Shown here piece by piece: positions 1 to 64,000 of a DNA stretch of 64,000 nucleotides. The translations under genes were made by a program, and so were the position numbers. This DNA comes from Bryobacterales bacterium (lineage in GTDB: Bacteria; Acidobacteriota; Terriglobia; Bryobacterales; Bryobacteraceae), in the NCBI GenBank assembly GCA_003167495.1, contig PMSX01000136.1, positions 1-64,000 on the forward strand. The letters are read 5' to 3'. The stretch's first letter is position 1; every line of letters begins with the position of its first letter. Under the pieces are notes generated by a model. The model worked only from the letters and a program-made list of their open reading frames with translations. It made no database searches and was not told the origin of the DNA.

Positions 1-1483
1 CAGGCCGTGTCTAAACCGTGCGATTTTCGAGGCGGCGGAAGAATCCGACCTGAGTGTAGAGTTCTACATAGGCTGAGACTTGATTGTGGAAATCCGACCA
101 CCCTGGCAGAAAACAGCCTTTAAGAGCCCTTATGACAGCCAAAATCGCGAAAATAGCTGCCACAGCCCGATCATAAGCGGCTTTGGGCTTGCCCGATCCA
201 TACATTGACCTCATGAGAAGCGCGAGATTGCACGCCGCCGCCTGAATGAGGAACTTCTTGTGAACATTCTTTATGCCTCGCACATAAAGCCGGTCCAGAC
301 CGCCAGTATCAAACTGATGCGCGAAGTTACGCTCGACCCGTTCTCCTCGTTGCCGTTGCAATCGTTTACCGCGCGCTCCTTGGATACGCCGCCGGTTCGC
401 ATACACGGCGGCCTTCGCGGCGTCTTTGCCCTCCCAGTTCCGTGGACCTCGATCCGGTTCAGCTATATAACTCCGCACACCCATGTCCTGGAGGCCAACG
501 GCGACGTCGTTACTGTGATAACCCTTGTCTGTCACAACTTCTTCGACTCCGCCAGGATGCACTTCACAGTTTCCTTCGGCCGTCCTTTCCGCGCTCAACT
601 CCGCCACCGCGATGCCGGCTTCGATCACTGTTTCTTCTATTGTCGCCGTGTCGGCGCTCGCTCCGCCATGCGTGGTGACCGCAACGATAGCACCGGTCTC
701 CATGTCCACGGCGTTCTCGGCTTTGTAGGCTAGCGCGGTACGCCCATCCTTCAGTTTCGTGATCTCTGCTTCGCCGTCGCTCGGGCTTTCCCAGTCTTCG
801 TTCGACGTCTTCTTCGTACGCTTGCGGTCCATGCGGAGCAAGGCGGCAGCGCCTTTGGCATTGATGCCTTCTGCGTCCGCCAGACGTTTCAGGTATGCGC
901 CGTAGCTCTCGCCCGTGTCACGCCGGACGATGGATTTCATGGCCGCATTGGCTTCCAACGTGGTCGAGTCCACGCCGATGGTTTTGCCTTTGAGGAGGCC
1001 ACCCTGCGCCAGACGCTCCAGCACCCAGCTAAAGATTCGCTGATGTGTTTCGGCGGCGATGAGCCGTCTCGTTCGCGAGATCGTTACGTGATCGGGAGTC
1101 TTCTCGTCGAGCCCGATGGACAAGAATTGTCGCAGTGTCAGTGAATCGGCCAGCCGCCAGGCGATGCCGCGTTCGCTGTCGAGTCCTTCGAAGAAACCAA
1201 TCATCATCACACGGAAGTACAGGCCTGGCACCAGCGAGGGACGCCCTAATTTCTCGTGATAGAACTCAGCGCAGCTGATTTCGCAAAAGCGATCAAAGCC
1301 AGCCTTGTCGAGAACCTCGTTGAGGCGCTTATAAAACGGGTGGCCCGGCGCTGTGGGTAACTCCGCTTCGTACCACAGCCCCTCCTGTCTCTCTCGCTGC
1401 TTCCTCGTACCCATCGCCATACCTCAATTGTAAGGTCGAAACATTTTAAGCGCCAGATGTTTTTTGACTTTAGACACAGGCTG
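1..1483 (-). mobile_element. IS1182-type insertion sequence, complete to its right end
   Basis: The element holds a single transposase gene on the minus strand. Its ends form an imperfect terminal inverted repeat: the left end begins CAGGCCGTGTCTAAA at base 1, and the right end, read inward from 1483, begins CAGCCTGTGTCTAAA (two mismatches in 15). The right end is followed at once by CTAG, which could be a 4-base target duplication, but the left flank is outside the window so this cannot be tested. The insertion cuts into a TPR protein gene lying downstream. The window starts exactly on the left terminus, or within a base or two of it. Family assignment rests on the transposase, so the family is likely but not proven. 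Confidence 0.82.
11..1420 (-). CDS. IS1182-family DDE transposase
   Basis: This 469-residue protein is the transposase that cuts and joins the ends of the surrounding insertion sequence. The N-terminal 130 residues match the DUF772 transposase domain (GRPSLVPGLYFRVMMIGFFEG). The DDE catalytic residues are visible in order: IGVDSTTLEANA near residue 148, VVTDKGYHSN near 300, and RVERNFAHQF near 365. It starts with ATG at 1420 and stops ten bases from the IS left end, which is normal for a compact one-gene IS. It is uninterrupted and full length for the family, so the element may still be active. It has no functional link to its neighbours. Confidence 0.93.
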   Translation of the reverse strand: MAMGTRKQRERQEGLWYEAELPTAPGHPFYKRLNEVLDKAGFDRFCEISCAEFYHEKLGRPSLVPGLYFRVMMIGFFEGLDSERGIAWRLADSLTLRQFLSIGLDEKTPDHVTISRTRRLIAAETHQRIFSWVLERLAQGGLLKGKTIGVDSTTLEANAAMKSIVRRDTGESYGAYLKRLADAEGINAKGAAALLRMDRKRTKKTSNEDWESPSDGEAEITKLKDGRTALAYKAENAVDMETGAIVAVTTHGGASADTATIEETVIEAGIAVAELSAERTAEGNCEVHPGGVEEVVTDKGYHSNDVAVGLQDMGVRSYIAEPDRGPRNWEGKDAAKAAVYANRRRIQGARGKRLQRQRGERVERNFAHQFDTGGLDRLYVRGIKNVHKKFLIQAAACNLALLMRSMYGSGKPKAAYDRAVAAIFAILAVIRALKGCFLPGWSDFHNQVSAYVELYTQVGFFRRLENRTV

Positions 1484-2662
1484 CTAGGCATACTGGACCG
1501 CGCCGACTCACTGCTGAGCAAGGCGCTAGCTCAACGCCGCTCGCTCTTTGGTGCGAACAATCAAAAAGAAGTGGCCGCCAGTCTCACGAGTCTCGGTTTG
1601 TTGCGCTCCGACCAAGCCAAGTTCGACGACGCAGAGCGTCTCGTTCGCCAAGCTCTGAAAACAGACCGTGCCAATCTCCCACCCGCTGACCCGGCGATCG
1701 CCATTGCCACGCAAGCCTTAGGAAAAGTGCTGGAAGATCGCGGTTCCTATAAGGAAGCCATTGAGGTCTTCAAAGAAGCCGTTCGTTTGCGGTCGTCAGC
1801 GGGCGCCGACAAAGCCGATCTCGCCGCCAGCCAAATCGAGCTGGCAAACACTTACTTCTACAACAATCAATACGACGAAGCGGAATCTCTCTACCGAGCT
1901 TTGTTGCCCACCTATCGCCGGCTCTTTGGCGAACGCCACCCCATGGTGGCCGAAGACTTAATCAACCTTGGCGCCATTCAGCAGCAACGCGGCCGCTTCA
2001 AAGAAGCCGAAGCCTTTCACCGTCAAGCGTTGGAGATCATGCTAGCGTTCTACGGCAAAGATCACTACAAAACCGCCGACAGTCTTACCTTGGTCGCTCG
2101 CGCACTTGAGTATCAAAACCGTTATGACGAAGCTGTCGGCATGCTCCAACGCGCGCTCGCCATCCAAGAGAAGGTCTTTGGCAGCGTGCATCCCAACGTC
2201 GCTTCTGCCTTGAATGAGTTGGGCAACATCGCCGTCAGACGCGGCCAATACGACGAGGCCGAAGCCGGCTTCAAACGCATTCTCGAAATCTATCGCGCTT
2301 GTTATCAGGGCAAACACTACCGCATCGGCATTGCCTTGGCCAACCTCGGGGGAGTCTACCTGGCACGCAAAGACAACGTTCGCGCCGAACAATTGTTCCG
2401 CCAAGCGCTCGCGATGTACGCCCAAACCCTTCCCGCCGGGAACCTCGACGAAGGCATTACTCGCATAAAACTGGGCCGTGCTCTGCTCCGTCAAAATCGT
2501 TTCGCCGACGCCCATGTTCAAAGTCTCGCCGGCTATCAGATTGTCTCCATCCGGCAGAGTTCCACGGTAACCTACCTGGTAAACGCTCGCCAAGACCTGG
2601 CCGAAGAGGCCGGCAAGATGAACGGCTTGCCAGTCACGGTGGCCGTGTCACACCAACACTAA
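1457..2662 (+). CDS. TPR-repeat protein, 5' part removed by IS insertion
   Basis: The product is almost entirely kinesin-light-chain-type tetratricopeptide repeats of about 42 residues. Successive copies carry patterns such as YDEAESLYRALLPTYRRLFG and YDEAVGMLQRALAIQEKVFG, about seven units in all. Such solenoids bind other proteins; the partner is unknown. The genuine gene must begin upstream of the insertion sequence: the first nine codons of this frame lie inside the IS right end, and host sequence starts at about 1484. The IS happens to provide an in-frame ATG at 1457 but no good ribosome binding site, so translation of the remnant is uncertain. Acidobacterial genomes often carry such repeats at the C-terminus of longer signalling proteins, which may be what was truncated here. 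Confidence 0.8.
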   Translation: MFFDFRHRLLGILDRADSLLSKALAQRRSLFGANNQKEVAASLTSLGLLRSDQAKFDDAERLVRQALKTDRANLPPADPAIAIATQALGKVLEDRGSYKEAIEVFKEAVRLRSSAGADKADLAASQIELANTYFYNNQYDEAESLYRALLPTYRRLFGERHPMVAEDLINLGAIQQQRGRFKEAEAFHRQALEIMLAFYGKDHYKTADSLTLVARALEYQNRYDEAVGMLQRALAIQEKVFGSVHPNVASALNELGNIAVRRGQYDEAEAGFKRILEIYRACYQGKHYRIGIALANLGGVYLARKDNVRAEQLFRQALAMYAQTLPAGNLDEGITRIKLGRALLRQNRFADAHVQSLAGYQIVSIRQSSTVTYLVNARQDLAEEAGKMNGLPVTVAVSHQH

Positions 2663-2846
2663 ATTCTTTTGCGCGCCATGACGGTTTCCCCTGCGCTTTC
2701 GCGCAATGCGTAGGCGAAGGCAGCAATTCTAATATGAATCTAAAACTTCAGACCGCCACCCCTTCCACTGAAGCAAGCGTCGCTAGCTTGATGCGAAGAG
2801 GTGGCACGGGCATGGTGGCTGGACGCTAACTAAACTTGGTGACTCG

Positions 2847-4709
2847 ATGAAAACACTCAGCCTTTTTCTCCTGGCGTCGTCGACGCTCGGTATTGCCCAT
2901 GCGCAAGACCTGCAGTTGGGCGTGACGTACACCTGCAACGGCGACCGCCTCTACCTCGAAAGCTGCAACATTCGCGACCTCTCCGACACCTCCACCTGCA
3001 TGGTCGCCCACCCAGACCGGCCGCAGCACAACGGCTTCATGGCGTACACCACCGAAACCCGTGGCGCGCTGAAAAAGCTTCTGCCGACATGCAAACAGCC
3101 CTCTGCCGACGAAGCAGCCCGCGCCAAGGCGCACTACAAAAAACAAAACGATATCCAAGCCGCGAATGAAAAGAAAGCAAACGACGAAAACGACGCCATT
3201 GAAGCGCGCGCGCAAGCTATCATCACCGGCAAGAAGCCACAGACACCAGAAGAAAGAGCCATCAACCGCTGCACTACATCCGGACGTCTTCCCGCCTCCT
3301 GCACCGGCAACGCGCTTCTCGGCGCCTTTGGCCAGATGCTCAGCCAAGTCCTTCCCTCTGCCAATAACGAGGGAGGACCCGCGTCCGGCCCAGCCATCGC
3401 CGGCGTGTATCTGGGCGCCGGCAACTGGCGTCTCGACTTTACAGCCGACGGCGTCTTGGTGAACTGTTCTTTCCTTTCGCCCGACGAACGTCACTACACC
3501 ATCGGCTTCAAAAATAACCGCGCTGTCCTCACCATCGACACCACCCCGAAGCCTCTCGTCCTCACGCTCATGTCCGATTTAACAATGTCTGCCCCAGGTC
3601 CAGTCACCATCAACGGTGTCGTCGCTGTCGTCTCCAACGCCGGATACAGAACTGCCAGTGGTGCGCCTCTAACCGCCGAGCAAGCCGCCTTGAGCCACGA
3701 GCCTGTCTACGACGCAAGGGGCCAGCGCGTGCTCAATCCCGGTCCACAAACAAGTTTCGTTCCCAGAACAGCCACCTGTCCCGCGCTCAACCTCTCCAAC
3801 AAAGGCTCCGCTGTGGGCGCACAAACCATGCAAACAGATGTGCTCAAGACCATGTTCGGCGGAGACAAAGGGCCGCCTACCCCGCCCGGCATTCGGATGC
3901 GCGGCATCTTCGCCGCATCCACTGGCTTCAGCACGCAATTCTTTCCTGAGTCCGTTGTCCTGGGCTGCGGTCCCGACGTCGCCCGCGCTTATCCATACAC
4001 CGTGGTGGCCGACGGCGCCAAAACGGTCATCAGGATCGACGCTCCCGATCACCCGCTCAACGTCGCCTTCCGGTCAGACGGCTCGCTCGATGCCGGCACC
4101 GGACCATATCAAGTGCACGGTCGCACCATCATCGGCCAAAACGACGATGGCGACTTCAAATTCGCTCCACTCGAACAGACCTGCGGCCTCGGTGTTCTCA
4201 CTCCAAGCAAAGAAATCCCTTCGGGCGGCGGCACAGCCGCAAGCATGGTTGCGTCCAACGCAGGCGGGAGACTCTCTTCGCCGGCCGCGCCGCTTGGCAA
4301 CGCAACTCTATCCATCGTCTCCGGATTTCCTCCACAACCGGGTGTTCCGAATCCGCTCGCCGGACGTCCTTACGTTCTGCTGCGCGACAGCTACGCCAAC
4401 GGACTCGCCAAGGCCGGCATCGCCGTCCCGCCGGGAATGTCGCCTTATAAATATGTGGGCACTGTTTGTACCGCTGGGACACCCGAGTGTCAAAGGAGCT
4501 TGGATGCGGTCAATGCGAATGCCATCTCCGCCGCCCGCGCCGACGCTACCGGCGCAGGAACCTTACCGGGCGTGCCACCTGGAAACTATTACTTGATGAT
4601 CTCCGCACGCTACAATAATCACTCCCTCATTTGGGGTCAGGCCGTGCAGCTCAAGCCCGGTCCAAACTCGTTAAAGTTAGATCTAAGCAATGCAACTCCA
4701 GTGAATTGA
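2847..4709 (+). CDS. Secreted protein of unknown function
   Basis: I do not recognise this 620-residue protein. It has a clear Sec signal peptide (MKTLSLFLLASSTLGIAHAQ, cleavage after AHA). A cysteine-containing N-terminal segment (YTCNGDRLYLESCN) is followed by a charged, probably helical stretch at about residues 90-125 rich in Lys, Glu and Asn. Two beta-rich segments of similar character follow (around 180-250 and 345-445), each starting with a G-IFAAST or G-VYLGAG type strand and containing a 'CSF' or 'GCGPD' cysteine. The C-terminal part (about 490-615) looks like a carboxypeptidase-regulatory or beta-sandwich domain (GTLPGVPPGNYYLMISARYN). Proteins of this style are common in Acidobacteria. 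It is 169 bases upstream of a sensor kinase gene in the same direction. Confidence 0.75.
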   Translation: MKTLSLFLLASSTLGIAHAQDLQLGVTYTCNGDRLYLESCNIRDLSDTSTCMVAHPDRPQHNGFMAYTTETRGALKKLLPTCKQPSADEAARAKAHYKKQNDIQAANEKKANDENDAIEARAQAIITGKKPQTPEERAINRCTTSGRLPASCTGNALLGAFGQMLSQVLPSANNEGGPASGPAIAGVYLGAGNWRLDFTADGVLVNCSFLSPDERHYTIGFKNNRAVLTIDTTPKPLVLTLMSDLTMSAPGPVTINGVVAVVSNAGYRTASGAPLTAEQAALSHEPVYDARGQRVLNPGPQTSFVPRTATCPALNLSNKGSAVGAQTMQTDVLKTMFGGDKGPPTPPGIRMRGIFAASTGFSTQFFPESVVLGCGPDVARAYPYTVVADGAKTVIRIDAPDHPLNVAFRSDGSLDAGTGPYQVHGRTIIGQNDDGDFKFAPLEQTCGLGVLTPSKEIPSGGGTAASMVASNAGGRLSSPAAPLGNATLSIVSGFPPQPGVPNPLAGRPYVLLRDSYANGLAKAGIAVPPGMSPYKYVGTVCTAGTPECQRSLDAVNANAISAARADATGAGTLPGVPPGNYYLMISARYNNHSLIWGQAVQLKPGPNSLKLDLSNATPVN

Positions 4710-4877
4710 GCTGCAAAGCTTTGGCTTCTTCGCCTTTTTGCAGGGAAAGGCGCAGAAGTCTGAAGCCCGCGCCCTTTTTCCACTCACCCGCCTATTCTCC
4801 AAAAGGCAGATCGCCTGTTTGCCGCTTTAGTCTTCCCTGGCCTAATGGTCGATCGCCTTTCTACCGAAGAAATACGT

Positions 4878-7800
4878 ATGAGTAATCCAGCGGCACTGGG
4901 GACCGCGCCTAGGCACGCAATCGTGATCGGAGTAGTCCTCTTGCTGGCGGCGTCTCAGGCGCGCACCAACAACCGAATCTTGACGTCGGTTCCAGAGGTG
5001 ACTGCCCTAAGCAATGAAAAGTCTAACTTCGGCATCCCCGTTCACCTGCAGGCCACAGTCTGCTATTACGATCATCGCCGCTTTAGCTTTATTGTTACCG
5101 CAGACGGTCGCTACCTTTACGTGCCGCTGGATTGGACCAAGAGCGAACTGCCTCTCCGGCCGGGAGACAGCGTAACCATCGACGGTGTCACCGCTCTCGG
5201 CGCTTTCAAAATCCGTGTATTCGGCGAGCGTGTCACTAAAACAGGTCACGGGCCCCCGCCACTGCCTGAGAAAGTGAGCCTAGGAGAAGCTGTTAATCCA
5301 TACAGAAACTCCAACTACGTGGAATCCGAAGGGCAAGTAGTTCTGGTGCAGGCTGGCGAGCATTTGGAGGGTGAGGTGGACTCCACTATCGTAAGACTCC
5401 GTTCGAATGACATTGTGATTGACCTCTCCCTGCATGCGAAGGCCAACGTTTCTATGCGTTCCTGGCTGGGGCGGCGGATGCGATTTCGCGGCGTTTCGGG
5501 GGGAATGTACAATTCGCGGAGGCAGCGCTATCAAGCAATCGTGTACGTCAGATCGCTCCAGGACCTGACACTGGTTGACGCGGTCGCCGCGCCATCCATC
5601 GGGGAGTCAACCCCACTACCCTTGTCCGCCCTGTTTAAATCCGGCTGGAAAAAGCCCGACCTGGTCCGGACATCTGGAGTTGTGTCTTACGTAGGCCCGC
5701 AGAACCGCTTCTACATACAAGAAGGAGACAGTGGGATTCGGGTGCGGCCGGCGCATCCGGTCGATCTCGCTCCCGGCGACCAAGTGGAGGTCATCGGCCG
5801 GCCTGAGTGGGACGGGCTCGGACAAAGCAGTCTCTCAGGTGCGCTGGTCACTCCGGAGTTCAAGCACGTTTCGCTCGCCGCCCAACCGTATCACCTTAAT
5901 GAACTGGGTCTTCCCGCAACCGAAGCGCTGTTGACTCATTGGGAGGGCGTCGTCATCGACCAATCGTCGGACGGCTGGCGTGAGTTGCTCACTCTTCGCA
6001 CGACGATACAAAAACAGAAGACTCTCCAATTGACTACCTTTCAATGCGTTTACTTTCGTAATGACTCGAGCGGGTATTTGCCCAGGTACGAAACCGGGAG
6101 CCGGGTCAAAGTGCTAGGGGTCCTCGAGCTGGAATGGGATGCCAGCCATTTCGACCCGGGGAGCGTGCGCATACTGCTAAGAGATCCGCGGGATATTTCC
6201 CTGCTAGCCAAGCCTCCCTGGGAGTCCAGATTTCCGTGGTTCCAAGTATTCGGTTTGTTTTTGCTGGTGCTTGTCGGAGCCATGGCGTGGGTTTGGACAC
6301 TCCGAAAACGCGTCGTCATGCAAACCTCCGATCTAAGCCATGCGCTGGTCCAGGCGGAGGCTGCCAGCCGCGCCAAGAGTGAGTTCCTCGCCAATGTGAG
6401 CCACGAGATTCGAACGCCGATGAATGGGATTCTCGGAATGACGGAAATGGTGCTGGCGAGCCCGCTCGCCCCCGAGCAGAGGAGCTTTCTCGAGACCGCT
6501 TACGGGTCGGCGCAGATGTTGCTTACGATTGTCAACGACATCCTGGACTCATCGAAGATTCAAGCCGGGAAAATGACGATCGAGAGCACCGAGTTCAGCC
6601 TTCCCCGAATCATCTCGGGCGCGATTGCCCCGTTCGGCAGCCTGGCATCTCAGAAGGGCATCGAACTGGCTTGTGCCCTTGCGCCCGGGCTGCCTGACCT
6701 CGTGTTGGGAGACCCGGTGCGGACTCGTCAGATCATCGCAAACCTGGTGAGCAATGCGATGAAATTTACCGAATCGGGCGAGGTGGTTGTTTCTGCCCGC
6801 TGCATTGCTCCACTGGCGGGTGATCCACTGGCGGGGGCCGAGGGTAGGCCTTATGAAATCGAAGTGGCGGTGCGGGATACCGGCATTGGAATTAGCCCGG
6901 AAAGCCAGCATCTGCTCTTCCAGAGCTTTACCCAGGTTGACGGTTCGATCACGCGAAGATTCGGGGGAACCGGGCTCGGGCTGGCCATCAGTTCGAGGCT
7001 TGCGCAAATGATGGGCGGACGTATGTGGGTGGAGAGCAAGCCCGGCGCCGGCAGCACTTTCTTCTTCACGATGCAACTCAAGCCGAGTCCCGCCCCCAAC
7101 TTGCTAACCGCACCCGAGACGCGGTTGGCCGGAATGCGGGTTCTGGTAGTGGACGATCATCCCACCAGCCGCCGCTTGCTGGCCGATTCCCTCACCGATC
7201 TCGGTATTGAGCACCGCACAGCCAAGAACGGCGCCGAGGCGCTTGAAATTCTGCGCTCCGGCGGCGAACGCTTCGACTTCGTAATCGCCGACCAACACAT
7301 GCCCGGGATGACCGGCGCCCAATTCCTTCAGGTGGCCGGCGACGAAGGTTGCCTGCCGGGCTTGCCGCACCAGACGCGGAGCCTCCTCCTTTGTTCCGGG
7401 CCGCCTCCGGGGGACGGTTGTCACCTCGCCCGGACCATGCTGAAACCACTTCTTACATTCGAACTGGCCGAAGCACTCGCCGGTCTGTTGGATGACGGGA
7501 ACCGGATGCTAACTCCTTCCGTTGATGTTTCGAACACTCCACCACTCAAGCCGAAAGAGGCGCTACGCATTTTGGTCGCCGAGGACAATGCCGAGAATCG
7601 GTCCCTGATGGAGGTGTATCTGAAGAGAGGCGGTTACGATGCGGCAATCGTAGAAAATGGTAAAGAAGCCGTCGCGGCATGGGAGACCGGTGACTTTTTC
7701 CTCATTCTCATGGATGGACAGATGCCCGAGATGGACGGCGCGGAGGCGGCTGCCTGCATCCGCGAACGGGAGCGAGGCCGGCCGCACCTGATTCCGATCA

Positions 7801-7967
7801 TCGCCGTTACAGCCTTCGCCCACGAGAGCGACCGCCAAAGATTTCTCAGCGCGGGGATGACGGACTACCTGTCGAAACCGGTTGCTTACTCGGATCTAGT
7901 GACCGTCATCGAGCGATACCGGGCTACCGCTGTCAACTTTCCTGTATTGCGAGAATTGCTGGTGTAA
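4878..7967 (+). CDS. Membrane hybrid sensor histidine kinase with two receiver domains
   Basis: This 1029-residue protein senses an extracytoplasmic signal and starts a phosphorelay. An N-terminal hydrophobic stretch is followed by a large periplasmic region (about 40-460) with repeated OB-like beta modules ([25 protein letters not shown]). A transmembrane helix lies near 468-490 ([16 protein letters not shown]). The kinase core has HisKA with the phospho-acceptor His509 ([12 protein letters not shown]) and HATPase boxes ([15 protein letters not shown]). Receiver 1 has Asp805 (IADQHMPGM) and receiver 2 has Asp946 ([11 protein letters not shown]). I prefer the ATG at 4878, with GAAGAA upstream, over an ATG at 4845. 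There is no HPt domain or output domain, so the partner must be elsewhere. Confidence 0.92.
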
Positions 7968-8039
7968 TAGCCCCGGTATTTCCGATAGTTATTAACCAGT
8001 TAGCTCTTCATTCGACTCAGGTAATCGCGCCGCGTGTTA

Positions 8040-8069
8040 CCGCCCCACAACTACCGACCTGGGGGGCGG
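8040..8069. terminator. GC hairpin between convergent genes, weak terminator candidate
   Basis: CCGCCCC at 8040-8046 pairs perfectly with GGGGCGG at 8063-8069 across a 16-base loop. It sits in the 130-base gap between the kinase gene and the convergent gyrA gene, where a bidirectional terminator would be expected. No T-run follows on either strand, so intrinsic termination is not well supported. Confidence 0.3.
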
Positions 8070-8097
8070 CGCTTCCATCTCGGATTCGGAAACGTAA

Positions 8098-10599
8098 CTA
8101 TTCAAAAGGCAGATCGCCGTTCTTCGGCTCATCGACGTCCGTCTCTGGAATTACCGATGCCGCCGCTACCATGTCGCCTTCCTCCATGCGCACCAGTCGC
8201 ACGCCTTGCGTCGATCGCCCAGCTTGCCGAATCTCGCCAGACTCGATGCGGATCATCTTGCCGTCCTTAGTGATGATCATGAGGTCGGTATTCTCCTTCA
8301 CCGAAAGTACCGCCACCACTTTGCCCACCTTCGGCGTTGTCTTCATGTTGATAACGCCTTTCCGTCCGCGCGCCGTCAGACGGTAGTCTTCGAGCGGCGT
8401 GCGCTTGCCGAACCCGTGCTCGGAAATGGAAAGAATCAAACCTTCCTTCTCAATCACTTCTAAACCCACCAGGTAGTCGCCCTCATCCAGATCCATTGCC
8501 CTTACGCCGCGTGCCTGCCGTCCCATGGCCCGAACCTCATCTTCGTTGAAACGAATGGCCATGCCTTCATGGCTGCCCAGGAAGATGTAGTTCTTGCCGT
8601 TGGTGATGGTGGCGCCCAGCAGTTCGTCGTTATCATCCAGCGCCAACGCAATAATGCCGCGCGAAAGCGGATTATCAAACTCCGTCAGTTCGCATTTCTT
8701 GATAACGCCATGCCGCGTTACCATGACAATGAACTTTTCGGCCACGAACTCCTTCACTGCCAGGAACGCCTTCACCGATTCGTCCGGCTGCAAGGCGATC
8801 AAGCCCGACACATGCTTGCCCTTGCCGGTGGTACCAGCATCGGGAATTTCATAGATCTTCAGCCAGTAAACGCGTCCCTTATTCGTGAAGATGAGCATGT
8901 AGGCGTGCGTTGACGCGATCACTAGGTGCTCCACCGCGTCTTCCGAACGCGTGCCCATGCCAATCCGGCCCTTGCCGCCGCGCGTCTGCCGCCGGTATGT
9001 ATCCACCGACGTCCGCTTCAGGTAGCCGCCGCGCGATACCGTCACCGCGACGTCTTCCATCTGCACCAGATCTTCCAGCTTGATCTCGCCCGTGTCCTCT
9101 ATGATCTGCGTGCGGCGCTCATCACCGAACTCTTTCTGTACTTCTTTGAGTTCCTTGACAATCACGTTCTTCAGTACTTTTTCCGAACCTAGAATTTCCA
9201 GGTACTCGGCGATCAGCCGCTGAATCTCGGCTAGTTCGTCCAGAATCTTCTGGCGCTCCATGCCCGTCAAACGCTGCAATTGCAATTCGATGATGGCTTG
9301 CGCTTGAATTTCCGTAAATTCGAAGGTCGTTACCAAACCTTCGCGCGCCTCTTTCGGTGTTTTCGCCGCCCGAATCAGCTTGATAATTTCATCCAGCAGA
9401 TCCAGAGCCTTCTGGAATCCCAAGAGAATGTGCTCGCGTGCGCGCGCCTTGCGCAACAGGTAATCCGTACGCCGCCGCACCACATCAACGCGGTGTTCCA
9501 GGAACCGCTTGATGACGTCAATGATGCCGAGCTCCCTTGGCTGCCCGTTCACAATCGCCAGCATGATCACGCCGAAGCTGATCTGCATTTGCGTTTGCTT
9601 ATACAGATTGTTCAGAATCACTTCGGCATTTTCGCCGCGCTTCAGTTCGAACACAATGCGCATCCCGTCGCGGTCGCTTTCATCGCGCGCGTCCGAAATG
9701 CCTTCTATTTTCTTTTCGCCTACTAGCGCCGCCACGTGTTCCAGCAGTCGCGCCTTATTCACTTGGTACGGAAGTTCCGTGACAATGATCGACTCGCGGT
9801 CCTTGCCCAGTTTTTCCATGGCTGCTTTGGCGCGTATTTTTAAACTGCCGCGGCCTCTCAAATAGTAATCGACGATTCCCTGCCGCCCCAAAATAAAGCC
9901 GCCCGTAGGAAAGTCCGGCCCAGGCACCATTTCCAGAATCTTTGCCATCGGCGTATGCGGATCGTGCAGCACCGCAATGCACGCCGTGATGAGTTCGTTC
10001 AGATTGTGTGGCGGAATATTGGTAGCCATGCCAACCGCAATGCCCGAAGAGCCATTGATCAATAGGTTCGGCACGCGCGTCGGTAGAACTTCAGGTTCTA
10101 CTTCGCTGTCATCGTAATTCGGACGGAAATCCACCGTCTCTTTGTCAATGTCTTCTAACAGCGCGCTGGCAATTTTCGAAAGCCGCGCTTCCGTATACCG
10201 CATCGCTGCCGGCGGATCGCCGTCCACCGATCCAAAGTTGCCCTGGCCATCAATCAGCGGATAGCGCATGGAAAACAACTGCGCCATGCGTACCAAAGCG
10301 TCATACACGGGTGTGTCGCCGTGCGGATGGAATTTCCCCAGAACCTCGCCAACGATCTTGGCGCACTTGCGCGTGGGCCGGTTGAAACTCAGCCCCATTT
10401 CATGCAACCCGTAAAGAATGCGCCGGTGGACCGGCTTCAGCCCGTCTCGCACATCGGGTAAAGCGCGGCCCACGATCACGCTCATCGAGTAATCGAGGTA
10501 CGAACGCTTCATCTCGTCTTCAATGTTGATCGAAATGATGTTTTTGTTGTCGCCGCCCGGCGGTAAAATCCCGCTGCTGGGTGGATCTTGTTCGGCCAA
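8098..10599 (-). CDS. gyrA: DNA gyrase subunit A
   Basis: GyrA is the DNA breakage and reunion subunit of gyrase (A2B2), which introduces negative supercoils. The 833 residues cover the whole family length. The winged-helix/tower region contains the active-site tyrosine in [11 protein letters not shown]. The quinolone-resistance region reads [17 protein letters not shown], so the position equal to E. coli Ser83 is Thr, Ala84 is Pro and Asp87 is kept. The C-terminal beta-pinwheel has the GyrA box as QTRGGKG, which argues for gyrase rather than topoisomerase IV. The start is TTG at 10599, preceded by TAGGAG seven bases away. Neither gyrB nor dnaA is in the window, so this is not the usual replication-origin context. 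Confidence 0.98.
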
Positions 10600-10715
10600 A
10601 TCGGACTCCTAAAACTGAGCAGGTAAATTTCGCGGCAAGTTATTGATAATGTTGCAGCTTACCGCCTAAGTGCGTATACGTATATTCTAGCATTTTGCCA
10701 AGTCGAAATACACGG

Positions 10716-10743
10716 TTTGGCGAGCGTTTGGACATACTATAAT
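10716..10743 (+). promoter_or_regulatory. Candidate sigma-70-type promoter with a very short leader
   Basis: A perfect TATAAT lies at 10738-10743, with TTTGGC at 10716-10721, sixteen bases upstream, as a moderate -35 match. It reads toward the isomerase gene whose ATG is at 10755, only eleven bases past the -10 box. Transcription would then start about five bases before the start codon, giving a nearly leaderless message. No Shine-Dalgarno sequence is visible before this ATG, which agrees. Confidence 0.45.
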
Positions 10744-10754
10744 CAGTCAAACTT

Positions 10755-11675
10755 ATGCCAACCACGGATCGACGTCTTTTCATGAAAACCGCCCTCGGGG
10801 CAACTGCGGTCGCCACCATCGCCGCGCGACCCTCCGCGGCCGCTCGCACCAAACCTCTTCTCGGCGTGGTTGTTGGCGTTTCCGGCAAGACCACACCCGA
10901 TCAGGCCATCGCTAAGGTCAAGGCGTTTGGGTTGGAGTGCTGCCAGGTGGGTGTGGGTATGGCGCCTGCCAGCTTGGCTGAACCGTTGAAGGCGGCGCTA
11001 GCGAAGTATCAAGTGAAAGCCACTGCGGCCATGACCTTGGGCTCGGGCAAGATGGTCTGGGATTTCTATCAAGGTCCGTTGACCATTGGCCTGGTTCCAC
11101 CGCAAACGCGCGCCGCGCGGATCGATGCGTTGAAACGCGCTTCTGATTTGGCCAAAATGTGCGATATCAAAGCAGTTCATACGCATTGCGGTTTCATCCC
11201 CGAAAATCCGAATGAGCCGTTATATGAGGAAACCGTGAAGGCCATTCAGGAAGTGGCGGGTTACTGCAAAGCGAACGGCCAAACGTTTCTGATGGAGACT
11301 GGGCAGGAGTCTCCCGTAACAATGTTGCGTGCCATTCAGGATGCGGGCCTCGACAACATCGGCGTCAACCTCGACACTGCCAATCTCATCCTCTACGACA
11401 AAGGCGACCCGGTCGCTGCGCTCGACGTGATCGGCAAATACGTCCGCGGCCTCCATGCCAAAGACGGTCTCTATCCAACCGACCCGAAACACCTCGGCGA
11501 AGAAGTCGCCATCGGGAAAGGCAAAGTAGATTTCCCCGAAGTCATGCGCAAACTGCACGCGCTGCATTACACTGGACCCATCACCATTGAACGGGAAATT
11601 TCCGGGGCTCGCCAGGAAGACGATATTCGCGCCTCGGTTACCTACCTCCAGCGACTGATCGATTCTGCTTATTAA
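10755..11675 (+). CDS. Tat-exported sugar-phosphate isomerase/epimerase family protein (TIM barrel)
   Basis: The 306-residue protein belongs to the xylose-isomerase-like AP-endonuclease-2 TIM-barrel family, which isomerises or epimerises sugars using a metal ion. Expected metal ligands are visible: Glu in LMETGQES, Asp in NLDTANL, His in LHAKDG and Glu in ITIEREISG. The N-terminus is a twin-arginine signal (DRRLFMKTALGATAVATIAA), so the folded metalloenzyme is exported. It is followed after ten bases by a nucleoside-type permease and then a cytidine deaminase, which suggests a role in handling a ribose- or deoxyribose-derived compound outside the cytoplasm. The exact substrate cannot be told from sequence. 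Confidence 0.88.
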   Translation: MPTTDRRLFMKTALGATAVATIAARPSAAARTKPLLGVVVGVSGKTTPDQAIAKVKAFGLECCQVGVGMAPASLAEPLKAALAKYQVKATAAMTLGSGKMVWDFYQGPLTIGLVPPQTRAARIDALKRASDLAKMCDIKAVHTHCGFIPENPNEPLYEETVKAIQEVAGYCKANGQTFLMETGQESPVTMLRAIQDAGLDNIGVNLDTANLILYDKGDPVAALDVIGKYVRGLHAKDGLYPTDPKHLGEEVAIGKGKVDFPEVMRKLHALHYTGPITIEREISGARQEDDIRASVTYLQRLIDSAY

Positions 11676-11685
11676 GGAGACCGCT

Positions 11686-12918
11686 TTGCCCAGTTCTACC
11701 TCTGTCCGGCTCGCCATCATGATGTTCTTCAACTTCGTGATTTGGGGTTGCTGGTATTCCACCATCAGCACCTATCTGACAACAAGGCTGAATTTTTCGG
11801 GAACCGAGGCGGGGTCGGTATTCGGCACAGCGGCCTTAGCCTGCATCCTCTCGCCGTTCTTTGTCGGAATGGTGGCCGATCGCTACTTCAGCACAGAGCG
11901 TGTCTTGTGCGTCCTGCATCTCATCGGCGCTGGCCTACTCTACTTGGTTGCGCAAGCGCACAGCTTTAAAGCAATCTATCCGCTCATGCTGGCCTATTGT
12001 CTGTGCTATTTCCCGACTATGGCGCTGACTACGTCCATCACTCTTAAGAATTGTCCAGACCCGCGCCGTTTCCCGCTCTTTCGCGTGTTCGGAACTCTCG
12101 GCTGGATCGCAATTAGCCAAGTCTTGAGTTATTTCACGCTCGAGAGATCGGCCAATCAATTTCTTTTGGCTGCCGGTGTCTCTGTTGTGATGGGCCTTTA
12201 CTGTCTGACGCTGCCCCATACGCCGCCCAGCGGTCACGGAAAAACAATTTCCGCTCGCGAGGTGCTCGGCCTCGATTGTCTGGTGATGTTGAAAAAACGG
12301 TCGTATTTCATTTTTGCGGTTTGCTCTATACTCGCTTGTATTCCGCTGACCTTCTACTTTTCGTTTGTAAACACATATCTCAATGACGTAGGCGTGAGCA
12401 ATGCGGCCAGCAAGATGTCCCTCGGCCAGGCGTCGGAGGTCGGCGTTATGATAGCGATGCCATGGATCTTCCGGCGTCTCAGCGTGAAGGGCATTCTTCT
12501 CTTGGGCTTGGCTGCTTGGACTCTTCGCTACGCGCTGCTTGCCTATGGAAATCCGGGAGCGCTGGTGTGGATGTTCTACATCGCCATTATTGTTCACGGC
12601 GTTTGTTTCGATTTCTTCTTTGTTACCGGCATGCTCTATACCGATCAGGAAGCGCCTTCCGCTCTGCGCAATACAGCGCAAGGCTTTTATACATTCCTGA
12701 CATACGGCATCGGCATGTTTATAGGGTCGGAGCTTTCGGGCGCGGCGCTCGACTTTTTCACCGCCGGACCTGTGGGGCAGGTGGTTCACCACTGGACGAG
12801 TTTCTGGCTCAGTTCCAGCATTGGAGCTCTCGTGTTGTTTGTTGCCATTGCCCTATTCTTCGCTGATAGGACTATGATCCACAGCAAACAGCCTGATCTA
12901 GTGGAGGAACTTGTTTAG
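11686..12918 (+). CDS. MFS permease, nucleoside:H+ symporter type
   Basis: This 410-residue polytopic protein has about twelve hydrophobic helices. Its first helix region (MMFFNFVIWGCWYSTISTYL) and the segment FRVFGTLGWIAIS match the nucleoside:H+ symporter family related to NupG/XapB. Its role would be proton-driven uptake of nucleosides across the inner membrane. The start is TTG at 11686, with AAGGAGA at 11674-11680 overlapping the stop codon of the upstream gene. The 3' end overlaps the next start codon by one base. The family match is by motif and topology; specificity toward cytidine or other nucleosides is inferred from the neighbour. Confidence 0.88.
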   Translation: MPSSTSVRLAIMMFFNFVIWGCWYSTISTYLTTRLNFSGTEAGSVFGTAALACILSPFFVGMVADRYFSTERVLCVLHLIGAGLLYLVAQAHSFKAIYPLMLAYCLCYFPTMALTTSITLKNCPDPRRFPLFRVFGTLGWIAISQVLSYFTLERSANQFLLAAGVSVVMGLYCLTLPHTPPSGHGKTISAREVLGLDCLVMLKKRSYFIFAVCSILACIPLTFYFSFVNTYLNDVGVSNAASKMSLGQASEVGVMIAMPWIFRRLSVKGILLLGLAAWTLRYALLAYGNPGALVWMFYIAIIVHGVCFDFFFVTGMLYTDQEAPSALRNTAQGFYTFLTYGIGMFIGSELSGAALDFFTAGPVGQVVHHWTSFWLSSSIGALVLFVAIALFFADRTMIHSKQPDLVEELV

Positions 12919-13829
12919 TGCGGCCAACACGCCGCAGCCTCATGCTCGCCGTGGCTGCGGGAGGATTGAGCTTGAACGCTGAACCAGACCCTTTGCCGGC
13001 AATCCTGAGCGACCACAACTTTCGCGGCCAAATACCGGCACCAATTGTTGCCGCTCTCATGCAAGCCGGGAAGCTGACCCGCGACGGCCTAATGCTCCAG
13101 CTCCTCCCGCTAGCTCAAAGCCACGCGCATCCTCCCATATCAAACTACTTCGTAGGTGCCGTCGCCTCCGGTACCAGCGGCAGCCTGTATTTCGGCCAGA
13201 ATATTGAAATTCCGGGTAATCCCCTTGGGCTGGCGGTCCATGCGGAGCAATCAGCGATCGCGAACGCCTACATGTCCGGCGAAGAAGGCATTGATGCCAT
13301 CGCGGTAAGAGGTTCGCCCTGCGGTCATTGCCGCCAATTCCTGAGTGAGGCATCACTCGAAATGTCCATGCGCGTCTTGACGCCGAAGACGCCTGAAATG
13401 AAGCTATCCGATCTTCTGCCAAATGCCTTTGGACCCAGGAATCTTGGCTCCAAGCAAGGTGCATTCCCTATCAAGCGTCTGCATCTTTCACTTGTCCCCG
13501 AATCCACAGACCCACTTGTACTCGAAGCGCTCAAAGCCGCTGGACAAGCCTATGCTCCCTATAGCCTCTCACCTTCGGGCGCGGCTCTAGTCACATCCAA
13601 CGGTCGCGTATTTGCCGGTTCATATATCGAGAACGCCGCCTTTAATCCAAGCTTGCCGCCTTTACAAGCTGCGCTCGCTGGCTATTTTGCTGCCGGGCAA
13701 AATTCCGGCGAGATTCAACGGGCCGTACTCGTGGAAAGCGCGAAGAGCGCTATCAGTCAGCACACGACCACTAAATCCACCCTGGCCGCCTTCGCTCCCG
13801 CTGCGCACCTTGAGCGTTTTGTCTGCTAA
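12918..13829 (+). CDS. cdd: Cytidine deaminase, two-domain type, with a Tat-like N-terminus
   Basis: The enzyme deaminates cytidine and deoxycytidine to uridine. Its 303 residues match the long E. coli-type dimeric enzyme rather than the short tetrameric type. The zinc and catalytic motifs are intact: HAEQSAI (His and catalytic Glu) and SPCGHCRQF (two Cys). The C-terminal half is the degenerate second domain (SPSGAALVTSNGRVFAGSYI). The GTG start at 12918 overlaps the permease stop by one base. Unusually, the first 25 residues read as a twin-arginine-like signal (TRRSLMLAVAAGGLSL). This region is roughly the length of the E. coli N-terminal helix, so export is possible but not certain. Confidence 0.95.
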   Translation: MRPTRRSLMLAVAAGGLSLNAEPDPLPAILSDHNFRGQIPAPIVAALMQAGKLTRDGLMLQLLPLAQSHAHPPISNYFVGAVASGTSGSLYFGQNIEIPGNPLGLAVHAEQSAIANAYMSGEEGIDAIAVRGSPCGHCRQFLSEASLEMSMRVLTPKTPEMKLSDLLPNAFGPRNLGSKQGAFPIKRLHLSLVPESTDPLVLEALKAAGQAYAPYSLSPSGAALVTSNGRVFAGSYIENAAFNPSLPPLQAALAGYFAAGQNSGEIQRAVLVESAKSAISQHTTTKSTLAAFAPAAHLERFVC

Positions 13830-13943
13830 ATCCGCCGCGCTCCGATGGAATGCGGGACTAGTGCTAGACCCTCAACGCTGTAATCCCATATAAATCCTAA
13901 CAGTTCAGAGAAAAACCGGCCGATAGAGCGACAAATTACTTGT

Positions 13944-14519
13944 ATGAAACTCGCTACTCTTGTGGCCTTCGCGGCTGTTGCCGCATGTCCAGCATATGCT
14001 GCAACGCTTACGGTCACCGCCGGGTGCACTGGCACGTTTACAAATTTCACTAGCACTCTGTTTTATAGTTCCACCGGAATAACCGATCCAGCCGGCATTG
14101 CAACCATTACCAGCCCGAATTTAGACGCTGGCACCAACCCCGGTTGCGGCGCCAGCAACTTCCTGAGTGAGAATACCGGGCAGTCGGACACCATCCTGTT
14201 TTCACAACCTGTCGCCAACGTTGGTTTTGTTTGGGGCACGCCGGACGCCTATAACACTTTCCAGATTTTTAGCGGTACAACGTTGCTGGGGTCTTACAAT
14301 GGCGCAAATATTACGAGCATCCTCGCCGCCGGCGCCTATTACACGGATTTCGCCGCTTCCAATATCACAAGCGTTGTCTTCTCATCCAGCAATTGCTGTT
14401 TTGAGACGGAGCACTTTTCCTATGAATTGGCGGCCGTACCTGAGCCGAGCACATTCTTTCCGCTTGTTATCGCGGCAACTTGGTTGGCTTTTTGGCTGCG
14501 TCGGCGAAGCCTTCGCTAA
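13944..14519 (+). CDS. PEP-CTERM sorted exported protein
   Basis: This 191-residue protein has a Sec signal peptide (MKLATLVAFAAVAACPAYA) and a C-terminal PEP-CTERM sorting signal: VPEPSTFFPL, a hydrophobic helix, then LRRRSLR. Such proteins are cleaved and anchored or released by exosortase, usually with exopolysaccharide production. The middle is a beta-rich, Thr/Ser/Gly-rich domain containing four cysteines (CTGTF, NPGCGA, SSNCCFE) and resembling other short PEP-CTERM proteins of unknown role. No exosortase gene is in the window. A strong intrinsic terminator follows at 14563. Confidence 0.85.
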   Translation: MKLATLVAFAAVAACPAYAATLTVTAGCTGTFTNFTSTLFYSSTGITDPAGIATITSPNLDAGTNPGCGASNFLSENTGQSDTILFSQPVANVGFVWGTPDAYNTFQIFSGTTLLGSYNGANITSILAAGAYYTDFAASNITSVVFSSSNCCFETEHFSYELAAVPEPSTFFPLVIAATWLAFWLRRRSLR

Positions 14520-14562
14520 CAACCAAGATCGAAACCAATAAGATCGAACAAAAAACTGATCT

Positions 14563-14586
14563 GGGCTCCTTTCGGGAGCCCTTTTT
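14563..14586 (+). terminator. Intrinsic terminator
   Basis: GGGCTCC at 14563-14569 pairs perfectly with GGAGCCC at 14575-14581 around a TTTCG loop, followed directly by TTTTT. It lies 44 bases after the PEP-CTERM stop codon. This is the clearest rho-independent terminator in the window, and it separates this gene from the toxin-antitoxin remnant. Confidence 0.9.
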
Positions 14587-14616
14587 CGTAGGCGGCGCCT
14601 CGCACAAGATGCCGCA

Positions 14617-14877
14617 ATGATGCAGTCCGGTGATACCCGAACCTCAATCGCTCAAGGTTGGAGTATCCTGAATATTATGGCTGCCGGGCACATTCTGAAT
14701 GATCAGGGCGAGGCGTTGCGGGGGGAAATTCTTATTGAGCTTCCTTACGGCCAGGATTGGCTGGTGACGCCCCACCAACTCCTCGGCGGCGACACGCCCG
14801 AAGAACGGATTCTCGCCGGTGACATCGAAGGTGTCAAGAATTTGCTTCACTCCATTCTTTATATCGGCGTCGTGTGA
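14617..14877 (+). CDS. Antitoxin-like protein, MbcA/ParS toxin-binding domain
   Basis: The 86-residue product resembles the toxin-binding domain of the Xre/MbcA/ParS antitoxin family. The conserved core appears as QDWLVTPHQLLGGDTPEER followed by ILAGDIEGVKNLLHSI, the usual W-L-x-P-N/H-x-L-GG-x-P layout. It is shorter than typical full antitoxins and lacks the N-terminal helix-turn-helix part, so it is either a short form or N-terminally truncated. Its stop overlaps the GTG start of a RES-domain toxin remnant by four bases, the standard antitoxin-then-toxin arrangement. The role would be to neutralise a RES toxin, which is now broken. Recognition is from recalled family motifs. Confidence 0.65.
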   Translation: MMQSGDTRTSIAQGWSILNIMAAGHILNDQGEALRGEILIELPYGQDWLVTPHQLLGGDTPEERILAGDIEGVKNLLHSILYIGVV

Positions 14878-15505
14878 ACACCACTCGGTTTGGAAGTTTG
14901 TCCCAGGTTCCGGTTCGTGGCACATGGTATCGGGCTGTTGATCCGAGGTTCTTAGCGCGGGCGCTCTTTCAACGTTTCACACTGCGACTACGCCCAGTCG
15001 ATTTTCACCGGGACATCCGGAGGTTCCGCTGTTCTAAGCTCTTTATCTCGCCGAAAACCCGCTGGTGGCGATGTTCGAGGCTCGGATACTCTTCGGCTCG
15101 CCTTCGACTCCCGGTGGAGTTGTGCCGCATCCGAGTCGGCCGCTTGTCACCTTGCCGATCATGGTCGGTTTGACCGCTGTCACAGACCTGACCGACCCCA
15201 CTGAAGCTGCGACGCTTGACACAAATGCCCAGGAATCGACGGGCGATTCGCGTAGCTACGCCACACGAATACCACCTTCAGATCCGCCAGCACCACACAC
15301 CGGTGTGCCACCCACTCACAATTTAGGGAATGCGCTGTTCGCCTTGGGAAAGCATCAGGGCTTGCCGGTGATTATCTACAATACTCCTTTCACGATGACA
15401 GGGGAGCGATGCAAGTCAAACGCATTCCAGCCTGAACAGATTTCGGAGTGCCGCCAGCTTAAACCTTCTGCGACAACTTCTGCCTCTCGTAAAAGCTTGC
15501 CGTAA
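14874..15505 (+). pseudogene. RES-domain toxin gene, frameshifted and with an in-frame stop
   Basis: RES toxins degrade NAD+. The reading frame opens with GTG at 14874 and the typical start VPVRGTWYRAVDPRFLARAL. The family then continues in a different frame (the +2 frame) with RFSPGHPEVPLF, a TAA stop at 15035-15037 where Glu is usual, and ALYLAENPLVAMFEAR, LFGSPSTPGGVVPHPSRP and LGNALFALGKHQG. So there is at least one frameshift between about 14955 and 14998 plus one nonsense change. Homology fades after about 15370, and the second frame runs to 15505, into the end of the convergent gene. Both lesions make an active toxin unlikely. The coupled antitoxin-like gene upstream looks intact. Confidence 0.72.
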
Positions 15506-16178
15506 ACTTCGCCATCGTCGGCTCATGCCAAGCTGTCGGCAGATGCTTCACAATACTCTGCCTATCTTCCTCACTGCGGTCCTGCCCAAGCTTGCACTTC
15601 CCTTCAATCTCCTCAATCTGCATTTCGAAACCGACAATCATGCCAATCATCGGATACACATAATTGTCCGGCAACTTTGAGAAATCGTACGTCGATTGCG
15701 GATAGCGCCCCTCAAACTTATGAATGAGCCCCGCCAGCAGCTCGTGCAGCGCTGCTTTATCCGTAATCGGCTTCAGCTTCCCGCTCGCGTGCACCACCGC
15801 GAAGTTCCAGGTGGGCACTGCTTGCGCCGTCGAATACCAAGTCGGCGAAATATAAGACTCCGGCCCATGAAACACAATCACCGCTTGCGCGTTCCCATCG
15901 AACGCCTGCTGCTGTGGATTGTTCTTCGAAATATGTCCGTAAATGGTGCCGTACGGCCCCTTCGTCCGGTCCAGCACCACCGGAATGTGCGTGATCCGGA
16001 TCGTCGGAGCGGCCGTCACTAAATCCACAAACGAAAAATCGTCCATGAAATCGTGCAGGAACTTGCGATCCTCCACACGTTGCACCTTCGGAATGTAAAC
16101 CGTTTCAGGGCTCGGCTGTTGGCCTTCCATACCAGCTGCGGCAACAGCGAGTCCGGCAAGCAGATCGCGACGCTTCAT
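15459..16178 (-). CDS. PaiB-like FMN-binding split-barrel protein with Tat-like signal
   Basis: The 239-residue protein matches the PaiB/FMN_bind_2 family (putative FMN-binding negative regulators, split beta-barrel). Family signatures are YIPKVQRVED near the start, ITHIPVVLDRTKGPYGTIYGH, FHGPESYISPTWY, VPTWNFAVVHASG and IEGKCKLGQDRSEEDR. Before the domain is a twin-arginine-like signal (MKRRDLLAGLAVAAAGMEG). This is unexpected for a family described as cytoplasmic regulators and suggests an exported flavoprotein or oxidoreductase instead. The gene stands alone, convergent with the RES remnant and divergent from a glycosyltransferase gene 44 bases away. The actual reaction is unknown. Confidence 0.85.
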   Translation of the reverse strand: MKRRDLLAGLAVAAAGMEGQQPSPETVYIPKVQRVEDRKFLHDFMDDFSFVDLVTAAPTIRITHIPVVLDRTKGPYGTIYGHISKNNPQQQAFDGNAQAVIVFHGPESYISPTWYSTAQAVPTWNFAVVHASGKLKPITDKAALHELLAGLIHKFEGRYPQSTYDFSKLPDNYVYPMIGMIVGFEMQIEEIEGKCKLGQDRSEEDRQSIVKHLPTAWHEPTMAKFTASFYERQKLSQKV

Positions 16179-16222
16179 CTTATAACCTTACACCGTTTCG
16201 CTACACTGGGGATAGATCCCCC

Positions 16223-17191
16223 ATGCTATCGATCGTCATTCCTATCCACAATGAAGAGCCGGCTATTTTGCCGCTCTATGATCGCCTTTCCACAGTTCTA
16301 GAGAAGCTCAACAAGCGTTACGAAATCATCTTTGTCGATGACGCTTCCACAGATCGTAGCTTTGATCTTCTCGCCAATCTAGTTGAAACCGATGCTCACC
16401 TTAAGGTGATCCGCCTGCGCCGCAACTTCGGCCAAACCGCCGCTTTAGCTGCCGGATTCGATGAAGCGCAAGGTGAAATCATTGTTTCGCTGGATGGCGA
16501 TTTGCAGCATGACCCCGCAGACATTCCATTGCTCCTCGAAAAAATCGAGGCCGGTTACGACATCGCCAGCGGTTGGCGCAAGAATCGCGTTGACAACGCC
16601 GTCACCCGCAGGCTTCCCTCGCGGATCGCTAATTGGATGATGAAGCGCGCCTCCGGCGTTGACATTCACGATTTCGGCACAACCTTCAAAGCCTACCGTT
16701 CTGAAGTCCTCAAAGAAGTCAATCTCTACGGCGAGTTACATCGCTTCATCCCGGCGCTGGCAAGCTTTTACGGCGCGCGCGTAGTCGAAGTGCCTATCAG
16801 GAACATCGAACGCCCCAACGGCGCTTCGCACTACGGCTTGAGCCGCACATTCCGTGTCTTCTTCGACATCATAACCATCAACTTTCTGCTGCGCTATCTC
16901 ACGCGACCCATGCACTTTTTCGGCAAATGGGGTTTAGGTGGCCTGGGCCTGGGTGGCATCGTCTTGTTGATGCTGTTAGTCGAAAAAATCATGGGTCGAG
17001 ACATTATCGCCGAACACGGCCCGCTCCTTGTTGCCGCCGCTATGCTGTGGTTTGGCGGCCTCATGCTGTTTTGCGTCGGACTCATCGGCGAAGTTTTGAT
17101 GCGCACCTATTTCGAAAGCCAGGGCCGCCGCATCTACGCGGTACGCGAAGTACGCAGCCGCCGGGAACAGGTCGTGGATGGCCCCCGCTAA
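16223..17191 (+). CDS. Family 2 glycosyltransferase, polyisoprenyl-phosphate sugar transferase type
   Basis: The 322-residue enzyme is a DPM1/GtrB-type family 2 glycosyltransferase that moves a sugar from a nucleotide donor to a polyisoprenyl phosphate on the cytoplasmic face of the membrane. The catalytic domain starts at once (SIVIPIHNEEPAILPLY), with donor-binding FVDDASTDRS and the metal motif SLDGDLQHDP. Two C-terminal helices (WGLGGLGLGGIVLLMLL and LLVAAAMLWFGGLMLFCVG) anchor it. The end overlaps the start of a HAD phosphatase gene by 14 bases, so the two are probably co-transcribed. The sugar and final glycan are unknown. Confidence 0.93.
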   Translation: MLSIVIPIHNEEPAILPLYDRLSTVLEKLNKRYEIIFVDDASTDRSFDLLANLVETDAHLKVIRLRRNFGQTAALAAGFDEAQGEIIVSLDGDLQHDPADIPLLLEKIEAGYDIASGWRKNRVDNAVTRRLPSRIANWMMKRASGVDIHDFGTTFKAYRSEVLKEVNLYGELHRFIPALASFYGARVVEVPIRNIERPNGASHYGLSRTFRVFFDIITINFLLRYLTRPMHFFGKWGLGGLGLGGIVLLMLLVEKIMGRDIIAEHGPLLVAAAMLWFGGLMLFCVGLIGEVLMRTYFESQGRRIYAVREVRSRREQVVDGPR

Positions 17192-17792
17192 AGGCTTCGA
17201 CGGCTACATTTTTGATTACGGCGGCGTTCTCGTTCATCACCAGGCTGAGGCTGAGCAAGCCCGCATGGCGCAAGCCGCCGGCATTCCCTTCGAACAGTTC
17301 GCGGAACTATATTGGGCCACCCGTCTCGAATATGACAGAGGTGTCGTCTCTGGCCCCGAATACTGGGCTGCCATAGGCCGCAGTGCAGGCAAAGTGCTCA
17401 CCCCTCCCGTGATCGATCGGTTAACCGAAATCGATAGCGTCACCTGGATGAACTTCGATGAACCCATGTGGGCGTGGATTGCAGAACTGCGCGGGGCAGG
17501 GAAGCGCCTGGCTATTCTTTCCAACATGCCTTCCGATTTGGGCGAAACCATCAAGGCTCGTACGGATCGTATGAAGCGCTTTGATTTTGTCACGCTGTCT
17601 TATGAGGTGCATTCCGTGAAGCCGGAACCTGCCATTTACGAACACTGCCTCGAAGGCATCGGCACCGATCCCGCACGGACCGTTTTTTTCGACGACCGCA
17701 TCGCCAATGTCCACGGCGCGGAGATGCTAGGCCTTCAGGCTGTCGAGTTCCTGAATCGCGACGAAGTCCTAGCGCGGTACCGGCTCTCTTGA
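17178..17792 (+). CDS. HAD-superfamily hydrolase, subfamily IA
   Basis: This 204-residue phosphatase-like protein has the HAD motifs: I as YIFDYGGVLVHH with the nucleophile Asp, II as LAILSNMPS, III with Lys in HSVKPEPAIYEHCLE, and IV as VFFDDRIANVHGAE. The second position of motif I is Gly instead of Asp, as in YihX-like glucose-1-phosphate phosphatases. It starts inside the glycosyltransferase gene (14-base overlap), suggesting translational coupling and a sugar-phosphate substrate in the same pathway. The substrate is inferred only. Confidence 0.9.
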   Translation: MAPAKGFDGYIFDYGGVLVHHQAEAEQARMAQAAGIPFEQFAELYWATRLEYDRGVVSGPEYWAAIGRSAGKVLTPPVIDRLTEIDSVTWMNFDEPMWAWIAELRGAGKRLAILSNMPSDLGETIKARTDRMKRFDFVTLSYEVHSVKPEPAIYEHCLEGIGTDPARTVFFDDRIANVHGAEMLGLQAVEFLNRDEVLARYRLS

Positions 17793-17871
17793 GTTGAACG
17801 CAGCCTCGCCTCAATTTTGAACATCACCTGAATCCAATGCCCCTCCTCAATCCGTATCACTTATCGTAGAT

Positions 17872-17914
17872 TCGTGCTATCTGTGGTGTTACCAATTGTA
17901 ATTTCGTAGCACGA
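17872..17914. promoter_or_regulatory. Inverted repeat upstream of the first TonB receptor gene
   Basis: TCGTGCTA at 17872-17879 is the exact reverse complement of TAGCACGA at 17907-17914, with 27 bases between. It ends 34 bases before the receptor ATG. It could be a two-site operator or the stem of a long leader hairpin. No T-run follows, so a terminator is unlikely. Confidence 0.4.
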
Positions 17915-17948
17915 TCGTCTCTAATGTAGGAACGGAGAGAAAGGGAGT

Positions 17949-20900
17949 ATGTACTCGAGCCCGCTGAAAACACAGCCCCACGCCGCACTTTTCCTGTGGG
18001 GATTTCTCATGATTGCGGGTCTTCTCTCGGCAGTTCCAGCATGGGCAGTCGCTGGAGGCGGCCTCTCCGGCACTATCAAAGACCCCAGCGGCGCTGTAGT
18101 ACCGGCCGCACGGGTCACCCTCACCAACACGGCCCTCAAGACCGAATTCAGAACAATTTCCGACAATCATGGTGTTTATTCGTTTCCAACGCTCGCGGTC
18201 GGCCATTACGATTTACGAATCGAAGCGGTGGGATTCAAAACGCAGGAAAAGAACAATCTGACGGTTGATGCGGATGCCGCGCTCCGGGTTGATGCACTTC
18301 TCCAAGTAGGGCAAAGATCGGAAACCGTAACAGTGATCGCAACCGAGGGGACCATCGAAACCCAGCCCGACACGGTGGCGACTCATTTGGGCGAAGTCGT
18401 ATCGGCCAGGGAGATTGAGGCAGTACCTTTGAATGGCCGGAGCTATACCGATCTGCTCGCCATTCAACCAGGCGTCAGCCCAATCACTACACTCACGCCA
18501 ACGTCGGTGATCATGGCGGGAGTTACGGGGACCATTAATCCTTCGGGCGATTTAAATCCAGGCGATGTTTCGATTGACGGCCAGCGCGAGTCGGCAAACG
18601 GCTTCATGGTGAATGCTGTCGACGTACAAGAGCATATGAACGGAGGAACTTCCGTCATCCCGAACCTCGATTCCATTCAGGAATTTCGCGTTCTCACGAA
18701 CAACTTCGATCCCGAATACGGCAATTACAACGGCGGGATGATCAACGTCATTACCCGGTCCGGAAGCAACGCCTTTCACGGCGATGCTTTTGAGTTTCTG
18801 CGGAACACTGATCTGGATGCCAAAAACTATTTCGACAGCACCCGAGGCGCTTTCCGGCAAAACCAGTTCGGCGGGACCGTCGGAGGACCTATCAAACAGC
18901 AGAAATTGTTTTTCTTTACCGACTATCAGGGAACCCGCACAGTGCAGGGCATTACTTCAGCCGAAACAACCGTGCCCTCCGTCCAAGACCGTTCCGGCAA
19001 TCTCACTGACATCGCCAGTTCATTGACCGGGACTGTGAGTGGGCCTTACGTTGCCAACCTCCTCACTCAAAAGCTTGGCTACAAGGTCACGGAGGGCGAG
19101 CCTTACTATACGCCGGGATGCACCACCTCCGCAGCTTGCGTTCTGCCCAACGCTAACATTCCAACAAGTGCTTGGTCGGCTCCCGCGATCGATTTGCTGA
19201 AGTATATTCCCGATCCAAATGTCGGCTCCAATCTTTTCGCCACTTCCGCTTATCCCGAAACCGTCAGGGATGACAAAGGTTCTGGGCGGATTGACGCGAA
19301 TACCCGCTTCGGCCAAATCAACGGCTACTATTTCCTCGACAACTACCGCTTGGACAACCCATATCCAGGCGGCCAGGGTGGCGCGAGTATTCCCGGTTTT
19401 GACGCCTTGACCATAGGTCAGGCACAGATGGTTACTATCGGCGCCACCAAGACCTTGGGAGCAGCAGCCTTTAATGAATTCCACGTCGGTTTTCTGCGCA
19501 ACGCAAACGACATCGGTAAGCCGAAAGGTGGTTTAGGCGTTAGTCTGCAATCGCAAGGTTTTGTGACCGGGGTTGGCAGTCCCGGTATTGTTGTCCAAGC
19601 GCCCCAATTTGAGGGTGTAGAGAATATTGTTTTTCCTGATTTTGTAATGGGTGTTCCCATCACAAACGTTAATCAGTGGAACAATACGCTATTTCTGAGT
19701 GATACCGTTTCCAAGGTCGTTGGCGCTCACACCCTGAAATACGGCGGTCAGTTCCATACCGATCAAGTTAACGAACACCCGAACGCCACATTCAACGGAA
19801 CTTTCAACATCGACGGCACTGAAACCGGCTCGGCCTTCGCCGATTTCTTATTAGGAGTTCCAAGCAATTTCACTCAGACGTCGGGCCAGAGTTTTTATTT
19901 GCGCAACCGCTATGGCGGAGCTTTCGCGGAAGACAGCTGGCATGCACGCAGTAACCTAACGATAAATCTAGGTCTTCGTTGGGATTTAATCATGCCTTGG
20001 TGGGAGAAATATAATCAGATTCAGACCATTGTTCCCGGCGAGCAATCGGTTCTCTACCCCAACGCCATGAATGGATTGGTGGTACCCGGCGACCCCGGAA
20101 TTCCTTCGACGCTGTCGCCCTCGAAGTATCGCAATTTTGCACCCAGGATCGGAGCCGCCTACTCACCGGACTTCAAGAATGGATTTTTGCGAGCTCTGTT
20201 GGGCGACCAGGGAAAGAGCAGCATTCGAGCCAGCTACGGAATCTTCTATACGGCGTTCCCGGGCCTGACAGCGGGAATCATGTACGGAATTCCCCCCTAC
20301 GGTTATAACTATCTGAGTCCCCAACCGCCGCTCCTCTCGACTCCTTTCATCAGCGCGGCGAACGGTGTCGAGAACACCGATCCGTTTCCGCTGAATTTCC
20401 CGCCGCATAACGTGTCGGTAAAAAATCCGAATACCGGCTTCGATTTTGCAGCCGTCACGCCCGTCAGTGCCGATCCTTATTTCTACTACCGCAATGACGT
20501 GCCCTACACCGAAAACTACATGTTCTCCATTCAGCGGCAAATCGAAAAGAACACGCTGCTAACCCTCAGCTATGTGGGAAATGAAGGGCATCATCTGCTT
20601 GTCTTGGTTCCAGAGAACATCGGCAATCCAGCGCTCTGTCTCAGTCTCAGCCAACCTAGCGACGTTGCGCCCGGAACGTCCACCTGTGGACCTTTCGGCG
20701 AAGATGCTCCGTATATATCGGCATCGGGCAAGACGTACCAGGGCACACGAGTCGGCTTAGGATCAAACTTCGGTTCGATAACTGCTCAAAAATCGGTTGG
20801 CAATTCGAACTACAACGCTCTGGAGGTCAACCTCCGATTCAACGCTGGAACGCGAGGCACGCTCCTCGTGGGCTATACCTACTCCAAGTCGATCGATCAG

Positions 20901-21521
20901 GCGTCGAATCTCGGCGAGCAGACCAACCCCTTCAACGCCAGCCTCACCCGGGTTATCTCCTCTTGGGACATGACTCACAACTTCGTGGCCACCTATACCT
21001 ACGCCTTGCCCTTTGATCGCTACTTTCGGAGCAATCGCCTTACACAGGGTTGGAGCTTGTCCGGAACAACCCGCTTTAGCACTGGATTTCCTGTGACATT
21101 GTTTGACGATTCGGACCGCTCGCTTCTAGGGACGTTAGGCAATGGAGTCAACAATGAATTGCTGGATACGCCGGAGTATTCCGGAGGCCCGCTCGATATC
21201 AACACAAATCCCCGCAACGGCAAACCCGAATTCAATACCAGCGCCTTTTCCCATGAAGCACTTGGACAGCTGGGTAATGTGGCGCGCCGCTTCTTCCATG
21301 GACCCGGCATTGAAAACTTCGATATGGAAATCAGCAAAACGGTGCGCCTGACGGAAGCGAAATCGTTCGATATCCGGCTTGAGGCGTTCAACGTATTCAA
21401 CCACGCCCAGTTTTACGGGCCGGCCTCTGTCGATGGCGAAGTGAACGATTCTAATTTTGGACAGGTTGTGAGCGCCGCTGCGCCAAGATTAGTTCAAGTG
21501 GCGGCGAAGTTCCATTTTTGA
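17949..21521 (+). CDS. Oar-like TonB-dependent outer-membrane receptor
   Basis: The 1190-residue protein is predicted to sit in the outer membrane and import a TonB-dependent substrate. A long signal peptide (ends AVPAWAVAGG) leads to a carboxypeptidase-regulatory beta-sandwich (LSGTIKDPSGAVVPAARVTL, about 36-120). A plug domain follows (AVPLNGRSYTDLLAIQPGVS; FRVLTNNFDPEYGNYNGGMI), then a large beta barrel of about 800 residues ending in VQVAAKFHF, with the terminal Phe typical of BAM recognition. No obvious TonB box is seen. It is a close paralogue of the receptor at 58420 (shared YYTPGC cysteine insert, NPRNGKPEFNTS). Its neighbours do not reveal its substrate. Confidence 0.93.
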   Translation: MYSSPLKTQPHAALFLWGFLMIAGLLSAVPAWAVAGGGLSGTIKDPSGAVVPAARVTLTNTALKTEFRTISDNHGVYSFPTLAVGHYDLRIEAVGFKTQEKNNLTVDADAALRVDALLQVGQRSETVTVIATEGTIETQPDTVATHLGEVVSAREIEAVPLNGRSYTDLLAIQPGVSPITTLTPTSVIMAGVTGTINPSGDLNPGDVSIDGQRESANGFMVNAVDVQEHMNGGTSVIPNLDSIQEFRVLTNNFDPEYGNYNGGMINVITRSGSNAFHGDAFEFLRNTDLDAKNYFDSTRGAFRQNQFGGTVGGPIKQQKLFFFTDYQGTRTVQGITSAETTVPSVQDRSGNLTDIASSLTGTVSGPYVANLLTQKLGYKVTEGEPYYTPGCTTSAACVLPNANIPTSAWSAPAIDLLKYIPDPNVGSNLFATSAYPETVRDDKGSGRIDANTRFGQINGYYFLDNYRLDNPYPGGQGGASIPGFDALTIGQAQMVTIGATKTLGAAAFNEFHVGFLRNANDIGKPKGGLGVSLQSQGFVTGVGSPGIVVQAPQFEGVENIVFPDFVMGVPITNVNQWNNTLFLSDTVSKVVGAHTLKYGGQFHTDQVNEHPNATFNGTFNIDGTETGSAFADFLLGVPSNFTQTSGQSFYLRNRYGGAFAEDSWHARSNLTINLGLRWDLIMPWWEKYNQIQTIVPGEQSVLYPNAMNGLVVPGDPGIPSTLSPSKYRNFAPRIGAAYSPDFKNGFLRALLGDQGKSSIRASYGIFYTAFPGLTAGIMYGIPPYGYNYLSPQPPLLSTPFISAANGVENTDPFPLNFPPHNVSVKNPNTGFDFAAVTPVSADPYFYYRNDVPYTENYMFSIQRQIEKNTLLTLSYVGNEGHHLLVLVPENIGNPALCLSLSQPSDVAPGTSTCGPFGEDAPYISASGKTYQGTRVGLGSNFGSITAQKSVGNSNYNALEVNLRFNAGTRGTLLVGYTYSKSIDQASNLGEQTNPFNASLTRVISSWDMTHNFVATYTYALPFDRYFRSNRLTQGWSLSGTTRFSTGFPVTLFDDSDRSLLGTLGNGVNNELLDTPEYSGGPLDINTNPRNGKPEFNTSAFSHEALGQLGNVARRFFHGPGIENFDMEISKTVRLTEAKSFDIRLEAFNVFNHAQFYGPASVDGEVNDSNFGQVVSAAAPRLVQVAAKFHF

Positions 21522-21600
21522 CGGTCAATTCCGCGATCTTTTTTCTTGATCTAGGTGAAACGCTCGCTGCGTGAACCGCACTATAAACCGGAGAAACCAT

Positions 21601-21942
21601 ATGTCTTCACCCTCAACTGCACCATCCCCAACTCCCGCGCTTAGCCATGGATCCGCCATCGAATACCGGGCTTACGCGCGCCAGTTTTTCCCCAATTCAG
21701 ATGCGGCCGTGCTCTTCCTCGCCGCGACCTGCTATTACGACTCCGAAGGCTGGACTATTTCGTTTCAGCCAACTGCTCAGGGCTTCGAACTTGTTGAGCA
21801 AGCTCCGACCCACGCCGTTCCCCAACTCGTGACCTACTACTCAGCGAGCTGGAACAGCGGACAACAAGAACTCGCGGTCCCCAAACATATAACGATTACG
21901 GATGCGTTCGGCCAGCATCGTGTTCATGTGAAGCCTTGGTAG
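21601..21942 (+). CDS. Hypothetical protein
   Basis: I do not recognise this 113-residue protein. It has a Pro/Ser/Thr-rich N-terminus (SPSTAPSPTPALSH), then a compact region with aromatic residues (EYRAYARQFFPNSDAA; TCYYDSEGWTISFQPT) and a beta-rich end (ITITDAFGQHRVHVKPW). There is no signal peptide or membrane helix. I chose the ATG at 21601 because GGAGAAA precedes it; an ATG ten codons upstream lacks a site. It lies 79 bases after the receptor gene in the same direction and could be co-transcribed. Codon use looks ordinary. Confidence 0.6.
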   Translation: MSSPSTAPSPTPALSHGSAIEYRAYARQFFPNSDAAVLFLAATCYYDSEGWTISFQPTAQGFELVEQAPTHAVPQLVTYYSASWNSGQQELAVPKHITITDAFGQHRVHVKPW

Positions 21943-22026
21943 GTTCGAAAGTCTGCCCACAGCCGAATTTTCCCCGGCAGCGTCACCCCGCATTGGTTCA
22001 AAATGGAGATGGGAGCCCAGGCGCCA

Positions 22027-22377
22027 ATGTCAGATGAAGTGAACCTCCTGAAACACCTTTACGACCGGTTTAACGCTCGCGACATTGAGAGCGTGCTCGC
22101 GGCCCTCGACGCGGACGTAATTTGGGCAAATGGCATGGAAGGCGGCCACGTCCATAGCCGCGCCGGAGTACGCAGCTATTGGACACGCCAGTGGGCGATG
22201 GTCGATCCCCGCGTCGAGCCTACCGCGTTCTCACACGGCCCCGACGGTGAAGTCATCGTCCAGGTTCATCAGATCGTGCGCGACCTCAACGGCAACCTCC
22301 TGGCAGATAAAGAAGTCGGTCATGTGTTTCGAATCGAAGACGGTGTAGTCAAGCGTTTCGATATACGCGACGCGTGA
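22027..22377 (+). CDS. SnoaL-like / NTF2-fold polyketide-cyclase family protein
   Basis: The 116-residue product has the pattern of SnoaL-like, ketosteroid-isomerase-type NTF2 folds: EVNLLKHLYDRFNARDIESVLAALDADVIWAN at the start, VRSYWTRQWAM in the middle and VGHVFRIEDGVVKRFDIRD at the end. Such folds form a conical barrel with a hydrophobic pocket; functions range from isomerase to hydrolase, so no reaction can be assigned. The ATG at 22027 has GGGAG ten bases upstream; an ATG at 22003 has no site. Confidence 0.8.
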   Translation: MSDEVNLLKHLYDRFNARDIESVLAALDADVIWANGMEGGHVHSRAGVRSYWTRQWAMVDPRVEPTAFSHGPDGEVIVQVHQIVRDLNGNLLADKEVGHVFRIEDGVVKRFDIRDA

Positions 22378-22696
22378 CGTTCTCAGTAAACCCCGCTGGG
22401 GGTTGGCCCGCCATGGATCTCCTGCCCGGCCGCCCACGCCAAGCGCACCAAAATCCCACCGCCGGCCCGAAAACTCAACAAATTAGCCGGAGATTGGCCG
22501 GACAAACGGATTCCCCGAACATTCCTCCCTCACCCCACGTCTAAACCACTTACGCTACCCTGATTGCAGGCGCTGTTTTGCGTCCAAGCGCCAATATTTG
22601 ATTAAATCGTTTTGATCTTTGGAATCAGCCGGGTAGGGCGCGAAACCCGGCGATGGGTGGAACGTCAGTCTGTATGGATGGGAAGGGAGTGTGCGC
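22378..22696. other. Non-coding leader before the FHA/kinase/cell-wall operon
   Basis: No gene is visible in this stretch. It has two perfect short hairpins: AACCCC/GGGGTT at 22389-22394 and 22399-22404 (possibly the end of the upstream transcript), and GCCGGGT/ACCCGGC at 22628-22634 and 22645-22651, 45 bases before the first operon gene. The second could be a 5' leader element. It matches no riboswitch class I know. The operon promoter should lie here, but no convincing -35/-10 pair stands out. Confidence 0.4.
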
Positions 22697-23545
22697 TTGC
22701 CGCCTCAAAGCGAAAAGCTCAACGAACCCAAGGGTTTAGGGCATGGCCGCCGTAACGAAACAAAGTTGAGCGGCCACATTATTATCGGTGAGTTGATCCG
22801 CAACATGGAACTGGGCCGGTTCGACATGAACTACTCGGTTTTGCTGCCTTGCATCTTCACGGTGTATTTGAACCCGCAGGATCACACAACCCTAAGCAGC
22901 GTATTCAATCTAGTCCTTGATGACGCTCGGCGCGCACTGCGTGACCGCGTAGCGGAGATGAATACTCCGCCGAAGTTGCTCGGTTTGCCGCGCAAGGGCA
23001 AAGTTGCGAAAGAGCACAAAATAGCATGCCAGGATTGGTACATTGAATTCCTGCCGGATGCCGAAGTGCCGGTTGGCGATATCGAAATCCACTCCGAGCT
23101 CAACGAAACGGCGGAGCCGGGCTACCGCGGTACCAAGACTACGCTCATCGGGCGGGAGCCTACCGCGGCCCCTCGCGCCGATCATGCCACCACCCAGCGA
23201 GTGGCTTCTACGCGTCGCGTCGACACAATTTATGCGGACATAAAATATCAGGACGATTCCGGTCCGCAGGCGTATCCTCTCACCCAGAATCGTGTGCGCA
23301 TCGGGCGCGGCGGCGAAGATCAGCCAATGGATGTGGCCCTGTATACAAATGACGAAGTCTCGCGTGAACATGCGGTCATCCGGCGCGATCCAGCCACTGG
23401 CGCGTTCTTCATCACAGACATGAGTACCAATGGGACTACTCTGAACGGCAAGAAGCTGCAGAAGGGAGTAGAGCAGCCGCTGCCGGAACGCGCCGACATC
23501 GGTTTGGGCGGGGTCCTCAAGCTGGAGTTTGAGGTGCGGAAATGA
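22697..23545 (+). CDS. FHA-domain phosphothreonine-binding protein (FhaA-like)
   Basis: The 282-residue protein has an N-terminal FhaA-type (DUF3662-like) domain (about 25-150) and a C-terminal FHA domain that binds phosphothreonine peptides. FHA signature residues are present: RIGRGG, SREHAVIRR and STNGTTLNG. In actinobacteria FhaA links Ser/Thr kinase signalling to peptidoglycan synthesis. Here it opens an operon with phosphatase, kinase and SEDS-PBP genes, supporting the same role. TTG at 22697 is six bases after AAGGGAGT; GTG at 22691 abuts that site and is the alternative. The stop overlaps the next ATG (ATGA). Confidence 0.88.
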   Translation: MPPQSEKLNEPKGLGHGRRNETKLSGHIIIGELIRNMELGRFDMNYSVLLPCIFTVYLNPQDHTTLSSVFNLVLDDARRALRDRVAEMNTPPKLLGLPRKGKVAKEHKIACQDWYIEFLPDAEVPVGDIEIHSELNETAEPGYRGTKTTLIGREPTAAPRADHATTQRVASTRRVDTIYADIKYQDDSGPQAYPLTQNRVRIGRGGEDQPMDVALYTNDEVSREHAVIRRDPATGAFFITDMSTNGTTLNGKKLQKGVEQPLPERADIGLGGVLKLEFEVRK

Positions 23546-23640
23546 AGTTCCTCTACTTCGCTCATATTCCTTTTGTTTTACTGTTTCTGTTGTTCACCCT
23601 TGGGCTTTTGATTTGGAGCAGGATAGGGCAAAGGCGCTAA
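23542..23640 (+). CDS. 32-residue single-helix membrane microprotein
   Basis: This short frame starts with an ATGA overlap on the fha stop codon and ends with TAA immediately before the phosphatase ATG, so it fills the gap between the two genes exactly. The product starts MKFLYFAHIPF, has a hydrophobic helix (VLLFLLFTLGLLIW) and ends with the basic tail SRIGQRR, giving a predicted single span with a positive cytoplasmic end. It resembles small regulatory membrane proteins, but I know no family for it. The perfect packing and amphipathic composition argue that it is translated. A role tethering FHA or phosphatase proteins at the membrane is a guess. Confidence 0.7.
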   Translation: MKFLYFAHIPFVLLFLLFTLGLLIWSRIGQRR

Positions 23641-25350
23641 ATGCAGATGGCGACGGTATGGCGTCCTGGCTCTGCCACGGATCCCGGCTTGGCGCGCAGC
23701 ATCAACGAAGATCGCGTCTTCGTGGATGATGCGCGTGGTGTGTTCATGGTGGTGGACGGCTTAGGCGGTCATGCCGCTGGGGAAACAGCCGCCGAAACCG
23801 CCGTCGAAGTGATTGAGAAAGAATTGCGCGCCGCCCGTGTCATAGATGAAGCGTGCATCCGCCAGGCCATCACGGCCGCGAATAACGAGATCTATGCGTT
23901 GTCGGAGGCGAACCCGGCATGGCGTGGCATGGCTTGCGTCCTCACCTTGGCCGTTGCTTCCGGCGATCAATTTCTGATCGGTCACGTAGGAGATTCGCGA
24001 CTCTATCTCTTTTGGAATGGCAAGCTGCGCAAGATGACTCTCGACCATTCGCCCGTCGGAGAACTGGAAGATGCCGGCGAAATCACAGAAGAGCAAGCGA
24101 TGCAACATCCGCGGCGTAACGAAGTGTTTCGCGACGTAGGTTCTTACCCGCATTCTCCCGATGATCCGCGCTTTATAGAGATTAGCCAGTTTGCGTTTCG
24201 CCGCGATGCGGCGTTGTTGTTATGCAGCGATGGCTTGAGCGATTTGGTGAAGTCGGCTGAAATGACACGCATTCTGGAGAAGTACGATGGCGATGCCGCG
24301 CGCATTGCGCAACTGTTGGTAGAAGCCGCCAATACCGCGGGGGGACGCGATAACATTAGCGTTGTCTTCGTTCCAGGGCCGGATTTTTTGGGCGCTGAAT
24401 CGGCCACTCTGGCTGAAGGGCGTAGCCGTCATGCCACCACGCGTATGCGCACGGGCAAGACAGGTACGCGCGCTTTCTTTCGCAACCTTTTGCTGCTCGC
24501 TATCGGCATGTTGATTGGCGTCGGCATTTGGCTTGGTTACGATCGCTATGCGGCCAAGCCCGCGCCTCCCGTTGTCGCGCCAGCCGCGCCTCACACTCCG
24601 AAAGACATAGAAGTGGAGGCCAATAATCCCGCCGGCATTAGCAACGCCTTGGCCGCCGCCTTGCCGGGAGACACCATTCTGGTGCCGGCCGGCCAATATC
24701 TAGGGCCGCTCGTATTGAAGGAGCGCGTCAATATTGTGGCTCAGTCGCCGGGTCGTGTCATTGTGCTTAGCGACCCCGCGTCGGCCACGGACGCCGGCAT
24801 TGCTGTTGTGGCGCGCGGTGTCAAGGAAGCGCGCTTGAAAGGTGTGCACCTCGAAGGCAATGAAACGCACCCGTTGCGCACCGGGTTATTGATTGCCGAT
24901 TCATCGATTGAGGCGGAAGATATTGAAGTCTCTGGGGCCGTGGATTGCGGAGTGAAAATTGAAGGCGATTCCCATCCACTCGTCATCGCCGGCAATTTCC
25001 ACTCCAATAGCGGGCCGGGCGTGATTGTGCAGGGCCAGAGTACTCCGCGCCTGATCGACAATCGGATTACCGACAATGGACGTGTGGCGGGAGCCCCGCA
25101 TGCCGGTATTGAGATCGGCAACGAGGCACAACCTACTTTGATTAAAAACGAAATTCTGCATAATGGTTTGGCGGCTATGTTTCCGCCTGCGCTGGATGAG
25201 GAGATTCGCGCAAAAAACACCGTGGATAGCGGAGCGGCTGGCAAACCTCCCGCCAAGCCGCGCCCTCCCGCTCACACTACGCAGCCAACCCAACCGGAAG
25301 TGAAACCGAACGCGATAGGCCATCCATCCAAGCCTGTCATTGAAGCATAA
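23641..25350 (+). CDS. PP2C-type protein phosphatase with transmembrane helix and beta-helix ectodomain
   Basis: The 569-residue protein removes phosphate from Ser/Thr residues. The cytoplasmic PP2C domain (1-245) carries the metal-binding motifs: NEDR at 22-25, DGLGGH at 39-44, GDSR at 117-120, CSDGLSD at 195-201 and GRDN at 235-238. A transmembrane helix lies at 281-300 (RNLLLLAIGMLIGVGIWLGY). Outside the membrane is a right-handed parallel beta-helix of the NosD/DUF1565 type, about 325-520 (NNPAGISNALAAALPGDTIL; GPGVIVQGQSTPRLIDNRIT), and a Pro-rich tail. Typical bacterial PstP phosphatases lack such an ectodomain; beta-helices often bind glycans, so it may sense the cell wall. Confidence 0.93.
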   Translation: MQMATVWRPGSATDPGLARSINEDRVFVDDARGVFMVVDGLGGHAAGETAAETAVEVIEKELRAARVIDEACIRQAITAANNEIYALSEANPAWRGMACVLTLAVASGDQFLIGHVGDSRLYLFWNGKLRKMTLDHSPVGELEDAGEITEEQAMQHPRRNEVFRDVGSYPHSPDDPRFIEISQFAFRRDAALLLCSDGLSDLVKSAEMTRILEKYDGDAARIAQLLVEAANTAGGRDNISVVFVPGPDFLGAESATLAEGRSRHATTRMRTGKTGTRAFFRNLLLLAIGMLIGVGIWLGYDRYAAKPAPPVVAPAAPHTPKDIEVEANNPAGISNALAAALPGDTILVPAGQYLGPLVLKERVNIVAQSPGRVIVLSDPASATDAGIAVVARGVKEARLKGVHLEGNETHPLRTGLLIADSSIEAEDIEVSGAVDCGVKIEGDSHPLVIAGNFHSNSGPGVIVQGQSTPRLIDNRITDNGRVAGAPHAGIEIGNEAQPTLIKNEILHNGLAAMFPPALDEEIRAKNTVDSGAAGKPPAKPRPPAHTTQPTQPEVKPNAIGHPSKPVIEA

Positions 25351-25355
25351 GCCCA

Positions 25356-27368
25356 ATGGAAAGCCCTACTGTCCAAGCCGAGAAATTCGGGAAATATGAA
25401 ATCATCCGTAAGCTGAGCCGCAGCATGACGGATGTATATCTGGCCAAGGATGTTTGGACCAACCAAAAAATCGTCCTGAAACGAATTGAACAATCGCGCG
25501 ATGAATTCACGCGCCTTGCCATTGAAGCGGAGACCCGCGGGGCCCAGATCCAAAAGCAGCTTCACCAGATTGACCCGCGCATTTTGGCGATTTACGATTG
25601 TGGCGATCTGGGTAATTTCTTTTTTGTCGCGATGGAATATTGCGAGGGTAAGAGCCTCGCGGAAATTCAGAAAACAGACGGGCGTTTGGAACCCCGCCGC
25701 GCCGCTCGCTACGCGGCCGAAATTTGTAGCCAGCTACGCACGCTGCATTCGTTCGTGACCGATTACGCGGGCCGCCGCACCGCCGTGATTCACGGCGACA
25801 TCAAGCCTTCCAATATTCAGATCGGCTTGAAAGACGACGTGCGGCTGCTGGATTTTGGCATTTCGAAGAACATTACCGCCACCCAGAATTTGACGCGTCA
25901 CAACATGGGGAGCCCGAGCTATTGTTCGCCTGAGCGGCTCAGTAGGGGTCAAGTGGATGTGAACGCCGACCTTTGGGCGCTGGGAGTAACACTTTTTGAG
26001 ATGCTGGCCGGCACGCCTCCCTATCAGGCGCAAGATACCCGCCAGCTTGAAAACATTATTCAGTCAAAACGCCCCCCGCGCGCTCTGCCCGAAGATTGTC
26101 CCGCTCAATTGAAAGCGATTGTTTCGAAAGCGCTGGCGGGCGATCTGGAGCTGCGTTACCATTCCGCGCAGGAATTTGAAAGCGATCTGCGTGCCTATCT
26201 TGCTAATCAGCCCGTGACCGCCATGCGCGACCGCGTCTCTTGGGATTCGAATGCGACGATTGATAAGTCCACGCCTCCTCCCAAGGCGCCTCCCATCGCG
26301 CCTCCCGTGGCAGCACCTTTCAAACCCACAGTGCGGGTAGAGCCGGGTGCCGCGCCTAGGGCTCGCAGCAATCCCACTCGACTCACTACCTCGCAAATGT
26401 TAGCCGCTCGGCCTGGAGTTCCCGCACCCCATCGCTGGTCCTTCATGCAGCCCGGTAGTACGAACCTGATCATTGCCTTAGTCGCGGGTGTGCTGGCGGG
26501 CTTGATGGTGTTCGTTCCGCTGGTTTATTACTTGCGTGTTTACAACGAAGTAACCCCGCTACGCACTGTGCGCGATTATGCCCACGATCCGGCTTCCACT
26601 ATTGATTCTGATTGGCAGCTATATCAAGACCTGAAGAAGCGCACCCAGTTTATGGGAGTTCTTTCACCTCTGAATCTGGCCGAAGGACGCGTGCATACGA
26701 ATCTGGTGAACGCCGCCGACACCATTATTGATGGCTATCGAACTAGCGCTATCACGACCCCAGCCGAGTTTGATTGGGCGCGCGCGCGCAAATGCCTGCG
26801 TCTTGCCCTGCAGATTGATCCCAACGACAACAAAGTGAAGGGGAAGCTGGCGCTCACCGACGGTTATGTGAGCCTGATTCAAGTGGAGGCCAGTCCCGCG
26901 AAAGTGCGCAACAAACCCGATCCGCGGCTAAAGGCTTCGTTGGAAGGGTTCCGCCAAGCTGCGTCTTATCTTTCGGCAACGCCAGACCCGCACCTCGGCT
27001 TGGCTCGGCTCAACGTGTATGGATACCACAACATCGGAGAAGCGGATGCCGAATTTCAGCAAGCGGAACAGCTCGGTTTTCATCTGGGTCCGCGCGAGCA
27101 GGTCGAGCGGGCCGATGGTTACATGTTCCGTTCCCAATACAATCTGGCGCAAGCGCGCCGCGTAGCTCCTAGAAATAGAGACGCAGCCGAGCGCTGGTTG
27201 CAAATGTGTCGCGACGATATTGAAAACGCTCGCAAACTATATGAACCGCTGGTAGGCTTTTCAAACGTGAGTACCAACCTTGAGCAGCTTGATCAGATCA
27301 AGCTCGAGCAGGCGTCTATTGAAACGCAATCAGGCGCGGGGAATGCGCCGGCAATGGGCAACCCATAA
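25356..27368 (+). CDS. Membrane serine/threonine protein kinase with degenerate glycine loop
   Basis: The 670-residue protein has a kinase domain at 13-282, a Pro/Ala-rich linker, a transmembrane helix at 370-393 and an external C-terminal part. Lys42 (IVLKRI), His-Gly-Asp 146-148 in place of HRD, Lys150, Asn153, DFG 166-168 and SPE 191-193 are present. The loop that should be GxGxxG reads LSRSMTDVYLA, with no glycines, so ATP binding may be altered. The ectodomain lacks PASTA repeats; it looks helical and TPR-like (FDWARARKCLRLALQIDPND, EADAEFQQAEQLGFHLGP). The ATG is six bases after the phosphatase stop, and the stop overlaps the next start (TAATG). Confidence 0.92.
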   Translation: MESPTVQAEKFGKYEIIRKLSRSMTDVYLAKDVWTNQKIVLKRIEQSRDEFTRLAIEAETRGAQIQKQLHQIDPRILAIYDCGDLGNFFFVAMEYCEGKSLAEIQKTDGRLEPRRAARYAAEICSQLRTLHSFVTDYAGRRTAVIHGDIKPSNIQIGLKDDVRLLDFGISKNITATQNLTRHNMGSPSYCSPERLSRGQVDVNADLWALGVTLFEMLAGTPPYQAQDTRQLENIIQSKRPPRALPEDCPAQLKAIVSKALAGDLELRYHSAQEFESDLRAYLANQPVTAMRDRVSWDSNATIDKSTPPPKAPPIAPPVAAPFKPTVRVEPGAAPRARSNPTRLTTSQMLAARPGVPAPHRWSFMQPGSTNLIIALVAGVLAGLMVFVPLVYYLRVYNEVTPLRTVRDYAHDPASTIDSDWQLYQDLKKRTQFMGVLSPLNLAEGRVHTNLVNAADTIIDGYRTSAITTPAEFDWARARKCLRLALQIDPNDNKVKGKLALTDGYVSLIQVEASPAKVRNKPDPRLKASLEGFRQAASYLSATPDPHLGLARLNVYGYHNIGEADAEFQQAEQLGFHLGPREQVERADGYMFRSQYNLAQARRVAPRNRDAAERWLQMCRDDIENARKLYEPLVGFSNVSTNLEQLDQIKLEQASIETQSGAGNAPAMGNP

Positions 27369-30300
27369 TGGCCGTTACCAGGAGTTGGGAATCTTCTACT
27401 ACGAACCGCCTTGATTTTAAGCGCGAGGCGAAGTCTCCGGAACGCCAGCGCGAGTTCTGGCCATTGTTGGGCGCGAGCATTCTCGTGCTCTGCGGCTTGG
27501 CGCTCGTTTTTACCGCCAAAACGCAAGATTTCCCGGCTGAGCAACAACGCCTCGATTCGGGCGATCTGGTGGACATCAACTCCGTTAAGGGCGCCGGTGA
27601 CCTTTCTAATGCCCTTTTCGTCTTTACCGACCCTGGCGAGCGCGCCTATGCAGCCGAGCGCGTGTACACTTTCTTACTGAAGAATCGTCCGCTTCCGAAT
27701 GCGGGTTCGCTTTCGCGCATCCGCATTCACCAGGCCGATACGCTGACCGATTCGCGCGCGCGCCGCATTTGGGAAAGGGAAACCGCATCTGACAAGACGC
27801 CTCCCAACAGCGTGGCGTTGTTTCCCGTTTCGAAGGTGAAACCTTTTCTCGTCGTGCGCACTCCCAAAGAGTTTTTGCAAACCTATGTGATCTGGGGCGT
27901 GGCCTACCTCTTGGCCTTTTGGGTGGTTCACATTGCCTGGCGTTTGCGCCGCTTTCGTGGCGACCCAACCATTTTGCCCGCATTGCACCTCTTGAGTGGC
28001 ATGGGGTTCATTCTGATGGTCAGTCTGCGTGATCCCCTGCGCGACACGCTCGAGTTTCGGAAGTTCGCTTGGGGGAGTGTTTGTGGCTGCATTCTTTTGC
28101 TGTTACCGTTGTTACGCGTATTTCAGTATCGCGTGTTCGCGCGTTGGGTGTATACGCCATTGTTTGCCGCCGTTGCTTTGTTTGGCGCTTTGCTCGTGTT
28201 GGGGTCGGGGCCTACCGGCAGCGATGCGAAGGTGAACCTCGGACCGTTCCAACCGGTAGAGCTCATCAAAATTCTGATTGTCCTTTTCCTGGCTGGGTAT
28301 TTTGCAGCGAATTGGGAGCGGCTGCGCGATTTGCATCAAAAAGCATTTGTGCCGAGTTCCCTGCGCTGGCTGCGGATACCACGGATTGACCACACCCTGC
28401 CTGTGATGTTGGGCGTGAGTGTCGGACTCATCCTGTTTTTCGTCCTAAAAGATATGGGCCCTGCGCTGGTCATGGGTTTCGTTTTCATGACTATGTTCGC
28501 CGTGGCGCGCGACCGCGCTGGCTTGCCTTTGCTTGGCATCGCCGCCTTGATCGTCGGCGTAGCGTTAGGCGTTCACTTCGGTGCGCCGCACACGGTTGTC
28601 GAGCGCGTCGCCATGTGGCTCTCGCCTTGGGATAACAATGTTCACGGTGGCGACCAACTGGCGCACTCGCTCTGGGCGTTTGCTACGGGTGGTCCTATTG
28701 GATCGGGTCCCGGTTGGGGTGATCCTAGCTTGATTCCGGCGGGTCACACTGACTTAGTTCTCGCCTCCATTGCAGAAGAGTGGGGTCTGCCAGGAGTTAT
28801 TAGTGTGTGCCTTCTCTTTGCCATGTTGGTGTTCTCCGCGTTTCGCATTGCTCTCAAAGCGCCGGATGAATACGCAACCTTTTTGGGAGTTGGACTCGGA
28901 GCTTTGATCTCGTTCGAAATGCTCCTGATCTCGGGAGGTGCGCTGGGCGCGATTCCATTGTCTGGCGTTGTTTCGCCGTTTCTCAGCTCAGGGAACACGG
29001 CGATGCTTTCGAACTATCTGATCTTCGCCGTTTTGCTGGGAATTTCGAATCAGTCAGTCCAGCCCTTGGTTGCGGTAACGCGTGAAGGGAATATGCCTAC
29101 TGCTCAACCTGCCCCAAGCCTCGAGCCCTCGTTCCGCACACCTGTGCGCGTAGTGAGCTGGTCGTTGGGATTGTGCGCGTTGGCTTTGCTTTGTCGCGCA
29201 ACCTATATACAGGTCTTTCATGACCGCGAATTACTGGCTAAAGATACCTTGGTCTACACCCTCGATGGCGTCAAGCGTCCGCAACACAATCCGCGCTTGA
29301 ACCTGCTGGCTGCGGAGATTCCGCGCGGCAATATCTATGACCGGAACGGTGTGCTGCTGGCCACCAGTTCTTGGGCTGAAGTGGAGAAACGCCGCGCGGA
29401 TTATGAAAAGCTCGGCGTTTCCATTGATTCCCTGGCGCGTCTCGACAGCCGTCTCTATCCGTTTGGAGCCGCTACCGCGCATTTGTTGGGCGATTTGCGC
29501 ACTGGTGAGAAATTCCACGCCACTAACTCTTCACTCATTGAGCACGATTCCAATTCGCGGCTGCAAGGTTACACCGATTATGAAGATCTAGCCGGCATCG
29601 TACGGGTTCGCCATCAACGGGACAATCCGCTTTTGCAGAACCTGCTAAGCCGCGACCGCGATGTGCATTCCACTATCGACGTTCGTCTGCAACTCAAGAT
29701 GAGTGAGATTCTCCGCGCCGGCTTGCAGGCCTCCGGCAAGAAAGGCGCGCTCGTTGTTATGGATGCCGAAACGGGAGATGTTCTGGCGCTGGCCAGCTAT
29801 CCCGCGCCTCCCGCCAACGGACCCGGAACTCCCGACGAGCTATTGGATCGCGCGCGTTACGGAGAATATCCTCCCGGTTCTACCTTCAAGCTCGTTACGG
29901 CCATCGCCGCTCTGCGGCTGAATCCCAAATCGACCGACAACGTCTACAAATGCAGCGCCCTGGGAGACGGGCGCGTCGGGACTGTTATCTCCGGCTGGCG
30001 ACGCCCGATTCGCGACGACGTTGGCGACCATGCGCACGGCGCACTCAATATGGCCAACGCCATCACAGTCTCCTGCAACGCCTATTTCGCCCAACTGGGC
30101 GTTTTTGGTGTCGGGCCGCAAGCGCTGCATGATACGTCGGAGATGCTCGGCATTCAGACAGGTACAGTGGCGAAGGTGAAAGAGGCCCTGCCGTTTTGCT
30201 CCTACGGGCAGGGAACTGTAGTGGCAACACCGTTCCAGATGGCGCGTGTCGCCGCCACCATTGCGGCGGGCGGACAAATGCCGGAAGGACGATGGGTGAC

Positions 30301-30712
30301 TGACCCAAGTAATTCTCGCACTGCCCCGCCTAACCTCATTCTTGACGCTGATTCCGCCGCCTTCTTGCAGCGTGCGATGCGATCGGTGGTCACCAATGGT
30401 ACTGCGCGGTCGTCTATGGCCGGCATCAAATATGAAGTGGCCGGCAAGACCGGTACCGCTCAATTGGATGAAGGCGAGCCGCACTCCTGGTTCGCCGGAT
30501 ACGCTCCGTATAGTGCGCCACGTTCTACTAACCCAGGTCCTGCTAAGGCAGACCAGCCGTTGGCCTTCGCCGTCGTCGTAGAACATGGCGGCTACGGCGC
30601 CAAGTTCGCGGCGCCCATCGCTCGCCAACTCGTGGAAGCGGCCGGTCAGCTCAACTTACTCGCTCCCGTAAATTCAGAGGTGAATGCAAATGGCAGTGTC
30701 CAACATCATTGA
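27368..30712 (+). CDS. SEDS glycosyltransferase (RodA/FtsW) fused to a class B penicillin-binding protein
   Basis: This 1114-residue protein joins both halves of a peptidoglycan synthase. A helix at 31-49 is followed by an extracytoplasmic insert (about 51-168) of no known family. The SEDS polymerase (about 170-580) contains the conserved Asp362 in KDMGPALVMG and the loop GSGPGWGDPSLIPAGHTD. A further helix (about 595-615) anchors the class B PBP: pedestal IPRGNIYDRNGVLLATS and transpeptidase motifs Ser838-Lys841 (PGSTFKL), Ser902-Cys-Asn904 and Lys1027-Thr-Gly1029. All key residues are kept, so both activities look functional. RodA/PBP2 and FtsW/FtsI pairs are normally separate polypeptides. 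It starts with a one-base overlap on the kinase gene. Confidence 0.94.
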   Translation: MAVTRSWESSTTNRLDFKREAKSPERQREFWPLLGASILVLCGLALVFTAKTQDFPAEQQRLDSGDLVDINSVKGAGDLSNALFVFTDPGERAYAAERVYTFLLKNRPLPNAGSLSRIRIHQADTLTDSRARRIWERETASDKTPPNSVALFPVSKVKPFLVVRTPKEFLQTYVIWGVAYLLAFWVVHIAWRLRRFRGDPTILPALHLLSGMGFILMVSLRDPLRDTLEFRKFAWGSVCGCILLLLPLLRVFQYRVFARWVYTPLFAAVALFGALLVLGSGPTGSDAKVNLGPFQPVELIKILIVLFLAGYFAANWERLRDLHQKAFVPSSLRWLRIPRIDHTLPVMLGVSVGLILFFVLKDMGPALVMGFVFMTMFAVARDRAGLPLLGIAALIVGVALGVHFGAPHTVVERVAMWLSPWDNNVHGGDQLAHSLWAFATGGPIGSGPGWGDPSLIPAGHTDLVLASIAEEWGLPGVISVCLLFAMLVFSAFRIALKAPDEYATFLGVGLGALISFEMLLISGGALGAIPLSGVVSPFLSSGNTAMLSNYLIFAVLLGISNQSVQPLVAVTREGNMPTAQPAPSLEPSFRTPVRVVSWSLGLCALALLCRATYIQVFHDRELLAKDTLVYTLDGVKRPQHNPRLNLLAAEIPRGNIYDRNGVLLATSSWAEVEKRRADYEKLGVSIDSLARLDSRLYPFGAATAHLLGDLRTGEKFHATNSSLIEHDSNSRLQGYTDYEDLAGIVRVRHQRDNPLLQNLLSRDRDVHSTIDVRLQLKMSEILRAGLQASGKKGALVVMDAETGDVLALASYPAPPANGPGTPDELLDRARYGEYPPGSTFKLVTAIAALRLNPKSTDNVYKCSALGDGRVGTVISGWRRPIRDDVGDHAHGALNMANAITVSCNAYFAQLGVFGVGPQALHDTSEMLGIQTGTVAKVKEALPFCSYGQGTVVATPFQMARVAATIAAGGQMPEGRWVTDPSNSRTAPPNLILDADSAAFLQRAMRSVVTNGTARSSMAGIKYEVAGKTGTAQLDEGEPHSWFAGYAPYSAPRSTNPGPAKADQPLAFAVVVEHGGYGAKFAAPIARQLVEAAGQLNLLAPVNSEVNANGSVQHH

Positions 30713-31493
30713 AAGACTAGGCCGGGCGATTTTCGAAGCGCCCTTCGGCACGCATAAGATCGCCCAAGATGCGCCCGAACTCGCTGAGATCCGCATTGCC
30801 GTGCTCGATGCCGTCAAAGCCAAAAGTCATCAGGCCAGTGGCCGCAATGTGTTCCCCTACAATCTGGTGCGCATCAATTTATTGGGTGTGCCTCACGAAC
30901 AAGCGACCGTGTTTCATGGCGACTTCCTGGCGAAATACTTCGCCGAAGAGTTGCGTTCCGGACTCGCGCGTTCGAACTACCGCTTTCCCGACGATCTCTT
31001 CGTGGAAATCACCACTACTCCAAAGCTCCCTGAACCGAATCAGCAGTGGCTCACCGTGGATACACTCATCACCGAGAGAGTCGCCGCACAGTCTGTCACA
31101 CCCATCCATCCACCAGCGCGTTTGACGGTGGAAGCCGGGTCCACAAATCAGGCAGAGCTCATCGTCAACGGGCCGCGCGTCAACATCGGCCGCACCGTGG
31201 AAGTTTATCGCGAGGGATCGGGCCTGGCGCGCCGCAACGATTTGGCATTCGGCGAACAGGACGAAGTGAGCCGCAGCGTCTCGCGCGAACATGCGCACAT
31301 TCTCTATTCACAGGAAACCGGCGAATGCCGTTTGGTGAACGATCGCGTTTATAAAGGTGAGGCCAATTGCGGCACCTACATCATTCGCAACGGTTTCGCC
31401 ATGGCGGTTCACCGCAACGCCCGCGGCACAGTGCTGGCATCGGGAGACCAAATCCAACTCGGCCAAGCGTTACTGCGCTTCAAAGTAGACTGA
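30690..31493 (+). CDS. Second FHA-domain protein (FhaA-like architecture)
   Basis: The 267-residue protein repeats the architecture of the first operon gene: an FhaA-type N-terminal domain (FPYNLVRINLLGVPHEQATV) and a C-terminal FHA domain with VNIGR, VSREHAHILY and NCGTYIIRNG. The asparagine-rich loop differs from classical FHA (no STNGT; it has EANCGT), so binding preference may differ. ATG at 30690 follows AGAGGTG by seven bases; an ATG two codons earlier is too close to that site. It overlaps the 3' end of the SEDS-PBP gene by 23 bases, which implies coupling. It ends the operon; the next gene is convergent, four bases away. Confidence 0.87.
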   Translation: MAVSNIIERLGRAIFEAPFGTHKIAQDAPELAEIRIAVLDAVKAKSHQASGRNVFPYNLVRINLLGVPHEQATVFHGDFLAKYFAEELRSGLARSNYRFPDDLFVEITTTPKLPEPNQQWLTVDTLITERVAAQSVTPIHPPARLTVEAGSTNQAELIVNGPRVNIGRTVEVYREGSGLARRNDLAFGEQDEVSRSVSREHAHILYSQETGECRLVNDRVYKGEANCGTYIIRNGFAMAVHRNARGTVLASGDQIQLGQALLRFKVD

Positions 31494-31497
31494 CGTC

Positions 31498-31869
31498 TTA
31501 TTCCTTTACGCGCGTCGCTTTGAACGAACCCGTGTATTCCAGGAAACCCCAATCGCCGGAAAGCCCGTCGTCCGCCAGAGCGCCTTTAATCTTCATTGTG
31601 CCCGCACCGGCCTCTTCGGAGTTAAATGGAAATTCCAGGTTCAATTTGCCATCGGTAAAGGTGCCTTTTACGTCGCCCGTGGCCCATTTGCCGGTGACTT
31701 GATCGCCGTCCTGTTGAAACACCGCCTCGATCTCTCGATCTCCTCCCTCAGTATTCAGCACAAAGTGCCATTTGCCCGTTACCGTGGCTTTTGTGCTTTG
31801 AGCGGTGCTGAAGGGAACAAGCACCGCCGAACCGATCAACAAGACGAACATCGCGAGTAGGGTTTTCAT
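31498..31869 (-). CDS. Small secreted beta-rich protein
   Basis: The 123-residue product has a Sec signal peptide (MKTLLAMFVLLIGSAVLVPF, cleavage after STA) and a repeating beta-strand pattern (VTGKWHFVLNTEGGDREIEA; VTGKWATGDVKGTF; LSGDWGFLEYTGSF). This is typical of small lipocalin-like or 'TGxW' sandwich proteins seen in secreted metal-dependent hydrolases and Acidobacteria. The function is unknown. It is convergent with the FHA operon and 67 bases downstream of the DmpA-like peptidase gene on the same strand. Confidence 0.75.
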   Translation of the reverse strand: MKTLLAMFVLLIGSAVLVPFSTAQSTKATVTGKWHFVLNTEGGDREIEAVFQQDGDQVTGKWATGDVKGTFTDGKLNLEFPFNSEEAGAGTMKIKGALADDGLSGDWGFLEYTGSFKATRVKE

Positions 31870-31936
31870 AGAATCTCTTTATGTAGTAGTATCACATCTC
31901 TGTTAACCCACTACTCGCAAAATCTATCGACAAATT

Positions 31937-33079
31937 TCATCGGCCATAGCGCTTCAGCACTTGCTTTAGACGATCGTGCGGTAGCGAAATCACTGTGTGT
32001 CCCTCAAAACCTTTCATAGTCTCCGCTCCCAGCATGGCATTGATAATGGCTTCTTCCGTTGCTTCGACCGTAGCCTCGAAGGTCGCATTCATCTCATCGT
32101 TGGGCAGCATAGTTAAGTTCACCAGCCCTTTCGCCGTGCCAGCCTGCGGGTTTGCGGTTGAGAACGCGATAAAGAGATCGCCCGAACCATTGCCGGAAAT
32201 CGAACCAGTGCGTGCCAGGCCCAGTGAAGCGCGGCGCGCCAGCCGCTTCAATTGCTGGGGTAGCAGCGGCGCGTCTGTGGCAATGACGATGATGATCGAC
32301 CCCACATCTTCATCGCGGAACGCCCCATTTTTGGCGTAAGGAATCGAATCCTGAATTTCCTGCCCCACGGGCACGCCCGCAATCCGCAACTGCGCGCGTC
32401 GTCCGCAATTGCATTGAACAAGTACCCCCACCGTGTACGATCCAAATCTACGCGACGAAGTTCCGGTGCCGCCTTTGAAGCCGTAGCAAACCATGCCAGT
32501 GCCGCCGCCAACATTGCCTTCCGCAAACGGCCCGCTCTTCGCCCTTTCCAACGCGGCCACGGTATCCGCATCGCTTATGTGGAAGCCGTTAATGTCGTTC
32601 AGAAAGCCATCCCAGGTTTCCGCCACCATAGGCAAAGACCAATCATTCGTCCCGGTGCCCACCTTTTGCGCGCGCGCTACCTGCCACTTGATAAACGCAT
32701 CGCGCACCGTGCCCACGCTATGTGTATTGGTGATCATCACCGGCCCGCTCAGCAAACCACTTTCTTCTAACCAGGTGGTGCCCGTCATTTCGCCGTTACC
32801 GTTTAGCGAAAACCAGCCGCCGAACACGGGTGCCCCCGCCTCTTTGCCGCGCGGCCACACGGCTGTTACTCCCGTGCGAATGGCGCCATTGCCTTCGCCG
32901 GAAACGAGTGTTTGATAACCAACTTCGACGCCGCCGACATCGGTAATCGCATTCCACTCGCCCGGCGTCCCGTCGAGCGGCACACCCAAGTCGCGAGCTC
33001 TTTCGGCCGCCTGCAACGACAGAACGCCCGCCATCAAAAACGGCAACCAGAGTTTCATTCCAAAGAGTATAGCGGTCAC
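31937..33079 (-). CDS. P1-family (S58) aminopeptidase, DmpA/BapA type
   Basis: The 380-residue protein is a DmpA/BapA-type Ntn-hydrolase that removes N-terminal D- or beta-amino acids from peptides after self-cleavage. The family start LGVPLDGTPGEWNAITDVGG and the GGGTGMVCYGFKGGTG region are clear. The autocleavage site is predicted in EDVGSIIIVIATDAPL, between Gly and Ser, making that Ser the nucleophile of the beta subunit. A hydrophobic N-terminus (FGMKLWLPFLMAGVLSLQAA) indicates export to the periplasm. The ATG may be at 33079 or seven codons later (MKLWLP). D-amino-acid peptides from cell-wall turnover are possible substrates. Confidence 0.92.
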   Translation of the reverse strand: MTAILFGMKLWLPFLMAGVLSLQAAERARDLGVPLDGTPGEWNAITDVGGVEVGYQTLVSGEGNGAIRTGVTAVWPRGKEAGAPVFGGWFSLNGNGEMTGTTWLEESGLLSGPVMITNTHSVGTVRDAFIKWQVARAQKVGTGTNDWSLPMVAETWDGFLNDINGFHISDADTVAALERAKSGPFAEGNVGGGTGMVCYGFKGGTGTSSRRFGSYTVGVLVQCNCGRRAQLRIAGVPVGQEIQDSIPYAKNGAFRDEDVGSIIIVIATDAPLLPQQLKRLARRASLGLARTGSISGNGSGDLFIAFSTANPQAGTAKGLVNLTMLPNDEMNATFEATVEATEEAIINAMLGAETMKGFEGHTVISLPHDRLKQVLKRYGR

Positions 33080-33401
33080 GCTTTGAAATAACCGGCCTGC
33101 AAGCCAGTTACTTTTTATACGGATTACCGCATCGGCCCTACGGACTCCACTGACGGAACATACATTCCCGAATCCGAGCCCGAAGCGTAAGCGCCCTCAG
33201 GTCGGCAGTTGTGAGCTGGATAGCCAGTAACAAGTATTTATAGCCTTGGAATTAACCCGGAATATAATAGTTAGCAGTAGCGCAGCAGTCGACCGTTAGG
33301 CGACGCAGCTGAGGCAAACGAGATGATTCGCGCTCCGCGTTTCGCGCCGTTTGCGTATATAAACCCTGCTACAAACAACCTCGCTCTTTCCTGATCCCAC
33401 A
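33080..33401. other. Intergenic region without a visible gene
   Basis: This 322-base gap separates the divergent peptidase and glycosidase genes. It should hold both promoters, but I see no strong consensus pair. Only short AT-rich patches such as AATATAATAG near 33260 stand out. No RNA gene or significant repeat was noticed. Confidence 0.4.
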
Positions 33402-34958
33402 ATGCATGGAATGAAAAAATGCCCGGACATATCGCCGCTCTACGCACGCGCGCAATCCTCACAGCTTACACGCCGCCAGATCATGCAGGGCGCTATGGCT
33501 CTTGTTGCTTCGTCGGTCCTGTCCGGATGCGGTTCTTCGCATAGCACCGCCGCTGCCGTCAGCGACAGCGCTCCGCTATCGAATCCGCAGTTGGCGCCCG
33601 CCGGACTCTTGACTCATGCTTCCTTGACCGTCACCGCCGCCGCCACAGGTTCTATCGGTTCCGCCTTCGCGGGGTTGTCCTATGAGAAGGCAGAACTTTA
33701 CACACCGATCTTCAGCGCCTCCAACAGCGGCTTGATCGGCATGTTCAAACGTCTCGGTCCCAGCGTTCTGCGTGTCGGCGGGAATTCGGTTGACAAGAAC
33801 GTCTGGACCCCGAACGGCCCCGGCCAAACCGCCGGCCAGATCGCACCCAGTGATGTCGATTCGCTCGCTGCTTTCGTCAAGGCCGCTGGCTGGCAGTGCC
33901 TCTACGGTATCAACCTGCATGGAGACCCGACTGGCGCAACGACGGCCGCCCTCGCTGCAGCCGAGGTTGCTTATGCTGCCCAACAGTTCGGCTCTTCATT
34001 GCTCGGCATCGAGATCGGCAACGAGCCCGATGTTTACGGAACAAACTTCTTCGGGGGCAACTGGTCGCCTTCCCGACTCCTTACTCTCTGGGGCCAGTTC
34101 CGCGCGGCCATTCTTGCCAGCACGCCCGGCGTACCGATCACTGGTCCGGCTGACGCTAGCAACGAGTCCACATGGACCGTTCCGTTCGGCTACGCTGTGA
34201 CCGCGAATGAAATTACACTGCTTACCCAGCACTACTACCGCGCCAACGGCCAGTTGCCCACTTCTACCGCGGCGTACCTTATCACGCCCGATCCAACGCT
34301 GATTGCAGACCTCGCGATTCTTGAGGCTGGCGCCCAGGGCATCGGCGTCCCCTACCGGATCTCCGAATGCAACTCCTTTTACAACGGTGGAGCAAGCGGT
34401 GTAAGCGACTCCTACGCCTCCTCGCTCTGGGTCATCGACTATCTCTTCAGCTGCGCCCAAGGCGGAGCCTCTGGCGTGAACTTCCATGGTGGCGGCGACA
34501 ACCCCGGATACACGCCGATCGCCGACGACAACGGCACCGTCGTCGGCGCGCGGCCCGAGTTCTACGGCATTCTTCTCTTCACCCTCGCCGGCCGAGGCAC
34601 TGTTTACACAAGCCAGATCTCTGCCGGATCGCTCAACGTCACTGCCTACGCAGTCCAGTCACCTACCGGCGCCCTCAACATCATCGTTGTCAACAAGGAT
34701 CTCACCCAGAATCTCCAGCTCACCGCGCAAATTCCCCAGACCATCACCTCTGCCTCACTCCTCGCCATGACCCAGCTTACGAGCGGAGCTACCGCGCCGG
34801 ATCTTAGCGCTACTTCGGGTGTCACCATTCAGGACGCAAGCGTTAATCCCGACGGCACGTTCTCTCCGTCAGCCGCTCAAACGCTCGAGCTTCTAACCAG
34901 CTCCGAGTTCACTTGCTATGTTCCCGCCCTCAGCGCGGTCCTAATTCAGACTGCTTAG
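33402..34958 (+). CDS. GH79-type glycoside hydrolase, Tat lipoprotein
   Basis: The 518-residue protein resembles the family 79 beta-glucuronidase of Acidobacterium capsulatum and the heparanase family. A (beta/alpha)8 barrel carries the likely acid/base Glu208 in EIGNEPDVYG and the nucleophile Glu322 in RISECNSFYNGG. A C-terminal beta-sandwich follows (about 420-518). The N-terminus combines a twin-arginine motif (TRRQIMQGAMALV) with a lipobox LSGC (Cys43), so it is probably exported folded and anchored as a lipoprotein. Plant or microbial glucuronosyl glycans are plausible targets. The start may be ATG 33402 or 33411. It is a single-gene unit convergent with the ferredoxin gene. Confidence 0.87.
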   Translation: MHGMKKCPDISPLYARAQSSQLTRRQIMQGAMALVASSVLSGCGSSHSTAAAVSDSAPLSNPQLAPAGLLTHASLTVTAAATGSIGSAFAGLSYEKAELYTPIFSASNSGLIGMFKRLGPSVLRVGGNSVDKNVWTPNGPGQTAGQIAPSDVDSLAAFVKAAGWQCLYGINLHGDPTGATTAALAAAEVAYAAQQFGSSLLGIEIGNEPDVYGTNFFGGNWSPSRLLTLWGQFRAAILASTPGVPITGPADASNESTWTVPFGYAVTANEITLLTQHYYRANGQLPTSTAAYLITPDPTLIADLAILEAGAQGIGVPYRISECNSFYNGGASGVSDSYASSLWVIDYLFSCAQGGASGVNFHGGGDNPGYTPIADDNGTVVGARPEFYGILLFTLAGRGTVYTSQISAGSLNVTAYAVQSPTGALNIIVVNKDLTQNLQLTAQIPQTITSASLLAMTQLTSGATAPDLSATSGVTIQDASVNPDGTFSPSAAQTLELLTSSEFTCYVPALSAVLIQTA

Positions 34959-34977
34959 AACGGTTCGGAGAATCTTC

Positions 34978-35337
34978 TTAGAGTGTCGACTTGCCGCCTT
35001 CGCTAATGTAGTTCCGGTTCCAGCCCGGAATCTCCACTGTCACATCGCCTTTCACTACCGCCTGGCATCCCAGCCGCGAGCGCAAGGTCAAACCAGCAGC
35101 CATCTCTAAACGATCGAGCTCGTCATCTTCGGCTTCGGACAAATTGCCTTCGCCTTCTTTGACAATCACGTGGCAAGTAGTGCACGCGCAGCTTCCGCCG
35201 CAAGCATGTTCCAGGTGCACGCCAAGGTTCAGAGCTATATCAAGAAGCGATTCCGGTTTGCCGTGATCGCTATACGGCAGTTTGCCGGATTCAAATTCAA
35301 CGGTCTTATTTTCCGGCAGAAAAGTCACTTTAGGCAC
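34978..35337 (-). CDS. fdx: Adrenodoxin-type [2Fe-2S] ferredoxin
   Basis: The 119-residue protein is an ISC-type ferredoxin, an electron carrier for Fe-S cluster assembly or P450 systems. The cluster ligands fit C-x5-C-x2-C...C: ACGGSCACTTCHV and LGCQAVV. The acidic segment LSEAEDDELDRLEMA, typical of adrenodoxin-like proteins, is present. No isc or hsc genes are adjacent, so the partner is unknown. Upstream of its start lies the 1.1-kb repeat region. Confidence 0.93.
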   Translation of the reverse strand: MPKVTFLPENKTVEFESGKLPYSDHGKPESLLDIALNLGVHLEHACGGSCACTTCHVIVKEGEGNLSEAEDDELDRLEMAAGLTLRSRLGCQAVVKGDVTVEIPGWNRNYISEGGKSTL

Positions 35338-36452
35338 ACTCCATTGTATGATCCGTCATACTGTGCCACGAAAACGCTTCCCGCCGGACCCACTCTGCTC
35401 GATTTGGCCAAACAGAACTCCGCTAAATCCAGTCACCAATCTTCCAAAATCACTTTCTCCCCCTAACTCGCTCAACCAAAAGCCTTTGCCGTTTTCCTCC
35501 AACTGTCTGCGGCTCGCCTGAACCCCCACGGTCCTGTACTTTCAAACCAGCCGGCACCGATTCTTCTTCGCCGCAAAGTGTTCGAAGCCACGGCCCACAG
35601 TTGTTTGAAAATTTAATATCGCAGGTCTTCCCTCTGGTGGCGGCCGCCTCCCTTTTTCGATTCGCGACAAATCTGCAACCCAGCCAATATCGAAACCGAG
35701 CGGGAAGCGTCAGCGACCTAGGCTAGTTCGTCATGCCGGTTTTGGCCACGCCGAGATGGCCCGCCGGGTCAAAGGTTGAAAATCGAATATTTCTCAAGGA
35801 CGCCAACATGTGCCATCATCCTGCCATTGGCTTCGTTTCTTCAAAACAGCCCCTCCCCCCGCTTGGCTTCGTTGCGCAAATCCAGTTGGCTTTCAAAACC
35901 AATTGGGTTCGTAGCGTAAAACCCTCCCCCGGGCCGCAAATCCAGCTAATGCGGCACTTTCGGCGAATTGGGCTACCTTAAAGGAGCTTAGAGAGCTTAA
36001 AGGAGCTTAAAGGGGTCAGACACCATTAACCCCCAACGATTGGCGGAATTAGGTTTATGGCCGCCCTCGGGGCGAGGGGGGGCGGCAGGATTCATTCTCT
36101 GAGGGTACCCGTCCCCCGCCATTGGCTTCGTTTCTTCAAAACAGTCTGTCTACCCGCTTGGCTTCGTTGCGCAAATCCAGTGCCGGCCTTCAAACGTTAG
36201 CGTCAACCAACTGGGTTCGTAGCGTAAAACCGGCCTCCCGCGACGCAAATCCGGCTAATGCAGCACTTGCAGCGAATTGGCTTCGTTCCGCAAAACGGCC
36301 ATGCACCCAGCCAGCAAATGGCTTCGTTGCGTAAATTCGGTCATCCCGTCAAGTTGGTTTCGCAAAAAACGCCTTTTCTTCGCCCCGCGTCTCTGGCGCG
36401 TCGACTTTCCTGCCATGGCGAGCGAAACTATGATCCGGCATACTGGAGGACA
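35338..36452. repeat. Non-coding region of degenerate ~21-base repeats
   Basis: This 1.1-kb stretch has no credible gene on either strand. It is built around imperfect copies of a unit close to TTGGCTTCGTTGCGCAAATC, found near 35827, 35863, 35903, 36122, 36158, 36211, 36277, 36319 and 36354. The variants (TTGGGTTCGTAGCGTAAAAC, TTGGCTTCGTTCCGCAAAAC) recur in the same order. Two blocks, 35823-35962 and 36119-36262, are diverged copies of each other. Between them are short tandem AGCTTAAAGG-like units (35978-36013), a GGGGTCAGACACC motif (36012) and a GC-rich palindrome (36060). The arrangement looks like a dispersed intergenic repeat family rather than a CRISPR or coding repeat. Confidence 0.7.
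36060..36086. repeat. REP-like GC-rich palindrome
   Basis: GCCG at 36060-36063 followed by CCCTCG (36064-36069) pairs with CGAGGG (36073-36078) and CGGC (36083-36086), leaving a GGG loop and a four-base bulge. It lies 35 bases after GGGGTCAGACACC, a motif I associate with elements mobilised by REP-associated tyrosine transposases. No such transposase gene is in the window. Confidence 0.45.
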
Positions 36453-38429
36453 GTGTTTGAGGAGATTGAAAATAACCTGATCGCCGCCCTAAGGCGGCTA
36501 CTCGCCGAAAAGTTCGACCTGAACATTAACGTTCTGCTCGAACAGCCGAAGCAGAGCTCTTTTGGCGAACTAGCCATCCCAGTAGCGTTCCAGCTGGCCC
36601 GCCAGTTGAAACGTCCACCTCGCCAGATTGCCGAAGAGCTCGCGGGCGGCTTGACGAGCGTGCCTGGCGTTGCGTCGTTTGAGATCGCCGGCAACGGCTA
36701 TATCAACGTCCGGCTTGATCGCGCAGAATATGCAGTAAACCTGCTAAGACAGGGCGGGGAAAGGGCGCACGCGTCTTACGGCGAGAAAATTGTCGTCGAA
36801 CACACCAATATCAACCCCAATAAAGCTGCCCATATCGGTCACTTACGCAACGCCATTTTGGGTGACACATTCGTGCGCATGCTCCGCAATCGTGGCCGCC
36901 ACGTAGAAGTGCAAAACTACATCGACAACACTGGCGTGCAAGTCGCGGATGTGGTCGTCGGCTTCCACTATCTGGAAAGGAAAGCTCCTGCCGACGTCCG
37001 CGCGCTCATCGCCGACCCCAACACGCGTTTCGATTACCTCTGCTGGGATCTCTACGCGCGCACTTCGTCCTATTATCAGGACCACCCCGACGCCAAGCAG
37101 TGGCGCGCCGACACCCTGCATGCGATCGAAGCCGGAGATGGGGATCTGGCTGAAATGGCCCACATCGTAGCTGACGCCATCGTCAAAGCCCACCTGAAAA
37201 CCATGCTTCGCCTCGATATCGAATACGATGTCCTTCCGCGCGAAAGCGAAATTCTGCATCTGAAATTTTGGGCCACCGCCTTCGAACTTCTCAAAGAACG
37301 CAAGGCCATCTATTTCGAAGAGCAGGGCAAGAACAAGGGTTGCTGGGTCATGCCGTCAGCGGCTTTCCGCGAGAGCGCCGCCGCCTCGGAGGAAGAGGAA
37401 GATGGTGACGATAGCAAGGTGATTGTTCGCTCGAACGGAACCGTGACATATGTCGGAAAAGACATCGCATATCAGCTGTGGAAGTTCGGGCTTCTCGGCA
37501 AAGATTTCTATTACAAGCCGTGGACTGCTTATCCGGACGGCCATCAGGTCTGGGTGACCACAGATCAACCTTCCACCGAAATCGCCCCGCCGTTCGGCCA
37601 CGCCACGCAGGTCTTCAACGTCATCGATTCGCGCCAATCCTATCTACAAGACGTCGTCGTGGCTGGCCTGCGAGCGCTCGATTTTCAGCAGCAGGCCAAC
37701 GCGTCAGTCCACTTCTCCTACGAAATGGTCGCCCTCACGCCGCAGACCTGCGTTGCAATGGGCATTCAACTTTCAGACGACGACAAAAAGAAACCTTACG
37801 TCGAAGTTTCCGGCCGCAAAGGTTTAGGTGTCAAAGCCGACGACCTGCTTGACAAGCTGATTGAAACCGCCCTCGCCGAGGTCGTGCACCGGCATCCCGA
37901 GACCGATCCCGCCGACCGGCAGAGCGTGGCGCAAATGATCGCAGTTGGTGCGCTGCGCTACTTCATGTTGAAGTTCACTCGTAATTCCCTGATCGCTTTC
38001 GATTTTCATGAAGCGCTGAGTTTCGAAGGTGAAACCGGCCCCTACGTACAGTACGCGGCCGTGCGTGCCGGCAATATCCTGAAGAAATTCACCGATCGCG
38101 GGGAAACGTTGCCGGTCTTCGAAAACGTCCTCAATCGTGACGTGTTCGCGCGTTACCTTGAATCGGAAGACCTTTGGCAGTTGGTTCTATTGGCGTCGAA
38201 ATCGAGCAGCGCCGTCGAACGCGCCATTTCCTCCGGCGAGCCCGCGCACGTTGCCAAATATGCTTTTCAGCTCGCTCAGAGTTTCAACAACTTTTATCAC
38301 GAACATTCCGTGATAGCCGAAGAAAATGCGGATCGCCGCGCCACGCTTCTTTGGCTGACCACATATGTTCGCCGGCAGCTGCTCAAAACCCTCGCCGTCC
38401 TCGGCATTCAACAGCCCGCCTACATGTGA
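36453..38429 (+). CDS. argS: Arginyl-tRNA synthetase
   Basis: The 658-residue class I synthetase charges tRNA-Arg. The N-terminal recognition domain (FEEIENNLIAALRRLLAEKF) leads to the HIGH box as AAHIGHLRNA after HTNINPNK, then the catalytic core and the alpha-helical DALR anticodon-binding domain (ETGPYVQYAAVRAGNILKKF). As usual in ArgS there is no canonical KMSK. The open frame extends upstream to 36258, but that part only translates the intergenic repeats. I place the start at GTG 36453, preceded by GGAGG, where homology begins. The spacing of three bases is short, so the exact start remains open. acnA follows after 20 bases. Confidence 0.96.
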   Translation: MFEEIENNLIAALRRLLAEKFDLNINVLLEQPKQSSFGELAIPVAFQLARQLKRPPRQIAEELAGGLTSVPGVASFEIAGNGYINVRLDRAEYAVNLLRQGGERAHASYGEKIVVEHTNINPNKAAHIGHLRNAILGDTFVRMLRNRGRHVEVQNYIDNTGVQVADVVVGFHYLERKAPADVRALIADPNTRFDYLCWDLYARTSSYYQDHPDAKQWRADTLHAIEAGDGDLAEMAHIVADAIVKAHLKTMLRLDIEYDVLPRESEILHLKFWATAFELLKERKAIYFEEQGKNKGCWVMPSAAFRESAAASEEEEDGDDSKVIVRSNGTVTYVGKDIAYQLWKFGLLGKDFYYKPWTAYPDGHQVWVTTDQPSTEIAPPFGHATQVFNVIDSRQSYLQDVVVAGLRALDFQQQANASVHFSYEMVALTPQTCVAMGIQLSDDDKKKPYVEVSGRKGLGVKADDLLDKLIETALAEVVHRHPETDPADRQSVAQMIAVGALRYFMLKFTRNSLIAFDFHEALSFEGETGPYVQYAAVRAGNILKKFTDRGETLPVFENVLNRDVFARYLESEDLWQLVLLASKSSSAVERAISSGEPAHVAKYAFQLAQSFNNFYHEHSVIAEENADRRATLLWLTTYVRRQLLKTLAVLGIQQPAYM

Positions 38430-38449
38430 GGAGAATAGACTAAGAATAG

Positions 38450-41137
38450 ATGGCAAGTAAGAATACGTTTGGTGCAGCTTCGGTGCTGCGTGTGAACAAT
38501 ACCGATTACCAGATCTTCCGGCTCGACGAAGTAGAAAATACCGTTCCCGGCGCTAAGATGTCGCGCCTCCCCTATTCCATTCGAGTTCTTCTAGAGAATC
38601 TTCTGCGCTCGGAAGACGGCCGCACTGTAAAGGCCGGCGATATCGAATATGTAGCGAAGTGGGATACGTCTGCCGCCGCCCAGGAAGTTCAGTTCCGCCC
38701 AGCGCGGATTCTCCTGCAAGACTTCACTGGTGTTCCCTGCGTGGTCGACCTTGCAGCCATGCGTGATGCGCTAAAGAAACTCGGAGCCAAGCCTGAATTG
38801 GCCAATCCGCTGATTCCGGCCGATCTGGTGATTGATCACTCGGTGCAGGTGGATGCGTTCGGCACGCCGCAAGCATTTCAGGAAAACGCCATACTCGAGT
38901 TCAGCCGAAATCAGGAGCGCTACGCTTTCCTGCGTTGGGGACAAAAGGCATTCAACAATTTTCGTGTGGTGCCGCCGGATACGGGCATTGTTCACCAAGT
39001 CAATCTGGAATATCTTGCCAGCGTAGTTTTTAGTCAAAAGGTGGAAGGCAAGCTGCAAGCCTATCCTGACAGTTTGATGGGCACCGATTCGCACACTACT
39101 ATGATCAACGGCGTCGGCGTCGTCGGTTGGGGCGTTGGCGGCATTGAAGCCGAAGCTTGCATGTTGGGCCAGCCTATCTCTATGCTTCTCCCGCAAGTGG
39201 TTGGTTTCAAATTGAGCGGGAAACTGCCGGAAGGGGCGACGGCTACCGATCTGGTATTAACCGTCACCCAGCTGCTCCGTAAAAAAGGTGTTGTCGGCAA
39301 ATTTGTCGAATTTTACGGCCCAGGCGTGAGCGCGCTCCCTGTGGCAGACCGCGCCACCATTAGCAACATGGCGCCGGAATACGGAGCGACCATTGGGTTC
39401 TTCCCGGTGGACGCCGTGACTCTCGAGTATCTGCGCCTCACCAATCGCAGCCCGGAATTAGTCCACTTGGTAGAGTTTTACTGCAAGGCGCAGGGTATTT
39501 TCTTGACGGCCGATTCGCCTGATCCTGTTTACAACGACACTCTCTCGCTCGATCTCGCCACCGTTGTGCCATCAATGGCGGGACCGAAGCGCCCGCAGGA
39601 TCGTATCAACCTGCCCGACGTAAAGCAGAACTTTCTCACATCGCTTGGTGCCGCGCAAAACAGCGGGAACCTCGATGTCAACAGCCACTACGAAAGAATG
39701 AGCGACGGTGCAGTGGTCATTGCCGCCATCACCAGTTGCACCAACACGTCCAATCCTTCCGTCATGATTGCCGCGGGTCTTGTGGCCAAGAAAGCTGTAG
39801 AAAAGGGTTTGTCCGTTAAGCCTTGGGTCAAAACTTCTCTTGCGCCTGGATCGAAGGTGGTTCTCGATTACCTTACGCAAGCGGGCTTGATGCCTTACCT
39901 CGATCAACTGAAATTCAACCTCGTCGGCTACGGCTGTACCACGTGCATTGGCAACAGCGGTCCGCTGCCTGACAACGTGGCTGCTGTGGTCACTTCGTCC
40001 AAGCTCAATGTGGCTGCGGTTTTGAGCGGCAATCGCAATTTCGAAGGCCGCGTCAACCCGCTGGTGCGGTCCAACTATCTTGCGTCTCCGCCGCTTGTTG
40101 TTGCTTACGCGATTGCCGGCAGGGTCGATATTGATTTAACGAAAGAGCCGTTAGGCAACGACAAAGCTGGCAAAGAGGTTTTCCTGCGCGATATCTGGCC
40201 GTCCAATGAAGAGGTGGAAGCGGCTGTCAAGGCATCCGTTAGCGTCGAATCTTTCCGCAAAGAGTATGCCGAAGTGTTCGCTGGCGACAAAAATTGGAAT
40301 TCCATCAAAATTCCTACTGGCGGCAACTATGAATGGAGGGACGATTCCACTTACATCAAGCGCCCGCCCTACTTCGACAAAATGGTTGACCCAGCTACCT
40401 ACGCGCAAGACATGCATGGCCTGCGTGCCCTTGCAGTGTTGGGCGATTCCATCACCACCGACCACATTTCGCCGGCCGGGTCGATTGCGTTAGACAGTCC
40501 CGCTGGCAGGTATCTGGTTAGCCTCGGCGTAAAACCCGGCGATTTTAATAGCTACGGCGCTCGCCGCGGCAACCACGAAGTGATGGTACGCGGCACGTTT
40601 GCCAATATCCGTTTGAAGAACCTGATGGTGCCGGGCGTGGAAGGCGGCTGGACGCGTCATATGCCTGGCGGCGATCAAATGTTCATTTACGATGCCGCGC
40701 AGGTCTATCAAGCCGAAGATGTTGGGCTTATGATCATTGCCGGGAAAGAGTATGGCTCGGGTTCATCGCGCGATTGGGCAGCCAAAGGCACGCTCTTATT
40801 GGGTGTTCGAGCCGTCATTGCGGAAAGCTTTGAACGCATCCATCGCTCGAACCTCGTACAGATGGGCGTCATGCCGCTACAGTTTCTGGACGGCCAAAAT
40901 CACCAAACACTCGGCCTGACTGGTGAAGAAAGCTTCGACATCGTGGGTATTCCTTCGACCATGTCCGGCAACGCTCCCACTGTCAAAGTGATCTCAACTG
41001 GGTTGGATGGCGGCAGACGCGAGTTTACCGTGAACGCGCGCATCGATACGCCGCAGGAAGCTGAATATTATCGCAACGGCGGGATTCTACCCTACGTTCT
41101 CCGCCAGCTTGTTGCCACCGGAGGCGCTACCACCTAG
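38450..41137 (+). CDS. acnA: Aconitate hydratase A
   Basis: This 895-residue TCA-cycle enzyme interconverts citrate and isocitrate through cis-aconitate with a [4Fe-4S] cluster. The length and sequence fit AcnA/IRP1-type aconitase. Cluster cysteines appear in ITSCTNTSNPSVM and GYGCTTCIGNSGPL, and the swivel domain has GKEYGSGSSRDWAAKG with the catalytic Ser-Ser-Arg. It directly follows argS and precedes a Nudix gene by three bases. Some aconitases of this type also bind mRNA when iron is short; nothing here shows that directly. Confidence 0.97.
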   Translation: MASKNTFGAASVLRVNNTDYQIFRLDEVENTVPGAKMSRLPYSIRVLLENLLRSEDGRTVKAGDIEYVAKWDTSAAAQEVQFRPARILLQDFTGVPCVVDLAAMRDALKKLGAKPELANPLIPADLVIDHSVQVDAFGTPQAFQENAILEFSRNQERYAFLRWGQKAFNNFRVVPPDTGIVHQVNLEYLASVVFSQKVEGKLQAYPDSLMGTDSHTTMINGVGVVGWGVGGIEAEACMLGQPISMLLPQVVGFKLSGKLPEGATATDLVLTVTQLLRKKGVVGKFVEFYGPGVSALPVADRATISNMAPEYGATIGFFPVDAVTLEYLRLTNRSPELVHLVEFYCKAQGIFLTADSPDPVYNDTLSLDLATVVPSMAGPKRPQDRINLPDVKQNFLTSLGAAQNSGNLDVNSHYERMSDGAVVIAAITSCTNTSNPSVMIAAGLVAKKAVEKGLSVKPWVKTSLAPGSKVVLDYLTQAGLMPYLDQLKFNLVGYGCTTCIGNSGPLPDNVAAVVTSSKLNVAAVLSGNRNFEGRVNPLVRSNYLASPPLVVAYAIAGRVDIDLTKEPLGNDKAGKEVFLRDIWPSNEEVEAAVKASVSVESFRKEYAEVFAGDKNWNSIKIPTGGNYEWRDDSTYIKRPPYFDKMVDPATYAQDMHGLRALAVLGDSITTDHISPAGSIALDSPAGRYLVSLGVKPGDFNSYGARRGNHEVMVRGTFANIRLKNLMVPGVEGGWTRHMPGGDQMFIYDAAQVYQAEDVGLMIIAGKEYGSGSSRDWAAKGTLLLGVRAVIAESFERIHRSNLVQMGVMPLQFLDGQNHQTLGLTGEESFDIVGIPSTMSGNAPTVKVISTGLDGGRREFTVNARIDTPQEAEYYRNGGILPYVLRQLVATGGATT

Positions 41138-41140
41138 CCG

Positions 41141-41566
41141 ATGGCGAAAACTCGTCCGCCGCTACTTGTTTCCGCGGCGATCATTATTAGCAATGGGCAA
41201 GTGCTGTTGGGTCAACGCCGCAAGGGTGATCGCCATCCTTATAAGTGGGAGTTCCCGGGCGGCAAAGTGGAGCACGGCGAATCGCCGCGGCAAGCACTTA
41301 TTCGCGAACTCCGCGAAGAGCTGCAGATTGAAGCCAAGATTGGGCCGGAACTGGCGCGCTACGAACACGATTACCCCAGCGGTAGCCGTGTTCACTTGCT
41401 GTTTTTTGTAGTCAAGGAATATAGCGGACAGCCGGTTGCTCGCGTCTTCGAACAAATCTCCTGGGTGGATTTGACCACCCTCCCGAGCATCGATTTTCTT
41501 GAGGGCGATATCGATTTCGTCAAACGGCTTGCCCGCGGCGATTTCAATAAGCAGCTAACGGCCTAG
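41141..41566 (+). CDS. Nudix hydrolase, MutT-like (8-oxo-dGTP diphosphatase type)
   Basis: The 141-residue protein has the Nudix box GGKVEHGESPRQALIRELRE followed by ELQIE, matching GX5EX7REUXEEXGU except for the final Gly. The start VSAAIIISNGQVLLGQRRKGDRHPYKWEFPGG is typical of MutT, which removes 8-oxo-dGTP from the nucleotide pool. CTP pyrophosphohydrolase (NudG) is the main alternative. It lies three bases after acnA, so the two are probably co-transcribed. Confidence 0.9.
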   Translation: MAKTRPPLLVSAAIIISNGQVLLGQRRKGDRHPYKWEFPGGKVEHGESPRQALIRELREELQIEAKIGPELARYEHDYPSGSRVHLLFFVVKEYSGQPVARVFEQISWVDLTTLPSIDFLEGDIDFVKRLARGDFNKQLTA

Positions 41567-41586
41567 TCGCCTCGCCACGTGTGCGC

Positions 41587-41898
41587 TTAGTCCAGATCGA
41601 AGGGCCGCTTGGGCGGCGCGCCCGTCTTATCTTCCTTCGCCTGCTTTAACAGCTCATCGAACTTCTTCTCTCGAACCTTGTCCGCAGTCAAGTGCGAGGC
41701 GAAGCTCTTTTCAAAAATGTCGTTGCGGCGGGCTGCTTCTCCTTTCAGATTCTGTACGGCTGCGTGCAGATCCTCAATCGGCGGTTTCTTCTCCACCGCC
41801 TGGTGATGAAGTACGATTTGCAACTCCGGATCGATCTTAAGCGTGGCCTCGCAACACGGGCATTTAACTTCGAAGGTAAGACTGTTCGACTGCGCCAT
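41587..41898 (-). CDS. Short conserved hypothetical protein with a CPCC motif
   Basis: I do not recognise a characterised family. The 103-residue protein starts with SLTFEVKCPCCEATLKIDPE, a half zinc-ribbon with one CxxC, followed by a charged helical region (ARRNDIFEKSFASHLTADKV) ending DELLKQAKEDKTGAPPKRPF. Similar small proteins occur beside core genes in Acidobacteria. I chose the ATG at 41898 because the pattern begins there; the open frame runs 26 codons further upstream and would overlap the promoter region of the divergent DedA gene. Confidence 0.7.
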   Translation of the reverse strand: MAQSNSLTFEVKCPCCEATLKIDPELQIVLHHQAVEKKPPIEDLHAAVQNLKGEAARRNDIFEKSFASHLTADKVREKKFDELLKQAKEDKTGAPPKRPFDLD

Positions 41899-41943
41899 AC
41901 CCGAATCGTATCGCAATGCTGTTATCCTTCGACTACTGTCTGC

Positions 41944-42531
41944 ATGCAATCCCTCCTCGCATGGCTCACGCAGCACGGCTATTCCGGTCTGTTTTTTCTT
42001 TTGATGTTGGGCATTCTTGGCCTGCCTATTCCGGATGAAACATTACTGGTCTTTTGCGGCTACCTCATTTACAAAGGCCGTCTCCTGCCCCTGCCGGCCT
42101 TCGCGTCCGGTTTAGCCGGCAGCATGTGCGGTATTACTCTCAGCTACCTTATTGGTCTGAGGTTTAGCCGTGAAGTGATTTACCGCTATGGCAAGTATCT
42201 GCGCATTACGCCGCGGCACGTGGAAGACGTGACGCGTTGGTTCTACCGTTTTGGGCTTTGGCTGTTGAGCGTCGGCTACTTTATTCCCGGCGTGCGCCAC
42301 TTTACGGCGCTGGTAGCGGGCATGTCGCGACTGAGTGTTCGTCGTTTTGCCGCCTTTGCCTATCCGGGCGCGGCTGTTTGGGTAGCGACGTTCTTAACGC
42401 TTGGCTACATTTTCGGCGACGGCTGGGAACACACGTCGGACATGGTGCACCGTTATTCGCTGATCGGCGCAGCCGCCGCTGCTTTCGCGGCTTTGCTTGT
42501 ATGGGGAGTGCAGCGCCTGCGCGCCCGCTAA
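41944..42531 (+). CDS. DedA-family membrane protein
   Basis: The 195-residue protein is a DedA/VTT-domain inner-membrane protein, a family with undecaprenyl-phosphate or phosphatidylethanolamine flippase activity. Recognisable parts are LGILGLPIPDETLLVFCGYL, the re-entrant region near the start, and FIPGVRHFTALVAGMSRLSVRRF with the conserved PGxR and GMxxM/L motifs. About four to five hydrophobic helices are visible. I chose the ATG at 41944; upstream codons in the frame lie across the divergent small gene. Confidence 0.9.
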   Translation: MQSLLAWLTQHGYSGLFFLLMLGILGLPIPDETLLVFCGYLIYKGRLLPLPAFASGLAGSMCGITLSYLIGLRFSREVIYRYGKYLRITPRHVEDVTRWFYRFGLWLLSVGYFIPGVRHFTALVAGMSRLSVRRFAAFAYPGAAVWVATFLTLGYIFGDGWEHTSDMVHRYSLIGAAAAAFAALLVWGVQRLRAR

Positions 42532-42538
42532 GAAAGAC

Positions 42539-44704
42539 TCACTTGCATTGCATGGGCGCACTCACCGCCAGCCATTGGCCCCAATCTCGGCCGTCGTCTG
42601 TTGCCACAAACCGCAATCGCTTTACATTTGAATTCAGCGGCACTCGCCAGAGTGACCACAGTACGTCCCGATCCCGGAACGGGAGGTCCGCGAGCACCAC
42701 GCCCGAATCGGCGTCGAGTAGTCGTGCAGACGCTCCTCCGATCGACGGCCCATGCAGCACGGGTAATACTATGCAGGCATTCGCCGGCGCTCTAAACTCA
42801 GCTACGATTTGGCCGGTATGTTCATCATGCCCTTGCCAGGAACTGTAGGCGGCGGTAGGAGGCAGCCATCCATATACCGGCAAAACGGGAATTCCATTGA
42901 GTGCCCAAGTCTTATCCATCTGCCAAACGATATCTCCGAGTGGCGCACCCGCTTCATTCGGCCTCGCCGCTCCAAGTGCGGGAACAACTGCCCCGCCGTC
43001 GATAGCTGCCAGTCCGTGGCGTGTCGCGGCGTATGCGGAAATACTGCGGCTTGGTATAGCCAGATTGACAAAGGCTACCCAAGACTCGTGTTCCGGCGTC
43101 TTCAGCGAACGCAAGTCTGAAGGAAAACCAGCGGCAGGACGCCTCCCGAAACCGACAATTTGGCCGCGTTCGTTCGCCAGAAAAATGCGCGGAAAAGGGT
43201 CTCGAGCGTCGTCTGAATTAACCCAACCGACCACTTCAAGACCGTGCTCAACCGGATACGTGTATGTGATGGCTCCTGATATCTTCGCATCTTGCATTGC
43301 TCCGAAATTCGCCAGTTCGCGGCCGAACCATTTGTAGTGCTCGCGGCAGAAGATTCCGATGCGCTCCTTCTTTAGAGCAGGCAGATAAAGTACCACAAAT
43401 TCCGGAGACGGAAAGATCCTGGCGATGCTTTCCGCATCGGTCAAACCATTGTCTAAGCTGAGCACCGCAAACTGTTCGTTGCCAAACTCCGCTGCGTTGA
43501 TTTCCTGCCAGCTTCGCAGCTTGTAGGTGCCGACGAGAAGTAACAAGGAAAAGCCAAGCGTCAGGCGTCTTGTGGTGAAGATTCGCCACCGCCGCCGCGC
43601 GCTCATCCAGATAAAAAGCAAAAACACCGCTGCCCAGTTGATAAATGGAACCGTAAGGTAGCGGGGCACCCGCGCCGCTACAAAATTCGCATCAGCCGGA
43701 TCCATGCGTCCGGCTGAAGTAATCAGAATGGTCATCAGGGTGAAGAGATAGTAGCCGCAGAGCACGACCGCCGGCGGTGTGGTAAGTAACCGGAATCGCC
43801 AGGCCAGCGTCATTAATAGAAGCACCAAGGCGAGATTTGCCAGGCCAAGGCTCACAAAAAACACCGCCGACTTAATGCCGCCAAACGGCATGCTCAAATA
43901 AGCGCCGACAAAACCAACGAAGTAGAACGGGTGTGCCAATAAAGCGGAGAAATTCGTTTGCGCGGAAAAACGATATCCGATGAAATACACTCCAACAAAG
44001 ACCACGGCTGAAACGCCCAAAGCCGCCAAAAATCGTTTTGGTAGCCGGATCAACAGGCCAATCGCCAACAACAGAGGCCACAACATGAGCGCGTTGGCAG
44101 AGGAGTAGGTTGCGACCACGGCCGCCGAAATCGCGGCTATCAGATAGCTTGTCCTTTGAGTGTCGGCGCTTTTCTTCAGGAAAAAGATCGCCAGCACAGC
44201 CGCAACTTGCATGAGCGGCCATTGCAACAGAAACGGCTGGGCCAGCGCGAGTGCCGATCCTTGCCAGAACGTGACCACCCCCGCCAGCAACACTGCCCAG
44301 AACGCGTCAAAACGTGGAGTTTCGCGGTCACCCAGCACCGTCGCCGACAAGACGGCCCAAGTCGACGCGTAACAAACGAAACTGAAGGCGATGGGCAAGA
44401 TCATGCGGCCATGCAACGCAAGCATGTCGATCGCAAAAACGATTTCGGGGAAAAGAATGCGATGCTCGTTGTGCTGTTTCCAAAATACGCCCAGATCCAG
44501 CTCTTGGTAGTCCTTCAAGAACGAAGCAATGCGCCAGTAATCTCCCACAGGAAAAGCGACATAATAGCTGGCCATCACCTCTAGCGTTTCGTAAAGGTTG
44601 TAAGCCAACCAAACGCAGAGAAGACAAGTAATCGCGGCCCGAAGATAATGCGGAAGCGCCTCCCGAAACGAAGCCAAACGAGCTTCACGTTGATTCGTTT
44701 TCAT
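42539..44704 (-). CDS. Large multi-pass membrane protein, GT-C-like
   Basis: The 721-residue protein has about eleven hydrophobic helices in its first 410 residues. After the first helix is a periplasmic loop with GDYWRIASF and FWKQHNEHRILFPEIVF; acidic and His-rich first loops are typical of GT-C glycosyltransferases that use lipid-linked sugars. The C-terminal 300 residues are soluble and external, beta-rich (VEHGLEVVGWVNSDDA; LPVLHGPSIGGASARLLDAD). No close named family comes to mind, so glycosyltransfer is an inference from topology. It is convergent with the DedA gene, seven bases away, and its start lies 125 bases from the tRNA-Gly gene. Confidence 0.75.
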   Translation of the reverse strand: MKTNQREARLASFREALPHYLRAAITCLLCVWLAYNLYETLEVMASYYVAFPVGDYWRIASFLKDYQELDLGVFWKQHNEHRILFPEIVFAIDMLALHGRMILPIAFSFVCYASTWAVLSATVLGDRETPRFDAFWAVLLAGVVTFWQGSALALAQPFLLQWPLMQVAAVLAIFFLKKSADTQRTSYLIAAISAAVVATYSSANALMLWPLLLAIGLLIRLPKRFLAALGVSAVVFVGVYFIGYRFSAQTNFSALLAHPFYFVGFVGAYLSMPFGGIKSAVFFVSLGLANLALVLLLMTLAWRFRLLTTPPAVVLCGYYLFTLMTILITSAGRMDPADANFVAARVPRYLTVPFINWAAVFLLFIWMSARRRWRIFTTRRLTLGFSLLLLVGTYKLRSWQEINAAEFGNEQFAVLSLDNGLTDAESIARIFPSPEFVVLYLPALKKERIGIFCREHYKWFGRELANFGAMQDAKISGAITYTYPVEHGLEVVGWVNSDDARDPFPRIFLANERGQIVGFGRRPAAGFPSDLRSLKTPEHESWVAFVNLAIPSRSISAYAATRHGLAAIDGGAVVPALGAARPNEAGAPLGDIVWQMDKTWALNGIPVLPVYGWLPPTAAYSSWQGHDEHTGQIVAEFRAPANACIVLPVLHGPSIGGASARLLDADSGVVLADLPFRDRDVLWSLWRVPLNSNVKRLRFVATDDGRDWGQWLAVSAPMQCK

Positions 44705-44829
44705 CCCAAGCGAAGCGAACTCTTCGTTCGCGTTTCAGCGTCGCACACCTTTACACATTAGCCCATGCGGCGCGCTCGCCGTTCTGTTCGGCTGACAGCT
44801 GCTGCTAAAATACAAAAAGCTCAGTCGAT

Positions 44830-44904
44830 GCGGGAGTAACTCAATGGTAGAGTCACAGCCTTCCAAGCTGTTGGTTGCGGGTCCGATTCCCGTCTCCCGC
44901 TCCA
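44830..44904 (+). tRNA. tRNA-Gly (anticodon TCC)
   Basis: The cloverleaf is complete. Acceptor GCGGGAG (44830-44836) pairs with CTCCCGC (44894-44900); the anticodon stem ACAGC/GCTGT surrounds the loop CTTCCAA with anticodon TCC; the T-arm contains GGTCCGATTCC-type sequence. Discriminator T and an encoded CCA follow (44901-44904). A TAAAAT box at 44806-44811 is a plausible -10 element. Confidence 0.96.
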
Positions 44905-44985
44905 TCTTTTCAAACCTACTAAACCGCCAGCACCCTACCTCTTCACCCAACTTGGACGCTGTCGCGGTGCCGCGCCCCTGAGGCT

Positions 44986-45381
44986 CTATTGTAGGATCGT
45001 CATTTGCGTTTTAGCGCCGACAGCCGGGGAACCCGTCGGTATCACTTTGATCCATGGCTTGATGCTGACCGCAACCGTTACCGTATTTCCTGGAGTGTTG
45101 TTTGGATTCCATGTCGTCGTCACCGTGACAGAACCAGCGGGAACTCCAGGCATACTCGCTATTACTACCGCCGTAACGTTCGCTGCTGAACAGGGTGATG
45201 CGCTGTTGGCTCCGTGCACCGAAGCGTAGCGCGCACCTTGAGTGCTTCCATAAGCGGCGCTGTTCAAATTGAAGGTCGAGGTGGAGAATTGTATGAGGCC
45301 AAAAATAAAAAGAACCACTATCGGCAGGATGAACGCTACCTCCACCATGGCGGAACCCCGCTCTGATCCCAAGCGGTTCAT
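44986..45381 (-). CDS. TadE-like pseudopilin
   Basis: The 131-residue protein is a TadE-family minor pilin: a short cytoplasmic lead (MNRLGSERGSAMVEVAFILP) with Glu in the helix start, one transmembrane helix, then a Ser/Thr/Asn-rich external domain with beta pattern (VTVTTTWNPNNTPGNTVTVA). TadE proteins are used by the Tad/Flp tight-adherence secretion machine. It is the last gene of a three-gene unit and overlaps its upstream neighbour by four bases. No TadA ATPase or prepilin peptidase is in the window. Confidence 0.87.
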   Translation of the reverse strand: MNRLGSERGSAMVEVAFILPIVVLFIFGLIQFSTSTFNLNSAAYGSTQGARYASVHGANSASPCSAANVTAVVIASMPGVPAGSVTVTTTWNPNNTPGNTVTVAVSIKPWIKVIPTGSPAVGAKTQMTILQ

Positions 45382-45806
45382 TGCACTCTAAGAGTTGACA
45401 TTGCGGTCAGCGGTATGGTGTGCGGCAGTCCTGGGAACGCGGCCAGTGTCTTGAACGTGGCTTGTGTCTTAACCTGCACATACATGCACGGGGTTCCGTA
45501 ACTTGTGCAGGTGGAACTGCAAGACACGGTAGCTCCTCCGGCCGAGCAGGTGCAGAAACTGGTCGCGGTTGCGGTAAGGCCGCTAATGCTAGTGGCCGCG
45601 TTGGTGGCAGCAGTCTGCATGCCGCTCGTATTGGCTGCGTTGGTCGTACTGATCGCCCCGTATTCAGCCCCCGCTGTCGCGGCATAAACCACAATATCGG
45701 CGGTATAGAAAACTCGTCCGTAGTCTGCTACCCCCATGAACAGCAGCATGAACAACGGAATCATAAGCACCGTTTCGAGTAGTGCGCTACCTTTTTCGCG
45801 TTTCAT
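45378..45806 (-). CDS. Second TadE-like pseudopilin with a cysteine-rich insert
   Basis: This 142-residue TadE/TadF-like protein starts KREKGSALLETVLMIPLFML, the TadE helix with its Glu, followed by GVADYGRVFYTADIVVYAAT. The external part has six cysteines in a short segment (SFCTCSAGGATVSCSSTCTS), probably disulphide-bonded. It overlaps both neighbours by four bases, so the three are translationally coupled. The role is as a minor pilin or assembly platform part; the partner machinery is elsewhere. Confidence 0.86.
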   Translation of the reverse strand: MKREKGSALLETVLMIPLFMLLFMGVADYGRVFYTADIVVYAATAGAEYGAISTTNAANTSGMQTAATNAATSISGLTATATSFCTCSAGGATVSCSSTCTSYGTPCMYVQVKTQATFKTLAAFPGLPHTIPLTAMSTLRVQ

Positions 45807-47008
45807 TCGGCCAAAACCACCCCAGACTTGAATGGTGCCCCCGTCGTCAAAGCGGAATAGTTCGGTGTCGGAACGGTTACCGTTGCCCCGCCGTTGATAG
45901 TGATGTTATCGGCAACCAATCCGAAATAGCTGCCGCCAATGTTTGCGCTGGCCGAGAAAATCACCCCGGTGTGCGGGAAATACAAAACGCCTTGCATGGT
46001 GACCGTGCTTGAGCCGTTGAAGTTAACATTTTGCGATGTGCTCACCCAATTCCGGTCTCCAAACATCAGAATGCCCGGAATTCCGCCACTGCTTGAATTG
46101 TTAGGAGCAGTCAGATTCACGGCAACGGCGCCGCTGATTGTCACCTGCCCATAGCTCGAACCCCCGCCCTGGGTGAAGAACAACGTTACCCCGCTGCCAG
46201 TGACGTGTGAGGAACTATTCCAGTTGATCCCGCCCGTGATGATGTATAAACCCGGATTTAGCGTGACTGTTCCGCCACTTACGGTGATTCCGCCGCAATA
46301 GGTTCCTGGGTTAAGCGTAGCCGTCGAGGTGATGCTGGTGTTCGAATAGGTGCAGGAAGAAAAGCTGGGTTGCGTTTCGTATACAAGCGGATCGGCACTG
46401 GCACTTACACCCGTCGTCGGCGTCGGAGAGATCGTCCCCGAGTTATCGTAATTTCCGACAACCTGGATGGCCCCGGCCGTGAGCGACCCACCTCCGTCCG
46501 CATGCAGCGCCGAAGTTGAACTGGAATTCACGAAAAGATCGCAGCCAATATTTCCGGTTCCGCCTCCGCCGATCATCATCGTTCTCGAATTCGATCCGTT
46601 GAGAGCGTAGACGCAGAAGTTCGAGCTGCCGGGCTGGCTCACCGCTCGCGCCCCAACCGTGGCGGTGCTCACGTGAAGCAAACTCAAGAAGGAGAGCTGA
46701 ACATTCTGTGTCACCACCGCCTGAATCGCTGCGCTATTCCCGGAATAAGATCCGCTGGTCGGAGGGCTTACAACGGTTACCGTTGCGCCATTCACTCCGT
46801 TTGTCACGCCGTTCGTGGCCGCGTCGGATCGCCCAGCGGTGACCCAATCCGTATCACCGCGCCCCCGTTCATACTGCGCACCAACTGCCGCCGCATCCGC
46901 CGCTCGCTGAGCAATTCTCTGATGAAGCTGCAAGTTCCCAGTATCTATCGCGAAACCGGCAAAAATCAGTAACGTCAACAGCACCACGGAGAAGTTCACC
47001 ATCATCAT
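45803..47008 (-). CDS. TadG-like protein with a large secreted beta domain
   Basis: The 401-residue protein starts with the TadG-type helix (VVLLTLLIFAGFAIDTGNLQ) and the typical segment LQLHQRIAQRAADAAAVGAQ. The remaining 300 residues are low-complexity Gly/Ser/Thr/Asn-rich beta sequence with repeating strands (TLNPGLYIITGGINWNSSSH), like a beta-helix. TadG helps assemble Flp pili in the envelope. Three ATGs in a row (47008, 47005, 47002) are possible starts; an in-frame TGA lies 18 bases upstream, so the protein cannot begin much earlier. It heads the TadE/G unit. Confidence 0.85.
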   Translation of the reverse strand: MMMVNFSVVLLTLLIFAGFAIDTGNLQLHQRIAQRAADAAAVGAQYERGRGDTDWVTAGRSDAATNGVTNGVNGATVTVVSPPTSGSYSGNSAAIQAVVTQNVQLSFLSLLHVSTATVGARAVSQPGSSNFCVYALNGSNSRTMMIGGGGTGNIGCDLFVNSSSTSALHADGGGSLTAGAIQVVGNYDNSGTISPTPTTGVSASADPLVYETQPSFSSCTYSNTSITSTATLNPGTYCGGITVSGGTVTLNPGLYIITGGINWNSSSHVTGSGVTLFFTQGGGSSYGQVTISGAVAVNLTAPNNSSSGGIPGILMFGDRNWVSTSQNVNFNGSSTVTMQGVLYFPHTGVIFSASANIGGSYFGLVADNITINGGATVTVPTPNYSALTTGAPFKSGVVLAE

Positions 47009-47296
47009 AAGATTCTGCGGGCCTCAAGGTTACGCTTTGGGCGGAGCTTCACCTCCGCTCGCCAATCAAAAAGACTTCAATGTTCTTATCGGAACCACAC
47101 GGACATCCCAGTAGACCTTATGCCGTTGGACACGGGCCAGAGCTGAGACAGGTGGCTGAGATGATGGAACGACGCGGTCGCCTTTGCGTAATTTAAAGGC
47201 CAGATCGCAGCTGCGTAGCCTTAGCGCATAGTAGAATTCCGATATTCTTTGGAAACCACTGATCGCGCAATCGCGTAAAAATAAGGGAGACTATAA

Positions 47297-49957
47297 TTGA
47301 AGTTGCGTCAAAGCAGAGTTCTGACTTCCAAGGCCGTTTTCTTTGCGAGCCTTTTCTTTGTCGTGGTTCCGTTAGCGTTCGGCGCCTCTGAAGCCGAAAA
47401 ACGGCTTCGTTCGAATATAGACGACAGCGAAACATTTGTGCTGAAAGGCAACATGCGCCCGGCGGTCTCATTGGGTGTGGCGCACGATGGTGGGACGGCA
47501 CCGTCATCGCAAATGATGCCGCGCATGTCTCTCCATTTCACCCTCGCTGCGGCCCAGCAGGCGGATTTGGCCCAATTGTTGAAGGACCAGCAAAATCGCC
47601 GTTCAGCGCAATACCGCAAGTTTCTGACACCGGAAGAGTATGCGGCGCGCTTTGGTCTCAACACCGCCGATATTGCAAAGATCACGCAATGGCTTGAAAA
47701 TAATGGCTTTTCTAACATTCAGGCGGCGCGTGGCCGCACCTCGGTAACCTTCTCGGGAACGGTCGCGCAAACCCAGGCGGCTTTTCACACCTCCATTCAC
47801 GTTTACACCGTAAACGGCCAACCCCATTTCGCCAACGCGACCGATCCGGAATTGCCGAAGGCTCTTGAGGGCATAGCGGAAAGCGTCTCCGGTCTCCACA
47901 ATTTTCTGGCCAAGCCACGCTTTACTTCCAGCACGGGAACAACCTATTTAGTCCCCGACGATTGGGAAACGATTTACGACGTAAAACCGCTCTACAGCGC
48001 GGGTTTAGACGGCAGCCCGATTAGCGGCCAGATTTACTCGATCGCAGTTGTCGGCCAGAGCGATGTTCAAGCCAGCGACCTTGCGGCCTTTCGCGCCGCC
48101 GCCGGTTTGCCCGCCAAAACCATAACTACCGTCATTCCTCCCGGCGATTCCGATCCCGGCCTTCAATCTCCCACTGGCGATCAGGGCGAGTCCGACCTTG
48201 ATTTAGAATGGGCGGGCGCTATTGCCAAGAACGCGAATATCTTGTTTGTGACCGCAGATTCAAGTCCTAACAACGGCGTTGCGGATTCCATTGCCTACGC
48301 GATTGACAATAATGTCGCACCTATTCTGAGCACCTCGTACGGCCAGTGCGAACAAGATTTGACTTCCGGCGAGTTCACCGCGGAAACCACTCTTTTCCAA
48401 CAAGCCGCTTTGCAAGGAATGACAATCTTCGCCCCGTCCGGCGATGATGGTGCTGCCGATTGTGACACCGGAACTGTGGCAACTCACGGCTTGGCGGTCG
48501 ATTTCCCCGCCTCTTCGCAGTACGTCACGGGAGTGGGTGGAACGCAGTTCAACCCCCCCAGCGGCGGGACGTATTTTAGTTCCACAAACAATGCCGACGG
48601 TGGTTCGGCTTTGTCGTACATACCTGAGATTGCATGGAACGCCGGCAATGGGGCTGCAACCGGCGGCGGCGCGAGCACTCTGGTGACAAAACCCTCTTGG
48701 CAAACCGGTACCGGTGTACCGGCCGACGGCCAGCGTGACGTTCCGGACTTGGCTCTCGCAGCGTCTACTACGCAGGACGGACTTCTTTTCTGCAACAACG
48801 GCAGTTGTACCAATGGATTTCTGAATTCAAGCTCCGCCCCTGCCGTGACTGGAGGAACTTCGTCTGGTCCGCCTACCTTCTCAGGAGTCTTGGCGCTGTT
48901 GGTTCAAAGCACAGGTTCTCGAGTTGGATTGCTCAATCCCAATCTCTACTCGCTCGCCGTCATTTCAGCGAACGCCTTCCACGACATCACGGGTGGCAAC
49001 AACATGGTCGTTTGTCAGGGCGGCTCAACCGACTGCCCCACCTCCACTCCAACCGCTACCGGGGAAATTGGATATACCAACGGAGTCGGCTACAGCCAAA
49101 CTACCGGTTGGGGCTCGATAGACTCCTTCAATTTCGTTGAGCAATGGTCGGGTGATATTCAGCTCACCGCCAGTCCGGCTAGTGTCTCTGTCCAACCTGG
49201 TAGTCAACCTGCCAGCGTTACCGTCACCGTTACTCCGATAAAGAACTTCAGTGGACCCGTATCTTTCTCTTGTTCTGTCGCAAGCAACATAGCGAGCCTC
49301 ATCAGCTGCTCTGTCCCCAGCACAACGGTCAATACCTCCGGTACCACCACAGTAACCATCACGGCGACAAACCCGGCATCTAGCTTCTTCCCAAGGCGGC
49401 CACTCCCCAAGATGCCGAAGCCGCCGAATCCCAAGTGGCTCCTCGTTGCCGTGGCGCTTTCACTAGCTGCTTATACTTTCCGAAAAGGGCGTTTTGCACA
49501 ACTACGGACCGTGTCTACCTGGACTGCCGCGGGATTCCTGGTTCTCACCCTGGGCGCCGTGAGCTGCGGCAGCGGAAATGCTGCTGGGACTTTGAGCCTG
49601 ACGTGCAATCTGACGGAAGCCCTTGTTGCGATTGCATACAACGCCAGTTGCGTGGGAAGCGGCGGTACCCCGCCTTACACCTATACCATCGAGACCGGGA
49701 CTTCCGGCACCGGTCCCTTGCCCGCCGGTCTTAGCCTTGGTTCCGCGAGCGGGTTGATAACAGGTACGCCCACCACGGCAGGCACAGATACGTTTACCGT
49801 GGGCCTGACTGACAGCGAGTCGTCGCCAAAGACTGTAACACAGAATGAAGCCATTACCGTGGGACCAGCTCCGCTCGAAAATGGCCTCGTTACTGTGACC
49901 GCCACCAGCGGGTCCATCGTCAACACCACGACAATTCTGGTTACGACTTCGCTCTAA
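47297..49957 (+). CDS. S53 sedolisin peptidase with prodomain and Ig-like tail
   Basis: The 886-residue secreted serine-carboxyl protease works at acid pH. It has a signal peptide (VFFASLFFVVVPLAFGASEA), a pro-kumamolisin activation domain (about 50-215), and the catalytic domain with Glu/Asp in ESDLDLEWAGAIA, Asp in APSGDDGAADC and Ser in GGTSSGPPTFSG. After about 620 come a beta-sandwich, two hydrophobic helices (WLLVAVALSLAAYTF; TWTAAGFLVLTLGAVSCGSG) and a putative Ig domain (TSGTGPLPAGLSLGSASG). The helices suggest surface anchoring. The start is TTG at 47297, six bases after AAGGGAGA. Confidence 0.93.
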   Translation: MKLRQSRVLTSKAVFFASLFFVVVPLAFGASEAEKRLRSNIDDSETFVLKGNMRPAVSLGVAHDGGTAPSSQMMPRMSLHFTLAAAQQADLAQLLKDQQNRRSAQYRKFLTPEEYAARFGLNTADIAKITQWLENNGFSNIQAARGRTSVTFSGTVAQTQAAFHTSIHVYTVNGQPHFANATDPELPKALEGIAESVSGLHNFLAKPRFTSSTGTTYLVPDDWETIYDVKPLYSAGLDGSPISGQIYSIAVVGQSDVQASDLAAFRAAAGLPAKTITTVIPPGDSDPGLQSPTGDQGESDLDLEWAGAIAKNANILFVTADSSPNNGVADSIAYAIDNNVAPILSTSYGQCEQDLTSGEFTAETTLFQQAALQGMTIFAPSGDDGAADCDTGTVATHGLAVDFPASSQYVTGVGGTQFNPPSGGTYFSSTNNADGGSALSYIPEIAWNAGNGAATGGGASTLVTKPSWQTGTGVPADGQRDVPDLALAASTTQDGLLFCNNGSCTNGFLNSSSAPAVTGGTSSGPPTFSGVLALLVQSTGSRVGLLNPNLYSLAVISANAFHDITGGNNMVVCQGGSTDCPTSTPTATGEIGYTNGVGYSQTTGWGSIDSFNFVEQWSGDIQLTASPASVSVQPGSQPASVTVTVTPIKNFSGPVSFSCSVASNIASLISCSVPSTTVNTSGTTTVTITATNPASSFFPRRPLPKMPKPPNPKWLLVAVALSLAAYTFRKGRFAQLRTVSTWTAAGFLVLTLGAVSCGSGNAAGTLSLTCNLTEALVAIAYNASCVGSGGTPPYTYTIETGTSGTGPLPAGLSLGSASGLITGTPTTAGTDTFTVGLTDSESSPKTVTQNEAITVGPAPLENGLVTVTATSGSIVNTTTILVTTSL

Positions 49958-50173
49958 CCGGTGACTTCCCGTATCTCGAGCCTCAACCAAGCAAAGGTGG
50001 GGACTGCCACAGCGCCCGCGATCAGTCCGATACGAAGCCGCCTGCCCAACTATCGCGTGCTGGCTGTCCCCATCTTTGCGTTGCTCACTGCCTCATTGCT
50101 CCATCGCACAGCCTGTTCAATCCGGCGCCGCCCGAGGCTGGCTGATCTCCAACCAACCGAACAATTTACTCGA

Positions 50174-51016
50174 TCAGACCCTCTTTCGTCCTGAGACTCC
50201 GAACATCATCCATGTCGCCAGGAGCGTATTTTCGTGCTTGGCCGCGCTGGCCAATTCGGCCGCCAGTTGGTCTACTTCACGCTGCCGAACCAAGTCGGCA
50301 TCTACCATGGCAGGCGCAGCCTCCAAGAACGTGTACTCCCAAAGGCGCTTTCCCTCGCCGCGCAAGAACCACGGTTGCTCCGCGGTCGCCTGAAGTGCTT
50401 CGAACCCCGCTTCCCGCGCAGAATCTTCAAGCCTCGCTCCAAAACAATAATCCACTCCGCGAATGTCGGCCAGCGCCAGACTCAGTTCTACCGATCGCCG
50501 GCACGCGCAGTTGGCCGGCTCGTTGATTAGGCTGAGTAAATCCATGTCTTGACACACCAGCGCGCCGCCGGGGCGCAGCAGAGCCCGCATTTCTTGCAAG
50601 GCATCAAGAGGCCGCAAGAGATGGCATAGCAAAAACCGGCAACAAACCATGTCGAAGCTCCCGCGCGGAAGTCCGGTCTCATACACGCTCCCCTCTCGAA
50701 ATGTAAGCTTCGCGCTGCCGACCGAACCCTGCATAGCGCCAGCTACCGATAGTTGCTTCCCGCTCGCGTCTAAGCCGACTACTTCACCCGTGGACCCGGC
50801 CTGCTCGGCCAACCAGCGAGTCAAAATGCCGGTACCGCACCCCAGGTCGGCCACCCGCATGCCGGGTTGCAATCCAGCGTCGCTGATGCTCTGCCGGGTC
50901 GCCAACCCATATACTTCGTCCACCAAACGCGCCGTAGCGGTGTCGCCCACTGCTAAGACGTAGCGATCGCCCACGACGGGGTGCATATTGGAAGTCGGAG
51001 GAGAGTGTTTTCCCAT
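50174..51016 (-). CDS. SAM-dependent class I methyltransferase
   Basis: The 280-residue protein has the class I methyltransferase fold. The SAM motif I reads VADLGCGTGILTRWLAE, the acidic residue after strand 2 is in VVGLDASGKQL, and motif IV is FDMVCCRFLLCHL. The lead-in DRYVLAVGDTATARLVDEVY resembles UbiE- or small-molecule methyltransferases. The substrate is unknown. I chose ATG 51016, with AAGGAG nine bases upstream, over an ATG 24 codons earlier. It is divergent from the helicase gene across a 307-base gap. Confidence 0.9.
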   Translation of the reverse strand: MGKHSPPTSNMHPVVGDRYVLAVGDTATARLVDEVYGLATRQSISDAGLQPGMRVADLGCGTGILTRWLAEQAGSTGEVVGLDASGKQLSVAGAMQGSVGSAKLTFREGSVYETGLPRGSFDMVCCRFLLCHLLRPLDALQEMRALLRPGGALVCQDMDLLSLINEPANCACRRSVELSLALADIRGVDYCFGARLEDSAREAGFEALQATAEQPWFLRGEGKRLWEYTFLEAAPAMVDADLVRQREVDQLAAELASAAKHENTLLATWMMFGVSGRKRV

Positions 51017-51287
51017 AACGGTTTCACTCCTTGCCCTCTTCCCGCTTGCGATTTGGATGCCAAGCCTTTGTTTGCTCAAAATTCCCATTAGGTTCTATTC
51101 TTTTATCGGAGAAACCTGCTTCTGGCGAAGAAAAAGCTGAAAACGCCCGTAACGAAAAGGATAAAGACTCGGCATCTGCTATCCTATGGAAGTCCTTCTG
51201 TTCGCATTCGTCCTTGCCTTGCGGTGGTCGTTCAAACCATCACCCCCGGTTCCCATACGGTTTTCGATAAAACAATCCCGTTTATTG

Positions 51288-51323
51288 AAAGGACATGCTG
51301 TCAGTTTCGGCTGTGTCCTTTTT
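51288..51323 (+). promoter_or_regulatory. Leader hairpin with T-run directly before the helicase start
   Basis: AAAGGACA at 51288-51295 pairs perfectly with TGTCCTTT at 51314-51321, an 18-base loop lies between, and the 3' arm runs into TTTTT that ends one base before the helicase ATG at 51324. This is the shape of an attenuator or a start-site-occluding hairpin; the only purine-rich SD-like sequence (AAAGGA) is in the stem. A ten-codon frame from ATG 51295 ends TGA overlapping the helicase ATG. The rest of the 51017-51287 gap shows no gene. Confidence 0.5.
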
Positions 51324-52628
51324 ATGAACAAATTTACTGAACTAGAACTTACTCCGCTTTTGCATCGCAACTTGGCGCGCAACAGCTACGTGCAACCGAC
51401 GCCCGTACAGGCGCAATCTATTCCGCCAGCTCTGCTAGGCTCCGATGTTGTCGCCACGGCGCAAACCGGCACCGGCAAGACGCTCGCGTTTTTGCTCCCT
51501 ATTCTTCTTAAACTTACTGCCGAGACGGCGTCTAAAGACGGCAAGAGCGTTCGCGCGCTGATTCTCGCGCCTACTCGCGAATTGGCTCTCCAAATCGCCG
51601 ATAGCTTCGCTAAGATGTCGGTGGGTACTGAATTGCGCTCCGCCGTAGTCGTCGGTGGAATGAGCGAACAAACTCAATTGAATGCCATCCGCCGCGGCGT
51701 TCAAATTGTCATCGCCACTCCGGGGCGCCTTGAAGATTTCATCGGCCGCAGACTCATCGATCTCAGCAAAGTTTCTGTCTCCGTGTTGGATGAGGCAGAT
51801 CGTATGCTCGATATGGGTTTTGCGCCGGCCATCGAAAAAATCTTGGCGTTGCTTCCAAAATCGCGTCAAAGCCTGTTCTTCTCCGCCACCATGGACAAGA
51901 CGGTCGAACGCCTGATTCAGCGCCATTCCGTGAACCCGGTTCGCGTGATCGTGCAGAAAACCACTGCCAAAACGCCCGATCAAGTAGATTTGCAAGTTTA
52001 CGAAGTAGAAAGCGATCGCAAGGTCGAACTACTCCGCCACATGCTCACTCTCGAAGACGGATCGTTCCTCGTCTTCACTCGCACCAAACACGGTTCAGAC
52101 CGGTTGACCAAGCGTTTGTCGGCGTCCGGTGTCCGTGCCGTCGCCATGCACGGCGATCGCACCCAGAATCAGCGCAACCAGGCGCTCGCCGGCTTCCGCG
52201 AAGGACGCTACCGCGTGCTGGTTGCAACCGATGTCGCCGCCCGCGGTATCCACGTCGATAGTGTCGCGCACGTTGTGAACTTCGATCTGCCGCAAGCGCC
52301 CGACGACTTCGTTCACCGCGTCGGCCGTACCGGTCGCGCTGGACAAAGGGGCTCCGCTTCCACTTTCAGTACCAGGTCGGAGCGTGGAGAGGTTAAACGC
52401 ATCGAGCGTGAATGCAGAGTTGTCCTTCAACGCAAGGAAGTCTCACCCGCGATCCTAACCCAGATTTTCGAGAGCACTCCTGCCCCCGTCGCCTCAGCGG
52501 CCGCGCCTCCTCATCACCGGAAAGAGCAAATGGGCAAAGCGCATAACGGCCATCATTCCACCGCCAACTGGGATCGTTCCAAGAAGTCTCAGCCTAAGCA
52601 CAGGCGCAGCCATTCCACGGTCAACTAA
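51324..52628 (+). CDS. DEAD-box ATP-dependent RNA helicase
   Basis: The 434-residue protein unwinds structured RNA using ATP; RhlE-type enzymes of this kind act in ribosome assembly and cold adaptation. Motifs in order: Q motif PTPVQAQSIPP, I AQTGTGKT, Ia PTRELALQI, Ib TPGRLEDF, II DEAD in VLDEADRMLDMGF, III SAT, V ATDVAARGIH and VI HRVGRTGRAG. A basic C-terminal tail (HHRKEQMGKAHNGHHSTA; KKSQPKHRRSHS) probably binds RNA. The longer open frame to 51186 does not look coding; ATG 51324 begins the conserved FTELELTPLL. Confidence 0.95.
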   Translation: MNKFTELELTPLLHRNLARNSYVQPTPVQAQSIPPALLGSDVVATAQTGTGKTLAFLLPILLKLTAETASKDGKSVRALILAPTRELALQIADSFAKMSVGTELRSAVVVGGMSEQTQLNAIRRGVQIVIATPGRLEDFIGRRLIDLSKVSVSVLDEADRMLDMGFAPAIEKILALLPKSRQSLFFSATMDKTVERLIQRHSVNPVRVIVQKTTAKTPDQVDLQVYEVESDRKVELLRHMLTLEDGSFLVFTRTKHGSDRLTKRLSASGVRAVAMHGDRTQNQRNQALAGFREGRYRVLVATDVAARGIHVDSVAHVVNFDLPQAPDDFVHRVGRTGRAGQRGSASTFSTRSERGEVKRIERECRVVLQRKEVSPAILTQIFESTPAPVASAAAPPHHRKEQMGKAHNGHHSTANWDRSKKSQPKHRRSHSTVN

Positions 52629-52643
52629 CTCAGACTTACGCGC

Positions 52644-52681
52644 GTCGAACGGCTCGCTCTAAATCAAACGCGCCGTTCGAC
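52644..52681 (+). terminator. Ten-base-pair hairpin after the helicase gene
   Basis: GTCGAACGGC at 52644-52653 is the exact reverse complement of GCCGTTCGAC at 52672-52681, separated by 18 bases. It starts 16 bases after the helicase stop, between two convergent genes. A TTTTTT run begins 12 bases after the stem rather than directly, so it may be a structured 3' end or pausing hairpin more than a classical intrinsic terminator. Confidence 0.5.
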
Positions 52682-52758
52682 ATGCGACTCGGATTTTTTA
52701 CTCAGCGTCGGACCGTAACGGAATGTCAGCTGGCCGCTAGTCTTCGCGCGACTTCTGG

Positions 52759-55700
52759 CTAAAAGCTTAACCGCAGAACAAACTGAATCTGGCGCGGGTC
52801 TTTGGCGGAAAAAATCTTGCCAAACGTCAGCGTTTGGTCGACGATGGCGTCGGGTTGATTGAAATTGGCTCGGTTCAGCATGTTAAACGATTGTGCTTCG
52901 GCAACCAGCCGCACTCCCTCGCGAAGTGTGAAATTCCGGCGTAGCGAAAAATCTACTGTCGCCAGCCCGGGGCCGCGCAAGATGTTTCGGCCCGCGTTTC
53001 CCCACGTGTACGGAGCAGGGATCGCGAAAGCATTCACATTGAACCACTCCTGAGGACTCGGATTGGCGAGTCCGGGACTACCAACCACATTGGGCCGATC
53101 CTCGCCGAAGTTACCTCCCGTATTGCCTGTGTTGCTGTTGTCGTACGAAAGCGATGGAGTAAACGGTTGACCCGATTCGGCTGTAATCAGGCTGCTCACT
53201 TCAAAGTTGCGAGTCCAGCGCTCAGCACCCGGAATTCGGTAGATAAAGGCTACCGTTCCACGATTTGGCATGTCGTAACTTGAGAGCGCGTGCTCAAGTG
53301 CGTAGTTGTGACTGTCTTGCGGAAAGTTCTGGTCGGACGATGTAGGGAGAAACGCTGACGTGTCGTCCATCGATTTTGAAAACGTATAAGCTGCAATCAT
53401 CGTTAGACGGCTGGAAATATGGCGATTGAAAGAGAACTGCAACGACTCGTATTCGGAGTCGCCTCCACTCTCGGTCATCAAAATATTGCTATAGGCCGGA
53501 TAAGGAGCGCGCGAAGCGATGGGAGTTGCTCCAGGAAACGGTTGATTGATATCGAGAGATCTAGGGAGGTGAGTCCCTTTGGCTCCAACGTAAGCGAGAG
53601 TGAAAACTCCCAGCTTCGAAACCTCGTGTTGTAGGTTGAAGTTCCAATCCTGTGCGTAAGCCGGCTTAAAGTTCGGGTCGACGAAGCTGAGTGCTGCCGG
53701 CGGAACAAATCCATTCGAAGCTGCGAAAGGATTGGCCAAGGTAATCAGTGACGTTGCGGACGGGAAATAAACGGAGGTTGTGAAGAACGGTGGATTGAAA
53801 TAAAACGCCGAATTCACCACGAACATGCCCGAATCGTAGTAAGTTCCATATCCTCCACGAACCACGGTATGTTCAGTCGGCGCCCAAGCAAACCCTACGC
53901 GCGGTTGGAAACTCCCAGTTTGAGACTGTATCCCCGAGCGTGGGATGCCATCTGTCCCGACCTGAACGGTCGTACCCGTCGCGAAGTCGAAAGTGGCCAT
54001 CCGATTCGTTGGGTCGGTAGGAGGACTATCGTATTCGTAGCGAAGCCCTAGATTTAGTGTGAGCCGGCGATTAACTTTCCAATCGTCTTGGATGTAACCG
54101 CTCCAAGACTTCGAGCGCATCGTCTGAGGTCCTGTGTACTGTGACTTGATACTGAGCGTCGGTAGACCTAGAAGCAGATCGCCGATGCCCGATCCCGAGA
54201 GCGCTCCCGTAAAATCAACTTGTCCGCGGGCGTACACCTCGATATATCCATTTAGTTGTAGATCGCGTAGTCCGCCGCCGATCTTGATACTGTGCGCTCC
54301 ACGGATTAGCGTCAAATTATCGCCCAGCTGATAAGTATTGTCGGCTCGGTCGATGGGCAGGGAAGCAACGTCACCCACTCGTGAATAACCACTGACTGAG
54401 ATGCCAGGATATCCGTAATCTCGCGGGACCGTGGGCATATAAGTCACGCCCCAGAGCGTATTGACATCGGTGCGATAGTTCTGTGCAAGAATCTCCCGGA
54501 TCGTCCGATTGAAACCAACGATCAGAGAATTGACACTGCGCGGCCCAAACGTTTTCTCATAATTGATCAGGGCATTGTGACCACGATCAAACACATAATC
54601 GCCAAAACCTGGAAGCTCTGTTTGATTTTCGGCAAAGGGTTCAAAAAGATTTTGCCGCCCGTAACTGTAACGCAGCGTCAATTGCGAAGAGTCAGACAGC
54701 CTCTGGTCAAGCCTGATCAAACCTTCGTTTTGTTGGTCTGTACCGATAGGGTTCGAAAGGTAGTTACCTGAGCTGCCCGGAAGATTCGGCTCGGGGAACA
54801 TTGCCAGCACGTCCGCCGCGTAAGGAGAAATGCGCGACGTCGGAATAACTCCGTTGGGAAACGGCAAGCCAGTGAACGGATCATTGGCGCCTCCCACGGA
54901 GGAGAGATTCCCGCCGCGGACTGCGGGCGTGGGGACGGTTCCTAGTTGAGTCAGTCCCTCATCTTCCTGCAATCCTTCATAATTGGCATAAAAAAAAGTC
55001 GAATTTAGTAACAGCGGACCTCCGACTCCTCCCCCGAATTGATTCCGAATAAACTGTGGTTTATCGGGCCCATCGAAGAAATTGCGCGCGTCAAAATCGC
55101 GATTTCGCAGATAGTCATAGACTGTCCCGTGAAATTGGTTGCTGCCGCTTCTAGTTACGATGTTTACTTGGCCGGCCGAAGCTACGCCGTACTCCGCGCT
55201 GTAACTGCTGGTCGAAGTCTTGAATTCCTGGATTGCGTCGACGGAGGGCTGAAGACTATAGCCGCGCGTGTCGGAGTCGTTATTGTCCACGCCATCCAAA
55301 AGAAAATTGTTGTTCTCTTCTCGTCCGCCGTTGGCGTTCATTGCAAAATCCCCACGCGTTGAAAGTTGCGATCCCTCAACGGGAGGTGCGACGCCTGGAA
55401 GCAGAAACGCCAGTTGTAAGAAGTCGCGTTCGTTGAGCGGCAAACCGTCGATCAACTCCTGCGTCAGCACTTGGCCGATTTCGCTGGAATCGGTACTCAG
55501 GGCCGGAATCGGTGCATTCACCACAATTCGTTCGCCCCGTCTGGCGAGTCTGGTTTGCAGATTGAGATGCACGCGCTCGTCCACCTCGACCAGAACCGCC
55601 TCCACACTCAACGGGGCGAAACCCCGCAAGTTCACGCTCAAGCGGTAATCTGCGGGCGCTAAACTGTCGAAGTCGTAGAAGCCGCTCTTGTCCGTTGTCG

Positions 55701-55860
55701 TATTCCTCGTCACTGCGTGGTTTTCGCTCTCCAGTGTGACGGTAGCGTTTGGAATCGCTCTGTCGGACGGATCAAGCAAATAGCCCGACACCGACCCGGT
55801 ATTTACTTGCGCGTTCGCCAAAATGGCAAAAAAAAGGATAATAAACGCAGTACGAAGCAT
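52759..55860 (-). CDS. Oar-like TonB-dependent outer-membrane receptor (divergent type)
   Basis: The 1033-residue receptor has a signal peptide (MLRTAFIILFFAILANAQ), a carboxypeptidase-regulatory domain (VSGYLLDPSDRAIPNATVTL, about 24-100), a plug (DGLPLNERDFLQLAFLLPGV; FKTSTSSYSAEYGVASAGQV) and a large barrel ending FVLRLSF. It is shorter than, and only distantly related to, the other two receptors here, sharing the TRSGSNQFHGTVYDYLRNRD motif. The substrate is unknown. A perfect palindrome at 55959 lies about 100 bases upstream of its start. The sensor kinase gene lies upstream on the same strand, so read-through expression is possible. Confidence 0.93.
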   Translation of the reverse strand: MLRTAFIILFFAILANAQVNTGSVSGYLLDPSDRAIPNATVTLESENHAVTRNTTTDKSGFYDFDSLAPADYRLSVNLRGFAPLSVEAVLVEVDERVHLNLQTRLARRGERIVVNAPIPALSTDSSEIGQVLTQELIDGLPLNERDFLQLAFLLPGVAPPVEGSQLSTRGDFAMNANGGREENNNFLLDGVDNNDSDTRGYSLQPSVDAIQEFKTSTSSYSAEYGVASAGQVNIVTRSGSNQFHGTVYDYLRNRDFDARNFFDGPDKPQFIRNQFGGGVGGPLLLNSTFFYANYEGLQEDEGLTQLGTVPTPAVRGGNLSSVGGANDPFTGLPFPNGVIPTSRISPYAADVLAMFPEPNLPGSSGNYLSNPIGTDQQNEGLIRLDQRLSDSSQLTLRYSYGRQNLFEPFAENQTELPGFGDYVFDRGHNALINYEKTFGPRSVNSLIVGFNRTIREILAQNYRTDVNTLWGVTYMPTVPRDYGYPGISVSGYSRVGDVASLPIDRADNTYQLGDNLTLIRGAHSIKIGGGLRDLQLNGYIEVYARGQVDFTGALSGSGIGDLLLGLPTLSIKSQYTGPQTMRSKSWSGYIQDDWKVNRRLTLNLGLRYEYDSPPTDPTNRMATFDFATGTTVQVGTDGIPRSGIQSQTGSFQPRVGFAWAPTEHTVVRGGYGTYYDSGMFVVNSAFYFNPPFFTTSVYFPSATSLITLANPFAASNGFVPPAALSFVDPNFKPAYAQDWNFNLQHEVSKLGVFTLAYVGAKGTHLPRSLDINQPFPGATPIASRAPYPAYSNILMTESGGDSEYESLQFSFNRHISSRLTMIAAYTFSKSMDDTSAFLPTSSDQNFPQDSHNYALEHALSSYDMPNRGTVAFIYRIPGAERWTRNFEVSSLITAESGQPFTPSLSYDNSNTGNTGGNFGEDRPNVVGSPGLANPSPQEWFNVNAFAIPAPYTWGNAGRNILRGPGLATVDFSLRRNFTLREGVRLVAEAQSFNMLNRANFNQPDAIVDQTLTFGKIFSAKDPRQIQFVLRLSF

Positions 55861-55958
55861 ACTTTATCACTGGATTACAGTTGAATCGACCCGCCAAAGA
55901 AGAAAATGATTTGCTCAGAATAGCACGCAACATGACCGCTCCGCCTGAATTCACCAGA

Positions 55959-55971
55959 TAGTACTGTACTA
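55959..55971. promoter_or_regulatory. Perfect palindrome, candidate operator
   Basis: TAGTAC-T-GTACTA is a perfect 13-base palindrome at 55959-55971. It lies in the 192-base gap between the end of the sensor kinase gene and the start of the receptor at 55860 (minus strand), about 100 bases before that start. The size and symmetry fit a dimeric regulator site; no regulator can be named. Confidence 0.4.
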
Positions 55972-56052
55972 GTAAAAAACTCTTGGGAGCGACAAATCAC
56001 CGCCAATCCCGCAGGCCCTCCGCCGGACAATCCGAAGTGCCGGAAGCATCGA

Positions 56053-57516
56053 TCAAACGTCGGCTTCGCCCGAGACGGGCAGCGTCAGCGAAACCGTTGT
56101 TCCCTCACCGACTTGGCTTTCGATTTTGACGTCTCCACCATGGAGGAAAACAATCTGGCGCACGATTGACAGACCCAACCCGGTACCGCCTGAATTTCGC
56201 GTCCGCGCCGGGTCGGCTCTGTAGAAGCGGTCGAATACTTTTAGTAACGCTTCCGAAGGAATGCCGCTTCCCGTGTCCTTAACCTCGATCCGGAGGTGCT
56301 GCGATTGCTTGGCGGCGTTGAGCGACACCGCGCCGCCGGCAGCAGTGTGAGCGAGAGCGTTCGAAACTAGGTTGCCCAGAGCTCGCTGTAGCAATGGACC
56401 ATCGACTTGGGCCGCCACTGCGCCGTCGCAATGGAGATGCAACGTTATACCGGATTCCAAAGCGCTCGCTTCATAGTAGTCGCGCACGGCCGACAATAAA
56501 GCGCAGATGTCCTGTTGTTTTTTCTTGAGATGATCGCCGGGACTCTCAGAGCGAGCGAGAAACAACAGAGACTCGATCAGTTCCGAAAGCCGCACGGACT
56601 CTTCCAGGCACGCGCCCAGAGCATCGCTGTATTCTTCCCCTGTACGTGGCCGCGCCAGCGCCACCTCCGCTTCGCCCCGAATGTTGTTCACTGGCGTGCG
56701 CAGCTCATGCGCAATGTCGGCCGAGAAGCGAGAAAGCCGGACGAATGAATCTTCCAGTCTTTGCAGCATGGCATTGAACGAGTTGGCGAGGGTCGCAATT
56801 TCGAGCGGATAACTCTGCACCTGAATACGCGCACTTAGCGTGCTGGAGCTGATATGACTCGCCGTTTCCGAGACCTCACGAAGCGGTCTCGTGCCCCACT
56901 TTGCGCTGGCAATTCCCATCCGGGGGCAGAGAATCGCCGCAATGGCAAGAACGCCCCAAATCCAAATCCGATGCTGCGACAATACTTCGACTTCCTGAGA
57001 AAGGTCCATTGTCAGCTGGATCGTCCACAAATCGAGTCCCGCTGAACCGCGCGACACTTTAGTCACAACGGCCCGATACGGTTTTCCGCTCGACGCTTTC
57101 AGCCAGAAAATATTTCCGTTTTGCCCTGCTGCCTCTTGGGCAATCCGGCCGGTACTCATCTCTTGATCCATTCCCGGAGTTGTGAACAAGGCATGGCCCT
57201 TGTCGTCAAGCACACGTATATAAAACTTCTGGTATCGGCGGACCGCGGAATCAACCTCCACCTCTTCGCGTAGCGCACGCGAGTCGTTGGAACGGGCTTG
57301 AATGAGCGCGCGGCAGACATCGAGTTCGTCGGCCAGAATCTGCTCGGACAATTTCTTGAGATTCGAGGCAAGCCCGAAGTACAGCAGGCTGGTTATAATG
57401 GCGACGATCGCGAAAGATGCCACCGTGTAGCCGGTCGCAAGCAAAAGAGCCAGCGATGGAGCCTGTGGCGGACTGCCTCGCCTACGCGCAATCCTACTCA
57501 GGATTCGCCAGAACAT
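56053..57516 (-). CDS. Sensor histidine kinase, CusS-like heavy-metal sensor type
   Basis: The 487-residue membrane kinase has a first helix near 28-50 (TGYTVASFAIVAIITSLLYF), a periplasmic domain of about 125 residues, a second helix near 180-195, a HAMP linker, and HisKA with the phospho-acceptor His in FSADIAHELRTPVNNIRGE (about residue 270). The ATPase domain shows LVSNALAHTA (N box), DTGSGIP (G1) and GGTGLGLSIV (G2). The layout matches CusS-type kinases. It partners with the response regulator whose gene overlaps its start by 23 bases; the ligand is not shown by sequence. Confidence 0.94.
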   Translation of the reverse strand: MFWRILSRIARRRGSPPQAPSLALLLATGYTVASFAIVAIITSLLYFGLASNLKKLSEQILADELDVCRALIQARSNDSRALREEVEVDSAVRRYQKFYIRVLDDKGHALFTTPGMDQEMSTGRIAQEAAGQNGNIFWLKASSGKPYRAVVTKVSRGSAGLDLWTIQLTMDLSQEVEVLSQHRIWIWGVLAIAAILCPRMGIASAKWGTRPLREVSETASHISSSTLSARIQVQSYPLEIATLANSFNAMLQRLEDSFVRLSRFSADIAHELRTPVNNIRGEAEVALARPRTGEEYSDALGACLEESVRLSELIESLLFLARSESPGDHLKKKQQDICALLSAVRDYYEASALESGITLHLHCDGAVAAQVDGPLLQRALGNLVSNALAHTAAGGAVSLNAAKQSQHLRIEVKDTGSGIPSEALLKVFDRFYRADPARTRNSGGTGLGLSIVRQIVFLHGGDVKIESQVGEGTTVSLTLPVSGEADV

Positions 57517-58168
57517 AACCTACGCCCCGAACAGTGCGGATCAGTTTGCGCGGAAACGGATCATCCACTTTGACTCTCAGCCTGCGTACGCTGACGTCCA
57601 CCACATTTGTGTCGGTCTGCGAACTCAGGTCCCAGACCGACTCCGCAATAAACGTCCGCGTCAGCACCTCGCCGGCTCTTCGAATGAATAGTGAGAGCAG
57701 CGAAAATTCGCGAGCCGTGAGATCGAGCCTTTGCCCAGTGCGGGTTGCTCTGTGCGCGGTGAGGTCGAGTTCCAAATCGCCGACACGGAGTATGACGGCC
57801 TCGCGAAGAGGGGGGCGTCGCAAGATGGTACGCACGCGAGCGAGCAACTCCGAAAACGCAAATGGCTTGACCAAGTAATCATCGGCCCCGAGTTCCAGCC
57901 CCGCGACGCGATCATTGGTCGAGTCGCGCGCGGTCAAAAAAATCACCGGCGTCTGCACCCCAGATTCGCGCATCCACTTCAGGATCTGTAGTCCGTCCAA
58001 GCCTGGCAACATGATGTCCAGCACTACGAGATCATATTTGTTGGCCTGGATCAGCCGCAGACCTTCCAGTCCATCTGCCGCAATATCAACCAAGAAGCCC
58101 GCCTCGCCAAAACCCCGCTTCAGGAAGCCTGCGGTTCTCATTTCGTCTTCAACGACGAGCAATTTCAT
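57494..58168 (-). CDS. OmpR/PhoB-family response regulator
   Basis: The 224-residue protein has a receiver domain with acidic pocket (VVEDE), phospho-acceptor Asp51 (LVVLDIMLPGLDG), Thr and Lys (FLTARD; DDYLVKPFAFSELLARV), and a winged-helix DNA-binding domain (DLTAREFSLLSLFIRRAGEV; VDVSVRRLRVKVDDPFPRKL). It is phosphorylated by the kinase encoded next and should bind direct-repeat sites. The divergent TonB receptor gene has such a repeat in its upstream region (58307-58324), making it a likely target. Confidence 0.95.
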   Translation of the reverse strand: MKLLVVEDEMRTAGFLKRGFGEAGFLVDIAADGLEGLRLIQANKYDLVVLDIMLPGLDGLQILKWMRESGVQTPVIFLTARDSTNDRVAGLELGADDYLVKPFAFSELLARVRTILRRPPLREAVILRVGDLELDLTAHRATRTGQRLDLTAREFSLLSLFIRRAGEVLTRTFIAESVWDLSSQTDTNVVDVSVRRLRVKVDDPFPRKLIRTVRGVGYVLANPE

Positions 58169-58294
58169 ATGGAATGGGAGTTCAACAAAAAACGGCTACA
58201 TACGATTGTAGTCGTTTTGGCAAAAGCGATGACTGCCCTATAGGCAGTACTTCTGTCGTGGGTATAAGTACCATTACTGCAAGATTACGTAATA

Positions 58295-58324
58295 TTGACA
58301 AAAACTTAATCTCCAGGTAATCTC
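58295..58324 (+). promoter_or_regulatory. Candidate promoter with an 11-base-period direct repeat
   Basis: A perfect TTGACA (58295-58300) is followed after 17 bases by TAATCT (58318-58323), a weak -10. The spacer and -10 contain a direct repeat, TAATCTC at 58307-58313 and again at 58318-58324, with an 11-base period, the usual spacing for OmpR-family half-sites. It reads toward the TonB receptor at 58420. A further palindrome CCTATAGG within ACTGC...CAGT sits at 58232-58248. Confidence 0.5.
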
Positions 58325-58419
58325 AACGTACGAATAAATTAGGCTGGCCGCTAAGAGACGCGCAACGGACGAGATTGTCCAAGCGTGCGTTTCGGGAGCG
58401 GCCAAAGGAGGAGTTTCGA

Positions 58420-61400
58420 GTGCAGTCTCGTAGTCAGTACGTGAAAGCAGCAAGCCGATTTTTCTTTCTCGCGTGTTTTTTGGTCCAAGCCGCGTGGAGC
58501 GGAGTCGGAGGAAGCATTTCCGGTAAGGTGACTGACCCACACGAATTGGCGATGGCCGGCGTCACGGTCACTGTCGTCAACACCGCTACCAACGTACGAA
58601 GCAGCACAACTAGCAACTCGGCCGGAATGTATCTATTTCTGGATCTACCGGTTGGAACCTACGATATTGAAGTCGCGGCCGTCAAGTTCAGGACATACCA
58701 GCGAACTCAATTAGTGGTGGAGGTGGATAGCTCCCAGCGTGTGGATATTCAGCTTGAACTCGGCGAACGGAGCGAAGCAGTTATGGTAACTGCGGCGCCA
58801 ACGCATGTGGAAGCCACCGACACGCAAATCGGCGAGGTCATCTCAGGAACGACAATTAACGCGGTACCTTTGAACGGACGCAGTTTCACCGATTTGTTGG
58901 CTCTGCAGCCGGGCGTAGCTCCAACAACGACAATCACCGGCAACTCAATCCAAGCGGCAGGGGCTGCGATCCTCTCGCCTTCCGGAGACCTCAATCCGGG
59001 CACCATTTCGATTAACGGGCAACGCGAATATGCGAACGGATTCACGGTGAACGACTCAGATGTGGTGGAACGTTTCACGATGGGAGCGGCCATCATCCCG
59101 AACCTTGATTCGATCGCGGAATTCCGCGTTCTGACCGGCAACTTCGATGCGCAGTATGGCAATTATGCAGGCGGCCGGATCAAGGTCGTTACGAGATCCG
59201 GAACCAATCAATTTCATGGGTCCGCTTTCGAGTTCTTACGCAACACTGACTTCGATTCGCGCAATTTCTTCTCGCCTCATCGGGCCGTCTATCAGCAGAA
59301 CCAAGTAGGCGGGATGTTCGGCGGACCTATCGTCAAGGATAAGGTCTTTTTCTATTCCGACTACCAGGGAACACGGCTCAATCAAGGCGTTGATACGGGG
59401 TTGATTCAGGTACCATCGGTACTAAACAGGAACGGAAATTTTTCCGATGCCGCAAGCGGACTGACCGGCACGGTTTCGGGCCAATATTGGGCCAGCCAGT
59501 TAGCCGGCAAACTTGGCTACGGTGTATCTCCCGGCGAGCCTTACTACACGCCTGGCTGCACCAATCCGGCGTCGTGCGTGTTTCCGAATGCGATCGTTCC
59601 CTCGCGCGTATGGTCAGGCCCTGCTCAGAAACTGCTTCAATATATTCCATCGCCGAATCTGCCTAACAACTACTTTTCGACATCGGCGGTGGATGAAACT
59701 CTCAGGGACGACAAGGGTGCGATGCGCGTGGACGCAAATACGCGCTTTGGCATGATTGCTGGTTACTATTTCGCCGACGATTACACGCTCAACAATCCAT
59801 ATCCAACGCTCCAAGGCGGAGCGAACGTTCCAGGTTTCAGCGCGCTAAATCTAGGCCGGTCCCAGTTGGCCACGCTGGGAGACGTCAAGAATTTCGGAGC
59901 GAGGAGCGTCAACGAGTTTCACTTTTCGTATGTGCGCGCGGTGAACGATGTGGGCACGCCGCTAGGAACCGTGGGCACAAGTTTGGCCTCGCAGGGATTC
60001 GTCACCGCCACCGGCGCCCCCAGCATCCTCCCGCAACGGCCCAGCATTGTCGGCGTGGAAAACGTGATCTTCAACGACTTCATTATTGGCTCGACCATCA
60101 CCGGTCTCAACCAGACGGATAACACATTTGAATACCGCGACAACTTTTCACACATCGCCGGCGCTCACACATTGACCGTGGGCGGCGAGTTGATGTTCAG
60201 TCAGGTGAACGCAGCGGCGGATATTCAGTCGAACGGCTCGTTTTCGTTTTTTGGCTCGGAAACCGGCGTTGATTTTGCGGACTTCCTCATCGGCGTCCCC
60301 AGTTTCTACAAGCAAGGCGATGCGCAGCCGTTTTACATGCGAAATCACTATGGCGCGCTTTTCGTGCAAGATAGTTGGCGCGTACGGCCGCGTCTCACTT
60401 TCAACTATGGGCTGCGTTGGGATCCCATCATGCCTTGGTACGAGAAATACAACCAGATTCAAACGCTCGTTCCGGGCGAACAATCGGTCGTATATCCGGG
60501 CGCGCCCACCGGCTTGGTTTTTCCAGGCGATCCTGGCGTGGCGCGTTCGCTCGCACCAATGCGCTGGAATAATTTCTCCCCGCGTCTCGGTCTCGCATGG
60601 GTCCCGCGCGGAGAAAGCGGTCTAGCGCGTTTTCTGTTCGGCGATTCGGATAAGACCAGTATTCGCGTCGGCTTTGGGCGATTCTTCTCGGCGATAGAAG
60701 GAGTTTCAGCCGGGGTCATGGCGGGCGACCCTCCCTATGGCACTACCTATTCGAGCCCCGCGCCGCCCCTGTTTTCAAATCCATTCATTACCGCCTCCAC
60801 CGGTGTTAACAATCTGCAGCGGTTCCCCATCCAATTTCCGTCGCTCAACGCTTCTGCCAGTAACCCGGATTCCTCAGTGAACTGGACGCCGTTCCTGCCG
60901 GTCTCCGGTCTGCCAGGCTACAAACCAGACGGCGTCACTCCGTACACAGACCAGTACACGCTCTCCATTCAGCGTCAGTTCGGCAAAGGCACCTTAGCAA
61001 CGGCAAGCTATGTCGGCAGCGAATCGCACCACTTGCTCACTTTAGTGGAAGCCAACCCCGGCAACCCGGCGCTCTGCCTAAGCGTCAGCCAGTTGAGCCA
61101 GGTCGCCTCAGGATCTCCTACCTGCGGACCCTTTGCCGAATCGAATGTTTTCACGACTGTTTCGGGACAAGTCATCAACGGTACGCGCCAGGCATTTGGC
61201 CCGAACTTTGGCAGCGTCGACTGGCTCACGACCATCGGCAATGCCAACTATAACGCGTTACAGCTGAGTGTCCGGCACGTAAGCCGGCGGCTCGAATTAC
61301 AGGCCGGTTACACCTATAGCAAGTCTCTGGACAACTCTTCGAGCATCTCGGAACAGTTGAACCCCACCAACTACCGCGCTACTTATGCGCCATCGGCATT

Positions 61401-61959
61401 TGACTTAAAACACAACTTCGTTGTGAGTTATCGCTATGAACTGCCGTTCGACCAATTATTTCGTGCCCGCAACGCCCTCACCCAGGGGTGGGTACTTTCT
61501 GGCATCGGCCGTTTCTCGACAGGTTTCCCGGTTACGTTTACGAACGCAAGCGACAATTCGCTGCTGGGCACACAACCGAACGGTGTAAACTCATACGGTG
61601 CGGATTTGCCCGATATGGTCGATGGACCGCTCGAAATAAATCACAATCCGCGGAACGGACTGCCTTATTTCAATACTTCGTTGTTCAGTCTGCCGGCTCT
61701 GGGATCGGCCGGCGATGCGCCGCACCGGCTGTTCTATGGACCGGGCTTGGAAAACTTCGATATTGCGCTTTTGAAGAGCGTTAGTTTGGGCGAATCTCGA
61801 TCACTACAGTTCCGCCTGGAAACGTTCAACACATTCAACCACGCGCAGTTTTTCGGTCCGGCTTCCGTGATTGGAGAGATCACCAGTTCGGCGTTCGGCC
61901 AAGTGGTGAGTGCGGACTCGCCTAGGCTGGTGCAACTCGGAGTCAAGCTGATGTTTTGA
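58420..61959 (+). CDS. Oar-like TonB-dependent outer-membrane receptor
   Basis: This 1179-residue receptor is a close paralogue of the one at 17949. It has a signal peptide (AASRFFFLACFLVQAAWSGV), a carboxypeptidase-regulatory domain (ISGKVTDPHELAMAGVTVTV), a plug (AVPLNGRSFTDLLALQPGVA; FRVLTGNFDAQYGNYAGGRI) and a long barrel ending VQLGVKLMF. I chose GTG 58420 because AAAGGAGGAG stands six bases before it, a very strong site; the frame is open to a TTG at 58375. It is transcribed divergently from an OmpR-type two-component system and is probably controlled by it. Confidence 0.93.
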   Translation: MQSRSQYVKAASRFFFLACFLVQAAWSGVGGSISGKVTDPHELAMAGVTVTVVNTATNVRSSTTSNSAGMYLFLDLPVGTYDIEVAAVKFRTYQRTQLVVEVDSSQRVDIQLELGERSEAVMVTAAPTHVEATDTQIGEVISGTTINAVPLNGRSFTDLLALQPGVAPTTTITGNSIQAAGAAILSPSGDLNPGTISINGQREYANGFTVNDSDVVERFTMGAAIIPNLDSIAEFRVLTGNFDAQYGNYAGGRIKVVTRSGTNQFHGSAFEFLRNTDFDSRNFFSPHRAVYQQNQVGGMFGGPIVKDKVFFYSDYQGTRLNQGVDTGLIQVPSVLNRNGNFSDAASGLTGTVSGQYWASQLAGKLGYGVSPGEPYYTPGCTNPASCVFPNAIVPSRVWSGPAQKLLQYIPSPNLPNNYFSTSAVDETLRDDKGAMRVDANTRFGMIAGYYFADDYTLNNPYPTLQGGANVPGFSALNLGRSQLATLGDVKNFGARSVNEFHFSYVRAVNDVGTPLGTVGTSLASQGFVTATGAPSILPQRPSIVGVENVIFNDFIIGSTITGLNQTDNTFEYRDNFSHIAGAHTLTVGGELMFSQVNAAADIQSNGSFSFFGSETGVDFADFLIGVPSFYKQGDAQPFYMRNHYGALFVQDSWRVRPRLTFNYGLRWDPIMPWYEKYNQIQTLVPGEQSVVYPGAPTGLVFPGDPGVARSLAPMRWNNFSPRLGLAWVPRGESGLARFLFGDSDKTSIRVGFGRFFSAIEGVSAGVMAGDPPYGTTYSSPAPPLFSNPFITASTGVNNLQRFPIQFPSLNASASNPDSSVNWTPFLPVSGLPGYKPDGVTPYTDQYTLSIQRQFGKGTLATASYVGSESHHLLTLVEANPGNPALCLSVSQLSQVASGSPTCGPFAESNVFTTVSGQVINGTRQAFGPNFGSVDWLTTIGNANYNALQLSVRHVSRRLELQAGYTYSKSLDNSSSISEQLNPTNYRATYAPSAFDLKHNFVVSYRYELPFDQLFRARNALTQGWVLSGIGRFSTGFPVTFTNASDNSLLGTQPNGVNSYGADLPDMVDGPLEINHNPRNGLPYFNTSLFSLPALGSAGDAPHRLFYGPGLENFDIALLKSVSLGESRSLQFRLETFNTFNHAQFFGPASVIGEITSSAFGQVVSADSPRLVQLGVKLMF

Positions 61960-62066
61960 GCAAGATAGCGCGATTCTCCAAGAGGAATCCACTGAGCATC
62001 ATCCGCCTTTGAGTCGACCCAACTCATCAAGCCACCCACCTCCCGAGGGGGTGTCTTTAGCCCGAA

Positions 62067-62097
62067 TAAACGTACTAAAGTAAACGTACCAGTACGT
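62067..62097. promoter_or_regulatory. Cluster of CGTAC motifs, candidate operator
   Basis: TAAACGTAC occurs at 62067-62075 and again at 62081-62089 (14-base period). The second copy also forms an inverted repeat, ACGTAC-CA-GTACGT, at 62084-62097. It lies 134 bases before the tiny ORF at 62231 and upstream of TTGACT (62112) and TATACT (62141), which are too far apart to be one promoter. It is probably a regulatory site for the PEP-CTERM genes downstream. Confidence 0.35.
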
Positions 62098-62230
62098 CAA
62101 GGACTACTAAATTGACTGGACGAACGGCCTATCTCAGTCCTATACTCACTGGTGTCTTCCTTTTATATAAATGTTCCGCGGGGTCCTAGGGGATTCAAGA
62201 TGAAGACAGAGTATTTTCGGAGGAAAAATT

Positions 62231-62332
62231 ATGGAGAAGATCGCTTCGGCGATTGCGCTGTTCCCTTTTTCTGCGGTGGCTAATCCGGCGGCAAACCAAC
62301 ATGTCGCTTTCTACGTGGATTTAGGATTATGA
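62231..62332 (+). CDS. 33-residue secreted-type peptide ORF
   Basis: The frame starts at ATG 62231 with GGAGGAAAAATT just upstream, a strong ribosome binding site. It encodes MEKIASAIALFPFSAVA followed by NPAANQHVAFYVDLGL and stops at 62332, 14 bases before the next ATG. The first 17 residues look like a short signal peptide with an AVA cleavage motif. It may be a secreted peptide, a leader controlling the following gene, or the remnant of a longer gene. I know no homologue. Confidence 0.4.
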   Translation: MEKIASAIALFPFSAVANPAANQHVAFYVDLGL

Positions 62333-62346
62333 TCTGGAGGATCAGA

Positions 62347-63153
62347 ATGTCAAAATTTCGAGCGCTTGTTCTAATGTCAGTTGTTGTCGTGGCATTGTCA
62401 CCGACAGCTGTTTACGCCCAAACGAGTCTTCAGGATTTGGGTTTCAATGTTAACGGGACCTATTACCCATCGACCCTAACGGTCCCAGGACTTACCAGTT
62501 CCTCCTTTGATACAACCACGGGCTTGGGAACCCTGACGCTCACATTCGATCCGGGCAAAGCGGGCAGCTACAATTTCGATGCTTGGTTCTTTGATGAACT
62601 GGCTTTTCCGGGTTACAACGAACACGGTGCAGTAAGCGGCTCGCTGGCTGCGGGCCAAAGCTGGCAAATCGGTATCCCCGATTACGACAGCGATGGTAAT
62701 TATACGGGGACTATCATATCGAATACGACAAATAACGCGCTAAACAACACGAATCAGATTACTGGTGGCGGTGACAACTCCGGAGACATTTGCACAGGGA
62801 AAAATTGCAACGATTATACTTCGCTAGCTTTGGGATGGACGTTCACGCTGGCGGCCAATCAGGAGGAGACGATCACTCTTTGCTTGTCCTCCCCAACTGC
62901 AGCGCTATCGGCTGAGCAGAGTTGTCCCGTAAGCAGTTTCACACTGGAGCAGGTTCACCCCGTCGACGCATACAACACAGCCGCAACGGATGTGTTTTAT
63001 TCAGGCAATGCGGCTACCTCGACGGTGGGTGGGCCGCCGCCTCCCCCGCCCGTCGTTCCCGAGCCAGCTTCGTGGGGTCTTTTAGCCACAGGTCTCGTGA
63101 TAGCAGGATTTACCCAACGGCAGCGATGTTTTAGAGCCATGTTTAGAGCATAA
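62347..63153 (+). CDS. PEP-CTERM sorted exported protein
   Basis: The 268-residue protein has a Sec signal (LVLMSVVVVALSPTAVYAQT) and a C-terminal PEP-CTERM signal (VVPEPASWGLLATGLVIAGF followed by a basic end) after a Pro-rich linker. The middle is a beta-sandwich-like domain with LGTLTLTFDPGKAGSYNFDA and DYDSDGNYTGTIIS. Exosortase, not in this window, would process it. ATG 62347 follows GGAGG by six bases; the ATG at 62329 has no site. A PKD-domain protein gene follows in the same direction. Confidence 0.85.
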   Translation: MSKFRALVLMSVVVVALSPTAVYAQTSLQDLGFNVNGTYYPSTLTVPGLTSSSFDTTTGLGTLTLTFDPGKAGSYNFDAWFFDELAFPGYNEHGAVSGSLAAGQSWQIGIPDYDSDGNYTGTIISNTTNNALNNTNQITGGGDNSGDICTGKNCNDYTSLALGWTFTLAANQEETITLCLSSPTAALSAEQSCPVSSFTLEQVHPVDAYNTAATDVFYSGNAATSTVGGPPPPPPVVPEPASWGLLATGLVIAGFTQRQRCFRAMFRA

Positions 63154-63179
63154 GTCTGGAAACCAGGGGGCAAATTACT

Positions 63180-64000
63180 ATGAGAATTCAATTTTCATCC
63201 AGCATTAAAGTTGCGGCGAGTGCCGCGCTGTTCATCCTTCAACCAATCGCGTTTGGGGCAGTGACCGTTCTAACAGTACCGTGGGTTCCAGCTACTCCTA
63301 CGAGTCCGCACAGCACTTACTCCGTTAGCGGGACCGAAACCACCATAGTTCTCGGAGCCACAGTTCCGAGCGCGGTTGGATCGGCGGATACCTTCAAGGC
63401 CGTGTGGAGCTTCGGAGACGGAACCCCGAACGTTACCATTAACCCAGTGACGAATCCCTACGATATTTCGACAACCCATCAGTATCCTGCCAGCGCGGCC
63501 GTCGGAACCACGTGGACCGCTGTTGTGACGGTCACCGACATTACAACCAGTACAACCGGCAGTGCGAATTACTACGTGTATCAGCAAGCAATCAGTTCAT
63601 CGCTACCCGCTGTTCAGTTGCAGGCCAAAGTGAACGTAGCCATTGATTGGGGCTTGTGGTATATGCACCAAACCATGTGGCGCGGTACGACCACCGTTAG
63701 CTCGAAGACCGTGAACTGGGGCGGCTGGGACCTCCAATCCGGGGTTCCATCTGGTGGTTGCGTCAACTCTTCCGACAGCGCCAACTCGGGCTATTCTTGG
63801 GATTGCTCCGTTTACGGTGTCATCGATGCCGAAAACATACAGGCCTTTGAAGTGAATGGTCACCTGCAGAATGGCCCAGCCACCGACCCCTACACGGATG
63901 ACGTGGCCCGAGGCTTCGCAAGGATGTTCACTTTCTTGATTACCCAAGCTGCCGCCGGCAGCACTTACACTTACAATCCAGCTACAAATAACTATACGTG
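63180..64000 (+). CDS. Secreted PKD-domain protein, incomplete at window end
   Basis: An open frame of at least 273 codons runs from ATG 63180 off the end of the window. It has a signal peptide (MRIQFSSSIKVAASAALFIL) and a PKD-like domain with the signature AVWSFGDGTPNVTI and a closing strand WTAVVTVTDITT (about 30-140). The next part is rich in Trp, Gly, Asn and Thr (VNVAIDWGLWYMHQTMWRGT) and contains two cysteines about 20 residues apart (GCVNSS; WDCSVYG). PKD domains are used by secreted and surface proteins for binding. AGGGGG about nine bases upstream supports the start. Confidence 0.75.
   Translation, partial: MRIQFSSSIKVAASAALFILQPIAFGAVTVLTVPWVPATPTSPHSTYSVSGTETTIVLGATVPSAVGSADTFKAVWSFGDGTPNVTINPVTNPYDISTTHQYPASAAVGTTWTAVVTVTDITTSTTGSANYYVYQQAISSSLPAVQLQAKVNVAIDWGLWYMHQTMWRGTTTVSSKTVNWGGWDLQSGVPSGGCVNSSDSANSGYSWDCSVYGVIDAENIQAFEVNGHLQNGPATDPYTDDVARGFARMFTFLITQAAAGSTYTYNPATNNYT

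Follow-up and report, generated by a model that had tools for sequence, protein, structure and literature searches.

The six-gene operon described here probably encodes a dedicated, third peptidoglycan synthase, in which a SEDS polymerase and a class B penicillin-binding protein (PBP) form a single chain, together with a phospho-signalling circuit that would set its activity. We regard it as a remodelled, Gram-negative relative of the actinobacterial/clostridial cluster. What the sequences establish is which genes are present and in what order, the fusion, the intact catalytic residues, the kinship and the conservation of a microprotein, whereas each signalling step and the activity of the synthase are inferences. 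The window, that is, the whole stretch of 64,000 nucleotides analysed, comprises positions 1 to 64,000 of the forward strand of contig PMSX01000136.1 (GCA_003167495.1, Bryobacterales bacterium, Bryobacteraceae, Acidobacteriota). The host is a soil acidobacterium. All six open reading frames of the operon (22697-31493, + strand) could be confirmed, and the features discussed below are the following:

22697..23545, + strand: FHA1, FhaA-type, with a degenerate FhaA N-terminal domain and a C-terminal FHA domain; start TTG 22697, with GTG 22691 possible
23542..23640, + strand: microprotein of 32 aa with a single transmembrane (TM) helix, between FHA1 and PP2C
23641..25350, + strand: PP2C phosphatase with one hydrophobic segment (by eye) and a right-handed beta-helix ectodomain
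24631..25200, + strand: beta-helix ectodomain of the phosphatase, approximate, from Pfam/NCBIfam beta-helix matches
25356..27368, + strand: Ser/Thr kinase with an HGD catalytic loop, one TM helix and an all-helical ectodomain, no PASTA
27368..30712, + strand: SEDS polymerase and class B PBP as a single chain that also has an extra N-terminal TM helix and periplasmic domain
27368..27385, + strand: N-terminal island M-A-[VI]-T-[RK]-S, conserved and placed in the cytoplasm by topology, with Thr4 as a candidate phosphorylation site
27524..27874, + strand: N-terminal periplasmic domain between TM1 and TM2, no known family
28751..28753, + strand: SEDS Asp462 in HTDLVL
29879..29881, + strand: PBP active-site Ser838 (SxxK)
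30684..31493, + strand: FHA2, a second FhaA-type protein; start ATG 30684 or 30690

The genes are tightly packed. The microprotein start overlaps the end of FHA1 by 4 nt (ATGA), the gap to PP2C is 0 nt and that from PP2C to the kinase 5 nt, while the kinase and SEDS-PBP overlap by 1 nt and SEDS-PBP and FHA2 by 29 nt. The sequence-only reading, which had described six genes overlapping or a few bases apart, was thus correct on this point. Promoter and terminator scans of the operon gave only chance-level results. The operon is real, and its conservation is evident from the 19 acidobacterial loci of the fusion subfamily whose whole neighbourhood is visible, 17 of which keep the order FHA, PP2C, kinase, SEDS-PBP, FHA, also beyond the genus (six more same-genus fusion genomes, G003, G005, G009, G013, G014 and G015, were left out of this count).

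We now turn to the synthase. Both FTSW_RODA_SPOVE (152 bits) and Transpeptidase (129 bits) are found in one open reading frame of 1114 aa, which bears out the earlier claim that polymerase and transpeptidase are one chain. Asp462 of the SEDS part and the SxxK, SxN (902-904) and KTG (1027-1029) motifs of the PBP part are invariant in 20 sequences, as expected of a SEDS-bPBP synthase. Judging by the motif, we take Asp462 to be the equivalent of the catalytic Asp262 of E. coli RodA. A catalytic role of Asp262 has been described (PMC6207328, PMC10449877), and an artificial RodA-PBP2 fusion is reported to work in vitro and to bring back rod shape to a large extent (PMC6207328). That SEDS-PBP fusions occur in nature has been published before (PMC10449877). 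The N-terminal periplasmic domain gave no Pfam match above cut-off in seven loci, its best PDB sequence match had an E of only 0.5, and its model reaches a pLDDT of 58-86 per block. The option of a ComEA/GspK-like helix-hairpin-helix was considered and found to be unsupported by either search. For the SEDS part the full-length model was set aside owing to its poor quality (mean pLDDT 55.6), and the best 50 entries of the fold search with the whole chain were all PBPs.

The kinase (Pkinase, 135 bits) keeps the VAIK Lys, the HGD (non-RD) loop, the Asn and the DFG motif of an active Hanks-type enzyme; its Gly-rich loop is degenerate, and the kinases of L074, L076, L077 and L116 have no catalytic-loop Asn. 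The best fold match of the model is the PknB kinase domain, and the ectodomain is modelled as helices across residues 413-660, with most blocks at pLDDT 80-95. No PASTA domain was found on the kinase by Pfam, in agreement with the sequence-only reading; the one PASTA match in the host genome is on a 766-aa PBP of the FtsI group.

The phosphatase matches PP2C_2 (53.9 bits, over the cut-off) and Beta_helix (39 bits), its best NCBIfam model being Stp1 (204 bits, below the cut-off of 230). Asp24, Asp39, Asp197 and Asp237 are invariant in 14 sequences. The ectodomain is matched in 12 of the 15 relatives that have PP2C; L039, L090 and L125 lack the beta-helix. The ectodomain had been called glycan-binding-like; an extracytoplasmic beta-helix is indeed there, but that it binds glycans is guessed from its fold.

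By profile comparison, both FHA proteins belong to the FhaA type. FHA1 contains a clear FHA domain (52 bits) and an FhaA_N match of 15.6 bits, under the Pfam cut-off of 25, which the relative L120 exceeds with 31.8 bits; against the actinobacterial/clostridial FhaA it scores 99.6% (E 2e-23). FHA2 has an FHA domain at 19.0 bits, just below the cut-off of 20.7 and supported by the profile comparison, and matches FhaA at 98.9% (E 1.2e-17) across most of its length. It is important to point out that the alignment between the two is confined to the FHA domain, which counts against the reading preferred here.

Before the phosphatase, where the known cluster has a TM-anchored FhaB-type FHA protein, there is only the 32-aa TM peptide. 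An N-terminal TM helix plus FHA could be recognized by eye at the FhaB position in four actinobacterial and eight clostridial loci, and not in the gene at this position in Monoglobus (L194). The microprotein itself is real, as judged from its conservation. Using a criterion fixed after a first inspection of the loci, a TM peptide beginning beside the FHA1 stop is found in 19 of 21 loci and, with one further locus included, in 19 of 22, compared to none of 79 other gene ends taken as control. Its size varies between 27 and 51 aa, and relative to the nearest relative pN is 0.10 and pS 0.53; the pair L076-L077 (0.68/0.68) is one codon out of register and was excluded from the evidence. The peptide is absent in L079 and L114, in L122, where PP2C is lost too, and in L091, although PP2C is present there. 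Among the relatives analysed, only the Spirosoma plasmid is annotated; its gene table, which is incomplete by design, does not list the peptide.

From these components we infer the following mechanism. The kinase would sense the state of the envelope with its helical domain in the periplasm and phosphorylate threonines on itself and on either cytoplasmic parts of the synthase or a lipid II supply factor. Thr4 of the synthase is the best candidate for such a switch, since position 4 is Thr in 16 and Ser in 2 of 20 sequences and residues 7-24 are variable; L074 and L076 have Val/Ile instead, and Spirosoma lacks it. Bound to the phosphothreonines at the membrane, the two FhaA-type proteins would assemble the synthase or switch it. 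The beta-helix PP2C, with the adjacent microprotein as its likely membrane partner, would reset the switch. One can speculate further that the microprotein is an FhaB cut down to its membrane anchor and now a stand-alone regulatory subunit of a phosphatase-synthase complex, with Thr4 phosphorylation read by the two FhaA-type proteins as the switch of a compact Gram-negative machine that has crossed phyla. In this complete form the proposal is rather doubtful.

The distribution bears on when such a circuit would act. The fusion subfamily is patchy, occurring in 10 of 396 genomes of the phylum, in 3 of 19 family members outside the genus and in none of the 24 genomes that belong to the order/class but not to the family; the cluster is therefore dispensable in most, which speaks against the preferred reading. 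In the genus itself the cluster is present, wholly or partly, in 14 of 17 genomes, and G017 has two copies. An FHA2 homologue is found in 22 of the 396 genomes, including all ten with the fusion subfamily (raw counts, uncorrected for relatedness); 12 of the 22 have no fusion, and the two genomes with more distant fusions, G118 and G400, do not belong to the 22. Together with the conserved gene order, the overlap of fusion and FHA2 homologue is more than a chance association.

Outside the phylum, a plasmid of Spirosoma oryzicola (Bacteroidota; NZ_CP089545, L188) carries the same gene order, with FHA, TM peptide, PP2C, kinases, a SEDS-PBP with an alignable N-terminal domain, and FHA, and falls in the acidobacterial tree group on a long branch. 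It differs in having two kinases, both with HRD loops, an inserted carboxypeptidase-regulatory-like stretch (below cut-off) and a PP2C that gives no beta-helix match. The plasmid cluster sits near a two-component system. The system is therefore not restricted to Acidobacteriota, and inside that phylum it is patchy.

Another option considered was a conditional response to stress or predation, that is, an envelope-repair synthase in an easily lost or moved module, triggered by damage to the wall or the outer membrane. The patchy distribution, the two copies in G017 and the plasmid location in Spirosoma close to the two-component system are in line with this, while the presence in most genomes of the genus suggests steady use there. 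We consider it possible, though clearly the less probable reading; it is compatible with the circuit proposed above and differs from it in the timing of action.

The dedicated synthase circuit has next to be compared with the known cluster. In PMC6554272, the pstP-rodA-pbpA-pknB-type cluster is described as occurring in Actinobacteria and in some of the Firmicutes, and knock-down of the pstP operon in Mycobacterium smegmatis is stated to disturb cell wall and growth. In the open-licence literature, neither a SEDS-PBP fusion nor FhaA was found together with Acidobacteria, and titles and abstract starts gave no mention of the cluster in this group; one paper that names Acidobacteria deals with toxins. 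The actinobacterial fhaA-fhaB-pstP-rodA-pbpA-pknA-pknB cluster (Tsukamurella L187, Actinomyces L190) likewise has an FhaA-type gene first, then PP2C, SEDS followed by PBP, and a Ser/Thr kinase. In the window, by contrast, SEDS and PBP are fused and have an added periplasmic domain, one kinase without PASTA precedes SEDS instead of two kinases with the PASTA kinase after PBP, the phosphatase has a beta-helix, the TM microprotein stands at the place of FhaB, and a second FhaA-type gene closes the operon. The earlier statement that the set equals the actinobacterial one does not hold, as the operon lacks both a complete FhaB and a second kinase and has two FhaA-type genes instead.

The clostridial FHA-FHA-PP2C-SEDS-PBP-kinase cluster (L148-L164) provides the best-scoring SEDS and PBP outside the fusion subfamily. 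For SEDS the scores are 198-260 bits, compared to 172 for the true fusion L163 and to 96 and 92 for the host's own FtsW and RodA. The clostridial search gave matches in 131 of 249 genomes, and of the 17 loci read, eight have FhaA, PP2C, SEDS, PBP and kinase together. FhaA_N is clear in both loci checked, the PP2C is of about 230-250 aa and without ectodomain, and the kinase is last. The clostridial open frames of about 830-1058 aa were first taken for fusions, but in the loci read SEDS and PBP are separate genes, with one ORF only in L163.

In the SEDS, PBP and concatenated trees, both parts fall outside the RodA/PBP2 and FtsW/FtsI groups, so that SEDS is followed, here within one chain, by a class B PBP of the non-housekeeping group, as in the known cluster; the tree is unrooted. 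Four near-duplicates (L006, L007, L009, L010) were dropped from the SEDS and PBP trees, the concatenated tree additionally leaves out L150, L159, L161, L175, L176 and L179-L181, and the actinobacterial and Bacteroidota comparison records come from a plasmid collection only. The concatenated tree splits three ways, and the acidobacterial/Spirosoma group is placed next to the actinobacterial/clostridial one rather than within it.

This tree could be taken to support an independent assembly, in which the common modules FHA, PP2C, kinase, SEDS and PBP were joined separately in Acidobacteriota, as the sequence-only reading had it. The different kinase position and ectodomains fit such a scenario, as does the FhaA_N search of the host's own genome, which gave no match at E 0.001. 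However, FhaA_N matched in only one of 14 control genomes (Corynebacterium), which argues that it is not a common module, and both FHA proteins match FhaA. In addition, the clostridial SEDS outscore the host's own, and the canonical order (FhaA-like, PP2C, SEDS-PBP, kinase) occurs together with the fusion in L114, a distant relative. We therefore hold independent invention to be unlikely, the unrooted tree not being decisive by itself; the operon appears instead to be a remodelled descendant or sister of the cluster, and "independent" is not supported.

Fusions also exist elsewhere. SEDS and bPBP are in one ORF in Lachnospiraceae (L040, L041), L163 and Rhodococcus plasmids (L189, L193), at tree positions other than that of the window's subfamily, which suggests that the two have been fused repeatedly. 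No kinase, phosphatase or FHA neighbours were seen for L040 (by eye) or for L189 and L193 (incomplete gene tables).

Finally, RodA-PBP2 and FtsW-FtsI likewise pair a SEDS polymerase with a class B PBP, but as housekeeping groups separate in the trees. The host has two more SEDS proteins, L001 and L002, in the FtsW/FtsI and RodA/PBP2 groups (L185, L186; concatenated tree), and since it thus keeps its own FtsW and RodA, the fused enzyme would be an additional, third SEDS. The growth control assigned to the operon in the sequence-only reading is a hypothesis. That the enzyme takes the place of the main elongation enzyme (the RodA/PBP2 equivalent), or doubles as it, is an unlikely reading: in mycobacteria the cluster has been linked to growth, to cell length and to how thick the wall is (PMC6554272), but the host has both housekeeping pairs and most relatives are without the cluster.

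Kinase control of peptidoglycan synthesis has been studied mostly in Gram-positive bacteria, where it acts via PASTA kinases. A related circuit would operate here in Gram-negative phyla with different sensor domains. The fusion would set polymerase and crosslinker at a fixed 1:1 ratio, and the conserved TM microprotein may offer a small, testable component of the system.

All six open reading frames that the sequence-only reading had proposed as an operon are present where it placed them, and they form one tight unit, in which neighbouring genes overlap by 4, 1 and 29 nt or stand 0 and 5 nt apart:

22697-31493, + strand: operon of FHA1, a 32-aa transmembrane (TM) microprotein, PP2C, kinase, SEDS-PBP fusion and FHA2
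17949-21521, upstream of the operon: 1190-aa ORF resembling, by eye, a TonB-dependent receptor that begins with a carboxypeptidase-regulatory-like stretch

The Pfam domains found in the operon are FHA, PP2C with Beta_helix, Pkinase, and FTSW_RODA_SPOVE with Transpeptidase, the score of the second FHA (FHA2) being slightly under the cut-off. The window is part of contig C117 of a 9.4 Mb acidobacterial assembly (completeness 93.9%, contamination 7.6%), and the closest named record is locus L034, from a peat-bog Bryobacterales MAG (87% identity).

A search with SEDS-PBP recovered the fusion, whole or partial, in 14 of the 17 genomes of the genus, its own among them; the three without a match are 79%, 73% and 93% complete. 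Of 19 genomes from elsewhere in the family, three also have it, one of them in two copies, and the 24 genomes of the order and class that lie outside the family gave no match. A profile search of 396 phylum genomes recovered the window's fusion subfamily in ten, and two more distant fusions besides, in genomes G118 and G400. An FHA2 homologue is present in 22 of the 396; all ten subfamily genomes are among these (hypergeometric 2.8e-14, relatedness ignored), and G118 and G400 are outside. The fusion is missing from 12 of the 22, and no other operon gene matched nearby in nine of the 12 with surroundings read.

The gene order FHA1-PP2C-kinase-SEDS/PBP-FHA2, whose conservation the sequence-only reading had named as a check, is indeed kept in 17 of the 19 acidobacterial subfamily loci in full view, a count that includes the window and excludes six same-genus genomes with the fusion. 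The exceptions are L079, which is rearranged, and L122, which lacks PP2C. Loci that run off a contig (L034, L037, L042, L078, L084, L116 and L119) are outside the count, and their visible genes agree with the order. In L079 (2486-15031), three kinases, each weakly like that of the window, lie around SEDS-PBP, and two of them are extended at the C-terminus by several hundred residues. Of the distant fusion loci, L114 has the order FhaA-like, PP2C, SEDS-PBP, kinase; in L115 a kinase comes before PP2C and SEDS-PBP and a TPR protein after them, interspersed with other, unclassified genes.

We now turn to the origin of the operon. In three unrooted trees (SEDS, PBP and both joined) the acidobacterial fusions cluster together, the subfamily alone with support of 96/94, 100/99 and 78/99, respectively. 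In the joined tree, the subfamily, L114, L115 and a fusion from a Spirosoma plasmid form one group (100/99), the Spirosoma branch being long and of a kind that the tree program flags. A separate group (98/98) contains the proteins of the actinobacterial and clostridial clusters, and a third (100/99) comprises the housekeeping pairs RodA/PBP2 and FtsW/FtsI. Profile scores place the SEDS of the clostridial cluster (172-260 bits) far closer than the organism's own FtsW (96 bits) and RodA (92 bits). FHA1 matches actinobacterial/clostridial FhaA in profile comparison (99.6%, E 2e-23, 17% identity) throughout its N-terminal domain and in some of its FHA domain, and FHA2 does so along most of the protein (98.9%, E 1.2e-17, 15% identity); the two align with each other in the FHA domain only. 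The operon is thus better read as a remodelled relative of that cluster than as the independent arrangement suggested earlier. Pfam FhaA_N is under the cut-off in the window's FHA1 and has no match in its own genome at E 0.001, and it exceeds the cut-off in two relatives, L120 (31.8 bits) and the distant L114 (30.5 bits). The FHA1 search also gave a weak PDB match to photosynthetic reaction-centre subunit S (9h19, E 0.4).

Other fusions take separate positions in the joined tree: the group of actinobacterial/clostridial cluster proteins includes those of Lachnospiraceae (L040/L041) and of clostridial L163, and the RodA/PBP2 group those of Rhodococcus plasmids, several of these rows being long branches. 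The separate positions indicate that SEDS-PBP fusion probably arose several times. Natural fusions of this kind are already in print, in passages of PMC10449877. The Rhodococcus fusions stand alone on linear plasmids (L189, 6740-9565; L193, 6278-9118), that of L163 (7510-10032) lies within a clostridial PP2C-synthase-kinase cluster, and in L162 (8846-10552) a clostridial SEDS carries an N-terminal TM-FHA module in a single frame.

The Spirosoma oryzicola (Bacteroidota) operon, at 1508-12064 of the 137-kb plasmid NZ_CP089545, has the order FHA, PP2C, kinase, kinase, 1323-aa SEDS-PBP, FHA. The N-terminal TM and periplasmic domain of its fusion can be aligned with those of the acidobacterial fusions. 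Its PP2C has a similarly placed ectodomain, but no beta-helix match. A second plasmid search, with the Spirosoma protein, recovered no additional record with an E of 1e-20 or less. Downstream of the operon come a gene for a hypothetical protein, one for a response regulator and one for a sensor histidine kinase.

FHA domains read phosphothreonine, and residues 1-6 of SEDS-PBP are a conserved island beside a variable stretch, with Thr at position 4 in 16 of 20 fusions and Ser in two; Thr4 is therefore a candidate phospho-site. From its hydrophobic segments, the protein would run N-in, TM, periplasmic domain, TM, SEDS bundle, cytoplasmic linker, TM and periplasmic PBP. The N-terminal periplasmic domain has no family match over the cut-off in Pfam or PDB sequences. 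The HTD-motif Asp (D462), SxxK, SxN and KTG are invariant in 20/20 fusions, and by motif we take D462 to be the counterpart of E. coli RodA Asp262. The latter is catalytic according to passages of PMC6207328 and PMC10449877.

The window's kinase retains Lys, HGD, Asn and DFG; the glycine loop is degenerate in its group. L074, L076, L077 and L116, which belong to other families, lack the catalytic-loop Asn (loops HADLKPGH or HNDLKPAH), and their kinases are possibly atypical or weak. The structure model gives an all-helical ectodomain with good confidence, and the best matches in a fold search were kinase domains, headed by PknB, a ranking that reflects the kinase domain rather than the ectodomain. 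The only PASTA match in the genome is on an FtsI-group PBP. The PP2C keeps its metal-binding Asp residues, and its beta-helix is matched in 12 of 15 subfamily loci with PP2C, the others being L090, L125 and L076, the last of which nevertheless aligns along the region. The PP2C of L039 stops short of the beta-helix, and those of L114 and L115 have no match to it.

An ORF of 25-55 aa with a strong hydrophobic segment, starting -4 to +8 nt from the FHA1 stop, occurs in 19 of 21 loci, Spirosoma among them (19/22 with L079, which has none), and the start is within 5 nt in all 19. The same test gave none after PP2C (0/20), kinase (0/21), SEDS-PBP (0/19) or FHA2 (0/19), and L114 also lacks such an ORF. 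The microprotein is absent from L122, which has lost PP2C, and from L091, which retains PP2C; in L078, where FHA1 is cut off, it precedes PP2C. Nonsynonymous versus synonymous differences per site are 0.10-0.13 vs 0.39-0.66 in the close pairs window-L034, L036-L123 and L076-L116. More distant pairs agree in direction (L120-L121, 0.29 vs 0.63; window-L036, 0.19 vs 0.98; window-L123, 0.20 vs 1.10, saturated); one pair was discarded as out of register. At this position actinobacteria and clostridia have FhaB or an equivalent, a TM anchor of ~30 residues followed by FHA (by eye, 4 loci of actinobacteria and 8 of clostridia); in the FHA gene of Monoglobus (L194) the anchor is missing. We infer that the microprotein may be FhaB reduced to its anchor, TM segments of 30 residues being too short for proof.

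No earlier description of the operon in Acidobacteria was found in the open-licence literature. The operon is real and conserved, and it varies an already known type of cell-wall control cluster. Judged from the sequences, its best-supported role, and a fairly probable one, would be that of a third, phospho-regulated peptidoglycan synthase.
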